From Sphingosinicella sp. YJ22 (GTDB lineage Bacteria > Pseudomonadota > Alphaproteobacteria > Sphingomonadales > Sphingomonadaceae), in NCBI RefSeq assembly GCF_011320075.1, contig NZ_JAANPA010000002.1:62001-126000 (forward strand): a stretch of DNA of 64,000 bases. The letters are read 5' to 3'. Position numbers and translations under genes: made by a program. This document shows, in pieces, positions 1 through 64,000 of the stretch; the first letter of the stretch is position 1; each line of letters begins with the position of its first letter. Below the pieces are notes generated by a model. It did no database searches. It worked only from the letters and a program-made list of their open reading frames with translations, and was not told where the DNA came from.

Positions 1-871
1 CCGCGGCCCAAGGATCTTCAAGGCCGATCGCCTCAAGCATCTGGAGCAGGCGCTTGCGCGCGGCGCCGTCATTCCATTCGCGGTCGCGGTTGATGATCTC
101 GAGCAGCTGGTCGGCGGCGCCGTTGCGGTCGCCCCGCGCCAGCTTCGCGCCGGCGAGGTCGAACCGCGCCTCGTGATCGTCGCCATTGGCGGCAACCCGC
201 CTCTCCAGCTCGGCATCGTCGCCGGCCGGGGCTGCGGAGGCCAGTTCGAGGGCGGAACGGGCCCGAGCGATGGCGGCATCGTTGGCGACCGATTCGGACA
301 GGTCGGTGAGGATCGGGCCTGCTTCTTCGACCCGCCCGGCCGCGATCAGCGCGCGCACAAGGCCGGAGATCACCGCCGGGTTGTCGGGCGCCATCTCGCG
401 CAGCTGCCCGAAGATGCCGGCGGCGCGCTCGCCGTCGCCTTCGGCGAGAACCGCTTCGCCCATCTCGATCAGCGGCTCGATCTCCGCCTGCGCCTGCTGG
501 TCCTCGCCCTGGACCGGCAGCTGCGCGAGGATCTGGTCGAGCATCCGCTTCAACGCCGCCTCGGTGCGCGCCTGGGTCAGGTCGGCAACCGGCTGGCCCT
601 CGAAGAGCGCATAGACCGTCGGAATCGACTGGATGCGGAATTGCGCCGCGATGAACTTGTTCTCGTCGACATTGACCTTGACGAGCTTGACGCCCTTGCC
701 GGCATAATCCTCGGCAACCTTTTCGAGCACCGGGGTGAGCTGGCGGCACGGGCCGCACCATTCCGCCCAGAAGTCGAGAATCACCAGCGAGGTCATGCTG
801 GGCTCGACGACGTCGCGGCGGAAAGCCTCCACCGCCTCGCGCTCGGCCGCGCTCAAGCCTAATGTCGCCAC
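1..871 (-). CDS. YbbN-like thioredoxin/TPR co-chaperone (3' end outside window)
   Basis: The N-terminal thioredoxin domain carries the redox motif WCGPC (Cys39 and Cys42). It is followed by a TPR-like helical tail ending near the window edge with LLQMLEAIGLEDPW. That layout is typical of the YbbN/CnoX family, which acts as a thiol-linked holdase that hands clients to chaperones in the cytoplasm. I chose the GTG at 871 because GGAGA lies 8 bases upstream and the protein then starts ATLGLSAAERE. Only a few C-terminal residues should be missing, judged from the family's usual ending. Redox activity is inferred from the CxxC alone. Confidence 0.85.
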   Translation of the reverse strand, partial: MATLGLSAAEREAVEAFRRDVVEPSMTSLVILDFWAEWCGPCRQLTPVLEKVAEDYAGKGVKLVKVNVDENKFIAAQFRIQSIPTVYALFEGQPVADLTQARTEAALKRMLDQILAQLPVQGEDQQAQAEIEPLIEMGEAVLAEGDGERAAGIFGQLREMAPDNPAVISGLVRALIAAGRVEEAGPILTDLSESVANDAAIARARSALELASAAPAGDDAELERRVAANGDDHEARFDLAGAKLARGDRNGAADQLLEIINRDREWNDGAARKRLLQMLEAIGLEDPWAA

Positions 872-1034
872 GTCTGATTCTCCGGAAAACCTGCGTCTTG
901 GCGCCCCCTATGTGGGAAAAGCGGCGAGTCTGCCAAGGCCGCGTTTTTCCTTGGAGGAGGGCTTGCGCCCCCGCCGCCCTTTTGTTAGCAGCCGCCGCCT
1001 TACCTCAGCCGCTCTCTCGGGCGGCACATGCCGA

Positions 1035-1109
1035 GCGGGCGTAGCTCAGGGGTAGAGCACAACCTTGCCAAGGTTGGGGTCGAGGGTTCGAATCCCTTCG
1101 CCCGCTCCA
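1035..1109 (+). tRNA. tRNA-Gly (anticodon GCC), island attachment gene
   Basis: The sequence folds as a complete cloverleaf. The acceptor strand GCGGGCG pairs with CGCCCGC, the anticodon loop is TTGCCAA with GCC at 1067-1069, the T-arm contains GGTTCGAATCC, and CCA is encoded at 1107-1109. The last 24 bases are repeated exactly at 29833-29856. The 3' part of this gene is therefore the left attachment site of the genomic island that follows, and integration has kept the tRNA intact. Confidence 0.96.
1086..1109 (+). repeat. attL: left 24-bp direct repeat (tRNA 3' end)
   Basis: This stretch, from the T-loop through the encoded CCA, is identical to 29833-29856. The identity stops exactly at the CCA end: the next bases are GATT here and ATTC on the right. 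On the 5' side it stops one base inside the T-stem. This is the expected core site for a tRNA-targeting tyrosine integrase. Confidence 0.93.
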
Positions 1110-2026
1110 GATTTTTCCCGGATTTCTGCGGATGCAGGTTCGGCCCGCGAGTCGGGCAATCACAGGGCAATCGATCGGGAACCGATTTCGTAATCGCTGT
1201 CGGGCACTTAAGAGTGACGGACGCCGCATTGCCGAACGCTGCCCTCAACGACGAATCGTTCGGCGAAGAACTGCCTGGGCTGCGCGGCCCGGTCGAGAGG
1301 CCTGAAGTTCATACCTTGAGGTCCGAGCACCCGCTCAAGAACATACTGCGACCAAGCTTCCACGACTGGCAAGCAGCGAACCGACCAGGCGGCCGAGCTC
1401 ATCGCGGATTCGCGGAACCAAGGTTGTGGATCATAGTGCCGCAAAAGGTACGCCAGAGTATCCGACGAGGCGCCGAGTTTCATGCATCCCACAGCGAAGG
1501 TTCGCCTAGGCTGATGAATGCTCCAGCGGAAAGGTGCATCTCGGGTACGCCGATCTCCCGAAGAGCACCGTGTCCGCATTAACGCACACCAGCCACGCCA
1601 CCAGCGCAACAAAATATCGAGTCGCGGGATTATTGACATCGATTTCGCCAATTATCAAGATGAATCCTGCGAGACGGCTTGCTACTTCCCACGAAGGCAT
1701 CGTGATGCGGTATGAAGTGCTCGTCTAGAACTTTTGGGAAGTACTATAGAAGTTGTCCAACAGCTAGAACGGCACTTGCATAGGACTTTCAGGGACCGCC
1801 GCTGGCTTCAGGTTTTCTGGTTGCTTAGGGGAGATGCGCTGTTATCATCGCCCGGGATCGGCCGGGCGCCACTTTTAGAGCGCGGCCGCCACTTCCGCAT
1901 GGCGCACCTGAACCTAAACCCCTTGCTGACTCCGACCCGGGATCCGATGCTTTGCCTTCGAGCGCCCTTCATGAGTGACAGGCGCCCCGACAATATCCGA
2001 TGCCAACCCGGGCGCTCCCAGATGAG
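1110..2026. other. Left island end, no convincing gene; possible decayed gene on minus strand
   Basis: About 0.9 kb between attL and the first array gene. Base composition is more mixed than in the flanks. On the minus strand, 1506-1700 encodes a hydrophobic stretch (FILIIGEIDVNN, then YFVALVAWLVCVN) and an overlapping frame at 1208-1500 reads plausibly (LAYLLRHYDPQPWF, EAWSQYVLERVLG). The two are offset by one base, so they could be remnants of one frameshifted gene or chance open frames. I recognise no family and see no good ribosome binding site. It may simply be integrase-distal spacer. Confidence 0.3.
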
Positions 2027-3694
2027 CTAATCCGACCTCAGGCGGGCAAGGTCTGACGTTGGTCCTATGACGGCCAGCCAGACGCCGGGCCGGCTGAGGC
2101 CAACATAGGCTAGCTCCGGATCAATGAGCTCGTCTGCGTCGACCAGGATAACAGCTTGCCGCTCCAGCCCCTTGAACCGCCGCACCGTATCGAACACGAC
2201 CGCGTCTTCGCGTGAAGCCTCCGCTGTCGTCACAGTGAATCCACCGACCGTACCGCCTTGAAGCGCCGGATGATCATTTGTCGGACGGACCGTTAAAACC
2301 GCGATCTGACCCGGGGTTAGACCGTGTCGTGAAACCAGATCGCGCACGAGTCCATCTACCTTCGTAGCTGTATCGGCGCCGGTCGCTGCTTCGACCCACG
2401 CAACGGGTTCTCCTTCCGGACCCAATGCGCGCGTCATCTTTCCCCGGTACCAGCTTCGCGCGGCTGCATGGATGGCTCGCGTGTTCCGAAAATTGTGTAC
2501 CAGGTTGAATGGGCTTTGGGACAACTCCGCGATCGCCCTGGAGCGTCTAGTATAGACGCGCTGGTTGTCGTCGTAGAACACGTAGAAGCAGCCTGCCTCC
2601 GGATCGACGAGACAGCGTTGCAGCACATCAAGCCATTCATCGTCGAAATCCTGACCCTCATCGACGACGACGGCATCGAACCGCAGTTCAGGTCTACAGA
2701 CCATGGTATTCGCAAGAGCGGCAGGCAGTTGGTCATAGAAGGCCTGCCCGTCCCCGCGCACGCTCAGATCCGCCTTGCGTCGCAGGCGGTCGCAGACGGC
2801 ATGAAAGCTGCCTGCTTCGAGAAGCGGGATATCCTTCGTTATGCGCGCCAAATGCTGTCCGAGCGGGACATTGAAGCAGGTCAGCAATGTGCGCGAGCCG
2901 CTCTCTGCCAGACGAGCCGCCTTCTCGAGAGCCAGAATCGTCTTTCCAGTTCCCGCACCACCGGCGATTGCCATCCGGGGCGTGTCCCCGAGCATGTCGA
3001 GGATATCGACCTGCTCTGCGGTGAGCCTTTCGATCTGTCTGTAGTCGTTGCGCAGTGCTCGTGCGAGGGATGGCCGCAACTCGATCCGGCCCGCTACCAT
3101 CTCATGCAGCGCCCGCATACCATCGGGGCCAAGGCCGAGGCCGGGTCGGTCATTGGCATCGCCCTGCGCGGACAGCCGCGCCTCTACCCATTCGCGAAGA
3201 TATTTCAGGTCTTCGCCGAACAGGAAAATGCGAAGCGGCATGCCGGGGCCGAGATCGTGGGCGGGCTTCGCACTGTCCGGCAGGATCACGCCATACCGGG
3301 CGGTAACGAACCTGCGACGCCAGCCCGGCTGGATCTTCAGCTTCTTGAGCAGCTCATACTTGCTGTCGCGAGCCTGCTTGACCGGATCCTTGATCACATT
3401 TGTGATCCGAAGGCGGTTGGTCGAGGTCCAGCGCTCGGTCTTTTCCTCCCGCCGCACCGTGCCGCCCTTTACCTCGATTACCAGGAAGCCATGATCGGGG
3501 TGGGCGACCACGAAGTCCGCCTCGCCATCCTTCTCCTCCCCGCTGGATAACAGCCCGAGCCAAGGACGCGAGTACCAGCAAACCCAGTCATCCGGCAGCT
3601 GGTCGCGCAACCTGTTGTATACGTCGACTTCAGCCTCCCGATACGGGTTGGCGAGTACGTCATCCGGCAGCGGGTCAGGATACATCCGTGCCAT
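2027..3694 (-). CDS. NERD-nuclease / superfamily 1 helicase fusion protein of the DISARM-like array
   Basis: A 555-residue protein with two parts. Residues about 15-140 form a NERD (nuclease-related) domain with the PD-(D/E)XK-like signature GEADFVV then LVIEVKGG (Asp60, Glu74, Lys76). From about 225 onward lies a UvrD-like SF1 ATPase with Walker A GGAGTGKT (245-252) and Walker B VVVDEGQD (345-349). The C-terminus carries helicase motifs around RRFKGLERQAVILVD and AYVGLSRP. It is the last gene of the left arm, 3 bp after drmB, so it is surely co-transcribed. Since no phospholipase-D gene (drmC) is present, this is the best candidate for the array's DNA-cleaving subunit. That role is inference; the domains are seen. 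Confidence 0.85.
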   Translation of the reverse strand: MARMYPDPLPDDVLANPYREAEVDVYNRLRDQLPDDWVCWYSRPWLGLLSSGEEKDGEADFVVAHPDHGFLVIEVKGGTVRREEKTERWTSTNRLRITNVIKDPVKQARDSKYELLKKLKIQPGWRRRFVTARYGVILPDSAKPAHDLGPGMPLRIFLFGEDLKYLREWVEARLSAQGDANDRPGLGLGPDGMRALHEMVAGRIELRPSLARALRNDYRQIERLTAEQVDILDMLGDTPRMAIAGGAGTGKTILALEKAARLAESGSRTLLTCFNVPLGQHLARITKDIPLLEAGSFHAVCDRLRRKADLSVRGDGQAFYDQLPAALANTMVCRPELRFDAVVVDEGQDFDDEWLDVLQRCLVDPEAGCFYVFYDDNQRVYTRRSRAIAELSQSPFNLVHNFRNTRAIHAAARSWYRGKMTRALGPEGEPVAWVEAATGADTATKVDGLVRDLVSRHGLTPGQIAVLTVRPTNDHPALQGGTVGGFTVTTAEASREDAVVFDTVRRFKGLERQAVILVDADELIDPELAYVGLSRPGVWLAVIGPTSDLARLRSD

Positions 3695-3697
3695 TGT

Positions 3698-5563
3698 TCA
3701 GGCTCCCTGCCCCTGAAGCAGTCTGGTGAAGAAGCCTACCCCAGCCTCACCCGGCGATCCGACCAGCATGGCCCGGTCGAGATAGCGGTTGAAATGCTCG
3801 CATGCAGTTTCTGGGGCCAGCATGCAGGAATGGCATGCCGCGAGGTTTGAGCCTTCGGTTAGGGAGCTGATACCCTTCATGCAAAGCGGGTCGGAAGAGC
3901 ACCATTCCATAGCCCGGATGGCATCTTCAACGAGCTGCTCCATCCGTTCCGGCGTGCCCTGCCGAACCAGACCGCCCAGCGTGCCGTCGGCATCGGCGGT
4001 TGATGTGTAGATGAGAACACCGCACATCCCCGGCTCCGTACGGTTCGCGTAGAGTCGTTCCCGGAGCGAAGAGGTCGAATAGCCACATTCCAGAGACAAC
4101 TGTCGCATCATCGCGTGTGAAAAGCCGTGAATCAGCATGAGACGGGCGGTCACTGCGAATGGCGGCTCCGCGTCCTGCCCCATCCGCTCCTTCCACGATT
4201 CCCGCCAATGCGCGTCGACGACTGCCGCGCGTGCCGCTGCCGGACCATCGTCCCGTTCCCACGTCCGCACAGCTTCCTCGTCCAGCGTAAGAAAAATGCC
4301 CTCTCCACGCACCTCGATGGCTGGCAGCCACTTCTTCTGGGCCACGCTGAGCGGGGCAATGCCGGTCCTGTTGCTGAAATCCCCGGATGGTGGGTGTATG
4401 CGCGTGAAGCCATAGCAGGCGCGAACCTCCCGGAGCCTCACCACTCGAACGATGCGCGAGATAAGTCCTGCAAATCGGCTTGGCACGATCTCCGGCCGGA
4501 TCGAGAACTCGGCCGCTTCGTCGCGTGTGGCCGCGCCTAGAGTGAGCTGACGATATTCCTCTGATCGTATGTCCTGGCGGTCCGGCGCCTTGAGCAGCTC
4601 GAGCCGTTCGCGCACCCGGACCTTCATCTGGTCGAGCGTCATCGGCTCGCCGTCCCAGGTCGGCCAGACATAGAGTTCGACGATCATATCAGCCATTTCT
4701 GGCTTCGCGGCGGTGACAAGCGCGTTCCAGTGATGGCCCAGCGCAGTCTGAAACTCATCGTCCCAAGGGGGAATTGAGAGCGCAGACGCAACGGCTGGAA
4801 AGTACAAGTTCGATGCGCCCCTCTGCACGACGACGGGCGGAGCGCTGGAGGAGCACGCCTCGGGCGGACCCGGCAGCCACGGCCGCTTCCCTGCACAGGT
4901 GATCCCCAACCGTCGCATAGCTTCCGGCGAAAATGCTCCATCCATCGTCTGCGCGGCGCCGCAAGCTGTGCAGCTCACGACGAGGCCACGAAGGCCGGCC
5001 CCGCGACCCTGCAGCTTGAGCGGCTTTCGCCGGGTGCAACCCTGGTTGTGCCGGACCCAGCTGTGCCAAGGAAACTCGTCGAGGTGCCCGTGTTCACAGG
5101 CAAGAATAAAGCGCACCGGAACTACATGTACCGGACGACCATCCTTAGCGTCTGATGTGCATGGACCACAGTAGAGCGCAGGATCTCCCGGCTCTTCCCG
5201 CCACGAGGCTGCCGGCTGCAGGAACTCGCAGCGGGGACACTGGAGCCAGCCCGGAAATCGAACTCCCGCGAGCCTTCGTGGCTGAGTACGGCCGCCGGGC
5301 TGTTCTCCCGCTCTCTCCTCGCCCACGGGAGGCAACCGGAACCCGCCGACATTCAGCTGCTCCTGCAGGCGCGGCTCTTCGATGCACTGCTCGTTGTTCA
5401 GACCAGGCACGAGAGAAAGGTTGTCCCACTCATCAAGCCCAGCGGCCACCACCGAAACCGGAGCTCCTCCGTGACCGCCCGCCCTGAAATCGACAATGGC
5501 GCCGGGGCCATAGGTTGAAATCACCTGGCTGCGGCGAATTTTGCCCAACGTTCCGCGTGCCAT
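3698..5563 (-). CDS. drmB: DrmB-like DUF1998 protein (DISARM core)
   Basis: A 621-residue protein. It opens with the family hallmark IRRSQVISTYGPGAIVDF and has several zinc-type pairs (CPRC, CGPC, CEHGH, CTACG). It ends in a DUF1998 region (HGFSHAMMRQLSLECGYS, then a cysteine cluster around CHSCMLAPETAC). In DISARM, DrmB forms a complex with the helicase DrmA that engages incoming phage DNA. Its start overlaps the stop of drmA (TGATG), as expected for a tightly coupled pair. Length and order fit DISARM drmAB. A DISARM-related family outside the two classic classes is possible, since the partners differ. Confidence 0.85.
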   Translation of the reverse strand: MARGTLGKIRRSQVISTYGPGAIVDFRAGGHGGAPVSVVAAGLDEWDNLSLVPGLNNEQCIEEPRLQEQLNVGGFRLPPVGEERAGEQPGGRTQPRRLAGVRFPGWLQCPRCEFLQPAASWREEPGDPALYCGPCTSDAKDGRPVHVVPVRFILACEHGHLDEFPWHSWVRHNQGCTRRKPLKLQGRGAGLRGLVVSCTACGAAQTMDGAFSPEAMRRLGITCAGKRPWLPGPPEACSSSAPPVVVQRGASNLYFPAVASALSIPPWDDEFQTALGHHWNALVTAAKPEMADMIVELYVWPTWDGEPMTLDQMKVRVRERLELLKAPDRQDIRSEEYRQLTLGAATRDEAAEFSIRPEIVPSRFAGLISRIVRVVRLREVRACYGFTRIHPPSGDFSNRTGIAPLSVAQKKWLPAIEVRGEGIFLTLDEEAVRTWERDDGPAAARAAVVDAHWRESWKERMGQDAEPPFAVTARLMLIHGFSHAMMRQLSLECGYSTSSLRERLYANRTEPGMCGVLIYTSTADADGTLGGLVRQGTPERMEQLVEDAIRAMEWCSSDPLCMKGISSLTEGSNLAACHSCMLAPETACEHFNRYLDRAMLVGSPGEAGVGFFTRLLQGQGA

Positions 5564-8500
5564 CAGGCGTCTCCCAGTCGATTGCGGAGGATGAAGTCGA
5601 CCGATGCCTCGACACTCCGAAGGGAGTTGGGTGTCGGCCAGGCTCGAGTCTGCCTCCGGCCGGCTGCCGCCCGCTCCGCTGCAGTTTCGGCGGAGGTCAA
5701 AAGGGCCTCGTCTTTCCAGTCAGACCAGTAGCGAGGGAGCTTCCCTCTGCTGATCCATTCCCTGACGCGTCGTTCAAGATAGGTTCGGACGCCTTGAGCT
5801 TCCTCAGGATCGATCCGCTCAGCCCTCTTGGCGATATAGGCCACGATGCGCTCCAGTTCGTCCTCTCCGCGCAGGGCTTCGACGGGCTCGTCCCTGAGCA
5901 CGCGAACCTGATGCCGCGCCATCGCGACCAGAGGTGCATGGAGCGCTCGATCGCGTGCGCGTGGCGCGAACGGCGTCACGCTCGTCGCCTCAACCTCGCG
6001 GTAGAGCGTCTGGTGCCATGTCGCGAAAGTCTCGAAATGGCTGCGGTCACGCGCCTTGTTGTTATTGAACACCCCAACCACAAGGCCCGGCACGTTCGAT
6101 CGTCCCACACGGCTGGTCGCCTGAATATACTCGGCGATGCCCTTGGGCTGGCCATTCACGACCATTATACCCAGGCGGGAAACATCCACTCCGACCGAGA
6201 TCATGTTGGAAGCAAGCACGATGTCGACAGCGTCGGGATCACCTGCGCGCCTCTCGAGCTCCTTCAGAATCTCGGGGATGCGCGAAGAATCGACGCGACT
6301 GGTAAGCTCGGTGACGGTGAATGAGTCCCGGGGTTCTTCCTTCGGGCGTCGGCTGGCATAGTCCGCCGCTGATTTGGCGGTGTCGTCCTGCATCAGCACC
6401 AAGGCGCCGCCCAGCTCGCGCAGCGAGTTGAAGTAGGTCACCAAGGTCCAGTAATTGTCGCGCTCTTCGTCTGGCAGATCTGGCGCAGCGGCTGCCTGAA
6501 GAATGCTCGCGGAAAGAGCCTGAAGAGCGAACTTTGCTGACCGACCAGCAGTCGTGATCCCGGCATACAGCCGCCCTGGCGTAGTTCCCGGATCGGCTGC
6601 GACGGCGAAACCGGAATCTGTGTGATCCAAGCCTGGAGGGGGGAACTGGAAAGTGGCCCGATCGAACAGAGCGCGTATCTGGTCCTCAGCCCGACGGATG
6701 GTGGCCGTCGAGCCGATCACCTTGGGCCGCTTGCCGCCCGAGGTGCAGAGCGAATCCACGGCTATTTCATATAGGCCGGCCATAGTGCCCAGCGGACCCG
6801 AGATCAGATGCAGCTCGTCCTGAATGATCAGATCGGGTCGGGCATTCTCGGTGCCCAATCCGAATATGCGCGCCGACCGGGGATTCCGGACGATCTGCGC
6901 GAATTTGTCCGCTGTACCGATCAGCAGCGACGGCATCTCCCGGTATACGTCTTCGTCCACCGTCCAGATAGGCAGGTGGTCGCCTGCGGCGGCCAACGCA
7001 CACCCAGTAGTTTCGCAGGTCGCCCAGATCTGATGAGCATGGGGAGCACGCGCCCACTTCAGCCGCCCCTTGCAGCTTGGGCAGTCCCTTACCTGCGCCG
7101 GTGTGCTTGCCGCACCAGTCGCGAGTGCCTCAACGGCTTCGTCGACACTATTGGGGCTCGAATCCCGACCCACCCAGAGCCCGAGTGAAATTGGCGGTCC
7201 GTCCCGGAGCTGCCTGGCAGCCTTTTCATCGCAGCTGGGCTCCGCCGTAGTACGGACGACCTCGCACGCGCAAATGAGCGCCGCAGCACGCTCGTATTGT
7301 TGGACGGTCAACAGCCTCAGCGTGTAGCGCATGAGAACAGTGACGCCACCGGATGCCGTCGGCTCCCGCCGCAGTCGTCGGTGAAAGATCGCAAAGGCTG
7401 TCAGCAGCAGATACGCCTCTGTCTTGCCGCCGCCCGTCGGAAACCAGATGAGATCCATTGTCTCTCTGTCGGCGTCCTCCGGATCGATGGTTGACCGAAG
7501 AGCCAGAAGACAGAATGCGATCTGGAATGGGCGCCAATGGAGGCTGCCGCTGTCTTTCCAGCATCGCTGAAGCTGCATCGCGCGATTCGCGAGGCGGAAT
7601 GCCAGCTGTGCATCCCTGTCCTCTGCCAACAGAGCAATTCCGCCCCGAATCCGGCTGAGCGCCACCTCGCAACGATCGAGATGATCACGCCCCTGCTTCC
7701 GCAGATGATCCGGGAGGCTGGTGAGATCCTTTTCCCGAAGACCGATCCATTCAGCATAGGCATCTGCAAGTCGGCCGAGGCCAGCGACGAGGTCGTCCCC
7801 TGAATTGTCGGTAAGCCAGGCAGCGGAGAGAGGTCCGGAGACACCGCCAGAAACGAGCCGCCGGAACACTTCGTGACCGTCGGGACTCGTGGCTGGCACG
7901 GTTGCGACGGGCAGCCAGGTGGTCCTGACGCTCCGGACGTGTCCTCGAGGGGCAAACCAGCCAGCGGAACAGACGTGCCCCACAGCGTATTCGGCAGCAT
8001 CACGCCAGATCAACTCCGCCGCCTTGCCATCGGCATCCATGGCCGCCACCCTCGGCGGTCTGGGGCGCAGCTCGGTCGCCCCGGCGGCGGCTACCTTAAG
8101 CGAGACCTGAAAAAAGCACTTCTCCTCGATCTCCCGCCGGTCTGGGGCAGGAGACAGGGAGTGCCCGTTGGCGAGCACGGCTGTCACCAGCAGGCCCTCC
8201 TTCCAGGGGGTTGTGCGAACGTGAAGCAAGAGGCCGGGTATCCCGGCGGGACCGAGGTCGATTTCCTCCGGTTCCTCCGCGAGAATATGATCGCGGATGT
8301 GCACCCGTTTTGCCATCCGCTGCCACGACACGGGGTTGCGGCGAGTTCGGCCCGCATCGCGGGGCTCGCCACTTGTATCTTCGATACCGAGATACACGCC
8401 ACAGCTGATCTGCAAGTCGACAGCGGGGATGGCGTCCGATCCAACGCCAAGCGCGAACGACAACCCGGCCGTGGCCGGACGGACTGCATTGGCGTTCGCC

Positions 8501-8712
8501 ACCGCATCTCCGGCAGTGGACGCCTCTGCGCCCCCTTCTTCAGCCGTGTCCGCGTCGTTGTCCTCCTCGGGAGGTACTGGCGTTCGTGCGGGGAATAGAA
8601 CTCCCGTCAGATACCGATCGGTTGGTCGATCCGTTATGACCTCAGCCACCGAGAGCGGCCCGATGAGATCACTCGCGACACGATTCAGCAGTCTACTTCT
8701 TGGGTCGGACAC
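5563..8712 (-). CDS. drmA: DrmA-like superfamily 2 helicase (DISARM core)
   Basis: About 1049 residues from the GTG at 8712, chosen because GGAGA lies 9 bases upstream and the stop of the previous gene is only 14 bp away. Longer open frame upstream overlaps that gene and is rejected. Motifs: WRPFQIAF and Walker A FPTGGGKTEA near residue 425, motif II QDELHL near 630, GSTATIRRAEDQI, and motif VI QATSRVGRS near 864 after NMISVGVDVSRLGIMVV. This combination is characteristic of DrmA, the large helicase that, with DrmB, grips phage DNA in DISARM. The gene sits between a UvrD-like helicase and drmB in one operon. Confidence 0.85.
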   Translation of the reverse strand: MSDPRSRLLNRVASDLIGPLSVAEVITDRPTDRYLTGVLFPARTPVPPEEDNDADTAEEGGAEASTAGDAVANANAVRPATAGLSFALGVGSDAIPAVDLQISCGVYLGIEDTSGEPRDAGRTRRNPVSWQRMAKRVHIRDHILAEEPEEIDLGPAGIPGLLLHVRTTPWKEGLLVTAVLANGHSLSPAPDRREIEEKCFFQVSLKVAAAGATELRPRPPRVAAMDADGKAAELIWRDAAEYAVGHVCSAGWFAPRGHVRSVRTTWLPVATVPATSPDGHEVFRRLVSGGVSGPLSAAWLTDNSGDDLVAGLGRLADAYAEWIGLREKDLTSLPDHLRKQGRDHLDRCEVALSRIRGGIALLAEDRDAQLAFRLANRAMQLQRCWKDSGSLHWRPFQIAFCLLALRSTIDPEDADRETMDLIWFPTGGGKTEAYLLLTAFAIFHRRLRREPTASGGVTVLMRYTLRLLTVQQYERAAALICACEVVRTTAEPSCDEKAARQLRDGPPISLGLWVGRDSSPNSVDEAVEALATGAASTPAQVRDCPSCKGRLKWARAPHAHQIWATCETTGCALAAAGDHLPIWTVDEDVYREMPSLLIGTADKFAQIVRNPRSARIFGLGTENARPDLIIQDELHLISGPLGTMAGLYEIAVDSLCTSGGKRPKVIGSTATIRRAEDQIRALFDRATFQFPPPGLDHTDSGFAVAADPGTTPGRLYAGITTAGRSAKFALQALSASILQAAAAPDLPDEERDNYWTLVTYFNSLRELGGALVLMQDDTAKSAADYASRRPKEEPRDSFTVTELTSRVDSSRIPEILKELERRAGDPDAVDIVLASNMISVGVDVSRLGIMVVNGQPKGIAEYIQATSRVGRSNVPGLVVGVFNNNKARDRSHFETFATWHQTLYREVEATSVTPFAPRARDRALHAPLVAMARHQVRVLRDEPVEALRGEDELERIVAYIAKRAERIDPEEAQGVRTYLERRVREWISRGKLPRYWSDWKDEALLTSAETAAERAAAGRRQTRAWPTPNSLRSVEASVDFILRNRLGDA

Positions 8713-8726
8713 CGGGGAAATCTCCG

Positions 8727-11405
8727 TCAGCGGGCGGGGTTGAGCCAGACGATGGGCAGTCCGGCGATCACAGGCTCGAGCCAAAAGCGGGGACCCCCGT
8801 CTCCCACGGGGAGCGCGGCCGTACGTGCTGCGACCATGTAGATGCCCTTGATCCGGCCGCCGGGCCAAGCACCCGGGCCGGCGGCTGCGGCGGCAATTTC
8901 GCGGAGCGACTTACCGAATGTTGCTGTCAGGCTTCCGACCCTGAATCCGTCGTCCGGGCCGCCGTCGAAGTGGAGAATCCACTCTCTGTGCTCACGCTCG
9001 GCGCGAAGGGGTACAGGTCGCCACGAATGTTTCCACAAGAGGTTCTGGGTGCCGTGTGTCCCGTCATCCGCCAGTTCCGGAGGAGCTTGGTCAACGTCCT
9101 CGTCGAGGCCGACTTCAACGCGCACATCCGTGCGCCCACCCCGTGTCCATGGCTGCCATAGTCGCTTTGATCCAGGGAGACTGTGCAGATAGCCATGCGA
9201 GGACCCAATCACGAGTCGCGTCCGTGCCCGGGTAGCGCCCACGAACAGAATCCGCGCCTCCTCATCCCAGTCCGTTCGCGACGCCTCTTCCGGCCTTCGA
9301 GGAAGCATCAGGTGGACCTCCTCGGCTTCGCGCCCCTTGGCGCCATGGATCGTCGTGAGAAGCGGCCCCGATCGAGCTCCCAGGTCGGTCTGCTGGACTT
9401 CAAGCGGAGGAGGCGAGGCAGCGAGACGATCAGCAAGTCGCCTGAGGTCCACGGCGCCAGTGCCGGCAGGCGCGATGCGCCGCAGTACGGCCCAGGCTGT
9501 ATCCCGCGACAGCAAGGGAGCTGGAGCTAGCTGCCGCCAGAGCGTTTCGAATTCGGTCCTGTCCAGCCGGTCGCCCCGGCAGGACACCAACAGCGCGCCG
9601 ATCCAAGGTTCGACAATTTCGGCCCTGCCGGTGAGGCGAATGCGGAAGCTGCGGCCTTCCGCCCAGTGACTCGCCGAGGCCGCGAGCATAGCTGATCGCG
9701 AGCGGAAGAGGACCAGAGCACTAGAGCTCGGAGGTGTGGTCTTTCCAACGCTGATTGCCGGCGTGGCCCCTGCTGCCAGTTCGATGGCCGAGCGCACCGC
9801 ATCGTAGCGGTCAGTCGGTGATGGGGCGTTGTCGGTGATCGCCAGGCGCATCGATCTGAACAGGTCAGCCAGATCGGCACTGCGCGTTCGGTGATCCGAA
9901 CGGAGGGCCACCCGACGGAAGGAAGGGGCAGCGGCCGCGAGCCTGTCTGACAGCGGCTGGCCGGGATCCGCGCTGCTGAAACCATAGATCGCTTGGGCCG
10001 GATCATAGAATACGGTCACGCCGCATTCAGCCGAAAGGCGGAAGATCAGGGCCGCAACGAGCCGGTTCCGGTCCCCAGACAGATCCTGAGCCTCGTCCAC
10101 TACCAGGTGCTGGATGCCAGCGACAAAATCGATGAGCTGGACATCGCCGGCTTCGAGCAGGTTCAGTGTTTCGGCGATCCCACCGTCGTAGCCTGCAGGC
10201 GTAGGCATGTCGGGATCGGCGAACCCCTGCCGAAGACGCCATGCGAGTGAGTCTATGGTAATAATACGGATGTCGCGCGCATCCGCCGGCTCGCGCAGTA
10301 GTCCTGCAATCCGCGAGCGTATCTCGGCTACTGCAACGCGAGTGAAACTGATCATCCAGATCCGGCTCGGTGGAGTGCCCCCGTCCACGAGTGCGCTGAC
10401 CCGTCGGCAGGCCGTCCAGGTCTTTCCACATCCCGGAGGAGCCTCAACGAGCAGTCGCGCCGGAGCAGCCGCGTGGATGACCGCATCCTGATCAGCATCC
10501 CGAACGGATGAACCCTCGCTCGAACCTGCCAATCCTGCCCATGCCGCAATCGCCGATGCGGCGTCGGACGGGAGCTGCCAGCGCAGAAGGCTATCGTCTT
10601 CGGGCGCCCCTACCAAGGCCAGTGCGCGTAGAAGTTGGGGCGGCAGGGGTCGCGGGAGCGACCAGTCCGCCACCAGCTCTAGACCCCAGAGGTCCAAGGC
10701 GATCCAGCGGGCGATTTCCGGCGCGCTGATAGCTCGGGCGACCTCTTCCGGATGAAGGACGAAAATCGCCTCCCGACCATCCTCAAGGAGACCGAAGGCA
10801 CCGCCAGCATCGTCGAGCCGCCCCCATATCCCGTCCGGGGGTATATTTGCCGGCTCGCCCTTGACCCTCGCAGCGTCCAGGAGAAGCTGGGTGGCCTGGG
10901 ACAGATCGGTTTGGGTCGGCAGGCCCAAAGCGGAAAGCGCGCTGCGCCACCGTGGCGGGCCGAGAAATTCCTCCAACGGGCGAGCGCTGCTGAGATCGGC
11001 AGCGGGCCGGACGATGGACGAGGGAGCAGAAGCGGAAGGGGTATCGACTGCGGACTCAGAGCCGCCGAGTAAAACAGCCGAGTTCCCTCCGATCTGGACG
11101 CATTGCTCAGGACAGGTGAGGGCAATATCGCCGTCGTTAGTCGCTATCGTGGCCAGATCGCCCGCAGCCTCAAGAACAGCGAGCGTTGCAGAAGCCCGTG
11201 CACGCGCCGCCGAGGCTGGAAATCCGAGGAAAACAGCATCTGCCTCAGCTCGTCCCAGAAGCGCATCGCGTTCGATCGCTCCTGCAGACATGACGGCAGT
11301 TCGGAGCAGGCGAGCCATCTCGGCGAAGCTCAGCCCATCGTCCGTTTCCGAAATGACACCAGCTTCGAGCGCAGCTTCCGACTCAGTCAGCGCTCTCAGT
11401 TCCAT
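8727..11405 (-). CDS. UvrD/Rep-like superfamily 1 helicase, first gene of left arm
   Basis: An 892-residue protein when started at the ATG at 11405, which has GGGCGGGGG just upstream; the longer open frame would run into the divergent gene. The first 300 residues match no domain I know. Then come Walker A EAPPGCGKTWTA (near 320), motif II VVDEAQDLSG (near 436), motif V TTIHGAKGREAEEVHL (near 682) and motif VI LFVGATRARTRLVIG, all typical of UvrD/Rep/PcrA helicases. Classic DISARM has no such subunit. It shares the short control region with the right arm and should unwind or translocate on DNA for the system; the exact role is unknown. Confidence 0.8.
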   Translation of the reverse strand: MELRALTESEAALEAGVISETDDGLSFAEMARLLRTAVMSAGAIERDALLGRAEADAVFLGFPASAARARASATLAVLEAAGDLATIATNDGDIALTCPEQCVQIGGNSAVLLGGSESAVDTPSASAPSSIVRPAADLSSARPLEEFLGPPRWRSALSALGLPTQTDLSQATQLLLDAARVKGEPANIPPDGIWGRLDDAGGAFGLLEDGREAIFVLHPEEVARAISAPEIARWIALDLWGLELVADWSLPRPLPPQLLRALALVGAPEDDSLLRWQLPSDAASAIAAWAGLAGSSEGSSVRDADQDAVIHAAAPARLLVEAPPGCGKTWTACRRVSALVDGGTPPSRIWMISFTRVAVAEIRSRIAGLLREPADARDIRIITIDSLAWRLRQGFADPDMPTPAGYDGGIAETLNLLEAGDVQLIDFVAGIQHLVVDEAQDLSGDRNRLVAALIFRLSAECGVTVFYDPAQAIYGFSSADPGQPLSDRLAAAAPSFRRVALRSDHRTRSADLADLFRSMRLAITDNAPSPTDRYDAVRSAIELAAGATPAISVGKTTPPSSSALVLFRSRSAMLAASASHWAEGRSFRIRLTGRAEIVEPWIGALLVSCRGDRLDRTEFETLWRQLAPAPLLSRDTAWAVLRRIAPAGTGAVDLRRLADRLAASPPPLEVQQTDLGARSGPLLTTIHGAKGREAEEVHLMLPRRPEEASRTDWDEEARILFVGATRARTRLVIGSSHGYLHSLPGSKRLWQPWTRGGRTDVRVEVGLDEDVDQAPPELADDGTHGTQNLLWKHSWRPVPLRAEREHREWILHFDGGPDDGFRVGSLTATFGKSLREIAAAAAGPGAWPGGRIKGIYMVAARTAALPVGDGGPRFWLEPVIAGLPIVWLNPAR

Positions 11406-11497
11406 GCACCCCCGCCCACTATTGTTTGCCGCCCGCAGCCAGCCTAGGCTCGGCCGACGATGCTCGTCAAATGGCGTGATCGGGGGAAAAACGGGGG
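11406..11497. promoter_or_regulatory. Divergent control region of the DISARM-like array
   Basis: Only 92 bp separate the start of the left-arm helicase (11405, minus) from the start of the right-arm protein (11498, plus). Both operons must be driven from here. G-rich runs just before each start (GGGCGGGGG on the minus strand, CGGGGGAAAAACGGGGG on the plus strand) serve as ribosome binding sites. I could not pick clear -35/-10 boxes by eye. A shared promoter region would keep the six array proteins in step. Confidence 0.55.
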
Positions 11498-14400
11498 ATG
11501 TACAGCGCGTTGGCGGACGTGGGGCATGAGCAGGAGACGCCAACACCACCGCGTGCACGCGATCTCGCGGGCTTCCACGCGCTCGTGGCAGAGCGGCTTG
11601 CAAAACTTCGGAACGAGCGCGGCGACTTGCCTGTTTACGGGTTGGAGCACGGACTTTCCCGACAGGAAGTCGGCTGGCTGAACCAGCTGATTGGAACGGA
11701 GATCCGGGATGGTGGCGTGGGGACGAACTTTCGCCGCGTCTGCCTCACGCTTGTCGCGGCGCTCTCGGAGATAGGCTACGACTATCGGGGTACCGGGACG
11801 GACTTCTGGCCAAAGCTGGAGCCTGTGTTTGGAGCCGCGATCCGCGACCGCGAGCGTGAGGCCGTTTCACAGCTCTTCGATTTGGCTCATCGCCACTACG
11901 GTATTCGCCAGCCGGTGGACAGCTCGTGGAACCGCGCGTTCCGCCACATTGCCTGGCCGATTGCCAACGCGATCGCGCCACGGGAAATCCATCGGGCCTT
12001 GGCCAAGGCCCTGCGCGAGTCATACCGAATAGCGGGTGATATCGCCGATGAGGATGCGCTTGTGGAACGCCTCAGGGCTATCGCCGGACGTGCCGGGTCG
12101 CCCCGGCTTGTGCAGTGGCTTGATGACCGCGACCTCGCCGCAGCGGTGGCTTGGCGGCTTCTTGGCGAGCCAGATCCCAAGTCCCGCATTTCCACCGACA
12201 CCTTGCAGCGCATCTTTGGCGATCTTTCATCCGATGCCGTAGCCAAGCGGGCCGTCGCCCGAGCGACCGAGCTCCATCGGCAACGCGCACAGACGGCAGC
12301 CCGCCCGAAGCCGTTGGGTCGTGCAAGACTGCTCCTAGTGGACGACGCTGCAGATGGACTAGCGCTGTTCGCGGAATTGCCCTGGTTGGCCGCCGAAGTC
12401 CGGCAGACGCTCAGTACCACGGTAGCTCGGAGCGGAAGCTACCCACGACTTTGGGGAGCGACTGCACCAATCGATCCGGACCGCCTTTTTTCCGGGCTGC
12501 CCATCCCATTGGCTGGGATTGACCTTTGCCACGTCATCGACGCCACGCCCCCGTTCATTGCCGTCAATCCCGGGCCTGGGGCCGATCTGGCGGAACAGCT
12601 CGCCGAGATGGGACCGGCACTCACACTGCCTGTTATCCTGACGCCGAGTGGGTCCGAAGGCCGACACGCCGAAGTCTCGGGACGATCCGTCCCGGAAGGT
12701 TCGTTCCGTCTTCTTGTTCGCGGCGGTACTGAACCACCGGCTGAGGTTCAGCTCCTGGGCATGGTCGGAGGCCTACATTGCTTCGAGATCGGTGAGACAA
12801 CGGGCGCTATCACTGCCTGGCTGAATTCGCTTGGCCTCGCGCGCACCGGCGCGATCGGGGTGGAATTCGGTGGAGCCGCAGCGCTTGGCCACACACTGCA
12901 GGGGCCGGTTTTTGCGGCAGGCCAGCCGCTACTCCTGAGGTTGACCGGGAGGCAATCGGACCAAACCGCTGTCGTAACCGCGAGAGGCCATCAGCCGGTG
13001 ACGCTTCCGCCCGGTGGGCTGCTTTCAATTCGTGGGGCCTCCCCGGGCGAACATAATCTTACGGTAAGTGTTGGCGGCGAGCAGCTCCGGGTCGGGTTTA
13101 CCGTCGTTGCTGCCGAGCCGGTCAGTGCCGTGCTGACCGTCTCCACCGATCCTGTAGCTCCCGTCGCGGATGACCTGCGTGATGGACGCCTTACCATCCA
13201 TCTTCGATCAGCCATTCCGCTGCGCGGTGCCGACATAGTTATCGCGGTCACTGCCGGCGACAACGTCGCGAGCGTCGCAGATCAGGTTGACGAATGGCCC
13301 CAATCCTTTCCCCCCCACTCACCACTCATGCAGTCTCTGACCGATGCACTGCGGCAGTCAGCTATCAGCCGGGGACGGAGGCTGGAACTCCACGTGTCCG
13401 TGGGTGGGACTTGGACGTGGAGCCAAGCGCTGGATTGGGAGATGCGGGAGTGCGAATGGGAGTTCGTGGACGGAGAGTGGCACGTCCTGACCGAAGAGCT
13501 GGAGTTGCCCGTTCTCGCGATTTCCGGATCCGCACCACTCGAACCTGACTATGAAGCTGTCGCAACGGATTCGTCTCCACTGCTGAGGGTTCCCCTGCTG
13601 GAAGGCACACCGCTGTTCCGAGAGGCGTTGTGCACCGCCCCTCGCCGGGTCAGGCCGGGCGGCTTCACCATCGCTCTTCCCGAACGGTTGCTGCGCGAAC
13701 CTGTGTCGCGGGGAAAGGCCGCAGGGTTCCTGCCATGCCTTGAGGCATGGCTTGCTTGGGCATCGGCTCGGCCGGAACATCTCGTAGCCGATGCAGCCCG
13801 GCGACAGGTCGCAGCTAAAGCTGAGTCGCTCGTCGTGACGCAGCTGTGCGGGGAAGCCTGGGCGCGTGCGGAGCAGGCCGGCGGCCCGCTTGGAGCAACG
13901 GCGTGGTCCACCCTTGCACAGATCGCCATTTCGCGGGGCCTCGCCGCAGGTGGAATGTTGCCGGAAATCCCCGCTGGCGAGGAAGCACGAATCCACTCGC
14001 TGCTCGCCCGAGCGTTCGAGACGGCGGTTCCCTTGCTTTGGAGTGACGGCTGCACGCCCGATCCGGACCAGCTGGCCTGTGACCTCGACATGGCTGTTAT
14101 CGATGCGTGGGAAAAGCTCGCGAATCTGCGCAAGGCAGAAGGTCGATCATCAATCGAAGACCCGGATACCAGCGGTGACGCGGAGCACTGGAAAGCCGCT
14201 GTTGCTGAGGCACGGGAGCGGCATGCGGCCGCGAAGCTTGCCCGTTTTCTTCTACCTAGCTCGCGCGCGCAGCTCCTTATGCGAGCGGATTATCGCCTTC
14301 TCGCGGAAAACGACATCGTAGCCCTGCTAATGGACACGCACGTCGACCTGAACCTCCGGCCACCGGCTTGGGTCGGGCCAGATGAAATAGACACAGCTTT

Positions 14401-14551
14401 CAGAATCTGGACAGAGCCGCGAGCCGTGCTGGCGCGAGGAGACTGGCAGGACAATGCACTCCGACTTCTCATCGACCGGCAGTCGTCGCGGGCAGCTCGC
14501 TATGCTGCGCTCCGATATCGCGCGGCCAGAGGGATGGAGCCGCAGCCGTGA
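11498..14551 (+). CDS. Large protein of unknown function, first gene of right arm
   Basis: A 1017-residue protein I do not recognise. The N-terminal 250 residues are helical and charged (VAERLAKLRNERGDLPVYGLEHGL, read in pieces; FRHIAWPIANAIAPREIH). The middle, about 400-640, is rich in valine, threonine and glycine with short beta-like repeats (LLSIRGASPGEHNLTV, GFTVVAAEPVSAVLTV), suggesting one or more beta-sandwich domains. The C-terminal third is helical again. I see no Walker motif, nuclease signature or membrane segment. It overlaps the SNF2 helicase by GTGA, so the two are translationally coupled. It could be a DNA- or partner-binding scaffold, by analogy to DrmE or Dpd subunits of unknown function; that is a guess. 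Confidence 0.75.
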   Translation: MYSALADVGHEQETPTPPRARDLAGFHALVAERLAKLRNERGDLPVYGLEHGLSRQEVGWLNQLIGTEIRDGGVGTNFRRVCLTLVAALSEIGYDYRGTGTDFWPKLEPVFGAAIRDREREAVSQLFDLAHRHYGIRQPVDSSWNRAFRHIAWPIANAIAPREIHRALAKALRESYRIAGDIADEDALVERLRAIAGRAGSPRLVQWLDDRDLAAAVAWRLLGEPDPKSRISTDTLQRIFGDLSSDAVAKRAVARATELHRQRAQTAARPKPLGRARLLLVDDAADGLALFAELPWLAAEVRQTLSTTVARSGSYPRLWGATAPIDPDRLFSGLPIPLAGIDLCHVIDATPPFIAVNPGPGADLAEQLAEMGPALTLPVILTPSGSEGRHAEVSGRSVPEGSFRLLVRGGTEPPAEVQLLGMVGGLHCFEIGETTGAITAWLNSLGLARTGAIGVEFGGAAALGHTLQGPVFAAGQPLLLRLTGRQSDQTAVVTARGHQPVTLPPGGLLSIRGASPGEHNLTVSVGGEQLRVGFTVVAAEPVSAVLTVSTDPVAPVADDLRDGRLTIHLRSAIPLRGADIVIAVTAGDNVASVADQVDEWPQSFPPHSPLMQSLTDALRQSAISRGRRLELHVSVGGTWTWSQALDWEMRECEWEFVDGEWHVLTEELELPVLAISGSAPLEPDYEAVATDSSPLLRVPLLEGTPLFREALCTAPRRVRPGGFTIALPERLLREPVSRGKAAGFLPCLEAWLAWASARPEHLVADAARRQVAAKAESLVVTQLCGEAWARAEQAGGPLGATAWSTLAQIAISRGLAAGGMLPEIPAGEEARIHSLLARAFETAVPLLWSDGCTPDPDQLACDLDMAVIDAWEKLANLRKAEGRSSIEDPDTSGDAEHWKAAVAEARERHAAAKLARFLLPSSRAQLLMRADYRLLAENDIVALLMDTHVDLNLRPPAWVGPDEIDTAFRIWTEPRAVLARGDWQDNALRLLIDRQSSRAARYAALRYRAARGMEPQP

Positions 14552-17487
14552 TTTCCGGAGGCGGAGACCCCTATTACGCTCTCACCCTCGGAGCGCAGGC
14601 GATGCGTCGACGGGTCGAGGCGGCTGGATTGGCTATCGGAGGCGCGCTGGGCGTTGCCGCTGAGCCCTATCCCCACCAAGTCGCTGCAGTCCGCAGGGTG
14701 CTGACCGACACTCAGGTCCGCCATCTTCTTGCTGACGAGGTGGGACTCGGGAAGACCGTCCAGGCGCTCATGATCCTCAATGCCCTGCGCTGGCAGAACC
14801 CCGCCCACAAAGCCGTCATTCTCCTGCCTAACCGCCTGATCGATCAGTGGCGGCGGGAATGCTGGACGCGCGGCCACTGCAAGGTGTCCGTTTTCGGTGA
14901 AGATGCCCAAAGAGACGATGAGGCGTGGGTGCGGCTGGTCCGTCCACAGAGCATCCGATCCGGTGAGTTCCGGCTCCAGCCGGAGCGCTTCGACCTGCTG
15001 GTTGTCGACGAGCCGCAGCTGATACCAGCGGAGGTGATGGAAATCGTCGAGCGGACCGCCGGCGATTTCCGGCAATTCCTGCTCCTGTCGGCGACACCGG
15101 GGCTGGGCGACCCAGCCAAGCTGCGCCGCATCATGGCGATGCTGGAGCCGGATCGAGCCGCGATAGCGTCGGCCAAAGCGCATGATCTCCCTGCGCTGCT
15201 CGACGACATCGAGGCAAGCGCTGCAGAAGGCGAGCACGGTAATAGTATGCTGCCGGACACGGTCTGGCGGACCTTCAGCATCTCGCGCCGGATCCTCCGC
15301 TCAACCCGGGCTGAATGGGGGCGCTACCTGCCGCAACGTCGCTACGATCATGTTAGCGTAGGACCCTTGGCCTCTGAGCGGGAGCGCGTGACGCTCGGCA
15401 TGGACTGGGTGGGTAACGTCCGGCAACAGGGCGCGCGCACTGATACATGGCGGGCAGCTCAGGTCATTCATCGTGGAGCAGCCTCCACCCGCGCCTATGC
15501 GTCCGGACAGGCCGATGCCACTGGGTTACTCGCCAGGGCGGCTGCGGCGGGCGCGGGAGTGCCGGGTGATAGCCGGCTGGACGCTCTCCTCGATATCCTT
15601 TGCGGGATCTGGCACCAGGACGCAGACGAACAGGTGATCATTGTCGCCGGCGACAACCCGAGCATCGATTTCCTGAAGCCCCGGCTTGCGAGGTATTTCG
15701 GCGGCGACAGCCGATCGCTGCCAATGGCTGAGCTCCGTCGGGAGGGTGAGGCGTCCGACAGCGAGGAAGCTGACATCAGGGCCATGGACGCGCAACTCGC
15801 TGCGTTTGCCCGTGGCGAAGCGCGCGTGATGCTGCTCGGCGAATGGGTGCAGGCGGGGCTCAACCTTCACCACTTTGCGCGGAACATCATCTTCTACGCG
15901 ACGCCTTGGGACAGTGACGTCGTGGACCAGCTGATCGGTCGCCTTGACCGGTTGCGCCCCAACGGCCTGTGGCGTGGCGATCAAGGACGCCATTTCGGCC
16001 GGATTCGAGTCTGGACCATCAGTCAGGAGGGCACCGCCGAGGAGCGCGTCCTGGCCGGTCTGGAAGCGCTGGGAGTATTTGAGCGCCCTCTTCCGCCGCT
16101 GTCGCCCGAAGATGCGCTTACGATCGATGGTGAGTTGAAGGGACTTGCTTTCACAGGTGAGCGTGACCCGGTGCGCCGGTTGTCGGCCATGGCGGCAGGC
16201 TGGAACGGCACCGGCCTGCAGTCCCGGCTGTCCCGATTCTCGCCCTACAGTGCGGCTGCGGCACAGGCGCTGTACGACGGTCTCCAGACTAGTCCTATGC
16301 CTGGTCCGCTGGTGCGTAGCACTGTTGAGGCTGATACGTTCACGTCGGCGTCTGAGCGGGCCCTTCGCGGCTGGCTTACCTTGATAGAGCGTTCCGACAC
16401 GTTTGCCGTCGACCATCGGCGGGACCGGCTCGATCCGGACGTCAGATTCATGACGATCTGGTACCGGTCCAAGCCGGCCATGTTCGATCCGTTCCAGATC
16501 GCCGGAGTGGAAGGGAATAACTGGATGACCGGGCACGTCCCCTTCATCACAGCCCGTCGGCATCTCGCGCAGCCGCCACGGATGACGGTCAACACCGATG
16601 AGGGAGAGGAAGGTGGCCGTCCGCTGCGGTTTCTCGACCATGGCGACGAGGTCCATGACTCGCTTGTGGATGGATTTCTCTCCTACGCGGGCACCAACTG
16701 CAGTCCATCTCAGCCGCAACCGCTTCAGGTCGCTCTCGATCCGCGCCATCCCCTGCTCGCGACCTGCTCCGGCAAGGTGCTGGCGCTGGCTGCGGGTTGG
16801 TCAGACCCCGGCGAGCTCGCAATGCCCGCCTTCAACTCGGAGACCCTCGGGCGAATGGCAACAGCGCCCACCGAAGCCCAGAGAGCGGCGCTCGCGGGCG
16901 ATGTGCGCCGCGCTGCCGACTGGTGGCTTGCAGACCAGCGGTGGCTCCGGGACCATATTTCTGCGCGCAGCTATTACACCGCGCTGGTGCGCTCGGAGAA
17001 CGGCTGGACTCGTCTGCCGGACGAGATCGCCCGCCTTGCGTTCATGCCAGTACCCGATCTGCCAGATAGTCGCCCCGCACGGTTACGTGGCACCCCGCCG
17101 AGACTGGCACCTGCTGATGTGCAGGCCGCTTGCAGACGAGCACTGGGCTGTATTGTAGAGCAGGCCAACGGCGCTAGGGATGAAGCCCTTGGCGCCTTCC
17201 AGGAGGCCCTCGCATCTCGCATTCAGGTGGTGACCGTCGAAGGCGGAGACATCATCGCTGCGAAAGAAGCGGCACTTGAACGCCTGCGCTCGGAGCGGAC
17301 GTCGGTACAGGACTGGGCGCGGGAGGGGCAGATTGCGGCCGCAAAGCGAAGTCTCGAGATGGCACGTACGGCAGTCTCGCAGCGGCTGGCGTGGCTGGAA
17401 GCGATGCCCGAAAAGATCGCTGAAATGACTCCTAGGATCCTCGGCGTGGTTATCATGAGAGCGGCTCCATTTTCAGATGAATGCTGA
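14548..17487 (+). CDS. SNF2-family helicase (DrmD/DpdE-like) of the array
   Basis: A 979-residue protein starting at a GTG that overlaps the previous stop. Features: HQVAAVRRVL (Q-like motif), Walker A LLADEVGLGKTVQAL (63-70), a motif II reading VVDEPQLI near residue 154 rather than DEAH, SATPGLGDP, and motif VI VVDQLIGRLDRLRPNG near 464. This is the SNF2 layout. Class 1 DISARM carries an SNF2-like helicase, DrmD, and the 7-deazapurine Dpd system carries DpdE. By eye I cannot say which is closer. The C-terminal half after about 520 is unfamiliar and probably system specific. It is followed by a 126-bp gap before the methylase, so it closes the right arm. Confidence 0.8.
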   Translation: MISGGGDPYYALTLGAQAMRRRVEAAGLAIGGALGVAAEPYPHQVAAVRRVLTDTQVRHLLADEVGLGKTVQALMILNALRWQNPAHKAVILLPNRLIDQWRRECWTRGHCKVSVFGEDAQRDDEAWVRLVRPQSIRSGEFRLQPERFDLLVVDEPQLIPAEVMEIVERTAGDFRQFLLLSATPGLGDPAKLRRIMAMLEPDRAAIASAKAHDLPALLDDIEASAAEGEHGNSMLPDTVWRTFSISRRILRSTRAEWGRYLPQRRYDHVSVGPLASERERVTLGMDWVGNVRQQGARTDTWRAAQVIHRGAASTRAYASGQADATGLLARAAAAGAGVPGDSRLDALLDILCGIWHQDADEQVIIVAGDNPSIDFLKPRLARYFGGDSRSLPMAELRREGEASDSEEADIRAMDAQLAAFARGEARVMLLGEWVQAGLNLHHFARNIIFYATPWDSDVVDQLIGRLDRLRPNGLWRGDQGRHFGRIRVWTISQEGTAEERVLAGLEALGVFERPLPPLSPEDALTIDGELKGLAFTGERDPVRRLSAMAAGWNGTGLQSRLSRFSPYSAAAAQALYDGLQTSPMPGPLVRSTVEADTFTSASERALRGWLTLIERSDTFAVDHRRDRLDPDVRFMTIWYRSKPAMFDPFQIAGVEGNNWMTGHVPFITARRHLAQPPRMTVNTDEGEEGGRPLRFLDHGDEVHDSLVDGFLSYAGTNCSPSQPQPLQVALDPRHPLLATCSGKVLALAAGWSDPGELAMPAFNSETLGRMATAPTEAQRAALAGDVRRAADWWLADQRWLRDHISARSYYTALVRSENGWTRLPDEIARLAFMPVPDLPDSRPARLRGTPPRLAPADVQAACRRALGCIVEQANGARDEALGAFQEALASRIQVVTVEGGDIIAAKEAALERLRSERTSVQDWAREGQIAAAKRSLEMARTAVSQRLAWLEAMPEKIAEMTPRILGVVIMRAAPFSDEC

Positions 17488-17544
17488 CGGAAAGGTTCGA
17501 TCGGTCGCTGACTCCCCCACATCCGCCATTGCCGCCCATTAGCA

Positions 17545-17573
17545 TTGACGTACTAAGACTGTTCACTTTCTGT
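17545..17573 (+). promoter_or_regulatory. Possible promoter for the restriction-modification cassette
   Basis: The 126-bp gap 17488-17613 holds TTGACG at 17545-17550 and, 17 bp on, TTCTGT, a weak -10. Two GTTCA(A/C)TT copies lie next to it (17561 and 17572). Because the methylase downstream has an N-terminal HTH, these could be its own operator. Eye-level match only. Confidence 0.25.
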
Positions 17574-17613
17574 TCAACTTTTCCGGTTGACGCAGGGATT
17601 CTGAGGCGACTAA

Positions 17614-18915
17614 ATGTCCGCAACGATTCCCCATAGAAAGCTGGTCATGACCGACACCATCACCGCCGACCGCCGCGACGTGCTGGTGAGGGCTCGAAGC
17701 ATTTTCACCCAGAAGGAACTGGCGGAACGCCTCGACTACACGGCAAAGCAGATCGGCCGCTGGGAGAAGGGCGAGTGCGAAGTGCCCACGGCCGTCGTGC
17801 CGGCCCTCCAGCGAATTCTCGAGGATCGGGCGCCCTACCATGCTGCTCCCGCTGCCGACTTCACATTCATCGATCTGTTTGCCGGTATCGGCGGGATCAG
17901 GCTCGGCTTTGAGGCGGCGGGTGGCCGGTGCGTTTTCACGAGTGAATGGGACAAGTACGCACAGAAGACTTACGTCGAAAACTTCGGCGAAGGGCATGCG
18001 ATCGAGGGCGACATCACCAAGATCGAGGCGGCCGACATACCGGAGCACGACGTGCTTTTGGCTGGATTCCCCTGCCAGCCATTCAGCCTGGCGGGAGTTT
18101 CGAAGAAGAACGCTCTGGGCCGGCCGCACGGGTTTGAGTGCACGACGCAGGGAACGCTCTTTTTTGATGTGCAGCGGATTATTGCCGAGCGGAGACCCAA
18201 GGCGTTTCTCCTCGAGAACGTGAAGAATCTCGTCAGCCACGACGGTGGAAACACCTTCCGTGTCATAATGGATGTGCTCGAGAGGCAGCTGCACTACCAA
18301 GTCTATCCGATGGTCGTCGATGGGCGCAGGTTCGTGCCGCAGCATCGTCAACGCATTTTGCTCGTCGGTTTCCAGAAGGACGTGGGCTTCGACTGGGAAA
18401 AGGTGCTCGCGAAAATGCCGGCTGTCGCCGACGGTCCTCGGCTCAGGACGGTCCTCCATCCCGAAGACGGAAGCGAAGCTGATGTAGACGATGGCCGCTA
18501 CATCACCGCCGACGGCAAGGTGGGAAAGAAGTACATCCTGACCGACCGTCTCTGGCAGTATCTGCAGGGTTATGCCGAAAAGCACCGGCAGGCCGGAAAC
18601 GGCTTTGGCTGCAGCGTCGTTGGCCCGCAGGATACGAGCCGTACGCTTTCGGCGCGCTACTACAAGGATGGATCGGAAATCCTGATTTCGCGCGGCAGGG
18701 GCAGAAACCCCCGCCGGCTGACGCCGCGTGAGTGCGCCCGGCTGATGGGCTATCCCGACACTTTCCGCATCCCTGTTTCGGACACTCGCGCGTACAAGCA
18801 GTTCGGCAATTCCGTGGTGGTTCCGCTGATGGCCGAGGTGGCGAAGGCGATGAAGCCTGGCATAATGCATCTGGTTAAGGGTGAGCCGCTGCAGTTTGAA
18901 CTCCTGCAGGACTGA
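17614..18915 (+). CDS. C5-cytosine DNA methyltransferase with N-terminal HTH (Dcm/M.EcoRII type)
   Basis: A 433-residue enzyme. Residues about 30-70 form an XRE-type helix-turn-helix (FTQKELAERLDYTAKQIGRW). Then come the C5-methylase motifs: I FIDLFAGIGGIRLGFE (85-100), IV GFPCQPFSLAG with catalytic Cys154, VI ENVKNL, VIII RQRILLVGF and X KQFGNSVVVP. It transfers a methyl group from SAM to cytosine. The neighbours (Vsr and EcoRII-type nuclease) point to CCWGG as target; DrmMII of class 2 DISARM is also reported to modify CCWGG. The N-terminal HTH suggests autoregulation, as known for M.EcoRII/M.SsoII. Start chosen for GAGG 8 bases upstream; an internal ATG at 17647 is the alternative. Confidence 0.92.
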   Translation: MSATIPHRKLVMTDTITADRRDVLVRARSIFTQKELAERLDYTAKQIGRWEKGECEVPTAVVPALQRILEDRAPYHAAPAADFTFIDLFAGIGGIRLGFEAAGGRCVFTSEWDKYAQKTYVENFGEGHAIEGDITKIEAADIPEHDVLLAGFPCQPFSLAGVSKKNALGRPHGFECTTQGTLFFDVQRIIAERRPKAFLLENVKNLVSHDGGNTFRVIMDVLERQLHYQVYPMVVDGRRFVPQHRQRILLVGFQKDVGFDWEKVLAKMPAVADGPRLRTVLHPEDGSEADVDDGRYITADGKVGKKYILTDRLWQYLQGYAEKHRQAGNGFGCSVVGPQDTSRTLSARYYKDGSEILISRGRGRNPRRLTPRECARLMGYPDTFRIPVSDTRAYKQFGNSVVVPLMAEVAKAMKPGIMHLVKGEPLQFELLQD

Positions 18916-18922
18916 AGGCCCA

Positions 18923-19372
18923 GTGGCGGACGTCGTCGACGCGGCGACACGCAGCCGTATGATGTCGCGGATCCGTGGCCGCGACACCAAGATCGAAGTT
19001 GTGATCCGGAAGGCGCTTCACGCCCGTGGACTGCGCTACCGCACTGGAGTGCGCACCCTGCCTGGACGGCCAGACATTGTCCTGGCGCGCTGGCGGGCAG
19101 TGATACTTGTGCATGGGTGTTTCTGGCATGCGCACGACTGCGGCCTGTGCCGCCTTCCTGCGACCCGTCCGGAGTTCTGGCGGGAGAAGCTCGAGAGCAA
19201 TGCGGCGCGTGATCATCGGAACCAGGCAGCTTTGCTTGAGGCCGGCTGGCGCGTAGCGATCGTCTGGGAATGTGCTTTGCGCGGGAGAGGTTCCCAAGCG
19301 GTCGCCAGTGTAGCAGACGAACTCGCGCATTGGGCTAGGGCGAACGATAAAACGATCGAGTTGCGCGGATGA
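18923..19372 (+). CDS. vsr: Very short patch repair endonuclease Vsr
   Basis: 149 residues from a GTG at 18923 with AAGG just upstream; the longer frame overlaps the methylase stop. The family signature is complete: DAATRSRMMSRIRGRDTKIE, LPGRPDIVL with the metal-binding Asp, and VHGCFWHAHDCGLC. Vsr nicks next to T:G mismatches that arise when 5-methylcytosine in CCWGG deaminates, so it protects against the mutational cost of the methylase before it. It starts 7 bp after the methylase stop and overlaps the restriction gene by ATGA. Confidence 0.95.
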   Translation: MADVVDAATRSRMMSRIRGRDTKIEVVIRKALHARGLRYRTGVRTLPGRPDIVLARWRAVILVHGCFWHAHDCGLCRLPATRPEFWREKLESNAARDHRNQAALLEAGWRVAIVWECALRGRGSQAVASVADELAHWARANDKTIELRG

Positions 19373-20589
19373 AAAGCGGCTATCTGTCACAGTATTTCAA
19401 GCAGATCGCGTGGAAGCACCTGTCAGCGGTCGACGCAGAAGCTCACCGGTCGCACCAGCACGAGTTTGGCGGCGTCGGGAAGCTGAAGGCTGTTCTCGGA
19501 ACGGAGGACAGGCCCAACATCCCGACGGCTTTCATCTATCTGAACGACGACGACCCGGAACCTTTGCAGGAAACACGTTACCTCAGCTGGTACGACACGC
19601 GGCGCAGTCAGGATCATCGGGGGCCGGAGTACCGCCTCTATTTTCCCGACAACATCGTCACTGACAACGCTGCGGAGGGCGATCTTCTGATCATCGGCGT
19701 GCGCCCCGATGAGACGCTGATGGCAATCATCGCCGAAGCGGGCTCCACGGTCGAAAACCAGCTGCTTTGGCTGTTTGGCGCCAACGATCTGATGCATCCC
19801 GGCTATTCAGTTAAGGGCGAGCTTGAGGCGGACCAGACACGCCTCGAGTTCGCGGCATACTACATCCTTGAACAGCTGGGCGTGGAGGTCGAACAGGAGG
19901 CCCCCAGTTACCTGGATGACATGCTGAGCCGGTTCAATGGCAAGTTTCCCGGCACGCGCGACTTCTCCGCCTATGCTCGCCACAGCCTTGGAGAAATCGA
20001 CCTGAAGGGGGACCCGGATCGGGCGGTCATCGTCCTGATGGAGCGCGAGGAGATCCTCTTCCGGACGTTGGAGCGCCATCTGATTGCGGAGCGGCTTCAG
20101 GCCGGGTTCGCCGAGATCGACGATTTCCTGCAGTTCAGCCTCTCGGTCCAGAACCGCAGAAAATCGCGCGCCGGAAGCGCCCTTGAGAACCATCTCGAGC
20201 ATCTGTTTGGCCTCCTCGACATCAGGGGCGACCGCACGGCGGTAACCGAAGGCAAGGCAAAGCCGGACTTCCTGTTCCCGGGAGCGAAGGCCTATCACGA
20301 TCCAAGATTTCCCTCCGAGCTCCTGACCATGCTCGGCGCGAAGTCGACCTGCAAGGACCGGTGGCGGCAGGTGCTTGCCGAGGCCGAGCGTATCCCGGAC
20401 AAGCATCTGCTGACGCTCGAACCCTCGATCACCACCAGCCAGACGGACGAGATGCAGCAGCGGCGGCTTCAGCTCGTAGTGCCGCGTGGCCTGCATGAGT
20501 CCTACACGGTGCCGCAGCGGTCATGGCTGATGTCGGTTTCGGACTTGGTCGCGATGCTGCTCGAGCGACAGGGGGCGGCTGGTTTCTGA
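19369..20589 (+). CDS. EcoRII-type restriction endonuclease
   Basis: A 406-residue protein, close to EcoRII itself (about 404). The C-terminal catalytic domain shows the PD-(D/E)XK site: a Glu in ALENHLEHLF (about 272), Asp300 in AKPDFLFPG, and Lys325 with Lys329 and Arg331 in AKSTCKDRWRQVL, matching the spacing of the EcoRII active site. The N-terminal domain would be the autoinhibitory effector domain that makes EcoRII need two CCWGG sites. It is translationally coupled to vsr (ATGA), completing a methylase-Vsr-nuclease operon. Specificity for CCWGG is inferred from family and neighbours. Confidence 0.93.
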   Translation: MKSGYLSQYFKQIAWKHLSAVDAEAHRSHQHEFGGVGKLKAVLGTEDRPNIPTAFIYLNDDDPEPLQETRYLSWYDTRRSQDHRGPEYRLYFPDNIVTDNAAEGDLLIIGVRPDETLMAIIAEAGSTVENQLLWLFGANDLMHPGYSVKGELEADQTRLEFAAYYILEQLGVEVEQEAPSYLDDMLSRFNGKFPGTRDFSAYARHSLGEIDLKGDPDRAVIVLMEREEILFRTLERHLIAERLQAGFAEIDDFLQFSLSVQNRRKSRAGSALENHLEHLFGLLDIRGDRTAVTEGKAKPDFLFPGAKAYHDPRFPSELLTMLGAKSTCKDRWRQVLAEAERIPDKHLLTLEPSITTSQTDEMQQRRLQLVVPRGLHESYTVPQRSWLMSVSDLVAMLLERQGAAGF

Positions 20590-20755
20590 GCTGTTGCAGG
20601 CCTGCTCAGTCAGATCCGACATCAAGTCCAGGCGTCCTGATCGCCGGCGCGTCGCTGGACCGCGCCTTCGGCAACGCGCCCACGTCGGTCAGTGCATGCT
20701 CTGTTTGAGTTGTCCGAAAGCAGACCTCACTCGAGCCCGCGCGACGTATTGAAAC

Positions 20756-20776
20756 CTCATCCCGATCGGGGGTGAG
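20756..20776. terminator. Hairpin between convergent operons
   Basis: CTCATCCC pairs with GGGGTGAG around a five-base loop, giving an 8-bp stem with one G-T pair. It lies in the 277-bp gap (20590-20866) between the EcoRII-type gene (plus) and the DUF4145 operon (minus). No T-run follows, so termination is only suggested by position. Nothing else is seen in the gap. Confidence 0.3.
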
Positions 20777-20866
20777 CCGATCTTTACTAAGATCCATGGT
20801 CGGCGACTGCTGCCCCCGCTTCGGCACTGCTGGTGAAAGCTATCCTCCGGGCCAGCCCGGTTCTGA

Positions 20867-21616
20867 CTAAGTTCTGTTCGCCTTGCTGCTGGAGCGCGCC
20901 TGCTTGGGCGGAATCTTGGGACCGATTTCGAGCGCGCGCTTACCTGAGAGAATTGCTCTGGATATAAATTGCTCAAGGGTACTGAGCAGGTGCTGAAAGT
21001 CATCGCCATCTGGCGAGAACGCCCGGTGAGCAGCGGCATTGCCTGCTTCAGCGACTATCCCGAGCGTCTGAGCTTCTGTTTCTCCGATCCAGCCGCCGTC
21101 GTGGAGAGCCGTGACTTTTTCCGCCATCGGGAGTGCTGGGTCAATCCCGAGCATTTCCGTGGCTCGATCTAAAGCGGTTCGTAAGCCGATTGAAGCCAAG
21201 ATAAACGAGCGGCCTTCCGAGGTGGTGTAAACTTCGTCCATGATCTGGGCGAGCGTGCTGTCGGTCTTGTATAGCGTCCATGCCCAGTCTGGACGTGTGC
21301 TCTTCTTCTCGGGCGCGGGGTACGTCTGGAGGGTGTACTCGGGGACCGTTTCCTCCTCACCCGTTGTGGGATTATACCGGTAATCCCAGCTCTGAGTGTC
21401 CCATGAGGACTGCCAGTAGAACACCAACTCGCAGCCTCGACATTGAAGCAGCCGATGATCGAGCTGTCCGTTCTCCGAATGCTCGCCGTCGCTCCACTCC
21501 CACGGCTGATCAAATGAGCCGTGAACGTCGCACGTCCGCTCGCCATCGCAACGCGGGCAATGGGCCTTCATGGTCTGCGGCTTGGTGGGCTCGATCGAAG
21601 GTTGCTCAGTCGCCAT
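20867..21616 (-). CDS. DUF4145-domain protein, last gene of a three-gene operon
   Basis: 249 residues from the ATG at 21616; the longer open frame lies inside the upstream gene. The N-terminus carries a zinc-ribbon-like pair (CPRCDGERTC and LLQCRGCELVFYW). The C-terminal half, with HDGGWIGETEAQTLGIVAEAGNAAAHRA, matches DUF4145, a domain often fused to or next to restriction and other defence nucleases. It overlaps the upstream gene by 11 bp. Function unknown; a DNA- or RNA-sensing accessory role is inference. Confidence 0.75.
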   Translation of the reverse strand: MATEQPSIEPTKPQTMKAHCPRCDGERTCDVHGSFDQPWEWSDGEHSENGQLDHRLLQCRGCELVFYWQSSWDTQSWDYRYNPTTGEEETVPEYTLQTYPAPEKKSTRPDWAWTLYKTDSTLAQIMDEVYTTSEGRSFILASIGLRTALDRATEMLGIDPALPMAEKVTALHDGGWIGETEAQTLGIVAEAGNAAAHRAFSPDGDDFQHLLSTLEQFISRAILSGKRALEIGPKIPPKQARSSSKANRT

Positions 21617-22748
21617 CTTCCTCGTTCGGCTCCTCCAGCACCGTGAGTTCCCTCGGATCGTAAAGCTCCCAGCGTTGCCCCTTCCGCTTGAGATCACCGG
21701 TAATAGCGATCGCGGCCTTCGCCTCGTGTGCCGCAAGCGCCTCGCTGTACAGCTCAGGCGGCAGCGTCACTTTCACCGAAACAGGCTGCTCATCTACGAA
21801 CGTCCTGATGCTGACCCTGCCTTTCAGTTCTTCGTGCCCGCGTCCAAGATTGACGACATAGCCTTCCAGGCGCTCATCGGGGCGGGGCTCCAGCAGCCGA
21901 AACCGTCGCGCCGCTTCCATGAAAATCTCACCCTCGGATTGCGAGAAGCGAACGCGCCGCCGCGCCTCGGGTGTTGGGCGGGTCTTGGCCCATGTAACCG
22001 AGACCTCCAGCCCGTTCGATTGCTCAATGAGGATGGCCAAGGACTCACATAAATTGGCATTAACTCCCCGTGGTACTGCCAGCTTAAAGGCGTCGAACCC
22101 GTCTCCGCGCACCGCTTCTTGAGCGGCCACCCGCGCGGCGTCTAGACCGTTGGCTAGCATCCGCGTCACGCGGCGTTGGAAAGGCTCCTCGGACTCGAGA
22201 GGCCAGAACGCCCCCTGTGCGGAGTCAAGGTTCGGCGGCACCGGAGCGAGCAGCGTCACGATGAAGCTCCCCTGCTCTGTCTGGCCCAGCCGAACTTTGT
22301 CCATGTAATCGGCCGCATCTTTGACCTTGCCGGCGCGATAGGAGGCGCGCGGCTCTTTAGCGGCGCACGCAGACGCCTGAAGCAGGTCACGCGCATGGAG
22401 CACCATATCTACCCCCGCGCCGATGCGAATGGAGCCGTCATCATCAGCCTCAGGCGCGCGCACCCGGATCACATCCCGATCGGCCCCAATCAGATCCCGA
22501 TAAATCTGTAATTCGTCCCGTTCTTCGATGCGGGCGAGAAAGCGGAGCACTTCGGAAACAACCAGCGGGTAATCCGCCAAAGCATCCGTTCCAGGAAGGA
22601 TGAGTTCGGGCGCATCGGTGCGGGCGTAAACGTCGCTATGATCCCCGTATCGCTCAGCCCGGCGCCACCCTTGCGATCGGGCGTATGCGACTAGAGCGGC
22701 CGGAGCGATCGCCCGCAAGGCCTTCTGATCCTCGATCCTTGCTTTCAC
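21606..22748 (-). CDS. Unknown protein between DUF4365 and DUF4145 genes
   Basis: 380 residues starting at a GTG that overlaps the stop of the DUF4365 gene (GTGA). The sequence is soluble, mixed alpha/beta (VSEVLRFLARIEERDELQIYRDLIG; ISIRTFVDEQPVSVKVTLPPELYSEA in pieces) with no Walker or nuclease signature I can name. Couplings on both sides make it an obligate middle component of a three-gene unit. I recall similar proteins beside DUF4365 genes in other genomes, but cannot verify this. Acidic C-terminus (EEPNEEDGD). Confidence 0.7.
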   Translation of the reverse strand: MKARIEDQKALRAIAPAALVAYARSQGWRRAERYGDHSDVYARTDAPELILPGTDALADYPLVVSEVLRFLARIEERDELQIYRDLIGADRDVIRVRAPEADDDGSIRIGAGVDMVLHARDLLQASACAAKEPRASYRAGKVKDAADYMDKVRLGQTEQGSFIVTLLAPVPPNLDSAQGAFWPLESEEPFQRRVTRMLANGLDAARVAAQEAVRGDGFDAFKLAVPRGVNANLCESLAILIEQSNGLEVSVTWAKTRPTPEARRRVRFSQSEGEIFMEAARRFRLLEPRPDERLEGYVVNLGRGHEELKGRVSIRTFVDEQPVSVKVTLPPELYSEALAAHEAKAAIAITGDLKRKGQRWELYDPRELTVLEEPNEEDGD

Positions 22749-23245
22749 GAAAGCGCGCCCGTGCGAGACTGATGCATGAGCGCGGCCAAGGAAGCAACGT
22801 CCAGTCGGTTGGTTTCTGGCACGTGCACCGTGCAGCCTGTCTCGTTCTCCGTTTCAGGTTCGCCCCTGAGGGAAAACCAGTAGGCGCGGTGTCTCAAAAC
22901 CATTTCGTGCGGGCTGATGGCCACCCAATCGCTTTGGTTCCTCGGAAGGTGATAAAGTACGAGAATTCTCGGCACTTGCGTTGGCAGACGCAGCAACTGG
23001 TGGTTACGCTTCGGGCAAAAATAGCTGACCCTGCCATCCTTCGCCTCGAGATTGATCGAAGCTTTAAGCTGTACGTCTAGCCGGGGCCGAAAGTCGCCGC
23101 CCGCCTCGATCGTTAGGTCCACCCCGTCAACGTCTAGGCTCGGCTTCGAAACCGTGTAACCGGCTGCACCCGCGAGTGCCCGAAGGTAAGCCTCGGACAG
23201 AGCTTCCTCGATGCTTGTGGTGGCCAGGAGGGCGTCTGTTGCCAT
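22745..23245 (-). CDS. DUF4365 (putative PD-(D/E)XK nuclease) protein, first gene of the operon
   Basis: 166 residues. The core VDGVDLTIEAGG, then RPRLDVQLKAS, then VLYHLP with W, matches DUF4365. It has the order Asp / (Asp)xQxK expected of a PD-(D/E)XK-like nuclease fold, with Gln in place of Glu as in several restriction-type enzymes. It leads an operon of three overlapping genes (DUF4365, unknown, DUF4145), likely one system. No purine-rich ribosome site is visible before the ATG at 23245, which is odd; 23246-23493 upstream holds no gene I can support. Confidence 0.75.
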   Translation of the reverse strand: MATDALLATTSIEEALSEAYLRALAGAAGYTVSKPSLDVDGVDLTIEAGGDFRPRLDVQLKASINLEAKDGRVSYFCPKRNHQLLRLPTQVPRILVLYHLPRNQSDWVAISPHEMVLRHRAYWFSLRGEPETENETGCTVHVPETNRLDVASLAALMHQSRTGALS

Positions 23246-23493
23246 GTGCAGGAGGTGTCACGAAAGGGATGTCGCCGCAAGCGCACTTGGGAGGGGCCTC
23301 CAGGCGGCGACCCGCACCGCCGGGAAGCCATGACATCAAGTCAGCTCGTGTCTAGGGCCTGCTCTAATCACTGATCGAGCATGAAAGCAGACCGGCAGCT
23401 ATCGGCCAGATTCCGTCAGTTGGCTTCTCATCATGAAAACCGCTCAGCTGACACAAGCGAGCAGTCTTTGTCTGTGGCAACATCCATCGACCC

Positions 23494-24057
23494 TCAGCAA
23501 CGGCGCCGGGTGGTGCGCGCACGGGTCGAAGCACCCTGCTGGTGCATTCCGCGCGGCACCACCTCCGACGAGAACCAATGCCCCAACCGCTCAACATCAC
23601 CATCGACAACGCCGTTGACCCGATGCCCGCGCCCGGCGGCAGCCAGGTGCATGAGACTTTCCGGCAGGGGGAGCGGACGTCCGCCCAAGTGCCGGCTGAC
23701 TAGGGGATCGAAGATCAGTACTGGGCCGGAGAGGTCGCGCGCTTTCTCGGCTTCGGACGGATGGTAATCCGGATCGAGGCGGTCGTAACCGCCGTCCGGC
23801 CGCTCATGATAGAGGGCGTCGGGCCGGCCCCGGTGCCTCCGCTCGTACTCGCCATGATCCATGACCTGACCCACCCGGCCACCCCAGAGCAGCAGGCCGC
23901 GCTCAAGCGATCCGGGGCGGAATCCGAGCACCCAGTCTCCGACAGCTGCGCTCCGGCGGATCGACGGCTTGCAGGTGGCGAGGGTGACCAGCCCGTTCGC
24001 AGGGCAGGGGGCGAGCCCATGGTCGTGCACGAGAATGTAGCGGAAGATCCGGGTCAT
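23494..24057 (-). CDS. Nmad2 domain protein (nucleotide-modification-associated)
   Basis: 187 residues. The start IFRYILVHDHGLAPCP, then LVTLATCKPSIRRSAAVGDWVLGF, then RPDALYHERPDGGYDRLDPDYH and ARDLSGPVLIFD, matches the Nmad2 family. This family was defined by comparative genomics as linked to modified-nucleotide systems; its biochemical activity is not settled. The ATG overlaps the stop of the Nmad3 gene by 4 bp. The last 25 residues are basic and low in complexity (TRARTTRRRC), perhaps frame drift or a genuine tail. Confidence 0.75.
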   Translation of the reverse strand: MTRIFRYILVHDHGLAPCPANGLVTLATCKPSIRRSAAVGDWVLGFRPGSLERGLLLWGGRVGQVMDHGEYERRHRGRPDALYHERPDGGYDRLDPDYHPSEAEKARDLSGPVLIFDPLVSRHLGGRPLPLPESLMHLAAAGRGHRVNGVVDGDVERLGHWFSSEVVPRGMHQQGASTRARTTRRRC

Positions 24058-24782
24058 GTGCGTATCACCCTGATGATGTCATCGACCCAAGCGTGGGCGA
24101 CCGAGTCGTCGCCGATGTCACAGACGAACTCCTGCCCTCGGGCGACTGAGTAGAGCCCGTCCTCGCCGATCCAGCGCGAAGGCTTTGAGTGATAAGTGAG
24201 CCCGCGCCCGCGTAGCCAAGCTGGGACCGCCCAATGCGAGAGGGGGCCGCCCGCGCGCGTGAGCCTCAGGGCGTCTGCAGAGTGGGCGGCCGTCGCCCCT
24301 TCGCCTCGGTATACCGTGTTGTTTGCCGTGCGGATCCCGAGGACATGCGGGTGGCACAGTCGCGCCAGTTCATCTCGCACCGCCTCATCCATCGCCTGTA
24401 CGACGTGCCTCTCTGCGACACGCAGGTAACCGAAGATACGGTGGTGCCGCTCGCCCGTTTTTTCGTCGGCGAACAGGCCAAAGAAGAGGAATGTGTCTCC
24501 TACGCCCACCCCCTGGTTGGCGAGATGGGACTGAGCGGCGTCGCACTGTCCGAAGATACATTCGCCGTGGACGAACATCGGATCGTGGTGGCACAGGTGC
24601 GCACCATCAATCCGGCCGCGCGTCGCACGCGTCACGTAACTTCCCAGCCCGAGGTCATCGTAGGTGGTGGACGAGTTGCGGGTAGCCGGTATCGGCAGAC
24701 TAATCGGCCGGCCTTCGACGATGGGCGACGGGGCGCCCCCGGCGGCCGAATCGAAACCCTTACGGCTAAGTACCAGCTTCAT
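24054..24782 (-). CDS. Nmad3 domain protein (nucleotide-modification-associated)
   Basis: 242 residues. The N-terminus LVLSRKGFDSAAGGAPSP and LPIPATRNSSTTYDDL, then CIFGQCDAAQSHLANQGVGVGDTFLFFGLF, fits the Nmad3 family. Nmad2 and Nmad3 genes often travel as a pair in islands, as here with a 4-bp overlap. They have been proposed to sense or process modified nucleotides. No base-modifying enzyme other than the C5-methylase at 17.6 kb is in view, so their substrate is open. Confidence 0.78.
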   Translation of the reverse strand: MKLVLSRKGFDSAAGGAPSPIVEGRPISLPIPATRNSSTTYDDLGLGSYVTRATRGRIDGAHLCHHDPMFVHGECIFGQCDAAQSHLANQGVGVGDTFLFFGLFADEKTGERHHRIFGYLRVAERHVVQAMDEAVRDELARLCHPHVLGIRTANNTVYRGEGATAAHSADALRLTRAGGPLSHWAVPAWLRGRGLTYHSKPSRWIGEDGLYSVARGQEFVCDIGDDSVAHAWVDDIIRVIRT

Positions 24783-25133
24783 GCTGGCGGCCGGAACCTG
24801 CTGATACGGGATGCGAGATGCCGGGCATTCATAACGTACTAGTGCCGTCCAACCCGCCTATACGGCAAGACCCCCATGGGGAACGTCACATAGCTTACAT
24901 CAGTGCGGTAGCGTGCACCGAGGCCTCGGTGCCGCGCTGCCGGCAGCTTTGGCAAATAGACATCAGCCGTCCGCTGAAGGGCGCGTGCCATATGCGTATG
25001 GACGTATGCATAAGTGAGCCAGATCGCCTCCAAAAAACGGTGCCGCGCTCCAGCGCTTAATATGCATTGCGCACTAAATGCGTATAGATCGGCGTCACGC
25101 TTATGAGCATAAACGCGGTCAGAGGAGAACGTC
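24783..25133. promoter_or_regulatory. Divergent region with repeated TATGC-type palindromic sites
   Basis: This 351-bp gap between the Nmad3 gene (minus) and the XRE gene (plus) holds a striking set of related short palindromes. They are CATATGCGTATG (24989-25000), GTATGCATAA (25004-25013), TATGCATTG (25061), AATGCGTATAG (25077-25087) and the perfect TTATGAGCATAA (25101-25112). The last lies just before the ribosome site AGAGGAG of the XRE gene. They look like operators for that regulator, controlling its own operon and possibly the Nmad pair. Binding is inference. No gene is seen in the gap. Confidence 0.5.
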
Positions 25134-26090
25134 ATGCCAATAAATCCTGACCGCTTGAAAGCCTTTCGGAGCGAAAAGCGACTGACCCTCGAGCAGCTCG
25201 CTGAGCGATCGAAGATCAATAAGACCACCCTCCACCGGCTTGAGAAAGGCGAGATCGCGCGGAGTCGCAAGCACACGGTCGAGGCTCTCGCTCGCGGCCT
25301 TGGGGTTGAACCAATTGAGTTGACGAGCCTGGAGCCGCCCCCACCGGCTGCCCACGCCGCTCGGAACAAGCGACAGCAAATCAGCTTGCGCGTCGAGGGA
25401 GAGGTACGGAACGCATTCAGTTTCGTGGCCACCCGCTATCGCGTCAGTCAGACTACGATCGTGGATCTCGCCCCCTTGCTGTTCGTCATTCTTGCTGAGG
25501 AGTGCCTCAATGACCGTGCCGAGAAGCTTGAGCAATTCGGCACGGCCTTTGAACAGCTCGATAGCCTTCCTCGCACGTGGCGCGACGGTACTTCCGGCTA
25601 CATTGAGCAGGAAAAGCGGTCGATTCTCTCCCGTGACATATTGGGAAGACTGATCGACGATGAGGACGTCCAGTGGTTCCCGCAAAGCGACAATGTCGAG
25701 CTCACCGGGCTTGTGAACCCGTTCGCGAAGTTCCTGGAGACCCGGTTGAAGGGCCTCGATGCAGACGACGAGCTCTTGGACTGGGATCGAGACGCTGGTG
25801 TGCAGTACCGTGTTTGCAAGGAGGTCGCACTTTCCCATGCAGATGGGGATGCGGACCTAGCCTCCTTCCTGTTGGACGGCTCCATCGGCTTGCATGAGAT
25901 TCCAGCCGAACTTCGGACGGCAGAAAGGATCGATGACCGGATCACATGGCTGCGGTCTCGGGCCGAGACGATCTTACAGAAGCGGGAGGAGCAATCAGCG
26001 GCTTGGGAGCGCGCTACCAGCGAAGCTCTCGCCAGGATTGCCTCGGACCTCCATGCGCGCGGTCTGGATCAGGAGAGCGACAATGCATGA
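25134..26090 (+). CDS. XRE-family regulator with large C-terminal domain
   Basis: 318 residues. The first 65 form a clear XRE helix-turn-helix (RLKAFRSEKRLTLEQLAERS, KINKTTLHRLEKGEIA). Residues 80-318 are helical and unlike common peptidase or Cupin effectors, with RVEGEVRNAFSFVATRYRVSQTTIVDLAP, read in pieces, suggesting a second arm-like DNA-binding or sensor segment. It has a strong ribosome site (AGAGGAG) and overlaps the next small gene by 8 bp. It most likely represses its own promoter through the palindromes upstream. It could be the antitoxin of a pair with the downstream gene. Confidence 0.8.
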   Translation: MPINPDRLKAFRSEKRLTLEQLAERSKINKTTLHRLEKGEIARSRKHTVEALARGLGVEPIELTSLEPPPPAAHAARNKRQQISLRVEGEVRNAFSFVATRYRVSQTTIVDLAPLLFVILAEECLNDRAEKLEQFGTAFEQLDSLPRTWRDGTSGYIEQEKRSILSRDILGRLIDDEDVQWFPQSDNVELTGLVNPFAKFLETRLKGLDADDELLDWDRDAGVQYRVCKEVALSHADGDADLASFLLDGSIGLHEIPAELRTAERIDDRITWLRSRAETILQKREEQSAAWERATSEALARIASDLHARGLDQESDNA

Positions 26091-26373
26091 CAGGCGCATC
26101 AGAGGCAGGGAACGTGCCCTCCGTATGACCGTCCATGGCGCTGTCCGAAGCAAACAGCGGGTCATTCCTCCCGCCGTTGTTGAAGCGCTGCTTGACTTCG
26201 GTGAGGATCAACGAGCGCCGGGGGGCGTCTTCTACTACCGCTTCGGAAAGCGGGGGTGGCGAGCGTTTCAGGCCTATCTTGGGCCCGCTGCTAAGCACCT
26301 CGATCGCTACCGCAGCGCCTACGCCGTCGTCGCGGACGATGGGTCTGTCATAACCGTCGGGTGGGAGCACTGA
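26083..26373 (+). CDS. Small basic protein, possible DUF4258-like toxin partner
   Basis: 96 residues from the ATG at 26083, with AGGAG 7 bases upstream, overlapping the regulator gene. The pattern TVHGAVRSKQRVIPPAVVEALLDFGEDQ ... YRSAYAVVADDGSVITVGW (read in pieces) resembles the DUF4258/RelE-like layout: a helix with H and R, then a strand VVADDGSVITV. That would make it an RNase-type toxin controlled by the regulator before it. The match is by eye and weak. Followed by 187 bp with nothing recognised. Confidence 0.6.
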   Translation: MHDRRIRGRERALRMTVHGAVRSKQRVIPPAVVEALLDFGEDQRAPGGVFYYRFGKRGWRAFQAYLGPAAKHLDRYRSAYAVVADDGSVITVGWEH

Positions 26374-26560
26374 TCGGCGCTGGTCACTCGTTTGAACGCG
26401 TGACTGTCACCGCAACTCTCGCGCTCGCCAACTCGCTTGTCGGCTTGCTGCTTCCGCTTCGAACATTCCGCTGGGCGAATCGCAAGCCTTTGCAGCAGGG
26501 TTTGTGCCTTGAGTGGGAATTGTTCTGCTTCGTACTGCCTAGAGATCGAGCCTGACTGAC

Positions 26561-27130
26561 CTAATCGGCGTATGGGGCTTGTGTATGAAGGAAGGAGCGG
26601 ACAGCCTGAAGTCCATCCAAGTCCCTCGTCATCAATTCCAGTGCTGACTTCCCCGCGAAGTGAGCCGAATGGTTGGGCTTTCGAATCCAAGCGTCTGCAG
26701 CGGCCGCCTTAGGAAAAAGTATGTTGATCGCCTTGAAGATATCCAGCAGCGTCGCAACGCGCCCGACTATTTCAGTAGGGAGCGATTGGAGCGGGAGCTC
26801 TTTCAGGTTCTGCAGCGTGTCCCCGGTCTGAAGCCCGAGCAGGTGGAGCTGCTCATCTTCTGTCAGCCGCCAAGCCTGAGACAGTCGGTCGTAAACCCGC
26901 CAGATTGCGGCTTTCGCTCGAGCCTCGTCACATCCAAAGGTGGCGTGCGATTCATACTCAATTCGCTCTAGAACTGCCTCCTTCGCCGCCTCCCGGAAGC
27001 GTTCGAGCACGAAAGCGGCCACCAGCTCGCCGTCGCCGGTACTGATCACATCGAAGAGGGTCGGTGGTGACTGCTGCCGTGCAGCCCAGGCGCGTAGCCT
27101 GCCCAGCAATTCTTCTTCTGTTTTCAGCAA
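26561..27130 (-). CDS. MbcA/ParS/Xre-type antitoxin-like protein
   Basis: 189 residues. The C-terminus (AWIRKPNHSAHFAGKSALELM, then LDGLQAVRSFLHTQ) matches the MbcA/ParS toxin-binding domain (formerly DUF2384): Trp-x-x-x-x-N, then G-(K/R)-S-A-L-E-L-M. The segment before it (LTEDEQLHLLGLQTG ... LLDIFKAINILFP) is the helical region that precedes this domain in antitoxins. The usual partner is a RES-domain NAD-consuming toxin, which is not present. The gene lies 26 bp downstream of an unknown gene on the same strand, so that gene may be the toxin. Confidence 0.75.
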   Translation of the reverse strand: MLKTEEELLGRLRAWAARQQSPPTLFDVISTGDGELVAAFVLERFREAAKEAVLERIEYESHATFGCDEARAKAAIWRVYDRLSQAWRLTEDEQLHLLGLQTGDTLQNLKELPLQSLPTEIVGRVATLLDIFKAINILFPKAAAADAWIRKPNHSAHFAGKSALELMTRDLDGLQAVRSFLHTQAPYAD

Positions 27131-27156
27131 CCGGAGATCCCTTCCAAAGCGTCGCC

Positions 27157-27846
27157 TCAGCAGGGTACCGCATCATACTCGCGCCAGCTCCCAGTTCTTA
27201 CCTCAGAAGGGAGATCGATCTCCGAAAGCGTCCTCAGCAGTATCCGCTGCACCCAACCGGCGGCGACGTACGAGCGCGCCCAGGAATCTGCGAGGCCTAC
27301 AATCCCGGTCTCCGCGAGACGCGGACGCAGGCCTCCATCCCGTGGCATGGAGCACAGGAAACGTACTCTTGAGTTTTCGGTGAGAGCAATTTGCAGGTCA
27401 TCTCCCAATCCCGCCCACGGCCCCCCGAGATTCCAAGTCGCCCCAATCCCAGCACCGAGCTCGAGGTTCGTCTGTGCCTTACCCGGCTGAGTAGGCCCCC
27501 ACGAGGTGACGGTCATGGTGCCGAGGATCTCATTGAGAGCCTGCATAGCTTGGCCGGGAGAAAGGCCCCTTTCTAGGACCAGGTCTGGCGAGGCACCCGA
27601 AACAAGCGTTTCACTCGGATTTTCGGCCCATCCCGCCGGAGGCCGAACCAGGAAATGGGCAGAGTGAATCATGGGGTGGCCGTCCACCGCAGCCAGTGCA
27701 AACTCGTAAGGCCAATCTGGCCACCTTCGCGACGTTTGGTAGGCAAGGACCGCTGCGTGCCAGCGCGTCCGATCGGGGTGGAGCATCATGTGCTCGAGGT
27801 CTGCCGGCATCGTCTGATTTGGACCCAGCGGATCGTATGTGGTCAC
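27157..27846 (-). CDS. Unknown protein paired with the MbcA/ParS-like gene
   Basis: 229 residues, aromatic-rich (AYQTSRRWPDWPYEFALAAV; GATWNLGGPWAGLGDDLQIAL). I recognise no family: the Arg/Glu/Ser pattern of RES toxins is missing and there is no nuclease or ATPase motif. Position upstream of an MbcA-type antitoxin, on the same strand and 26 bp away, suggests it is the cognate toxin or a third component. The start could be the ATG at 27846 or a second Met 12 codons on. Confidence 0.6.
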   Translation of the reverse strand: MTTYDPLGPNQTMPADLEHMMLHPDRTRWHAAVLAYQTSRRWPDWPYEFALAAVDGHPMIHSAHFLVRPPAGWAENPSETLVSGASPDLVLERGLSPGQAMQALNEILGTMTVTSWGPTQPGKAQTNLELGAGIGATWNLGGPWAGLGDDLQIALTENSRVRFLCSMPRDGGLRPRLAETGIVGLADSWARSYVAAGWVQRILLRTLSEIDLPSEVRTGSWREYDAVPC

Positions 27847-28084
27847 TGCTCTCTCACCTACAATATCTTCGTCGGAGGCCCGGGGCCATCACAGCGTGGA
27901 GTCGCGAGGTTGGCGCAGAAGCCCGAGTCGCGCGCTTGCAATGTCCGGCATCCACCCAGCCGCCGGGCCCGACGACGCCCACCCCGGAGGCTTCGGATCC
28001 AGGAAGTCTTTTACAACATCCCCATTAGCACACCGGAATGACGCGTAAAAGTGGTGCACCTCACCGGGTGTAGACGGTCGGGCG

Positions 28085-28381
28085 GTGACGGGTAACCGAG
28101 GGGCTGTGAAATCTGACCTGCGATCAATTTTGGGTGAGAATATTCGTCGGCGGCGAGAGCAGCTGGGGTACACCCAGGAAGGCTTTGCGCATTACGCGCA
28201 TATCGCCCGCACCTACTACGGCCGCATCGAGCGGGGTGAGACGAACATCACCATTGAGAGGCTCGGCTACGTCGCCGCGCATCTGCAGACCGGGGTGCAG
28301 GAGCTAACCCGTGGTCTGACCTTTGACGTCTGCTGCACCAACGCCAGGGAGGAGCGTGACCCGAAAAACTCCCGACCGTAG
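28085..28381 (+). CDS. Small XRE-family regulator beside the integrase
   Basis: Up to 98 residues; the GTG at 28106, preceded by GAGGGG, is an equally good start and gives 91. The core LGENIRRRREQLGYTQEGFAHYAHIARTYYGRIERGETN, in pieces, is a textbook XRE helix-turn-helix and fills most of the protein. It runs toward the integrase gene (14 bp apart, convergent). It may control island excision or nearby genes; that is inference from position. The 238-bp gap before it holds no other gene. Confidence 0.8.
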   Translation: MTGNRGAVKSDLRSILGENIRRRREQLGYTQEGFAHYAHIARTYYGRIERGETNITIERLGYVAAHLQTGVQELTRGLTFDVCCTNAREERDPKNSRP

Positions 28382-28394
28382 GGGCGTCGGATCC

Positions 28395-29681
28395 TTACGC
28401 TGTAAGGTCTCTTCCTCCGGGCCACGCATCGGGGCGTGCCAGAAGACGCTCAAGGTGAGCATGCCAGAGTGACAGAGCAGCCTTCTTCTCCGGTGCATAC
28501 CGGTAGAGTTGATAGACGCGTACAATCTCAGAATTTCCGGTGTGTGTGCCCGTCACGTGATTCAGCAATGCTTCGATGTGCTCGATGGGTGTGCCCAGAG
28601 CCTGCAGTCCAGTCGCGACTGATCGACGGATGTCGTGAAATACAAACGGCGCCAAGCCAGTCGTGTCGTCCTCGGTAGGGCCTGCAGCCGCCTTGACGCG
28701 TCGCGAGATCGCAGCATCCAAACGCTTCTTTTGACGTCCCGTGGACTTGATGATTTTGCCGGTGGATGCCGTGAACAGCAGACCTCGGCGCCGATCCTCC
28801 GGCCAATACTGGTTCAGGAACGAGACCATCGTGTCGGTAAGCGGCACGAGCTGAGGAAGGCCATTCTTGGTTCTGCTCCCGGGGATGATCCAGTTCCCGT
28901 CAGTGAGATTGAACTCGCCCCAGCAAGCCCCTCCCACTTCCATCGGCCTCTGAGCGGTCAACAAGAGCATCTGGGCATATGCACCATCAGGGTACCCCAG
29001 ATCACTCGCCGCCTCCCAAGTTCGTTGAAGCTCCCACTCCTGTAGAACGCGTTCCCGCCGTTTAGTTTTATGGGGGCGGCGAAGCCCGTCCAGTGGGCTG
29101 ATTTCGACATCTCCGCGTCGCCGCGCGAAATTGAACATCGTTCGAAGCCAATCGAACACCTTGTTGGCCGCTGATCCGCTATGTTTCGAAACCGCGTCCA
29201 GCAGGTCCACGACCTCCTTCTTGGTGATCGAGGTGATAACGTGCTTCCTGAAACGCGGAAGAATATAGTCCCTCATCACCTGAATGGCTTCATTGGCGGT
29301 TTTTAGCCTCTTGGCTTCAACGTGATGCGTCATGAACGTCTCTAGGTATGCGCTGAACCGCAGCTGCTCGTTCACGCGAGCAGTCTCGCGGGTAGCCTTC
29401 TTCTCCTCCATCGGGTCCACTCCTTGCGTAATCTTCCACAGCAAACCGATCGCGCGCTCTCGTGCTTGGGCGGGTGTCCACGGACTTCCGTGTCGTCCGA
29501 TTGTGAACCGTTTGGTGGGTGCCCGTCCGCTCATCCGATATTGGAGCACGTAGCTGCGATGCCCGCTGGGGGTGACGAACATGCCGAAGCCGCTTATCCT
29601 AGTGTCCCAGAGGAAGTTTCGGCCGGCTTCCGGCACGGGAAGCGAGGATACACTCCTCTTCGTCAGGCTGCCCTTCGCCAC
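28395..29681 (-). CDS. Tyrosine integrase of the island (P4-type)
   Basis: 428 residues from the GTG at 29681, picked because GAGAGGAG lies 8 bases upstream. The N-terminal arm-binding part (DTRISGFGMFVTPSGHRSYV, DPMEEKK) is the DUF4102-like fold of P4 integrases. The catalytic domain has Arg in TAQRPMEVGG, His-x-x-Arg in FHDIRRSVATG, His in LLNHVTG and the nucleophilic Tyr in VYQLYRY. It sits about 150 bp inside the right repeat, as expected for an enzyme that recombines the tRNA 3' end. It appears intact, so the island may still be mobile. Confidence 0.95.
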   Translation of the reverse strand: MAKGSLTKRSVSSLPVPEAGRNFLWDTRISGFGMFVTPSGHRSYVLQYRMSGRAPTKRFTIGRHGSPWTPAQARERAIGLLWKITQGVDPMEEKKATRETARVNEQLRFSAYLETFMTHHVEAKRLKTANEAIQVMRDYILPRFRKHVITSITKKEVVDLLDAVSKHSGSAANKVFDWLRTMFNFARRRGDVEISPLDGLRRPHKTKRRERVLQEWELQRTWEAASDLGYPDGAYAQMLLLTAQRPMEVGGACWGEFNLTDGNWIIPGSRTKNGLPQLVPLTDTMVSFLNQYWPEDRRRGLLFTASTGKIIKSTGRQKKRLDAAISRRVKAAAGPTEDDTTGLAPFVFHDIRRSVATGLQALGTPIEHIEALLNHVTGTHTGNSEIVRVYQLYRYAPEKKAALSLWHAHLERLLARPDAWPGGRDLTA

Positions 29682-29832
29682 TTTTGAGCTCCTCTCGAGC
29701 AAGCGTGCGGCAAGCAGAATGACGGAAGCTGGGGATGGCCTCACCCCACACCCGGCAACAACAGTGACGATTTTTTCACAGAGTTGCAGCCCGTTGCGGC
29801 GAACGGCAACTCCAGCCTAAAACGGGTGAAGA

Positions 29833-29856
29833 GTTCGAATCCCTTCGCCCGCTCCA
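29833..29856 (+). repeat. attR: right 24-bp direct repeat
   Basis: This is an exact second copy of the tRNA-Gly 3' end at 1086-1109, here without the rest of the tRNA. It marks the right island boundary; the chromosome resumes with the deacylase gene about 25 bp later. The gap 29682-29832 between integrase and attR shows no gene. Confidence 0.93.
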
Positions 29857-29880
29857 ATTCTTACATCGAGATGACAGGCG

Positions 29881-30348
29881 TCAGGCCGGTGGCTGGCAGA
29901 CGTCGACCCAGCTTGCGTTGGTGATCTGCGCGAGCCGGTCCGGCGTGATCTCGACCGACGCGGTACGCGACCCGGCGGCGGGGAAGACGGTGGCGAATGC
30001 CTTCAACGACACGTCGCAATGGATCGGCAGGTCGCTCCTGAGGCCGAACGGGCACACGCCGCCGACCTGGTGGCCGGTCAGCGCTTCGGTTTCCTCATGG
30101 CCCAGCATGCGCGGGCGAACGCCGAACTGGTCCTTGGTCTTACGGTTGTCGAGCCGGGCGTCGCCGCGGGTGACGATCAGCACCACCTCCTCGCCGAGCC
30201 GTACCGACAGGGTCTTGGCGATTCGGCCGGGCTCGACTCCCAGCGTCGCCGCCGCCTCGGCGACGGTCGCGGTGCTGGCGCCCTGATCGATGATCGCGAT
30301 GTCGGGGGCGTGAAGCGCGAGGAAGGCGCGGACGTCGTCAAGGGCCAT
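29881..30348 (-). CDS. YbaK/ProX-type aminoacyl-tRNA deacylase
   Basis: 155 residues, the normal length for a free-standing YbaK-domain enzyme. Seen: TLGVEPGRIAKTLSVRLGEE, VTRGDARLDNRKTKDQFG, and GVCPFGLR near the substrate pocket. The family hydrolyses mischarged tRNAs, for example Cys- or Ala-tRNA-Pro, in the cytoplasm. Which tRNA is served cannot be told from the sequence. It is the first chromosomal gene right of the island. Confidence 0.88.
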   Translation of the reverse strand: MALDDVRAFLALHAPDIAIIDQGASTATVAEAAATLGVEPGRIAKTLSVRLGEEVVLIVTRGDARLDNRKTKDQFGVRPRMLGHEETEALTGHQVGGVCPFGLRSDLPIHCDVSLKAFATVFPAAGSRTASVEITPDRLAQITNASWVDVCQPPA

Positions 30349-30431
30349 GGAATGGGGGCTAGCGGGGCGGAGTCGGGCCTGTCCAGTGCGGGTGCGGAAC
30401 GGTTGGCGCGGCGCGCCGTTCTGTGGTCTCC

Positions 30432-31220
30432 ATGTCGACCCAGCTCCCCACCCTCGACCCCTCGGTCTTCGACCCTCCCCCCGAGGCGGTGCAATTCTAC
30501 GTCGACAGCCTGAAGCTGCTGCAGGAGCACGGCTTCCCGTTCCTGCTGTCGGGCACCTATGCCCTGTCCTGCTACACCGGCATCGCGCGGCCGACCAAGG
30601 ATCTCGACATCTTCTGCAAGCCCTCGGACGCGCCGAAGATCCTGAGCTTCTTCAAGAACCAGGGCTACGAGATCACGATCGAGGACGAGCGCTGGATCGG
30701 CAAGGTGTGGAAGGGGGAGCATTTCTTCGACGTCATCTACAACATCTCGACCGCCTCGATCCCGATCACCGACGACTGGTTCAAGGAGGTCTATGAGGTC
30801 GAGGTCTACGGCACCCAGGTGCGGATCACGCCGCCGACCGAGTTCATCCTCTCCAAGCTCTTCCTCCAGGACCGCTACCGCTATGACGGTGCCGACGTCG
30901 CCCACGTCATCCTCAAGAAGCATGACGAGATCGACTGGAAGCGGCTGCTCGACCAGATGGAGCTCTATTGGGAGGTGCTTCTCATCCACGTCCTCAATTT
31001 CCGCTTCATCTACCCGACCGAGCGGGAGTGCATCCCGCGCTGGCTGTTCGACGAGATGATGGAGCGGATCCAGGCGCAGGCGGAGATGCCGGCGGCGGAG
31101 ATGCGGATCTGCCGCGGCCGCCTTTTCTCCCCGCGCGACTACATCACCGACATCGTCGAGTGGGGCTTCGCCGACGTCGTCGGCAAGGGCATCGAGGAGA
31201 AGCATGAGCGAAAGACCTGA
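30432..31220 (+). CDS. Nucleotidyltransferase-fold protein
   Basis: 262 residues from the ATG at 30432 (a GTG three codons upstream is less likely). The N-terminal part shows the fold's signature: FPFLLSGTYALSCYTGIARPTKDLDIFCKP, in pieces, with G-[ST] and the paired aspartates of D-L-D. After that come HFFDVIYNIS and a helical C-terminus. It fits the minimal nucleotidyltransferase group that includes AbiEii-like and uncharacterised enzymes; substrate unknown. It overlaps the metallophosphoesterase gene by 17 bp, so the two likely act together. Confidence 0.75.
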   Translation: MSTQLPTLDPSVFDPPPEAVQFYVDSLKLLQEHGFPFLLSGTYALSCYTGIARPTKDLDIFCKPSDAPKILSFFKNQGYEITIEDERWIGKVWKGEHFFDVIYNISTASIPITDDWFKEVYEVEVYGTQVRITPPTEFILSKLFLQDRYRYDGADVAHVILKKHDEIDWKRLLDQMELYWEVLLIHVLNFRFIYPTERECIPRWLFDEMMERIQAQAEMPAAEMRICRGRLFSPRDYITDIVEWGFADVVGKGIEEKHERKT

Positions 31221-31953
31221 GGACGCGGGCGCGCCGAACGGGACGACCACCGTCGCCGCGATCGGCGACCTCCACGTGGTCGAGACCGACGAGCACCGCT
31301 ACCGCGAGCTGTTCGCCGAAATGTCCGAAGTCGCCGACGTGGTCGCGTTATGCGGCGACCTCACCAATTTCGGCAAGACCAAGGAAGCGGAGAACCTCGC
31401 CGCCGATCTCCTCGGCTGCACCATTCCCGTGGTCGCGGTGCTTGGTAATCACGATTATGAGTGTGGCCAGCCCGAAGAGGTTGCGCGGATCCTGGCGGCC
31501 GCCGGAGCGACGATGCTCGACGAGCAGGCGACGATGGTGAACGGAGTCGGCTTCGCCGGCGTCAAAGGCTTCATCGGCGGATTCGACCGCGGCGAATTGG
31601 GCGCGTTCGGCGAGCCGGCGATCAAGACGTTCGTCGACGAATCGATCAACGAAGCGCGCAAGCTTGAGAACCAGCTGCGCTCGCTACGCACCGACCGCGT
31701 GGTTGCCGTGCTCCATTACTCCCCGATTGCCGAAACGGTGATGGGCGAGCCCGAGCCGATCTTCCCGTTCCTCGGCTCGTCGCGGCTCGCCAATGCCGTC
31801 GACCGCTTCGACAATGTTAAGGCGGTGGTTCACGGCCATGCCCATCGCGGCAGCTACCGGGGCACGACCCCGCGCGGCGTGCCGGTCTACAATTGCGCGC
31901 AGTTCGTGGTGCAGTCGCAGTTCAACCGCCCCTACGCCCTGTTCGAGGTCTAG
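31204..31953 (+). CDS. Calcineurin-like metallophosphoesterase
   Basis: 249 residues with the full dinuclear metal site: GDLHVVE, CGDLTNFG, LGNHDYE, LHYSP and GHAHRGSYRG. The family hydrolyses phosphomonoesters, phosphodiesters or nucleotides in the cytoplasm. Overlap with the nucleotidyltransferase gene suggests an adding and removing pair acting on one substrate, which is inference. Its 3' end overlaps the convergent hemD-type gene by 4 bp. Confidence 0.85.
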   Translation: MSERPEDAGAPNGTTTVAAIGDLHVVETDEHRYRELFAEMSEVADVVALCGDLTNFGKTKEAENLAADLLGCTIPVVAVLGNHDYECGQPEEVARILAAAGATMLDEQATMVNGVGFAGVKGFIGGFDRGELGAFGEPAIKTFVDESINEARKLENQLRSLRTDRVVAVLHYSPIAETVMGEPEPIFPFLGSSRLANAVDRFDNVKAVVHGHAHRGSYRGTTPRGVPVYNCAQFVVQSQFNRPYALFEV

Positions 31954-33560
31954 CGCGGAGTTGGCGCTGCCGGCGCCGGTGCCGCCGGCGTGGGCGGCGC
32001 AGGAGTCGGCATGCGCGGCTCGAGCAGGGAGGCGACCTCGATCGTGTCGAGGGCCTTCCGCGCGGCGACGTAACGCTGCGCCAGCTCGATCCAGCCGCGG
32101 CCATGCTCGACGCCGGGCATGCGCATCACCTCGGCGAGCGCGACGTCGACCTGCCCCGCCTGGAGGCGATCGGTCGCCCGCCGTAGCCGCTCGCCCGGAT
32201 CGGTCGATGGGGTGTCGGCGCGGCGGACGATTATGAGGTTGGCGAGCTCCTGGCGAAGTGCCGTCCATAGTCCGCGATTGGGGCCAGCGCCGGTGAGTTG
32301 CGGGCCGATCTCGGCAAGCTCCGCCTGAAGCTGCTGAAGGGTCACCGGCTGGCGGGAGGCGGCGATGATCGTGTTGACGGCCTGCGCCTGGCTCGCGCCG
32401 AAGCGCTGGCGCAGCAGGCCCTCGAGATAGCCGAGGCCAACTCCGCGATCGAGCGCGCGCCGGGCCGCGATGGCGACGAGCAGGCCTTCCGTCCGATCGG
32501 CGTTGCCGACCGCCGAGCGCGCGCTCGTGTCGATCTCGCCGATGCGCTGCTCGAGCTGGGCGACGCGACGCGCCACGTCGGGATCGATGAAAATGGTGCT
32601 GGAATCGCGGGTCGCCGCCCGTTGCGCGCCTTGCGGCTGGGGCTGCTGGGCAGGCGCCTGCGGCCGGGGCGCTGCAACCTGCTGCGGCTCCGGCACGATC
32701 CCGAGGAAGCGCGCTGCCGGCTCCCAGCGCGCGAGCAGCCAGGTCATCGCACCGAGGCCGAGGGCGAAGGCGACCACCGCCAGCACGAGCGGGCCGGCCC
32801 AGGATTTGCGCGGCTGGGTCCGCGGCAGAACCGGCGCCTGAGGCTCGTCCGCGGGAGCGGGCGGCGGCGGCGGAGCGGGACGTTGTTTCATGGCGATCGA
32901 GGCGGCGGCATCGACCAGCGCATGGTCGCGCGGCTCGGAAGCGACGGCGACGTCGGCCCAGCCGGTCCCGGCCGCGCTTGCTGCCGCGTCGCTGATCGCA
33001 GCGATTCGGGAGATGGCGCGGCGCTCGCCGATGAGGTCGCCGAACAGCTCGGCGGCGCGCGGCGAATGAAGCAGAACGACGGCGCCGGCGTTCACCGCGG
33101 CGATCGCTTCGTCGGGCAGGCGGTCGCCGGGCAGGGTGATGTAGACCGGCACCTGGGTGATGGCGATGTCGCTGCGCGGCAGCTCGGCCGGTTCCGGCGC
33201 GGTGAAATGGACGGCGCGGCGGATTCCGTCCGCTTCCATCAGGCGCACGGCGGCGGCGCCGCCTGACGGGCCGATGCGAACGGTGGCGAAGCCGGCCTCG
33301 CGCGCCGCCGCCGCCGAGGCGTCGCCGACGGCATAAGCCGGCAGGTGGGTGAAGGCCGCGAGGCCCTCTCCGGCGTGGCGCGGGGCGTTGGCGCTGGTCA
33401 CCAGCACCGCGTCGAAATCGTCCGGCGACGGCGCGTCCCAGTCAAGCGGGCGCACCGAGAACAGCGGGGCCACGACGGCCTCGAGCCCGCGCGCGCGGGC
33501 GCGGTCGGCGGTTTCGTCGGCGCCCGGCCGGGGGCGCAGGATCAGCACCGCCGGGGTCAT
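31950..33560 (-). CDS. hemD: Uroporphyrinogen-III synthase fused to a mitofilin/HemX-like membrane part
   Basis: 536 residues. Residues 1-225 are a HemD domain (VLILRPRPGADETADRARARG, VLVTSANAP, VVLLHSPRAAELFG in pieces), which closes hydroxymethylbilane to uroporphyrinogen III. Then follow a proline-rich linker (226-250), one membrane helix (about 254-278) and a periplasmic helical part like alphaproteobacterial mitofilin/COG4223 proteins. No ribosome site precedes the internal Met224, so this is one polypeptide. It overlaps hemC by ATGA. The fusion would tether a haem step to the membrane. Confidence 0.85.
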   Translation of the reverse strand: MTPAVLILRPRPGADETADRARARGLEAVVAPLFSVRPLDWDAPSPDDFDAVLVTSANAPRHAGEGLAAFTHLPAYAVGDASAAAAREAGFATVRIGPSGGAAAVRLMEADGIRRAVHFTAPEPAELPRSDIAITQVPVYITLPGDRLPDEAIAAVNAGAVVLLHSPRAAELFGDLIGERRAISRIAAISDAAASAAGTGWADVAVASEPRDHALVDAAASIAMKQRPAPPPPPAPADEPQAPVLPRTQPRKSWAGPLVLAVVAFALGLGAMTWLLARWEPAARFLGIVPEPQQVAAPRPQAPAQQPQPQGAQRAATRDSSTIFIDPDVARRVAQLEQRIGEIDTSARSAVGNADRTEGLLVAIAARRALDRGVGLGYLEGLLRQRFGASQAQAVNTIIAASRQPVTLQQLQAELAEIGPQLTGAGPNRGLWTALRQELANLIIVRRADTPSTDPGERLRRATDRLQAGQVDVALAEVMRMPGVEHGRGWIELAQRYVAARKALDTIEVASLLEPRMPTPAPPTPAAPAPAAPTPR

Positions 33561-34480
33561 GCCGCGAACCTCGCGCGCAGTGCCGGGCTCGCCTGCGCCA
33601 ACAGGTCATGCGCCAGCGCCGACGCGCGCGCGCGATCGCCCGCGGCGCAAAAAATCTCGCCCGCCACCACCTCGCGGCCGTCCGGGCTCAGTATCTCCGC
33701 CTTCAGCAGGACCGAATCTCCGTCCGGCGCGGCATGAGCGGCCAGCGCCGAATGGCAATCGCCGCCGGCGCCGAGCAGAAAAGCGCGCTCCAGGTCCACG
33801 CAATCATGCGTCGCACGATGATCGATCGGCGCAAGCAATGCCAGCATCGCGTCATTGTCGGCGAGGGTCTCGATGCCGACCGCGCCCTGCGACGGCGCCG
33901 GCAGCATGTCGTCGACCGGTGTCCCCACCGCCTGCATGCCGAGCCGGTCGAGCCCCGCGGCGGCGAGCAGAGTGGCGTCGACCTCGTTCCGCTCCAGCTT
34001 GGCGAGGCGGGTCTGCACGTTGCCGCGCAACAGCATGACCTGCAGGTCCGGCCGCCGCGCTCGGACCTGCGCCTCGCGCCGCGGCGACGAGGTGCCGAGC
34101 CGTGCGCCGTCCGCCAGGACGGCGAGACTGTCCGCGCCGATCAGCCGGTCGCGTGCGTCGGCGCGGGGAAGCATCGCGGCAATGACCAGGCTGTCTGGCC
34201 GGATCGTCTCGACGTCCTTCATCGAATGGACCGAAAGGTCGGTGCGGCCGTTGTGCAGCGCGCGGTCGAGCTCCTTGGTCCACAGCGCCTTGCCGCCCAC
34301 CTCCGCGAGGGGGCGGTCCTGGACGACGTCGCCGCTGGTGGTGATGGGGATGATCTCGATCGCCTCCTCGTCCCAGTCATGAGCGATCCGCAGCGCCGTC
34401 GCAACCAGCCGCGCCTGCGCGAGTGCGAGCGGTGACCCGCGGGTGCCGAGACGAAGGGGGCGGGAGAGTGGTCGGGTCAT
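33557..34480 (-). CDS. hemC: Porphobilinogen deaminase (hydroxymethylbilane synthase)
   Basis: 307 residues with family motifs [48 protein letters not shown], and [14 protein letters not shown], whose Cys binds the dipyrromethane cofactor. It joins four porphobilinogens into hydroxymethylbilane for haem synthesis. It overlaps hemD by 4 bp and diverges from tsaD with 42 bp between starts, so promoters for both lie there. Confidence 0.96.
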
Positions 34481-34522
34481 GCGCGGCTTGTGCTAGCGGC
34501 TCGTCCGGTGGCAGGGAAGGGC

Positions 34523-35557
34523 ATGACCCTGATCCTCGGGCTTGAATCGAGCTGCGACGAAAGCGCGGCCTCTGTGGTGACGGGCGACCGCCAGATTCTG
34601 GCGCACTGTCTCGCCGGCCAGGAAACGGCACACCAGCCGTTCGGCGGCGTCGTGCCGGAAATTGCCGCGCGCGCCCATGTCGAGACTCTGCCGGGCCTGG
34701 TCGAGCAGGCGCTGGAGGAAGCGCAGGTGCGCCTCGCCGACGTCGACGCCATCGCCGCCACCGCCGGGCCCGGCCTGATCGGCGGCGTGATGGTCGGCCT
34801 CGTCACCGCCAAGGCGCTGGCGCTGGCCGCGAACAAGCCGCTCGTCGCGGTCAATCATCTCGAAGGCCATGCTTTGTCGCCGATGCTGACCGAGCCGGAC
34901 CTCGCCTTCCCCTATCTGCTGCTGCTCGTCTCCGGCGGCCATTGCCAGTTGCTGCTGGTCGAGGGCGTCGGCGCCTATCGCCGCCTCGCCACCACCATCG
35001 ACGATGCCGCCGGCGAGGCGTTCGACAAGACCGCCAAGCTGCTCGGCCTCGGTTATCCGGGTGGACCGGCCGTCGAGAAGACCGCGGAAGGCGGCGACCC
35101 GAAGGCAGTGCCGCTGCCGCGCCCGCTGATCGGATCGGCCGAGCCGCATTTCTCCTTCGCCGGCCTCAAGAGCGCCGTCCTGCGCGCCGCCGACGCGGGA
35201 ATCTACCCGATCCAGGATCTCGCCGCGTCCTTCCAGCAGGCGGTGGTCGATTGCCTCGTCGACCGCACCGGGCGCGCGCTGGCCGCCGCGCCGCAGGCCA
35301 CGGCGCTGGTCGTCGCCGGTGGGGTCGCCGCCAACACGCCGATCCGCACCGCGCTCAAGGGGCTGGCCGAGGCGCGCGGCCTGCCCTTCGTCGCGCCGCC
35401 CTTGTGGCTGTGCACCGACAATGCGGCGATGATCGCCTGGGCGGGCGCGTTGCGCTTCGAGGCCGGGCTGGTCGACCCCCTCGACGTGCCGGCGCGTGCG
35501 CGCTGGCCGCTCGATCCATCGGCGGAAAAGGCGCGCGGCGCAGGAGTGAAAGCGTGA
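34523..35557 (+). CDS. tsaD: tRNA N6-adenosine threonylcarbamoyltransferase TsaD
   Basis: 344 residues from the ATG at 34523, with AGGGAAGGG in front; an earlier in-frame start is rejected. Seen: [41 protein letters not shown] with metal-binding His residues, [22 protein letters not shown] and [12 protein letters not shown]. It attaches the threonylcarbamoyl group to A37 of ANN-decoding tRNAs with TsaB/E. It overlaps gpsA by GTGA. Confidence 0.97.
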
Positions 35558-36531
35558 AGTTAGGAGTGATCGGAGCGGGCGCGTGGGGCACTGCGCTGGC
35601 GCAGGTGGCTGCGTCGGGCGGCGACGAGGTGATCCTCTGGGCGCGCGAGGCGGACGTCGTCGAATCGGTCAACGGGCGGCACGAGAACAGCCTGTTCCTC
35701 CCTGGCCTTGAGCTTCTGCGCAACATCGTCGCGACCAGCGATCTCGCGGCGCTCGGCGAGTGCGAGGCCTTCCTTGTGGTGACTCCGGCGCAGCACATGC
35801 GCTCGGTGCTCGGCGCTCTCCCGGTGCATGACCGCCCTTTGATTCTCTGCTCGAAGGGGATCGAGGAGGCGAGCGGCTTGATGATGCATGACGTCGCGCA
35901 CGAGGTTCGGCCGGCGGCGCCGATCGCGGTGCTGTCGGGCCCGACCTTCGCGCACGAAGTGGCGGCCGGCCTGCCGACCGCGATCACCCTGGCTGCCGCG
36001 GAAGGACTCGGCGAACGCCTCGCCCAGCGCCTCGCCCGCCCCTCCTTCCGGCCTTACGTCTCGACCGACGTGGTCGGCGCGGAGGTGGGCGGCGCGGTCA
36101 AGAACGTGCTGGCGATCGCCTGCGGCGTGGTGGACGGCATGGGGCTCGGCCTCAACGCACGCGCCTCGCTCATCTCGCGCGGATTTGCAGAAATGAGCCG
36201 CTTCGGACTGGCGCTCGGAGCACGTCCGGAGACCCTGGCCGGCCTCGCGGGGCTCGGCGATCTCGTCCTGACGTGCACCTCGACCAATTCGCGCAATTTC
36301 AGCCTCGGCAAGGGAATCGGCGAAGGCTCCAGCGCCGCCGATCTGCTCGCCGATCGCCGCACGGTTGCCGAGGGCGCATTTACGGCGCCGGTGCTGCGGC
36401 GGGTTGCGGAGGAGCGGCGTGTCGAAATGCCGATCGTCGGCGCGGTGTGCGCGTTGCTCGACGGCAGTGCGTCGGCGAAGGACGCGGTGGACATGCTCCT
36501 CTCGCGGCCGCTCAGGGCCGAGGGCGTCTGA
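35554..36531 (+). CDS. gpsA: NAD(P)-dependent glycerol-3-phosphate dehydrogenase
   Basis: 325 residues starting at the GTG inside the tsaD stop; a far longer open frame upstream is only a shadow of tsaD. Seen: [15 protein letters not shown] (dinucleotide-binding), [37 protein letters not shown] with the catalytic Lys, GFAEMSR and [11 protein letters not shown]. It reduces dihydroxyacetone phosphate to glycerol-3-phosphate for phospholipid synthesis. The tsaD-gpsA order is common in Sphingomonadales. Confidence 0.96.
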
Positions 36532-36539
36532 GCCGCGGC

Positions 36540-36713
36540 TCAGAAATCCCAGCAGATCCCCTTATTCTCCCAGTCGCCGTAGCGGATCGGCTCCAGGCCC
36601 TTCGGGCCGCCGCTTTCCGCTTCGCCCTCGACGGGGGGCTTCGGCTCGGGCAGGGGCGGGTTCTTGGACAGGTGAGCAGGCGGCTTCACGTGCGGCGGGC
36701 GCTGGCCGGGCAT
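36540..36713 (-). CDS. DUF1674 protein, SDHAF4-like succinate dehydrogenase assembly factor
   Basis: 57 residues from the ATG at 36713, with AAAGGA six bases upstream. The conserved end GLEPIRYGDWENKGICWDF is the DUF1674 signature; in eukaryotes the related SDHAF4 helps flavinated SdhA assemble with SdhB. The proline-rich N-terminus (PPAHLSKNPPLPEPKPP) is normal for the family. It lies between gpsA and the divergent rsmB-type gene. Confidence 0.88.
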   Translation of the reverse strand: MPGQRPPHVKPPAHLSKNPPLPEPKPPVEGEAESGGPKGLEPIRYGDWENKGICWDF

Positions 36714-36779
36714 TCGGCGTCCTTTGCAAGGGCGAGAGGTCGGCCCACATGTCGGACATGAACGAGGCTCGGACAAGAC

Positions 36780-38084
36780 GTGGCTGAACGCAATCCCAGG
36801 GGCAGGCCGCAGCGCCGGCCCGACCAGCCGCCGGCGGCACCCGGGACGGCCACGCGCCGCTCCGCCTTGGCGCTTCTCGACGCGGTGCTCCGAAAGGGCC
36901 TTCCGCTGGAGGCGGCCCTGGACAGCGCCGCCCGCGGCCTCAGCCGACCCGAAGATCGCGCTCTCGCCCTCGCCATCGCCGCCGAGGTTCTGCGACGCCT
37001 TCCGGACCTCGATGATCTGATCGACAGCGCCACCCAGCGTCCCTTGCCCGATGACGCCAAGGCGCGATCGGTGCTGCGCATCGCCCTCGTCCAGTCTCTG
37101 GTGCTCGGAACGCCGCCGCACGCGGCCATCTCGACCGCGCTGCCGATGCTCGAAGGCGGTCCGCGCCGGCTCGTCCACGGCGTGTTCGGCGCGCTGCTCC
37201 GCCGCGAGGCGACCCTGCCCGAAGTCCCCACCTTGCCGGCGCCCGTGGCCCTGCGCTGGGCCGCAGCGTGGGGAGATGACGTCGTGACGTCAGCGTCGCG
37301 ATTGATTGCGGCGCCACCCCCGCTCGACCTCTGTTTCCCTCCCGAGCGGCCGCCGGCGCTTGAAGGCGTCAGCTTCGCCCCCGGACACTTGCGTCTGCCG
37401 CGCGGCCAGGCGGTGGCCGGCATGACAGGTTACGGCGAGGGGCAATGGTGGGTGCAGGACTTCGCCGCATCGGTTCCCGCGCGCGTGCTCGGCCGCGGCG
37501 AGGGCCGTCGCGCGCTCGACCTGTGCGCGGCTCCGGGCGGCAAGACGATGCAGCTCGCCGCGGCCGGCTTTGAGGTCACCGCGGTGGACGCTTCCGTAAG
37601 TCGTCTCGCGCGACTTTCCGAGAATCTCGAGCGTACCGGCCTCCGCGCCGAGGTCGTGACGGCCGATCTGCTCGACTGGCAGCCGTCCGAACCGGCCGAC
37701 GCGATCCTGCTCGACGCGCCCTGCTCGGCCACCGGCATCTTCCGGCGCCACCCGGACGTTCTGCACCGGGTTCGCCCCTCGGCCATCGCCGCGCTCGCCG
37801 AGGGCCAGGCGGCGATGCTGCGCCGCGCCGCGGGCTGGCTGAAGCCGGGCGGCACGCTGGTCTACTCGGTCTGCTCGCTGGAGCCTCAGGAGGGCGAGCA
37901 CGTCGCCCGTGCCTTCCTCGCCGAACATGGCGACTTCCGCATCGAGCCGCCGCGCACTGGCGAGCTTCCGGAGCAACTCCAGCCGTCGCAGGAGGGCTTC
38001 CTTCGCCTGCTTCCCGGCCTGTTCGAGGATGCGGGCGGCGCGGACAGCTTCTTCATCGCCCGCTTCGTTCGCGAACGGGGATAA
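36780..38084 (+). CDS. RsmB-family rRNA cytosine-5 methyltransferase
   Basis: 434 residues. The N-terminal NusB-like helical domain (ALALLDAVLRKGLPLEAALD) is followed by an S-adenosylmethionine domain with LDLCAAPGGKTMQLA, the motif IV cysteine in DAPCSATGIFRRHPD and the catalytic cysteine in VYSVCSLEPQEGEHV. It should methylate a cytosine of 16S rRNA (position 967 in E. coli). A GTG start was taken because the nearby ATGs are out of frame. The rpe gene follows after about 50 bp. Confidence 0.9.
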   Translation: MAERNPRGRPQRRPDQPPAAPGTATRRSALALLDAVLRKGLPLEAALDSAARGLSRPEDRALALAIAAEVLRRLPDLDDLIDSATQRPLPDDAKARSVLRIALVQSLVLGTPPHAAISTALPMLEGGPRRLVHGVFGALLRREATLPEVPTLPAPVALRWAAAWGDDVVTSASRLIAAPPPLDLCFPPERPPALEGVSFAPGHLRLPRGQAVAGMTGYGEGQWWVQDFAASVPARVLGRGEGRRALDLCAAPGGKTMQLAAAGFEVTAVDASVSRLARLSENLERTGLRAEVVTADLLDWQPSEPADAILLDAPCSATGIFRRHPDVLHRVRPSAIAALAEGQAAMLRRAAGWLKPGGTLVYSVCSLEPQEGEHVARAFLAEHGDFRIEPPRTGELPEQLQPSQEGFLRLLPGLFEDAGGADSFFIARFVRERG

Positions 38085-38133
38085 ATCCCGCACTTTCCTT
38101 GCCGCCGGAATCGCGCGCCTATAGGCTTGTGCG

Positions 38134-38796
38134 ATGCAGCAGCCGGTCCGCATCGCCCCGTCCATCCTGTCCGCCGACTTCGCCCGCCTGGGCGAAGAAG
38201 TGCGCGCGATCGACGCGGCCGGGGCGGACTGGATCCATATCGACGTCATGGACGGCCATTTCGTGCCGAACCTCACCATCGGCCCGGCCGTTGTGAAGGC
38301 ACTTCGTCCCCACACCGCCAAGCCGTTCGACGTCCATCTGATGATCTCGCCGGTCGACACCTACCTCCAGGCCTTCGCCGATGCGGGCGCCGACACCATC
38401 ACCGTCCATCCCGAGGCGGGGCCGCATCTCCACCGCACGATCCAGGCGATCAAGGTGCTGGGAAAGCGCGCCGGCGTGTCGCTCAATCCCGCCACCTCGG
38501 CGAAGATGCTCGATTATGTGCTCGAGGAAGTCGATCTCGTCCTTGTGATGAGCGTCAATCCGGGCTTCGGCGGCCAGAGCTTCATCGACAGCCAACTCCG
38601 CAAGGTCGAGGCGATCCGCAAGCAGATCGACAAGACCGGCAAGGCGATCGACCTCGAGGTCGACGGCGGCGTCGACCAGGCCAACGCCGCGCGAGTGATC
38701 GCCGCCGGCGCCGACGCGCTGGTCGCCGGCACCGCCACGTTCCGCGGCGGCCCGGATGCCTATGCCGCCAACATCAAGGCGCTGCGCGGGGCATGA
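38134..38796 (+). CDS. rpe: Ribulose-phosphate 3-epimerase
   Basis: 220 residues, the standard TIM barrel. Seen: [57 protein letters not shown] and [12 protein letters not shown], including catalytic Asp and metal-binding His. It interconverts ribulose-5-phosphate and xylulose-5-phosphate in the pentose phosphate or Calvin-type cycle. It overlaps the heparinase gene by ATGA. Confidence 0.97.
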
Positions 38797-40499
38797 GCCG
38801 CTACGAGCGAATCACCGGCCGGCCGCCGCCCGAACCGGAGCCCGCGCGGCGCCGCGAGCTGGTTCCGGTTCCCGCCGGCGGCCCCTCCTTCCTCGGCCGG
38901 GTTATCGCGATGCTCGGCCTCACCGGCCGCGCTCCGCTGCGAATCCTCGCCGTCCCGCGCGATCCGATCGTCGGCAACAAGGGCGTCGGGCTGGCCTTGC
39001 TCGAGGGCCGCTTCGTCGCCGGCGGGCATGAGCTCGATGTCGAGGATCTCTACCGTTCCGATTCCGGCCTTCCCGCCGAGGTCGCCGAGCGGGTGCACAG
39101 TTTCGCCTGGCTGCGCGACGTCGCCGCCGCCGCGACCCATGAGCGCGGCCGCGACGTCGGCGAATATCTGACCCGCGCCTGGCTGTCGCAGCACAGCGAG
39201 CCTGGCGGCGGCTTGGCCTGGCGCGCCGACATGGTCGGCCGCCGCCTGCTCACCTGGCCGGCTTACGCGCCCTACATCCTGTCGAGCCGCGATTCGGACT
39301 ATCGCGCCCGGGTCCTGCGCACCCTGTCGCGAAGCGCGCGTGAGGCGGAGCGCCGCGCCGACAGCGTCGCGACGGGCCTGCCGCGCATCGCCGCGTGGAG
39401 TGGCGTCGTGGCGTCATCGCTCACCCTGCAGGGCCGGACCGAACGCCTCGCCAAGGCGGAAGCCGGGCTCGCCCGGGCGCTGCGCAGCGGGCTCAGCGAG
39501 GATGGCGGCCTCGTCAGCCGAGCGCCGCACCAGCAGCTCGACCTGGTCGAGACCTTCGCTCTTCTGCGCGCCTCCTACGGCGCCATTCATGGCGTCATGC
39601 CCGACTGGCTGCGCGACGCGCAGGAAGGCGCGCTGTCGGCCTTGCTCAGCACCGTGCTCGGCGATGCCGGGCTGTCGAGCTGGCAAGGCGGCAATGCCGG
39701 CGACCCGCACCGAATCGTCGCCGCGGTCGAGGCGTCGGCCGCCCATGCCGGCCCGCTTCGCCAGTCGCGCGGTTGGGGTTATCAGCGCCTCCAGGGCAAG
39801 GACAGCCTGCTCGTCCTCGACGCCGCGCCCCCGCCCCCGCCCAAGGCGCACTCCGGTGGTTGCGCCTCGACGCTGGCGATCGAGTTCAGCGCCGGCACCC
39901 AGCGGCTGGTGGTCAATTGCGGCGGCGCTGGCGACGCCAGCGGACAGCTGCCCGACGAGCTGCTCCACCTGCTTCGCTCAACCGCCGCGCATTCCACTCT
40001 CACGCTCGGCGACCGCAACTCGACCGCAATCCTCGACGGCGGCGCGCTCGGCAAGGGCGTCGGGAAAGTCGATCTCGAGCGCGGCACCCGCGACGGCCAG
40101 GCGTTGGTCGAGGCCAGTCACGATGGCTATGTCCGCCGTTTCGGGCTTGTCCATCAGCGCACCGTCCTGCTCGCCCCCGACGGCAAGGCGCTGAGCGGCG
40201 AGGACAGCCTCATCCCGGGCGGGCGCAAGCGGCGCAAGGCAGACGTGGGTTATGCCGTCCGCTTCCACCTCCACCCGTCGGTCGAAGTGACCAGCACCGC
40301 CGACGGCCGCGGTGCGCTCCTGCGCGTGCGCGGGCACAAGGCGTGGCAGTTCCGCTGCCGCGGCGGCACGCTCGGAATCGAAGAGAGTTTGTGGATCGAC
40401 GGAAGCGCCGTCCCGCACGCGACCCTCCAGCTCGTCATCAGCGGCGAGACCCCGTCCGACGGCATGACCATCTCGTGGGAGTTCAACGAGGCGGGCTAA
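38793..40499 (+). CDS. Heparinase II/III family protein
   Basis: 568 residues from the ATG inside the rpe stop. The C-terminal beta-rich half ([57 protein letters not shown] in pieces) matches the heparinase II/III-like domain found in the family that alphaproteobacteria keep beside rsmB-rpe-purH. No signal peptide is visible, so it may be cytoplasmic. Substrate unknown; a polysaccharide lyase role is inherited from the family name. Confidence 0.85.
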
Positions 40500-40567
40500 G
40501 CGGCTTGTGGGCGTGGTCTCGGCGCGGCTAAAGGCGCGGCACGTCGACCCGAGGGGCCCGCTTTTCA

Positions 40568-42157
40568 ATGACCGATATCCGCATTCGCCGCGCCCTGCTG
40601 TCCGTGTCGGACAAAGCGGGCCTGACCGATCTCGCAGCCGCACTGGCGCGCCACGGCGTCGAGCTGGTTTCGACCGGCGGCACCGCCAAGGCGCTGCGCG
40701 AAGCGGGGCACGAGGTGCGCGACATCTCGGATCTCACCGGTTTTCCGGAGATGATGGACGGGCGCGTGAAGACGCTTCACCCGGTCGTCCATGGCGGTCT
40801 ACTCGGCGTGCGCGGCAACCCGGCCCACGAGCAAGCGATGGCCGACCACGGCATCGGCCCCATCGATCTCCTCGTCGTCAATCTCTATCCGTTCGCGCAG
40901 ACCGTCGCGAAAGGCGCCGAGCGCGACGAGATCATCGAGAATATCGATATCGGCGGCCCGGCGATGATCCGCTCGGCCGCGAAGAACCACGACGCGGTCG
41001 CTGTGGTGACCGAGCCGGGCGACTACCAGACGGTGATCGAGGAGCTGGACGCGAAAGGCGGCGCCACCGGCCTCGATCTGCGCCGCGCGCTCGCCAAGCG
41101 CGCCTTCGCCCACACCGCGGCATATGACTCGGCGATCGCCAGCTGGTTCGCCTTCGCCGACGCCGGCGAGCGCTTCCCGCAGACCCTGCCGCTCGCGCTC
41201 GCTCTCGCCACCAAGCTCCGCTACGGCGAGAACCCGCACCAGCATGCCGCGCTCTACCTGCCCCAGGCCGTCGGCGCTCCCGGAATCGCGCAGGCGCGCC
41301 AGGTCCAGGGCAAGGAGCTGAGCTACAACAACTTGAATGATGCCGACGCGGCGCTGGAGCTGGTCAGCGAGTTCCGCGACTCCGGCCCGGCCTGCGTCAT
41401 CGTCAAGCACGCCAATCCGTGCGGCGTCGCGATCGGTGGAAGCGTCGTCGACGCTTATGAAGCGGCCTTCGCCTGCGACACCGTCTCGGCCTTCGGCGGC
41501 ATCATCGCCGTCAACCAGCCGCTCGACCGCGCCGCGGCCGAGGCGATCACCCGGATCTTCACCGAGGTCGTGATCGCGCCCGACGCCGACGAGGAGGCCC
41601 GCGCGCTGTTCGCCGCCAAGAAGAATCTACGCCTGCTTCTGACCGGCACCATGCCCGACCCGGCGCGGCCGGGTCTCACCCTGAAGTCGATCGCCGGCGG
41701 CGTTCTCGTCCAGTCGCGCGACAACGGCCGGCTCGACGAGGACGGCATGCGGGTGGTGACCAAGCGCGCGCCGACGGCGCAGGAGCTGGCCGACTGCCGC
41801 TTCGCCTGGACCGTCGCCAAGCACGTCAAGTCGAACGCCATCGTCTATGCCAGGGACGGCGTCACCACCGGCATCGGCGCAGGCCAGATGAATCGACTGG
41901 AAAGCGCCCGCATCGCCGCCTGGAAAGCCAAGGACGCGGCGGACAAGGCCGGGTGGCACCAGCCGCGCACGATCGGCTCGGCAGTGGCGTCAGACGCCTT
42001 CTTCCCCTTCGCCGACGGTCTTCTCGCCGCCGCCGAGGCGGGCGCGACCGCGGTGATCCAGCCCGGGGGATCGGTGCGCGACGACGAGGTGATCGCCGCC
42101 GCCGACAACGCCGGTCTCGCCATGGTCTTCACCGGAATGCGCCACTTCCGCCACTAA
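40568..42157 (+). CDS. purH: Bifunctional AICAR formyltransferase / IMP cyclohydrolase
   Basis: 529 residues covering both domains. The N-terminal IMP cyclohydrolase shows [43 protein letters not shown] and HGGLLG; the C-terminal transformylase shows [40 protein letters not shown] and [13 protein letters not shown]. It runs the last two steps of IMP synthesis. It overlaps the convergent flippase gene by 4 bp. Confidence 0.97.
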
Positions 42158-43674
42158 GGCGCGAGGTTCGGCAGCGCCGGCTCCTCGTCCTTGCGGAGAC
42201 GGAAGAGGATACGGTCCTCGGCCGTAAAGCCGCGAGTCCACACCATCACACCGAAGGCGATGAGGATCAGCGGCGCGCCGAGCGTCAGCTGGAACCAGTC
42301 AGGTAGCCACATGATCGGCAGCCCCACGATCAGCGCCGCAGCGGCCGCCCAGCCGAGCGACCAGCGCCAGCCGACCACCGGATCGCCGAGCAAATGCTTG
42401 AGCAGCCGCGCCTTGAGGATCGACGACATGCCGAGCGCCAACGCCAGAGCGCCGGCGGCCCCGGCCGACTGGTAAACCTGCCGCTCCTCGTCCGGCAGAC
42501 CGAGCGCGCCGATGGCCGTGAGGATCGCGACCGTAAGGACCGCCTGGACCCCGATCATCAGCGCCGAGATCATCAGGTTGCGATTGCGCGCGACATAGAC
42601 GAGCGCGGCCTCCGACACCGCTGCGGTCGCCGCGACCGCCTCGGCACCGAGCAGGAAGGCGAGCGCCAACGCGCCGCCGGCGAAGGCCGTGCCGACCAGG
42701 CTCATCAGCGCCTCGCCGGGGATGCCGAGGGCGAAGGCGATGCCGAGCTGCGCCGCGATGATCCAGAAGCCGACCTGGCGGACCTGCCTGGCGACCGCCT
42801 TATAGTCCTTCGCAGCGAGGCGCTCGGTGATCACCGGCGCCAGGATCGGGTCGAAGCTGGTCTTCATCCGCTGCGGAAGCGAGGCGATCTGCTGGGCGAC
42901 ATAATAGACGCCAACATAATAAGGCGCGACGAACAGGCCGAGGATCGCCACGTCGAGGCGGCGCGAGCCCCATTCGATCGCGTCGGCGCCGGCGAGCGGG
43001 ATGTTGTGGCGGGCCAGCTCCAGCGATTTGCCGGGATGCGGCGTCCATCCCCTCGGCACGCCATAAGCGCGCAGCAGCGGGACCAGCGAGGCGATCAGCC
43101 CCGCCACGATCGAGATGACGTAGGCGATGATCAGTCCGTCGCGCGACGAGAAGAACACCATCACGCCGGCGGCGATGCTGATCGTCCACGGCTCGACGAT
43201 TGCCCGCGCCCGCACCGTGGCGGCGATATTGTGCTGGTAGGCGAGCGCGGCGAGCGCGACGTCGGCGCCGGCGATTCCGAAGATCACCAGCGGCAGCAGC
43301 CAGTCGGCGCCGTAGATCTCGCTGTTGGGGAACATCGCCTGCGGAAAGACCATCAGCACGGCGCTGGCGATCGCCGAGGCAATGAATGCGGCGAGCAGCG
43401 AATCCCACACCACGCAGACATGCGGCCTATCGGTGCTCTGCAGCTGCTGGGCGAGGCCGCGCTTGAGGCCGAGCGTGGCGAGCTGCGCCGCGAACTCGAT
43501 GACGATGATCGCGTAGGCGAAGCGGCCGAGGATCTCGGGGCCGTAGAACTGACCGGCAATGAACAGGAAGGGCAGGCGCGCGACGAGGCGCAGCACGAAG
43601 CCGAAGAAATTGGTTCGCCCGCCCTTGGCGAGGGCGGCGATGTCGTCGTCAGGCGGCGAAGCGGCGGCGGTCAA
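42154..43674 (-). CDS. Polysaccharide/lipid flippase (MOP superfamily, Wzx-like)
   Basis: 506 residues, almost wholly hydrophobic with about 12-14 membrane segments ([43 protein letters not shown] in pieces). The start with a short soluble lead, then FFGFVLRL, and the two-fold repeat of membrane bundles fit oligosaccharide flippases of the inner membrane. Substrate cannot be read. It is the downstream partner of polA (ATGA overlap), an unusual pairing but typical of dense alphaproteobacterial operons. Confidence 0.85.
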
Positions 43675-46454
43675 TGCGCGGCGCCCCAGTTCGCGCCGCT
43701 GCCGATCTCGATGCCGAGCGGAACGCTCAGCTTCACCGCCGGCTCGGCGGCGCCGGCCATGACGTCGCGGATGATCGGCGTCGCCCGCTCGACGTCCGCC
43801 TCGGGCATTTCGAACACCAGCTCGTCATGGACCTGGAGCAGCATTCGGACGCGGTCGAGCCCCGCCGACTTCAGCGCCGGGTTCATCCGCGCCATCGCGC
43901 GCTTGATGATGTCGGCGGCGGCGCCCTGGATCGGCGCGTTGATCGCCGCGCGCTCGGCGCCCTGGCGCTCGTGCTGCACCTTGGACTTGAGGCCGGGGAA
44001 ATGGGTCTTGCGCCCGAACATGGTGGTGGTGAAGCCGGTCTCGCGCGCCTTGGACAGCGTTTCCGCGATGTAGTTGCGAACACCGGGGAAGCGGTCGAAA
44101 TAGCGGTCGATGATGTCGTGGGCCTCGTCGGCGGTGGTCGAGAGACGCTGCGCCAGGCCCCAGCGCGAGATGCCGTAGAGGATCGCGAAGTTGATCGTCT
44201 TGGCGCTGGCGCGGGTGTCGCGGTTGACCTCCCCGAACAGCTCCTGCGCGGTCATGTTATGGATGTCCGCACCAGCTGCGAATGCCTCCTTGAGTTGCGG
44301 AACGTCGGCGACGTGGGCGGCAAGGCGCAGCTCAATCTGGCTGTAGTCGGCGGCCATCAGGACATTACCGTCCTCGGCGACGAATGCGTCGCGGATGCGT
44401 CGGCCGATCTCGGTGCGGATCGGGATGTTCATCAGATTGGGGTCGGTCGAGGCGAGCCGTCCGGTCTGCGCCCCCGATAGGCTGTAGCTGGTGTGGACCC
44501 GTCCGGTCTCGGGGTTGATCTGCTCCTGCAGCGCGTCGGTATAGGTCGACTTCAGCTTGGTGAGCTGGCGCCATTCGAGCACCAGGGCGGCGATCGGCAC
44601 GCCTTCGCGGGACAGCCGCTCGAGCTCGTTGACGTCGGTCGACCAGGTGCCGGACTTGCCCTTGCGGCCGCCCTTCAGCCCCATCTGGTTGAACAGCACG
44701 TCGCCAAGCTGTTGCGGACTACCGATGGTGAAGCTGCAGCCCGCCTCGCCGCAGATCCTTTCTTCCAGCGAGGCGATCTGCGTGTTGAACTCGGCCGACA
44801 GGCCGCGCAGCGCCTCCCGGTCGACCTTGACGCCTTCGCGCTCCATCTTGCCGATCACCGCGACCATCGGCCGGTCGACCTGCTGGTAGACGCGGCTCGC
44901 CCGCTCCAGCGGCAGCCGTACCCTGAACCGGTTCCACAGCCGAAGCGCGACGTCGGCGTCCTCCGCGGCATATTCGGTGGCGCGCTCGACGGGCACCTGG
45001 CTGAACGGGATCTGCTTGGCGCCGGTCCCGCACAATTCCTTGTAGGTCAGGCACTGGTGATCGAGATGCTGCTTGGCGAGGTCGTCGAGGCCATGACTGG
45101 CGAGTCCGCCGGCGTTGAGGTTGAAGCTCATCACCAGAGTGTCGTCATAGGGCGCCATGCAGATGCCGCGCCGATCAAGGACGACCCAGTCGAACTTGAG
45201 GTTATGGCCGATCTTGAGGACCGCCGGATCCTCGAGCAGCGGCTTGAGCTTGGCGAGAACGAATTCGGCCGGCAGCTGGTCGGGCCGTTCGGCGAACATG
45301 TCGGTGCCGCCATGCTCAAGCGGGATGTAGCAGGCGACGTTGGCCTCGACCGCGAGGCTGATGCCGACCAACCGCGCGGTGACGCAGTCGCGACCGTCGG
45401 TCTCGGTATCGATCGCGACGAAGCCCTGCGCCCGGGCGACGCCGATCCACTGGTCGAGCGCTTCCTCGGTGGTGACTGTGACATATTGGCTGCGATCGAT
45501 ATCCGGCTCGGGACGAACCTCGGCCTGGCTCGGAACGGTCCCGGGTGACGCCCCCGCTTCCGACGCCGCTGCCGCACCGCCGCTGCGGCCGTTGAGACGC
45601 GCGAGCAGGGTCTTGAAGCCGTGATGCTCGAGGAACTCGCGCAGCGGACCGTCGGGAATGCCCTTCATCGACAGGTCCTCGAGCGGTTCGGGCAGCGGCG
45701 CGTCGCAGACCAGCCGAACCAGCTCGCGGCTCAACCGCGCCATGTCGGCATGCTCGATCAGATTCTGCTTGAGCTTGGGCTTCTTGATTTCCTCGACGTT
45801 GGCGAGGACGTTCTCCACCGTTCCATATTGCTGGATGAGCTGGCTCGCGGTCTTCGGCCCGACTCCGGGGACGCCGGGAACGTTGTCGACGCTGTCGCCC
45901 ATCAAGGCGAGGACCTCGCCGACCTGCTCGGGGCCGACCCCGAACTTCTCGATCACCTGCTCGCGGCCGATGCGGCGGTCGTTCATCGTGTCGTACATGT
46001 CGACGCTGCCGTCCTCGACGAGCTGCATCAAATCCTTGTCCGAGCTGACGATGGTGACTTTCCATCCCGCCGCCTTGGCCGCCATCGCGTAGCAGGCGAT
46101 GATGTCGTCGGCCTCCAGCCCGTCCTCCTCGATGCACGGGATCGAGAAAGCGCGGGTGGCGTCGCGGATCAGCGGGAATTGCGGGACCAGCTCCGGCGGC
46201 GCCGGCGGGCGGTTGGCCTTATACTGGTCGTACATCTGGTTGCGGTGGGTGCTCTCGGTCTTGTCGAGGATCACCGCGAGGTGGGTCGGACCGTCGGCCT
46301 TGCCGAGATCCTCGGCCAGCTTCCACAGCATCGTCGTATAGCCATAGACCGCGCCGACGTTGAGGCCGTGCTTGTTGGTCAGCGGCGGCAGCCGGTGGAA
46401 GGCGCGGAAGATATAGCTCGAGCCGTCGACGAGATAGAGATGCGGGGAGGACAT
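43671..46454 (-). CDS. polA: DNA polymerase I
   Basis: 927 residues from the ATG at 46454; the longer open frame upstream lies antisense to intergenic sequence and the TIR gene. Domains: 5'-3' exonuclease (YLVDGSSYIFRAFH, GLEADDIIACYA, GDSVDNVPGVPGVGPKTA), a 3'-5' exonuclease that keeps its acidic residues (FVAIDTETDGRD), and the polymerase (MAADYSQIELRLAAH, KTINFAILYG, LLQVHDELVFEMP). It fills gaps in excision repair and replaces Okazaki RNA primers. All three activities appear intact. Confidence 0.97.
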   Translation of the reverse strand: MSSPHLYLVDGSSYIFRAFHRLPPLTNKHGLNVGAVYGYTTMLWKLAEDLGKADGPTHLAVILDKTESTHRNQMYDQYKANRPPAPPELVPQFPLIRDATRAFSIPCIEEDGLEADDIIACYAMAAKAAGWKVTIVSSDKDLMQLVEDGSVDMYDTMNDRRIGREQVIEKFGVGPEQVGEVLALMGDSVDNVPGVPGVGPKTASQLIQQYGTVENVLANVEEIKKPKLKQNLIEHADMARLSRELVRLVCDAPLPEPLEDLSMKGIPDGPLREFLEHHGFKTLLARLNGRSGGAAAASEAGASPGTVPSQAEVRPEPDIDRSQYVTVTTEEALDQWIGVARAQGFVAIDTETDGRDCVTARLVGISLAVEANVACYIPLEHGGTDMFAERPDQLPAEFVLAKLKPLLEDPAVLKIGHNLKFDWVVLDRRGICMAPYDDTLVMSFNLNAGGLASHGLDDLAKQHLDHQCLTYKELCGTGAKQIPFSQVPVERATEYAAEDADVALRLWNRFRVRLPLERASRVYQQVDRPMVAVIGKMEREGVKVDREALRGLSAEFNTQIASLEERICGEAGCSFTIGSPQQLGDVLFNQMGLKGGRKGKSGTWSTDVNELERLSREGVPIAALVLEWRQLTKLKSTYTDALQEQINPETGRVHTSYSLSGAQTGRLASTDPNLMNIPIRTEIGRRIRDAFVAEDGNVLMAADYSQIELRLAAHVADVPQLKEAFAAGADIHNMTAQELFGEVNRDTRASAKTINFAILYGISRWGLAQRLSTTADEAHDIIDRYFDRFPGVRNYIAETLSKARETGFTTTMFGRKTHFPGLKSKVQHERQGAERAAINAPIQGAAADIIKRAMARMNPALKSAGLDRVRMLLQVHDELVFEMPEADVERATPIIRDVMAGAAEPAVKLSVPLGIEIGSGANWGAAH

Positions 46455-46534
46455 GACGGACCCGTCTAGCCGAGGGGCAAGCGGGTGCAAACCTTTCCAC
46501 CCTATTGCGCCGTTGGGAGGCGAATTGGGTGGGG

Positions 46535-47599
46535 CTACTGCCCCAAGCTCGCCACCAAGCCGCACCCTCCGGCGATCCTGAGCGCTGCCGGATCGGCATA
46601 GGCGTTGACTCGGTCGTCGAGCCAGCGCGCCGCGGCGCGCAGGTCGTCGGCGGGCGCGTCCGGGGTGGCCGCTGCGGCCGCGCCTTCGGCCGGCCCGGTG
46701 AACAGGGGGAGAAGGACGCCGCGCAGATCGCCGCCTTCCCGGTCGATGATCTCGTCGATCGGGGGCAGGGCCAGATAGCGGCCGTCCTCGTCGGCGATCT
46801 CGAGGCCGTGGGCGGGCGAGAAGACGTTGTCGACCAGGCTTCTGACATGGCGTCCGGCGGTCGCTCCGCGGTCGCCCAGGCCGGTCCACCACAGGCGCAG
46901 GGCGGCGTCATCGATGGGCGGTTCGACCTGCCCCGGAGCGCCCACCAAGGTCTCGTTGCGATGCTGCAGCTGGTTGGCCGCGCTGCGCAGCCGGGCGACC
47001 GCGTCATTCTGGCGCAGCTGGCAGCGCGACTCCTGCGCCTCGCCGTAGCTGACCAGGCCGACGGCGACGACCGCGACGGCAAGGCCGGCGACGAGCCCGC
47101 GCCGCAGGAGCGCGCCGCTGCGCCTGGCCGACGGTTTGGGGCGGGCGTCCGGGCGAGGCTTCTTTCCTGCCGGCCGCGCACACGGCTCGGGCGGCGGGCC
47201 GGCGGCGTCGAGCCGCTTGCCGACATGGGCGATCAGCTCCGCCAATGCCGGGTCGCCGGCGTCCCCGGTCCAATCCGTCGCGTCGAAAGCCTGCCACTCG
47301 CCGAAACCCAAGGGCGGAAGCACCGTATCGACGAGCACGCCGAGATAGGCGCCGCGCTGGGCGGCTCGCCGTGCCTCCTCGCGGACGAAGTGGCCCTCGG
47401 GGCCCACCGAGTGGCGGCTCCACAGCACGATGCACAGCCGGGCATCGTCCAGGGCGGCTTCCAGCGCGAACTGCCAGTTGGCGCCGGGCGAGATGTCCTG
47501 GTCCCAGAATGTCGCGAAGCCCGCGTCGCGCAGCACCGCGACCAGCGCCCTCGCCCTCCCGCCATCCTCGCGCTTGTACGAAACGAAGATGTCGCTCAC
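46535..47599 (-). CDS. Membrane-anchored TIR-domain protein
   Basis: 354 residues. Residues 1-128 form a TIR domain: DIFVSYKREDGGRARAL, FWDQDISPGANW, LCIVLWSRHSVGPEGHFVREEA with candidate catalytic Glu74 or Glu75. A basic proline-rich linker leads to one membrane helix (about 166-185) and a 165-residue C-terminal part, probably periplasmic. Many bacterial TIR domains break down NAD in antiphage defence, but others are scaffolds. It lies on the chromosome, outside the island, 80 bp from polA, with no obvious partner sensor gene. Confidence 0.85.
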   Translation of the reverse strand: MSDIFVSYKREDGGRARALVAVLRDAGFATFWDQDISPGANWQFALEAALDDARLCIVLWSRHSVGPEGHFVREEARRAAQRGAYLGVLVDTVLPPLGFGEWQAFDATDWTGDAGDPALAELIAHVGKRLDAAGPPPEPCARPAGKKPRPDARPKPSARRSGALLRRGLVAGLAVAVVAVGLVSYGEAQESRCQLRQNDAVARLRSAANQLQHRNETLVGAPGQVEPPIDDAALRLWWTGLGDRGATAGRHVRSLVDNVFSPAHGLEIADEDGRYLALPPIDEIIDREGGDLRGVLLPLFTGPAEGAAAAATPDAPADDLRAAARWLDDRVNAYADPAALRIAGGCGLVASLGQ

Positions 47600-47721
47600 G
47601 GCCGTCCCAGCCCCCAGGTGCGCCTGCCGCGCCGGAGAGTGCGGTCAAATCGCGGACCTGTCCAGCCGGTGGACCGGGTTCGTAAGGTCACGTTCAATTG
47701 TCGTGGGTTAGCTCGGGCCTG

Positions 47722-48570
47722 ATGAACCGCCGCGCCTTCCTCATCCAGTCCGTCGCGTTCGCGGTTGCCGCCAGCGCGCCCTTGCCGGCGCTGGCGCAGC
47801 CCGCGCGTCGCGCCCGCTTCGAACCGACCCGTTTCTCGGTGCAAGTCGCGGGCAGCGGGCCGGACGTGCTGCTGATCCCCGGCCTCGGCTCCGGCCGAAA
47901 CGTCTGGCGGCGCGCGGTCGCGGCGGTGCCGGGCCATCGCTATCACCTCATCCAGGTCGCGGGCTTCGCGGGCGATCCGGCGCGCGGCAATGCCGACGGG
48001 CCGGTGGTGGCGCCGCTGGCGGCGGAGATCGCGCGCTACATCGAATCGCGCGGCCTCGACCGGCCGGCGGTGATCGGACATTCGATGGGCGGCACGGTCG
48101 GAATGATGCTGGCCGCGCGCCACCCGGACCTTGTCGGCCGGCTGATGGTCGTCGACATGATGCCGCAGCCGACCAGCCTCTATGGCGGGGCGATGGCCTC
48201 GCAGCTGGCGACCGGCCTGCAGTCGATGGTCGGCAGCCGGCAGGGACGGCAATTGCTGTCCTCGATCGTCTCCGCGTTCAGCCCGCCCGAGGCGTCGGAC
48301 TCGCGCAGCGATCCGGACGTGGTCGCCCGCGCCATGCACGAGCTCGGCACGATCAACCTGACGGGCGAGCTGGCGCGCATCCGGGCGCCGATGACGGTCG
48401 TCTATGCCGCTGCGGATCCGGGGACTGGCGAAGCGACCGCGCGGGCGTTCAACGCCGCCTATGCCAATGCGCGCGGCGCGCGGCTGGTGCGGATCGACGA
48501 CAGCGGCCACATGATCATGGCCGATCAGCCGACCCGCTTCGCCCGCGAGATGAGCGACTTCCTGCGCTAG
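47722..48570 (+). CDS. Exported alpha/beta hydrolase
   Basis: 282 residues from the ATG at 47722. The N-terminus [20 protein letters not shown] ending ALAQ is a twin-arginine type signal, so it should be exported folded. The hydrolase core has [15 protein letters not shown] (oxyanion), the nucleophile elbow GHSMGGTVG, a late Asp (AAADPGTGE region) and the catalytic His in [10 protein letters not shown]. Substrate unknown, likely an ester. It converges with nadB, overlapping by 4 bp. Confidence 0.85.
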
Positions 48571-50183
48571 GCCGGCGTCAGCACCGTATCGCGCGCCTCG
48601 AGCGAGCGGTCGGGATAGTCAGCATTGTAGTGGAGGCCGCGGCTTTCCTTGCGCTCGAGCGCGCAGCGGACGATCAGCTCGGCGGCCTGGAGCAGGTTCC
48701 TGAGCTCGACGAGGTCCGGGGTGACTCGGAAATGGCCGTAATAGTCGGCCACCTCCTCCTTCAGCATGTTGATCCGGGTCTGCGCCCGCTCCAGCCGCTT
48801 GGTGGTGCGGACGATGCCGACATAATTCCACATGAAGCGTCGGATCTCGGTCCAGTTCTGCTTGATCACCACCTCCTCGTCGGAATCGGTGACCCGGCTC
48901 TCGTCCCACGGACGGATGGGCGGCGGCGGGGGCAGGTCGTCCCAGCAATGCGCGATGTGGCGCGCGACCGCCTCGCCATAGACGAAGCATTCGAGCAGCG
49001 AATTGGAGGCGAGGCGGTTGGCGCCGTGAAGGCCCGACTGGCTGACCTCGCCGGCGGCGTAGAGGCCGGGCAGGTCGGTGCGCCCGTCGCGGTCCACGAT
49101 CACGCCGCCGCAGGTATAATGCTGCGCCGGCACCACCGGGATCGGCTGCTTGGTCATGTCGATGCCCAGATCGAGCAGGCGCGCATAGATGGTCGGGAAA
49201 TGCGCGACGACGAAGGCGGGGTCGCGGTGGCTGATGTCGAGATGGACATAGTCGAGGCCCAGCCTCTTGATCTCATGGTCGATGGCGCGGGCGACGATGT
49301 CGCGCGGCGCCAGCTCCGCCCGGTCGTCGAAGTCCGGCATGAAGCGATGGCCGGTCTCGGGAATCAGCAGGTGGCCGCCTTCGCCGCGCACCGCCTCGGT
49401 GATCAGGAAATTCTTGACGTCATGATTGTACAGGCAGGTCGGGTGGAACTGCATGAACTCCATGTTGGATACCCGCGCTCCCGCCCGCCACGCCATGGCG
49501 ATGCCGTCGCCGGTCGCGCCCTTGGGCGCGGTCGAGAAGAGGTAGGTGCGCCCGGCGCCGCCGGTGGCGAGCACGGTGGCCCGGGCGGTGAACAGCTCGA
49601 CCCGGCCGGTGCGGCGGTTGATCGCGTAGCAGCCCCAGACATGGCCGGCGCCCGAATATGGCTGCTCGTGACGGCTGGTGGCGAGATCGATCGCGACCAT
49701 GTCCGGCACCATTCGGATGTTAGGGTGGGCGAGCGCGGCCTTGAGCAAGGCGTCCTGCACCGCCCAGCCGGTCGCGTCGTCGACATGGACGATGCGCCGA
49801 TGGCTGTGGCCGCCCTCGCGGGTGAGGTGCCAGCGGCCCCCATTGCCTTTAACGCCTTCCTCGCCGCTCGGCGCGGTGAACGGGACGCCGAGCTGGGCGA
49901 GGCGCTCGATCGCCGCCGGCGCGTTCTCGACCACGAACTCAACGGTGCCGCGGTCGTTGAGCCCGGCGCCGGCGACCATCGTGTCCTCGATATGGCTTTC
50001 GAACGTGTCGCCTTCCTCGAGCACCGCGGCGATGCCGCCCTGGGCATGCGCGGTCGACCCTTCGTTGAAGCCGCCCTTGGCGAGCACGGTGACCTGGAAG
50101 CGGTCGGCGAGGTTCAGCGCGGCCGTCAGCCCGGCGGCGCCGGAACCGATGATGAGGACGTCGCTCGTACGATTATCCGCCAA
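48567..50183 (-). CDS. nadB: L-aspartate oxidase
   Basis: 538 residues of the FAD-dependent succinate dehydrogenase-like family. Seen: [76 protein letters not shown] and [15 protein letters not shown]. It oxidises aspartate to iminoaspartate, the first step of NAD synthesis. nadA and nadC are not in the window. Confidence 0.95.
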
Positions 50184-50194
50184 TTCGAACTCCG

Positions 50195-50276
50195 CTCAGG
50201 CTGAGCCTGTCAAAGCCCTGCCCTTCCTAGCGTTGCTAAAGGGAAGAAGCGGCCTTCGACAAGCTCAGGCCGAACG
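50195..50276. repeat. Inverted-repeat (REP-like) element
   Basis: Two related arms, CTCAGGCTGAGCCTGTCAAAG (left, read to 20 bases) and its imperfect complement in GGCCTTCGACAAGCTCAGGC (right), flank an inner CCCTT...AAGGG hairpin. The TTCGACAAGCTCAGG half-site is a word I know from repeated elements scattered through sphingomonad genomes. It sits between nadB and the upstream ABC gene and may act as a terminator or mRNA stabiliser. Confidence 0.65.
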
Positions 50277-50287
50277 AGTCCTGGGTT

Positions 50288-51211
50288 CTAGATGTTCGCG
50301 CCGCGGGTGAGATTGAGGAAGACGTCCTCCAGATCCGCTTCCCGGGTCGACACGTCGACCAGCCCCAGCCCCTCGCGCTGAAGCGCCGCGAGCACGTCGC
50401 CGGCATTCACCTTGTCCTTGCGGTAGGTGATGGTGAGGGTGCGCGGCCCGGTCACCTCGATCTTCTCGAAACAGGACGCGTCGGGCGCCCCGGCGAGGTC
50501 GCGGTCGACCGTCACTTCGACCGCCTTCTCCTGCGCCATGCCGACCAGGGTCCGGGTCGCCTCATTGGCGATGAGCTTGCCGTGGTTGATGATGGCGATG
50601 CGGTCGCACAGCTCCTCGGCTTCCTCGAGATAATGGGTGGTCAGCACGATGGTGACGCCCTGCGCGTGGAGCTCGCGAACGAACTCCCACAATTGCTGGC
50701 GAAGCTCGACGTCGACGCCCGCGGTCGGCTCGTCGAGCACCAGGATCGGCGGCGAATGGACCATCGCCTTGGCGACGAGCAGGCGCCGCTTCATGCCTCC
50801 CGACAGGGTGCGCGAATAGGCGTCGGCCTTGTCGTCCAGCCGCACCGCGCGGAGCAGTTCCATGGTCCGGCGCTGCTCCTTGGGCACGCCGTACAGGCCC
50901 GCGGTCAGCTCAAGCGTCTCGGCCGGCGTGAAGAAGGGATCGAACAGGATTTCCTGCGGCACGATGCCGATCGCCCGCTTGGCGTTGCGCGGGTGCTCGT
51001 CGATGTCGAAGCCCCAGATCGACACGGCGCCGTCGCTCTTCGACACCATCCCGGAGAGGATGTTGATCAGGGTCGACTTGCCGGCGCCATTGGGGCCGAG
51101 CAGGCCGAAGATCTGGCCGCGCGGCACGTCGATGCTGACTCCGTCGAGGGCGCGCTTGCCGCCGGCATAGGTTTTCTGGAGGTCGCGGATTGAGATGGCG
51201 GCGTCGGTCAC
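50288..51211 (-). CDS. ABC-2 type exporter ATP-binding protein
   Basis: 307 residues with Walker A GLLGPNGAGKSTLINIL, Q-loop IVPQEILFDPFF, signature TLSGGMKRRLLVAKAM, Walker B ILVLDEPTAGVD and H-loop TTHYLEEAEELCD. The C-terminal part after about 220 is the usual DrrA/YadG-like tail. No permease is adjacent, so its partner is elsewhere or shared. It is followed on the same strand by the repeat element and nadB. Confidence 0.88.
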   Translation of the reverse strand: MTDAAISIRDLQKTYAGGKRALDGVSIDVPRGQIFGLLGPNGAGKSTLINILSGMVSKSDGAVSIWGFDIDEHPRNAKRAIGIVPQEILFDPFFTPAETLELTAGLYGVPKEQRRTMELLRAVRLDDKADAYSRTLSGGMKRRLLVAKAMVHSPPILVLDEPTAGVDVELRQQLWEFVRELHAQGVTIVLTTHYLEEAEELCDRIAIINHGKLIANEATRTLVGMAQEKAVEVTVDRDLAGAPDASCFEKIEVTGPRTLTITYRKDKVNAGDVLAALQREGLGLVDVSTREADLEDVFLNLTRGANI

Positions 51212-51285
51212 CCGCCGGCGCTTAGAAGGTTTGCCGCTTCGACGGAAGCGTTGCCCGCCCGCCGCCGCTCCGCTAATCGCGGCGC

Positions 51286-51489
51286 ATGGCCACCGACCCT
51301 TACACGCCTGAGATCGCCTATACCGAGACCGCGCGCGTCGCCTGCGACGGCGCGACGGAGATCTCGCCCGCGCTCGGTCACCCGCGCGTCTACCTGCAGA
51401 TCGACGAGAAAGGCTTCGTCGACTGCGGCTATTGCGACAAGCGCTTTATCCTCAAGGGCGGACCGGCGGACGACCGCTCCTGCGCCTGA
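51286..51489 (+). CDS. Zinc-finger protein, NDUFS6-like
   Basis: 67 residues with the metal set Cys20, His32, Cys47 and Cys50 (RVACDG, GHPRVYLQI, FVDCGYCDKRF), the signature of the small zinc-finger domain shared with the complex I accessory subunit NDUFS6. Alphaproteobacteria keep it, and a respiratory complex I role is the usual inference. tldD follows after 48 bp. Confidence 0.85.
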   Translation: MATDPYTPEIAYTETARVACDGATEISPALGHPRVYLQIDEKGFVDCGYCDKRFILKGGPADDRSCA

Positions 51490-51537
51490 ATCGCTCTGGC
51501 GGGGTGACGGGGTGAACGAAGCCCCTATATCGGGCGC

Positions 51538-52962
51538 ATGACCCCCGATCCCCGCAGCTTCCTCTACCGGCCCGGCGGCCTCGATCCCGACGCCGCGCTT
51601 CGCCTCACCGCCGACGCGCTCGGCCGGCTCGACGATGGCGAGTTGTTCCTCCAGTACACCGCGTCGGAAAGCTTCGGCTTCGACGACGGGCGACTGAAGA
51701 CCGCCGATTTCAACACGCAGGCCGGGTTCGGCCTTCGCGGCGTGTCGGGCGAGACCACTGCCTTCGCCCATGCCAACGAGATCAGCGAGGCGGCGATTCG
51801 CCGTGCCGCCGAGACCCTGACCATCCTCGATCCGACCAAGGGCGTTCGCGCCGCGCCGCCGCGTCGGACCAACGCCCGGCTCTATGTCGACGACGATCCG
51901 CTGAGCCTGATTCCCTTCGCGAAGAAGGTGGCGCTGTGCCAGCAGATCGATGCCGCCGCCCGGGCCCGCGACCCGCGCGTTGCCCAGGTCTCGGTGACGC
52001 TCGCCGCGTCTTGGAGCGTGGTCGAGGTCGTCCGCGCCGACGGTTTCGTCGCCCATGACGTGCGCCCGCTGGTTCGCCTCAACGTCCAGATCGTCGCCGA
52101 GCAGAACGGCCGCCGCGAGACCGGCTATCACGGTCTCGGCGGGCGCTATCTCTATGACAGCCTGTTCGAGCCGGAGACTTGGAACCGCGCGATCGACATC
52201 GCCCTCGCCCAGGCGCTGGTGAATTTGGAAAGCGTCGCGGCGCCCGCGGGCGAGATGATTGTGGTGCTCGGCAATGGCTGGCCCGGCGTGCTTCTGCACG
52301 AGGCGATCGGCCACCCGCTCGAGGGCGACTTCAACCGCAAGGGGACCTCGGCCTTCTCCGGCCGTCTCGGCGAGCGAGTCGCGGCTCCGGGAGTCACCGT
52401 GGTCGACGACGGGGCGATCGACCGCCGCCGCGGCTCGCTGACCATCGACGACGAGGGCACGCCGACGCAGCGCAACGTCCTGATCGAGGACGGCATCCTC
52501 AAAGGCTATATCCACGACCGGTTGAATGCCCGGCTGATGGGCGTCGAGGCGACCGGCAACGGCCGCCGCGAGAGTTTTGCGCACGCGCCGATGCCGCGCA
52601 TGACCAATACCTTCATGCTCGGCGGCAAGGACGATCCGCAAGAGATCCTGGCGCGGGCGAAGAACGGCATCTACGCCAAAAGCTTCGGCGGCGGCCAGGT
52701 CGACATCACCTCCGGAAAATTCGTGTTCAGCTGCACCGAGGCCTACCGGATCGAGAACGGCAAGCTTGGCGCGCCGATCAAGGGCGCGACGCTGATCGGC
52801 GACGGCCCCAGCGTCCTCACCAAGGTCGCCGCGATCGGCAACGACATGGCGCTCGACGAAGGCGTCGGGGTGTGCGGCAAGGGCGGCCAGTCGGTCCCCG
52901 CGGGCGTCGGCCAGCCGACCTTGCTAATCGAGGGCCTCACCGTCGGCGGGACCGCCGCTTGA
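51538..52962 (+). CDS. tldD: Metalloprotease TldD
   Basis: 474 residues. The zinc site HEAIGHPLEGDF is clear, preceded by VVLGNGWPGVLLHE and followed by LTIDDEGTPTQRNVLIEDG and the C-terminal CTEAYRIENGKLGAPIKGATLIGDG, in pieces. With TldE it degrades unfolded peptides and matures some modified peptides. TldE is not in view. Its stop overlaps the TTG start of the next gene. Confidence 0.95.
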   Translation: MTPDPRSFLYRPGGLDPDAALRLTADALGRLDDGELFLQYTASESFGFDDGRLKTADFNTQAGFGLRGVSGETTAFAHANEISEAAIRRAAETLTILDPTKGVRAAPPRRTNARLYVDDDPLSLIPFAKKVALCQQIDAAARARDPRVAQVSVTLAASWSVVEVVRADGFVAHDVRPLVRLNVQIVAEQNGRRETGYHGLGGRYLYDSLFEPETWNRAIDIALAQALVNLESVAAPAGEMIVVLGNGWPGVLLHEAIGHPLEGDFNRKGTSAFSGRLGERVAAPGVTVVDDGAIDRRRGSLTIDDEGTPTQRNVLIEDGILKGYIHDRLNARLMGVEATGNGRRESFAHAPMPRMTNTFMLGGKDDPQEILARAKNGIYAKSFGGGQVDITSGKFVFSCTEAYRIENGKLGAPIKGATLIGDGPSVLTKVAAIGNDMALDEGVGVCGKGGQSVPAGVGQPTLLIEGLTVGGTAA

Positions 52963-53492
52963 GCTGGCAGCAGGAGATCCTCGACTTCTGGTTCGGGCTC
53001 TCGAGCGAGCAGCATTGGAAGGCCGATCCGGCGATCGACGCCGCCTGCCGAGAGCGTTTCCTCGACATTTGGGAAGGGCAAAGGTCCCGCCCCGCGACCG
53101 ACTTCCTGGATTCGCCCGAAGAGGCGCTCGCCGCCATCCTCCTGTTCGACCAGATGCCGCGCAACATGTTCCGCGGCGACGCTCGCTCGTTCGCGACCGA
53201 CAAGCTCGCCCGAGACATCGCCGACGGCGCGGTCGAGCGGGGCTATGACGCCAAGCTGCCGGTGGAGCGGCGGATCTTCCTCTACATGCCGTTCGAGCAT
53301 AGCGAGGATCTCGCCGATCAGGACCGCTCGGTGGCCCTGTTCGAGGCGCTCGGCGACGATTTCTATACGGGCTTCGCCCGCAAGCACCGCGACGTTATCG
53401 CCCGCTTCGGCCGCTTTCCCCACCGCAACGCCGTCCTCGGCCGGGCCTCGACCGAGGCGGAGACCGAGTTCGGGCTGGAGCCGGCCTGGTAG
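52959..53492 (+). CDS. DUF924 family protein
   Basis: 177 residues from a TTG overlapping the tldD stop. The pattern ILDFWFGLSSEQHWKADPAID, in pieces, then FDQMPRNMFRGDARSFATD and RRIFLYMPFEHSEDLADQD, FGRFPHRNAVLGR, is the full DUF924 signature, a helical TPR-like fold of unknown role. Conservation of the His, Asp and Arg residues hints at an enzyme, but none is known. Confidence 0.88.
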   Translation: MSWQQEILDFWFGLSSEQHWKADPAIDAACRERFLDIWEGQRSRPATDFLDSPEEALAAILLFDQMPRNMFRGDARSFATDKLARDIADGAVERGYDAKLPVERRIFLYMPFEHSEDLADQDRSVALFEALGDDFYTGFARKHRDVIARFGRFPHRNAVLGRASTEAETEFGLEPAW

Positions 53493-53493
53493 G

Positions 53494-53703
53494 ATGGGCC
53501 TGGTCCTCGCCGCGCGCTTCTACAACGGAATCGAGGCGGGCATCGCCCAGTCCCGCCTCACCGACGCGGGGATCGACAGCTTCATCTTCGATCTCGAGAT
53601 GAACTGGGGCGGCCTTGGCGCCGTGCCGGTGCGGCTCATGGTGCTCAACGAGGATCTCGACGCGGCACGGGCGGTGCTGGACGCGGATTCCCCCGCCAGC
53701 TAG
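53494..53703 (+). CDS. DUF2007-like putative signal-transducing protein
   Basis: 69 residues from the ATG right after the DUF924 stop. AARFYNGIEAGIAQSRLTDAGI and LMVLNEDLDAARAVLD match the small DUF2007 family, a ferredoxin-like fold of unknown function. It is coupled to the tldD-DUF924 run. Short but well supported by tight spacing and codon usage. Confidence 0.75.
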   Translation: MGLVLAARFYNGIEAGIAQSRLTDAGIDSFIFDLEMNWGGLGAVPVRLMVLNEDLDAARAVLDADSPAS

Positions 53704-53751
53704 CTTGACTCAAGGACTTAGGTGATTTAGCCGAATAACACACCTGGCCTT

Positions 53752-53761
53752 GGGGGGGGGG
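53752..53761 (+). promoter_or_regulatory. Ten-G tract serving as ribosome binding site of an ABC exporter gene
   Basis: An uninterrupted run of ten G bases ends one base before the ATG at 53763 (GGGAATGAGC). It is the only purine-rich stretch there, so ribosomes must bind within it. Long G runs change length by strand slippage, which would vary translation of the exporter. Confidence 0.5.
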
Positions 53762-53762
53762 A

Positions 53763-54689
53763 ATGAGCGCAGCGGATAGCCCGGTCGTCGAGCTGGAAAG
53801 CCTCGGCAAGACCTATGGCAGCGGCGCCCGCGCGGTGCGCGCGGTGCAGGACGTCACCATCTCGGTCGCGCCGGGTGAGGTCTATGGCTTCCTCGGCCCC
53901 AACGGCGCCGGCAAGAGCACGACCATCAGGATGCTGCTCGGTCTGATCGCGCCGAGCGCGGGCCGGATCCGCCTGATGGGCCGCGACCTCGCGTCGGACC
54001 CGTCGGTGCTTCGCCATGTCGGCAGCCTCGTCGACGGCGGCAATTTCTATCCCTTCCTGTCGGGCCGCAGGAATCTCGAAGTTCTCGCCCGGACCCATGG
54101 CGGCGGCCAAGAGCGGATCGACAGCCTGCTCGATCAGGTCGGGCTGGCGAAGGACGGCCGGCGCAAGGTCAAGGGCTATTCCACCGGCATGCGCCAGCGG
54201 CTCGGAGTCGCCGCGGCTTTGCTCAACGATCCCGACATCGTCATCCTCGACGAGCCCGCCAACGGCCTCGACGCGGCCGGCATCCAGGAGATGCGCGCGC
54301 TGATCCGCCGCCTCGCCGCCGAGGAGGGCAAGAGCGTGTTCCTGTCGAGCCACCTCCTCCACGAGGTCCAGCAGATGTGCGACCGCGTGGCGATCATCAG
54401 CCAGGGTGTGGTCATCCGCGAATCCACGATCGCCGACCTGCTCCGCCAGGACGATGGGCTGATCGTCGAGGCGCAGCCGCTCGACACCGCGCAGAGCGCG
54501 CTGGAATCGCGCTGGCGCTGCACGCGCAACGGCGTCGCGCTTCACGTCCAGGCGCCGCGCGACGACGCGCCCGAGATCGTCCGCCGCCTCGTCGGCGCCG
54601 GAGTCGAGCTGTTCGGGCTCAGCGCGGAGCAGCGCAACCTTGAGGAGGTGTTCCTGTCCATGACCCAGCCGGAGGCGGCCAATGCTTAG
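53763..54689 (+). CDS. ABC-2 type transporter ATP-binding protein
   Basis: 308 residues. Walker A GFLGPNGAGKSTTIRM, signature YSTGMRQRLGVAAAL, Walker B IVILDEPANGLDAAG and H-loop SSHLLHEVQQMCD are intact. The short C-terminal tail matches the bacitracin-resistance/Na+ export type (BcrA-like). It overlaps the permease gene by 8 bp. Exporter substrate unknown. Translation begins just after a ten-G tract. Confidence 0.9.
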   Translation: MSAADSPVVELESLGKTYGSGARAVRAVQDVTISVAPGEVYGFLGPNGAGKSTTIRMLLGLIAPSAGRIRLMGRDLASDPSVLRHVGSLVDGGNFYPFLSGRRNLEVLARTHGGGQERIDSLLDQVGLAKDGRRKVKGYSTGMRQRLGVAAALLNDPDIVILDEPANGLDAAGIQEMRALIRRLAAEEGKSVFLSSHLLHEVQQMCDRVAIISQGVVIRESTIADLLRQDDGLIVEAQPLDTAQSALESRWRCTRNGVALHVQAPRDDAPEIVRRLVGAGVELFGLSAEQRNLEEVFLSMTQPEAANA

Positions 54690-55545
54690 CGTGATCTCGG
54701 CCGAGGCGCTGAAGTTCACCCGCCACCGCGCCACCTGGGGCCTGGTGTGGATCTGGCCGATCGGCCTCACCCTCATCTGGCTGCTCGCCATCGGCGCCGA
54801 GCTGTCGGGCGCCGGCGGGGAGGCCGGAGGCGACGGCCGCGGCGGGCCGACCGCGGCGGGGTGGATCGCCGACAATGTCGGCTTCTGGAGCGTGCCCGGG
54901 CACACGTTCGGCCGCTACATCATCGGTGCGTTCGTGGCGGTGGTGTTCGCCGGCGAATATGGCTGGAACACCTGGAAGCTGGTCGTGCCGCACCGAGCGC
55001 GGAACACGCTGATCGCCGCCAAATATGCGATCGCCTTCATCCTGATGGCGATCGGCTTCACGCTCGCCGCCTTGCTGTTCAACCTGTTCGGCTGGCTCGA
55101 GGACGTCGTCACCGGCGATTCCATACCGGCGGGCATCACGGCGGGCGCTCTGCTCAAGGCCCATGGCGCTGGCGCCCTGGCGGCGCTCCCGGCCGTGCTT
55201 CTGACCATGGCCTATGTCAGCCTCGCGGCGATCCTCACCCGCTCGACCGTCGCCGCGTTGGTGATCGGCCTGGTGGTGACGACGGTGGAGCAGCTGTTCT
55301 TCAACTTCGCGCCGATGTTCGAGCCTTATGCGCCGTCGCTGGTGAGCACGTTCTACCAGGTGCTGCCCGGCTATCACGTCGCCAACGCGGCCAGCGTGAT
55401 CTCCCAGGGAAGGGTTGTGGAAATTCCCTTCCAGTCTGGCGCCTTCTCGACGTCCATCGCCACCTCGCTGGCGATGGTGGGGGCATGGACCTTTGCGATG
55501 GTCGCCCTGACCTTCTGGAGCTTCAGGCGCCAGGACATCAACTAG
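54682..55545 (+). CDS. ABC-2 type permease
   Basis: 287 residues with six membrane helices (WGLVWIWPIGLTLIWLLAIG, FVAVVFAGEYGWNTWKL, AFILMAIGFTLAALLFNLFG, VLLTMAYVSLAAILTRSTVA and a last FAMVALTFWSF). The GEYGWNTW element after the second helix is typical of ABC-2 permeases of the BcrB kind. It pairs with the ATPase gene it overlaps and ends 4 bp inside the convergent phosphatase gene. Confidence 0.88.
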   Translation: MLSVISAEALKFTRHRATWGLVWIWPIGLTLIWLLAIGAELSGAGGEAGGDGRGGPTAAGWIADNVGFWSVPGHTFGRYIIGAFVAVVFAGEYGWNTWKLVVPHRARNTLIAAKYAIAFILMAIGFTLAALLFNLFGWLEDVVTGDSIPAGITAGALLKAHGAGALAALPAVLLTMAYVSLAAILTRSTVAALVIGLVVTTVEQLFFNFAPMFEPYAPSLVSTFYQVLPGYHVANAASVISQGRVVEIPFQSGAFSTSIATSLAMVGAWTFAMVALTFWSFRRQDIN

Positions 55546-55943
55546 CGCAGGAAGCGGCGGATCGGCGTGAGGTCGTAGCCGGCCTCCGCCGCCTGCCCGA
55601 CGAGCGTGTCGCCGTCGGCGCCGCCCAGCGAACGGGCCAGGGCCCAGACATAGGTGGAGCGGGTGCCGGACCTGCAGAATGCGAGGATCGGACCGGTCGC
55701 CTCATCGAACGCCTGACGGGTCGCCTCGATCGCCTCGGGTGTCAGCTGCGAAACGGGGATGGCGCGGTAGGCGATTCCGGCCGCTTCGGCTGCCGCTTCG
55801 ATCTCGGCGCCGGCGGGCTGGCCGGGCTCCTCTCCGTCCGGGCGGTTGTTGACGATCAGCGCGATGCCCTGCGCCCCCAGCTCCGCCACCTCGTCGGGGC
55901 TGATCTGGCCGGCGACGAACATGCCATCTTCAAGCCGCCGCAT
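55542..55943 (-). CDS. TIGR01244/DUF442 phosphatase-like protein
   Basis: 133 residues. The P-loop AFCRSGTRSTYVWAL is the CxxGxxR site of protein-tyrosine-phosphatase-like DUF442 enzymes (Blh N-domain type). Also seen: FVAGQISPDEVAELGAQGI and VNNRPDGEEPGQP. Relatives sit beside sulphide-handling genes; here it follows recQ with a 14-bp overlap, so function is open. Confidence 0.85.
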   Translation of the reverse strand: MRRLEDGMFVAGQISPDEVAELGAQGIALIVNNRPDGEEPGQPAGAEIEAAAEAAGIAYRAIPVSQLTPEAIEATRQAFDEATGPILAFCRSGTRSTYVWALARSLGGADGDTLVGQAAEAGYDLTPIRRFLR

Positions 55944-57708
55944 CTTCGACCTCCCGGATCACTTCGAGGAAGGCGTCGCCATAGCGTTCCAGCTTGGCGG
56001 CGCCGACGCCCGGCACCTCCGCCATCGCGCGAAGCGAGGACGGCCGAAGCGCCGCCATCTCGCGCAACGTCGAATCATGGAAGATGACGTAGGGCGGCAC
56101 ACCCGCCTCGGCGGCGAGCGCGCGGCGGCGGGCGCGCAGCGCCTCGAACAGGGGATCGTGCGGGAAGTCCACCGAGCCCTTGCGGTCGCGCCGCTTGCTC
56201 CGCTTGGGCGGCACGACGATGCGCAGCGCCTCCTCGCCCTTGAGGAATGCTTTGGCTGCGGGGCCGAAGGAAAGTCCGCCGAAATCGTCGGCCCGAAGCG
56301 CGTCGCGGGCGAGGAGGGCTCGGGCGACCGGCTTGACCAGGGCCAGCTCGGCCGCGTCGGCGATCCCGAACACGCTCAGCCGATGGTGGCCCGAGGCAAG
56401 GACCTTGTCGGTTTCCTTGCCGGCGAGGACGTCGGTCAAATGGCCGATCCCGAACCGCATCTCGGTCCGGAAGGCGGCGCTGAGCAGCTTCTGGGCGGTG
56501 GTGGTCGCGTCGATCGCTTCGGGAGGATTGAGGCAATTGTCGCAATTGCCGCAGGCCTCGGGCGGGTCCTCGCCGAAATGGCGGAGCAGGATCGCCCGGC
56601 GGCAACCCGCGGTCTCGACCAGCGTAGCGAGCGCGTTCAGCCGTTCGCGCTCACCCGGCCGGCGGGATTCCTCGACCTCGGTCTCGATCCGCCGCCGCGC
56701 GCGCGAAAAGTCCTCGGCGCCCCAGAACAGCCAGGCCTCGGCGGGCTCGCCGTCGCGGCCGGCGCGGCCGGTCTCCTGGTAATAAGCCTCGATCGACTTG
56801 GGCAGGCCGGCATGGGCGACGAAGCGCACGTCCGGCTTGTCGATGCCCATGCCGAAGGCGATCGTCGCCGCCATCACCATCTCCTCGGAGCGGACGAACG
56901 CCGCCTGGTTGCGCTGGCGGATCTGCGGCTCGAGGCCGGCATGATAGGGCAGGATCGGGCGGCCCTTAGCGGAGAGCTGTTCTGCCAGCTTCTCGGTCGC
57001 CGCGCGGCTGGTCGCATAGACGATGCCCGGCCCCGGCTGCTCGGCGAGGACCGCCTTCACCTGCGCCGCCACTCCGTCGCGCGGGCGGACGTGATAGCGG
57101 ATGTTGGGCCGGTCGAAGCCGGCGACGATCATCCCGTCCTCGGGGATCCCGAGCTGGACCGCGATGTCGGCGCGGGTCCGCCGGTCCGCCGTCGCGGTCA
57201 AAGCGAGCCGAGGGACTTGCGGAAAGGCATCAAGCAGCGGCCGGAGCAGGCGATAATCCGGGCGGAAGTCGTGGCCCCATTCGCTGACGCAATGCGCCTC
57301 GTCGATCGCGATCAGCGCGAGCTTGGTGCGGGACAGCAGGTTCCTGAACGCCTCCCCGGTCGCCCGCTCCGGAGCGACGTAGAGCAAGTCGAGCTCGCCC
57401 CGCTTCAGCCGCTCGACCGTCTCCGCGCGGTTGTTGTCGGCTGACGTCATGGCGGCGGCATGGATGCCGAACGCGTCCGCCGCGCGGATCTGGTCGTGCA
57501 TCAGCGCGATCAGCGGCGAGATGACCAGCGCCGTCCCCTCCCGCGCCAGCGCCGGCACCTGGTAGCAGAGCGACTTGCCGGCGCCGGTCGGCATGACCGC
57601 GAGCGTATGGGCGCCGACCATGACCCGGCCGACGACCTGCTCCTGGACTCCGCGGAAGGCGGAAAACCCGAAAATCGTGTGGAGGATGTCGAGGGGAGGG
57701 CCAGGCAC
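55930..57708 (-). CDS. recQ: ATP-dependent DNA helicase RecQ
   Basis: 592 residues from the GTG at 57708; the longer open frame has no family support. Helicase motifs: MPTGAGKSLCYQVPAL, IAIDEAHCVSEWGHDFRPDY, ATADRRTRADI and QETGRAGRDGEP. Then come the zinc-binding RQC part (CRRAILLRHFGE, ACGNCDNC) and a C-terminal HRDC domain (VPGVGAAKLERYGDAFL). It unwinds DNA in recombination and repair. The start is uncertain because no strong ribosome site is seen. Confidence 0.92.
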   Translation of the reverse strand: MPGPPLDILHTIFGFSAFRGVQEQVVGRVMVGAHTLAVMPTGAGKSLCYQVPALAREGTALVISPLIALMHDQIRAADAFGIHAAAMTSADNNRAETVERLKRGELDLLYVAPERATGEAFRNLLSRTKLALIAIDEAHCVSEWGHDFRPDYRLLRPLLDAFPQVPRLALTATADRRTRADIAVQLGIPEDGMIVAGFDRPNIRYHVRPRDGVAAQVKAVLAEQPGPGIVYATSRAATEKLAEQLSAKGRPILPYHAGLEPQIRQRNQAAFVRSEEMVMAATIAFGMGIDKPDVRFVAHAGLPKSIEAYYQETGRAGRDGEPAEAWLFWGAEDFSRARRRIETEVEESRRPGERERLNALATLVETAGCRRAILLRHFGEDPPEACGNCDNCLNPPEAIDATTTAQKLLSAAFRTEMRFGIGHLTDVLAGKETDKVLASGHHRLSVFGIADAAELALVKPVARALLARDALRADDFGGLSFGPAAKAFLKGEEALRIVVPPKRSKRRDRKGSVDFPHDPLFEALRARRRALAAEAGVPPYVIFHDSTLREMAALRPSSLRAMAEVPGVGAAKLERYGDAFLEVIREVEDAAA

Positions 57709-57931
57709 GATGCGAGCTTTAGCATCACGGCCGTCACGGCCAAGCCACGACTCGGCCCCGCCGCGCGAAAGGTCCCAATGTTCGCAGTGGCCAAGCATTT
57801 GCGCTGCCGGGGAAAGAAACGGACGCGGCCTCAACCGAAACAGAGTGGATGCAGTTCCTGTTGAGAACATATCAAGAATAATCGTGTCATGTCAGAGGGC
57901 TTTCCCGCGCCTTGAACCCGTGAACAGCGAA

Positions 57932-57956
57932 GGAACGAGGCGGCCGCTCGTTCGTA
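57932..57956 (+). promoter_or_regulatory. Candidate EcfG stress promoter of the L,D-transpeptidase gene
   Basis: GGAAC (57932-57936), 16 bp, CGTA (57953-57956). The EcfG consensus is GGAAC, 16-17 bp, cGTT, so one -10 base differs. Transcription would begin about 28 bp before the ATG. Confidence 0.4.
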
Positions 57957-57990
57957 GGTTAGATAAGCCCTCAGCCCGAAGGACGTGCCG

Positions 57991-58950
57991 ATGACGCGTA
58001 AGCTCATCGCCGCCCTCCTGCTCGCCGGCGCTCCCTTGAGCCCCGCATTCGCCCAGGACGGCGGCGCCTACACATTCTCTCTCGACCTCTCTTCCGAGGC
58101 CTTTGCCGGCGCTCGGAGCCGGGACGTGCTTGCGGTCCAAATTCTGCTTGACCGAAGCCGCCATTCGCCGGGAGTGATCGACGGACTGTCCGGCGGCAAC
58201 ACCGAGCGGGCGATCCGCGCCTATCAGCGCGCCAACGGCCTCGAGGTTACCGGAGAGCTCAGCCAAGGCCTGCTCGACAGACTGGCCGACGCGCATCCGG
58301 GCGATCTGGTTCGTCGGCATACCCTCACCGAGGAGGAGGTGAGCGGTCCATTCGTCTCGGTCCCGGACGGCTTCGAGGCGATGGCTGAGTTGGACCGTCT
58401 TGCTTACGAGCGGCCGTCGGAGAAAATCGCCGAAAAATATCACATGGACGAGGATTTCCTGCGCGCGCTCAATCCGGATGCGGATTTCGGCCGCGCCGGG
58501 ACGGAGATCTTGATCGTGCAGCCGGGTGACGAGCAGATCGGCCAGCCGGTCGAACGCATCGAGATCGACAAGGCGGCCCGCGCGGTGCGCGCTTATGCGG
58601 GCGACGGGACTCTCCTCGCCACTTATCCGGCAACGGTCGGAAGCAGCACATTTCCAAGCCCCAGCGGCTCGATGACGGTCAACGCCGTCGCGCCCGACGC
58701 CACTTATCATTTCAATCCGTCGGGCCGTTCGTGGGGCCCCGACCGACAGATCACCATCGCGGCCGGTCCGAACAACCCGGTCGGCGGCATCTGGATCGAT
58801 CTGTCCAAGGACGGTTACGGCATTCACGGATCGCCGGCACCGCAGCTGATCGGAAAGACCGCCAGCCACGGCTGCGTTCGCCTGACGAACTGGGACGCGC
58901 GCGAACTGGCCCAAGCCGTATCGCAGGGAACCGCGGTCCACTTCGTGTGA
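57991..58950 (+). CDS. Exported L,D-transpeptidase with peptidoglycan-binding domain
   Basis: 319 residues from the ATG at 57991 with AAGGA seven bases upstream. A Sec signal (KLIAALLLAGAPLSPAFA) is followed by a peptidoglycan-binding helix bundle (VIDGLSGGNTERAIRAYQRA) and a YkuD domain ending SHGCVRLTNWDARELAQ with catalytic Cys295. It should make 3-3 cross-links or attach proteins to peptidoglycan in the periplasm. An EcfG-like promoter lies upstream, so it may be stress induced. Confidence 0.9.
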   Translation: MTRKLIAALLLAGAPLSPAFAQDGGAYTFSLDLSSEAFAGARSRDVLAVQILLDRSRHSPGVIDGLSGGNTERAIRAYQRANGLEVTGELSQGLLDRLADAHPGDLVRRHTLTEEEVSGPFVSVPDGFEAMAELDRLAYERPSEKIAEKYHMDEDFLRALNPDADFGRAGTEILIVQPGDEQIGQPVERIEIDKAARAVRAYAGDGTLLATYPATVGSSTFPSPSGSMTVNAVAPDATYHFNPSGRSWGPDRQITIAAGPNNPVGGIWIDLSKDGYGIHGSPAPQLIGKTASHGCVRLTNWDARELAQAVSQGTAVHFV

Positions 58951-59034
58951 CCGGGTGCCTGTTCCGCTTCGGGCAGGCAGGGATGCGGAATCACCGGGCG
59001 ACACCAGGCAGACAGTAAAAACAAAGGAGAGACG

Positions 59035-59331
59035 ATGAAACTTGATCGCCAGCAAGTCGCGACCATTCGAAAGCAGACCGGGATTGCGCCGATCCCGGTG
59101 TCGGCAGCCAACGCCTCCGGGCTCACGCGCGTGTTCGGGGAGCAGACTTTCTATGTCGGAGCCCGCTCCCTTTATGTTTTCGAGAGGGTGGAATCGCCGT
59201 CCGGAGAGGGTGAACCCGTCATGGCCATTCGAATCGGGCAGGTCCAGGCGCCCGACGATGACGAGGCGCCCCTGGTCGTGCGTGCGGCAGAACCGCGCCT
59301 CACCAGTCTGCAGGCGGATCTGGCGGCCTGA
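59035..59331 (+). CDS. Small conserved-looking protein of unknown function
   Basis: 98 residues with a strong ribosome site AAAGGAGAG before the ATG. Soluble, with TRVFGEQTFYVGARSLYVFE and an acidic middle (PDDDEAP). No family recognised. It lies between the transpeptidase and a lipoprotein gene in what looks like a stress cluster. Confidence 0.65.
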   Translation: MKLDRQQVATIRKQTGIAPIPVSAANASGLTRVFGEQTFYVGARSLYVFERVESPSGEGEPVMAIRIGQVQAPDDDEAPLVVRAAEPRLTSLQADLAA

Positions 59332-59342
59332 TCCGAACCACG

Positions 59343-59359
59343 CCGTCCTTCCGGGACGG
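59343..59359. terminator. Hairpin between convergent small genes
   Basis: CCGTCC pairs with GGACGG around TTCCG, 12 bp after the stop at 59331 and 25 bp before the stop of the minus-strand lipoprotein gene. No T-run, so a weak, two-way terminator at best. Confidence 0.35.
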
Positions 59360-59383
59360 AGGGTTGCCGGCGCGGCGGGCCGC

Positions 59384-59668
59384 CTATCTGACGGCGGCCG
59401 CTTCATTCGCGACGATCGCGTCGCGTTGTTCCTGGCTCATGGCAGCGACGTTGCGGTCGGCCGCGGCAATGGCGTCGGCGCGTTCCTCACCGGCCTGACG
59501 GACCTGCTCGGCCCGTTGGTCGAGCGCATCGGCCCGGTTCTCCATGGAGTCGGCGCGCGCGTCGGCGGCGTTCTCGACGCGGTCGGCCAAGTTTTCCGTA
59601 GGACTTTGATTGCAGCCCGCGACCGCCAGGGCGCCCAGCGCAACGCCGATGATGAGTGAGATTTTCAT
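59384..59668 (-). CDS. Small lipoprotein
   Basis: 94 residues. The signal ends in the lipobox LAVAGC, giving lipidation at Cys19. The mature part is highly charged and helical (ENAADARADSMENRADALDQ), a coiled-coil type common in alphaproteobacterial stress lipoproteins. It would sit in the inner or outer membrane facing the periplasm. Function unknown. Confidence 0.75.
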   Translation of the reverse strand: MKISLIIGVALGALAVAGCNQSPTENLADRVENAADARADSMENRADALDQRAEQVRQAGEERADAIAAADRNVAAMSQEQRDAIVANEAAAVR

Positions 59669-59797
59669 TTCAAATCCTTCGGTTCGGTTTCCCCGGTGCA
59701 GCTTTCCCGCGCTCCCCCGCCGGCGCTCCAGCGACGGCGGGGGTGCGGGTGTCCGGGCAGGTCAGCTTCTGCCCGCCGGGCGATCGTCCTGGCCGTG

Positions 59798-60162
59798 TCA
59801 GCGCGCGCCGTAATAGCGCGACACCTGATCGTTATAGGAGCGGTCCCAGCTCGGCTCTTGGTCCCGCTTGTAGCTCGGGCCGTTCTTCAACTGCTCGACG
59901 TCGCGATCCACAGCGTACCCGCCGCGGCGTTCGTCATAGGTGAGCTCGTCCCACGGCAGCGGGAAATAGCTCTCGCCCATGCCGAGGAAGCCGCCGTAGC
60001 TGACCACCGCATGGCGGACCTTGCCGTCACGCTTTCCGATCATGAGATGATGCACCGAGCCGATCTGCTCGCCGTCGCGGCTGTAAACGGCGGTGCCGTC
60101 GACCTTTCCCACGAGATCGCGTCAAGCGTTTCGTTGCGTTCGATGGTTTGACTGTCGTTCAT
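59798..60162 (-). pseudogene. PRC-barrel domain protein with a one-base frameshift
   Basis: The intact PRC-barrel frame runs 59798-60112 (GTAVYSRDGEQIGSVHHLMI, GGFLGMGESYFPLPWDELTY) but has no ribosome site. A perfect one (AGGAG, 8 bases) precedes the ATG at 60162, whose frame encodes the expected N-terminus (NDSQTIERNETLDAIS) and then fails. The frames are offset by 50 bases, so one base is lost near 60113-60118. Either the gene is dead or the base is a sequencing error. An EcfG-like promoter lies upstream. Confidence 0.75.
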
Positions 60163-60319
60163 TCTGTTTCTCCTGGTTGCGGGAATCCCCTTTTTCGCCT
60201 CCTTGGGCGCACGGCCGATGGGAGTGTGTCACCGCCCGGTTCGCTCGAACCGAATAGGCCTGGTCGGGCGCGTCCGGTGACGGCGCGCATGATCATCCGA
60301 CCATCGGGGATATAAAGCG

Positions 60320-60344
60320 AACGGGGCGCGGGAGGCATTGTTCC
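60320..60344 (-). promoter_or_regulatory. EcfG stress promoter upstream of the PRC-barrel gene
   Basis: On the minus strand GGAAC (60344-60340), 16 bp, CGTT (60323-60320): an exact match to the alphaproteobacterial EcfG consensus, reading toward the PRC-barrel start at 60162. PRC-barrel proteins are common members of this regulon. The rest of the gap 60163-60441 holds nothing else. Confidence 0.6.
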
Positions 60345-60441
60345 GAAGTTTTACAGGTGGTTCGGGCGCGCCGGCACCGATCGTTGGACAGCGACCGGGA
60401 GGGGCGTGTCGGGAGCCAAGAAAGCGGTGAAGCCCTCGTAG

Positions 60442-62262
<1,821 letters not shown>

Positions 62263-62329
62263 CGCAGCGGAGATAGGGAGCGGAATGAAAGTTCCCAACC
62301 GGCGCACAAATTTCGTGGGCGTAACGGCG

Positions 62330-62354
62330 GGAACGCGAACCTGGGTTGCCAGTT
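62330..62354 (+). promoter_or_regulatory. Candidate EcfG promoter of the 93-residue gene
   Basis: GGAAC (62330-62334), 16 bp, AGTT (62351-62354). The GTT core of the consensus is kept. A start about 20 bp before the ATG at 62381 would fit. Confidence 0.4.
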
Positions 62355-62380
62355 GAGCGAGGCAAGCAAGGGACAGGCAA

Positions 62381-62662
62381 ATGATTGAAGCGCCGGCAAC
62401 TTTTCTACTCGCGATCCTGGGCTGCGGCGAAGACGAGAACGCGTGCCGACCGCTCGTGGTGAGCGAGGCCCGCTACGAGAGCGAGGCCCAGTGCCTGGCC
62501 GCCTCGACCGACCAGCTCGCGCGCCAGGACGGGCTCGACTTCCCGGTCATCGTCGCCGAATGCCGCCGCGCCGGCGAGATCCGGGTGCCGCTGCGCGCCA
62601 ACGCCGTCGCTCTGCCCGAGGCGCAGCGGCGCCTGCCGCGGGTGACCATCGCCTCGCGCTAA
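62381..62662 (+). CDS. Small protein of unknown function
   Basis: 93 residues with GGGACAGG before the ATG. A short hydrophobic lead (ATFLLAILGCGEDE) is followed by a soluble part with paired cysteines (Cys15, Cys22, and Cys60 region VAECRRAG). This could be a small secreted or periplasmic disulphide protein. No family recognised. An EcfG-like promoter and the divergent exporter lie upstream. Confidence 0.6.
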   Translation: MIEAPATFLLAILGCGEDENACRPLVVSEARYESEAQCLAASTDQLARQDGLDFPVIVAECRRAGEIRVPLRANAVALPEAQRRLPRVTIASR

Positions 62663-62677
62663 CCTTCGAAAGAAGGA

Positions 62678-62764
62678 CCACCCCCAGCCCCTCCACGAAG
62701 GCGTGGAGGGGAGCTTTTGCGCGTGTGGCTCCCCTCCAGCCCTTGCTGGAGGGGCTGGGGGTGG
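62678..62764. repeat. Nested inverted-repeat element
   Basis: An 18-bp perfect inverted pair (62678-62695 and 62747-62764, CCACCCCCAGCCCCTCCA and its complement) encloses a second pair (GAGGGGAGC at 62705, GCTCCCCTC at 62728) and two small hairpins (CTCCACGAAGGCGTGGAG and CTCCAGCCCTTGCTGGAG). The whole would fold as a branched structure. It sits between a plus-strand gene and the EcfG promoter of the next. Probably a mobile REP/MITE-like element of sphingomonads. Confidence 0.75.
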
Positions 62765-62780
62765 CTTTCCCTTCTGTGGG

Positions 62781-62806
62781 GGAACGGTCCCGCACTCCGA
62801 GCGGTT
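62781..62806 (+). promoter_or_regulatory. EcfG stress promoter of the short-chain dehydrogenase gene
   Basis: GGAAC (62781-62785), 17 bp, GGTT (62803-62806), close to the EcfG consensus GGAAC, 16-17 bp, cGTT. The ATG at 62841 is about 35 bp on, a normal leader. Confidence 0.5.
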
Positions 62807-62840
62807 AACCTTTTCAAATCCCTACCGCGGAGCGCCTCCC

Positions 62841-63701
62841 ATGACCGACGACACCGAAACCCTCGACATGGTCCATGAGGACGACCTGCCCGGGCACGAA
62901 AGCGAGCTCGAGCCCAAGCCCGACTGGGAGCCGCGCTATCCCGGCTCTGGCCGGCTCGACGGCAAGGTCGCGCTGATCACCGGCGCCGACAGCGGCATCG
63001 GCCGCGCCACCGCCGCCTTGTTCGCGCGCGAGGGCGCCGACATCGCCATCTCCTACCTGTGCGAGCATGACGACGCGCAGAAGACCCGCGAGATCGTCGA
63101 GAGGGAGGGCCGCCGGGCGCTGCTCCTGCCGGGCGACCTCGGCGAGAAGGAGGCCTGCGAGAAGATCGTCAAGGAGACCGTCGACAAGCTCGGCGGGCTC
63201 GACATCCTCGTCAACAATGCCGGCGAGCAGCATTGGGACAAGGACATTCGCGAGATCAGCGAGGAGCAGCTCAAGCGCACCTTCCAGACCAACATCTTCT
63301 CGATGTTCTTCATGGTCCAGGCCGCCCTGCCGCACCTCAAGAAGGGCAGCGCGATCATCAACTGCACCTCGATCACGATGTACAAGGGCGCGGCGATCCT
63401 GCTCGATTACGCCTCGACCAAGGGAGCGATCACCGCCTTCACCCGCTCGCTGTCGGAGAATCTGGTCGACAAGGGCATCCGGGTAAACGCGGTCGCTCCG
63501 GGGCCGATCTGGACTCCGCTCAACCCGTCCGGCGGCCAGCCCAAGGAGAAGATTCCGGAGTTCGGCAAGGACACGCCGATGGGCCGGCCCGGCCAGCCCA
63601 ACGAGGTCGCTCCGAGCTTCCTGTTCCTCGCCTGCGAGGATTCCTCCTACATGTCGGGCCAAGTGCTCCACCCGAATGGCGGAACCATAATCAATGGTTA
63701 G
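62841..63701 (+). CDS. Short-chain dehydrogenase/reductase of the general-stress type
   Basis: 286 residues. An acidic lead (DLPGHESELEPKPDWEPRYP) precedes the Rossmann core: VALITGADSGIGRATAALFAREG, NNAGEQ, the catalytic Ser in INCTSITMYKG and YASTKGA with Tyr and Lys. The end DSSYMSGQVLHPNGGTIING is typical of YhdF/YdaD-like proteins induced by stress in many bacteria. NAD(P)-dependent, substrate unknown. Its EcfG-like promoter fits that role. Confidence 0.9.
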   Translation: MTDDTETLDMVHEDDLPGHESELEPKPDWEPRYPGSGRLDGKVALITGADSGIGRATAALFAREGADIAISYLCEHDDAQKTREIVEREGRRALLLPGDLGEKEACEKIVKETVDKLGGLDILVNNAGEQHWDKDIREISEEQLKRTFQTNIFSMFFMVQAALPHLKKGSAIINCTSITMYKGAAILLDYASTKGAITAFTRSLSENLVDKGIRVNAVAPGPIWTPLNPSGGQPKEKIPEFGKDTPMGRPGQPNEVAPSFLFLACEDSSYMSGQVLHPNGGTIING

Positions 63702-63770
63702 ACTCGCCGGGGCTGGAAAGGCAGCGGCAACCGGCATAGACCGCGTCTGACCCGGCGAGGTGATCCTACC

Positions 63771-64000
63771 ATGACGCGCTACACGAGCTTCGCAGAATTC
63801 TGGCCGCATTATTTGCGCGAGCATTCTCGGCCGACCACCCGCGCCTATCATTATGTCGGCACAAGCCTGGTCGTCGCGATCGCGATTGGAGCGGTTGCAA
63901 GCGGGACATGGTGGCTGCTCGCCGCGTTGCCGGTCGCCGGCTACGGCTTCGCCTGGGCCGGCCATGCCCTCGCCGAGCATAATCGCCCCGCTACCTTCAC
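63771..64000 (+). CDS. DUF962/Mpo1-like membrane protein (cut by window end)
   Basis: At least 76 residues remain. FAEFWPHYLREHSRPTTRAYH with the His and Arg residues, VGTSLVVAIAIGAVASG (helix 1), WWLLAALPVAGYGFAWAGHALAEHN, in pieces, match the DUF962/Mpo1-like family, a two-helix membrane protein. In yeast the relative breaks down hydroxy fatty acids with an iron site made of these His residues. The 3' end lies outside the window. Confidence 0.85.
   Translation, partial: MTRYTSFAEFWPHYLREHSRPTTRAYHYVGTSLVVAIAIGAVASGTWWLLAALPVAGYGFAWAGHALAEHNRPATF

Follow-up and report, generated by a model that had tools for sequence, protein, structure and literature searches.

A six-gene array in the genome of Sphingosinicella sp. 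YJ22 shares its helicase core with DISARM, and we consider it very likely that it represents a distinct, co-inherited DISARM-related system. The array lies in a stretch of 64,000 nucleotides (contig NZ_JAANPA010000002.1, positions 62,001 to 126,000), referred to here as the window. The best explanation overall, in which we place moderate confidence, is that it is a mobile DISARM-related phage-defense system composed of two portable modules. The array is probably a phage-defense system, a role that we read from the sequences, and the evidence in hand comprises co-location of the genes in a fixed order, matching groups in the gene trees, exchange of the two arms between loci, retention of motifs, and low conservation of the 1017-residue protein that we call P5.

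Organization of the array and its island

The array consists of two divergent operons, and direct checking against the sequence finds all six reading frames open at the following positions.

2027..3694, minus strand: NERD-nuclease/SF1 helicase fusion, 555 aa (PD-(D/E)xK-like motif, EADF...IEVK; Walker A)
3698..5563, minus strand: DrmB (DUF1998/MZB), 621 aa (NCBIfam DrmB_fam, 510 bits, cut-off 240; Pfam MZB)
5563..8712, minus strand: DrmA, YprA-family SF2 helicase, 1049 aa, GTG start at 8712 (family scans)
8727..11405, minus strand: UvrD/GajB-like SF1 helicase, 892 aa, ATG start (Walker A after a head of ~320 aa)
11406..11497, no strand: divergent spacer of 92 bp between the two operons (sequence)
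11498..14551, plus strand: P5, 1017 aa, a family without a name (unmatched at E 0.1 in Pfam, NCBIfam and PADLOC)
14548..17487, plus strand: SNF2-type helicase of the DpdE/DrmD/BrxH/RapA kind, 979 aa (family scans)

The leftward operon runs from the UvrD-like helicase through DrmA and DrmB to the NERD-nuclease/helicase, and the rightward operon from P5 to the SNF2 helicase; the start codons of DrmA (GTG) and of the UvrD-like helicase (ATG) have been corrected from the sequence. DrmA and DrmB have 1 nt in common, P5 and SNF2 overlap by 4 nt, and the gaps between DrmB and NERD and between UvrD and DrmA are 3 nt and 14 nt, respectively, tight joints that fit with co-transcription. An earlier note on this DNA had described a 92-bp control region for the array; the spacer between the two arms, at 11406-11497, does measure 92 bp, and the spacers of related loci are mostly short as well, by approximate measurement between the longest open reading frames.

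The array is carried within a 28.7-kb integrase island at a tRNA-Gly gene, with a G+C content of about 0.59-0.66 in the island versus 0.66-0.74 beyond 31 kb of the window. The ends of the island and the genes that adjoin the array are as follows.

1086..1109, plus strand: att repeat, 24 bp, at the tRNA-Gly 3' end (repeat pair)
17614..18915, plus strand: C5 cytosine methylase (Dcm type), optional neighbor (family scan)
18881..19372, plus strand: Vsr mismatch endonuclease, optional neighbor (family scan)
19369..20589, plus strand: EcoRII-C restriction endonuclease, optional neighbor (family scan)
28395..29744, minus strand: tyrosine integrase of the island, just inside its far end (family scan)
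29833..29856, plus strand: att repeat, 24 bp, repeated at the far island end (repeat pair)

The Dcm-Vsr-EcoRII trio begins 126 bp after the SNF2 gene and was missed in the earlier note; since a cytosine methylase thus adjoins the array, the absence of a methylase applies to the six genes alone. Dcm and Vsr genes accompany six of 32 DISARM-type loci (in flanks of up to ~10 kb, some cut by contig ends): besides the window these are L004, L005, L014, L017 and L024 (L-numbers are our locus labels), where an EcoRII-C or MvaI/BcnI enzyme adjoins them. L031 and L060 each have partial pieces at a contig edge, and the strand varies among loci. We have rejected the trio as a core part of the system because Dcm and Vsr occur in only those six loci. 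A rough methylase motif scan of open reading frames of at least 200 aa matched only six DruE-type helicases and missed the known Dcm genes too, and it therefore says nothing on the absence of methylases.

The genes downstream of the trio include DUF4145, DUF4365, Nmad2 and Nmad3 domains. The Nmad2 and Nmad3 (nucleotide-modification-associated) genes, at 23494-24782, and the DUF4365 gene, at 22745-23245, possibly form another modification or defense set of the island. Further along, at 26561-27846, an Xre/MbcA/ParS-type antitoxin gene lies beside a gene for a 229-aa product without a match, and the two are possibly an island toxin-antitoxin pair.

Family assignment of the six proteins

Scans of the Pfam, NCBIfam and PADLOC-DB 2023 libraries bear out the earlier description of DrmA and DrmB as plain members of their families, and of their partners (the NERD-helicase, the UvrD-like helicase, the 1017-aa P5 and the SNF2 helicase) as an unusual set. 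DrmA scores 689 bits with the PADLOC DrmA model and 886.5 with NCBIfam DrmAS, narrowly below the cut-off of 950. The best NCBIfam match of the SNF2 protein is DpdE (129, cut-off 500), and its 71 bits with the DrmD model, against a cut-off of 610, do not qualify it as DrmD.

The head of ~300 residues to which the earlier note had drawn attention in the UvrD-like helicase is modelled as a winged-helix-like region with beta strands, although the model has no significant structural match in the PDB (best E 0.5, among 50 matches listed). An ARMADA-type RelE domain was considered for this head and dropped, with no RelE among the 50 matches listed, which is a weak test on a modelled head.

A loose NERD nuclease motif pattern is found in 25 of 26 homologues of the NERD-helicase (the miss is L010), and its Walker A motif also in 25 of 26 (the miss is the contig-cut piece in L028). 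With both motifs kept the nuclease is probably active, although no DrmC was found. Among the six proteins and 20 chosen neighboring open reading frames there is neither a DrmC or other PLD domain nor a DrmMI adenine methylase, so that the two absences from the array that had been reported earlier hold for these neighbors as well; the one PLD-named NCBIfam model with a match aligns solely to the helicase portion of SNF2 (35 bits, versus 1100). There is likewise no DrmE among the listed NCBIfam and PADLOC matches of the six proteins (for two helicases, P0004 and P0006, the best 25 of 37 and the best 25 of 35 PADLOC matches, respectively).

Relationship to known defense systems

DISARM class 1 is characterized by the SNF2 helicase DrmD and the adenine methylase DrmMI, and class 2 by the C5 cytosine methylase DrmMII and DrmE. 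The array resembles these systems in having DrmA, narrowly under the NCBIfam cut-off, and a separate DrmB, above its own (510 versus 240), and it has an SNF2-type helicase as in class 1. It differs in that neither DrmC nor DrmE was found and DrmMI and DrmMII are not among its six genes; the SNF2 protein lies far under the DrmD cut-off; and there are two divergent operons with a NERD-helicase, a UvrD-like helicase and P5 added. A Dcm-type C5 methylase, the kind of methylase found in class 2, adjoins the array together with a restriction enzyme of its own. The drmABC genes, in which DrmC is a phospholipase D, are described as common to both DISARM subtypes in a passage of PMC10270631. Because DrmC and the class-specific partners fail to appear we do not file the array under either class, but the array is not alone in going without DrmC, as L069, which with L071 and L073 makes up our comparison loci with drmD, has drmD and drmA named by NCBI and no drmC listed either.

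Druantia I offers a second comparison, in that a member of the P5 family occupies the DruB/DruC position in some loci and six loci combine P5-SNF2 with DruE; the array differs in its DrmA/DrmB core, in the lack of DruA, DruD and DruE, and in the lack of any sequence relationship between P5 and DruB or DruC. ARMADA type II, as described in parts of PMC12458937, likewise combines an SNF2-type helicase, a YprA-family helicase and a GajB-like helicase that has an additional head at its N-terminus. The ARMADA YprA helicase is a one-piece protein with a C-terminal Vsr nuclease, accompanied by a PglX-like methylase (PMC12458937, in part), whereas the array has P5, no PglX methylase or any other methylase among its six genes, and a YprA helicase split into DrmA and DrmB with no Vsr match; the nearby Vsr belongs with Dcm. 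The pairing of a NERD nuclease with a YprA-family helicase recalls TALON (PMC12458937, same sections), but no TPR-CSD or TBP gene is seen among the array proteins scanned, the NERD domain is fused to a helicase, and the core is of the DISARM type.

The array reads to us, from its sequence relationships, as a DISARM-related branch and not as DISARM class 1 or 2, ARMADA or Druantia. Term searches of the open-access literature, which cover neither sequences nor supplements, returned no description of the six-gene array or of P5. A figure legend in Bell et al. states that the DISARM-like clade holds many uncharacterized DISARM-like classes (PMC12458937, in part), and the array proteins may therefore sit in that tree without a name.

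Recurrence of the array

When 84,980 species genomes were scanned with a P5 profile we identified 30 loci, a number that is a lower bound and biased toward P5 proteins with the scanned motifs, because the scan used two short patterns. P5 is followed by SNF2 in all 30, and homologues of all six genes are present in 13, with NERD in two open reading frames in L026. In a further 11 loci UvrD and DrmA run divergently from P5-SNF2, and the available flanks contain no NERD homologue; DrmB is in view in 10 of these, and in L020 neither NERD nor DrmB can be judged because the contig ends inside DrmA. These NERD-less loci make up a Rhodobacterales branch, which we denote A'. In four loci a DruD-like gene, NERD and DruE take the place of DrmA and DrmB, and two loci are cut or broken, L025 by a contig end and L014 with a UvrD gene that has no DrmA behind it. 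In L005 and L036 P5 itself is fragmented. By their record titles all 30 loci come from Alphaproteobacteria, except for an Acidobacteriota bin (L023), and the gene order and divergent orientation are repeated in many genera.

The suggestion that this is a distinct and recurrent branch of the DISARM family has thus held up, since the failure of the genes to co-occur elsewhere, which would have spoken against it, is not what we find: six-gene homologues stand together in 13 of the 30 loci. The idea of one indivisible set of six genes fares less well, given that no NERD homologue is seen in 11 of the 30 loci, of which one is cut by its contig end, and that the arms occur with other partners.

Arrays are also present outside the 30-locus scan, on plasmids (L002, whose record ends within SNF2; L004, from Rhizobium TA1; and L005, with frameshifts), on a viral contig (L040) and in a further genome (L060). 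Seven plasmid records contain P5, counting H4, a second Rhizobium TA1 record, and the plasmid loci described here come from the other six. A single-sequence search of the viral contigs with P5 gave no match, and a profile search gave the one contig, L040. In samples of whole genomes P5 is found in one of 197 relatives, that of the window itself (0 of 196 others, by single-sequence search), in four of 385 genomes of the class (its own and three Druantia-I-type relatives) and in three of 398 of the phylum (its own, one six-gene array and one of the Druantia-I type), a rare and patchy distribution such as is expected for a mobile defense system.

Seven loci of the NERD-less branch (L019, L021, L027, L032, L033, L034 and L036) have a convergent open reading frame of 606-642 aa to the left of DrmB; that of L021, the only one of the seven checked, encodes an SNF2-domain protein. 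L017 has an AIPR protein in this place.

Gene trees

Trees were built by a quick method under one model from representative sequences (34 DrmA, 33 P5, 28 SNF2 and 19 NERD); long branches were flagged for, among others, L060, L003, L023 and the outgroup. The P5, SNF2 and NERD trees place the loci in largely matching groups. The window groups with L010 and L002 with a support of 94 for DrmA and 99-100 for P5, SNF2 and NERD, and the loci with a Druantia core fall on one side of a branch with supports of 86 (P5), 100 (SNF2) and 100 (NERD). In the DrmA tree the array and Shinella-kind sequences are split from five other DISARM-type DrmA proteins (SH-aLRT 100), and A' is a single group; neither the P5 tree nor the DrmA tree unites the six-gene loci, as L060 joins A'. 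The trees fit with co-inheritance of the genes and do not give the direction of exchange.

Exchange of modules

Six loci (L003, L007, L023 and L037-L039, of which L007 and L038 are one species) have P5-SNF2 facing a DruD-like gene, a NERD-helicase and a DruE of the Druantia I type, which in L003 scores 1528 bits with PADLOC DruE1. Their hosts are Leisingera, Paracoccus versutus, Mesorhizobium, Roseicella and a Bryobacterales bin, and the DruD-like gene is weak (25-38 bits) in the P. versutus and Mesorhizobium loci L007, L037 and L038. A more distant P5 relative of ~950 aa lies between DruA and DruD in L006, L044, L057 and L058, from Nitrosococcus watsonii and genomes of the window's class, where it occupies the position of DruB and DruC in E. 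coli Druantia I; profile comparison relates it to P5 with a probability of 99.7 over 735 columns. The distant relative is also seen in L059, cut by a contig end, and in L041, broken by an IS, with no DruA seen.

The loci with the ~950-aa protein can be described in their own right as a Druantia I variant with the order DruA, ~950-aa P5 relative, DruD and DruE (L006:13681-24430, L044, L057 and L058), in which DruB and DruC are absent; the ~950-aa protein of L006 and L044 has no PADLOC match. Searches for E. coli Druantia I loci at the DNA level gave no match with a DruE query and matches in 64 of 5426 genomes with a DruA query.

The left arm likewise occurs with another partner. In Shinella sp. 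PSBB067 (L068:501-16217) it is part of a run of seven co-directional genes, encoding in order a WYL protein, a type III methylase, a Res-like helicase, UvrD, DrmA, DrmB and the NERD-helicase. The last four are those of the array, all in one direction, and the WYL protein, type III methylase and Res-like helicase stand in place of P5-SNF2; a profile search found no P5, and there is no SNF2 homologue, within 22 kb. A locus of Paracoccus sp. JM45 (L028:350-9831), counted among the 13 six-gene loci, is a composite in which UvrD occurs twice in tandem beside P5-SNF2, with a DrmA that the DrmA tree places with the Shinella kind, and is possibly a snapshot of such an exchange of arms.

Each arm is found with other partners and both are therefore portable, and neither has been seen without a partner module except in L014, which is broken or cut, and in L059, which is cut. 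This suggests that such defense systems are assembled from front-end and back-end modules that can be exchanged. We also note another small DISARM-like set on a plasmid of Photobacterium sp. TY1-4 (L070:9070-16836), with the order DrmA, DrmB, a UvrD/GajB-like helicase and a 483-aa protein without a match.

Structure and conservation of P5

The structural model of P5 is of moderate confidence (pLDDT 77.7, pTM 0.60) and predicts a helical N-terminus (23-267), Ig-like beta domains (~275-735) and a helical C-terminus (744-1010). Foldseek comparison gives generic Ig-repeat matches in the PDB, one of them at E 7e-4, and mostly Ig-like and virion proteins among viral proteins, none at E 0.001 (the best 50 of 729 and the best 50 of 474 matches, with query-length TM of 0.06-0.13); since the PDB and viral matches are merely generic Ig-like ones, assignment of a function from the fold was dropped. 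Profile comparison gives no signal for P5 as DruB, DruC or a fusion of the two, which rules these out.

The closest parallel is with DruH, the presumed sensor of Druantia III, whose Ig-like domains lie between helical ends and whose positively selected sites are in the Ig-like part (PMC13192584, in the sections seen). Like P5, DruH is a large protein (1119-1155 aa in five records, 1017 aa for P5) encoded beside a YprA helicase, and the predicted P5 layout has the same helical ends around Ig-like domains. The two differ in having no detectable sequence homology (hhalign probability 0.2), and DruH is therefore rejected as a homologue and kept as an analogy only.

Of the six proteins P5 shows the lowest average conservation, with a mean pairwise identity of 45.2%, compared with 49.0 for UvrD, 52.5 for SNF2, 61.8 for NERD, 65.6 for DrmA and 67.5 for DrmB (105 pairs among 15 loci, the pairs not being independent). 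For this comparison 16 of 19 six-gene loci were chosen, leaving out L005 (frameshifted), L026 (split NERD) and L028 (composite), and L002 was then dropped because its SNF2 is cut by the record end. The identity of P5 is below that of DrmA, DrmB and NERD in all 105 pairs, below SNF2 in 104 and below UvrD in 98. Within P5 the Ig-like part is the least conserved stretch, with 17 of 461 positions at which 90% or more of 30 rows share the residue of the window protein, compared with 35 of 248 and 36 of 271 in the helical ends. This low conservation could reflect weak constraint instead of an arms race.

Proposed mechanism and alternative explanations

We propose, tentatively, a mechanism in which the rightward operon would supply a front end and the leftward operon a back end. 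P5 would be a fast-changing scaffold or sensor with Ig-like domains, a role suggested by its DruH-like layout and by its having the lowest conservation, least in the Ig-like part; together with the SNF2 translocase it would recognize infection or foreign DNA, and the two would recruit or load the back end. There, the DrmA-DrmB helicase and the UvrD-like helicase that opens duplex would constitute the unwinding core, and the NERD-helicase would be the effector, standing in as the DNA-degrading enzyme for the PLD nuclease DrmC, which is missing here. DrmAB is described in PMC9142583 as a helicase that a loop keeps inactive until 5'-overhang DNA triggers it, with a requirement for both ATP hydrolysis and DNA binding. 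Action on phages, sensing by P5, the NERD protein as effector and a single complex containing both arms are what we infer for the array, and the lack of NERD in the A' branch indicates that it is not essential everywhere unless replaced.

The two arms could instead be separate units, P5-SNF2 and NERD-DrmB-DrmA-UvrD, that often travel together and each work alone. We regard this as unlikely, but it is the alternative to be taken most seriously, as each arm is seen without the other, the left arm in Shinella and P5-SNF2 with the Druantia core. Yet P5-SNF2 lies beside a DrmA- or DruE-type gene in 29 of 30 loci, the exception being L014, where UvrD is not followed by a DrmA before the contig ends, and the Shinella left arm is itself joined to a co-directional methylase/Res-like pair. 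The arrays also keep their divergent order. Less probable still is an ordinary relative of DISARM with the adjacent Dcm as its methylase, much as class 2 has a C5 methylase: the proximity of the Dcm-Vsr-restriction enzyme trio to SNF2 and the recurrence of Dcm and Vsr in five further loci lend themselves to this view, but the pair is present in only six of the 32 DISARM-type loci, the strand varies, the trio brings its own restriction enzyme, and neither DrmC nor DrmE was found.

That the array is a module for DNA repair or maintenance of the island, and not for phage defense, seems very improbable. YprA-family helicases do include repair enzymes (PMC12458937, in part) and the array lies in an integrase island, but DrmA and DrmB match DISARM-type models, a restriction-modification trio adjoins them, and the distribution is patchy, with none among 196 other relatives by single-sequence search.

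Implications for DISARM and Druantia

What is new here is a common, swappable front end linking DISARM and Druantia. It may be, though we put this at slightly short of an even chance, that P5-SNF2 is a general recognition and loading front end for different YprA-helicase effectors, and that DISARM and Druantia are not separate systems but different combinations drawn from one kit of interchangeable sensor and effector modules. If so, the effectors plugged into it would be DrmAB-UvrD-NERD or DruE-DruD-NERD, the DISARM-type effector arm would also plug into a type III restriction-modification front end, as in Shinella, and P5 would be a sensor family without a name that works like DruH. P5, which is absent from Pfam, NCBIfam and PADLOC-DB 2023, is also a marker for detection tools. 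With P5 standing beside both kinds of core, and with natural exchange both of the helicase core that accompanies it and of the front end that precedes the DISARM-type arm, it becomes testable how DISARM and Druantia recognize phage and by which subunit.
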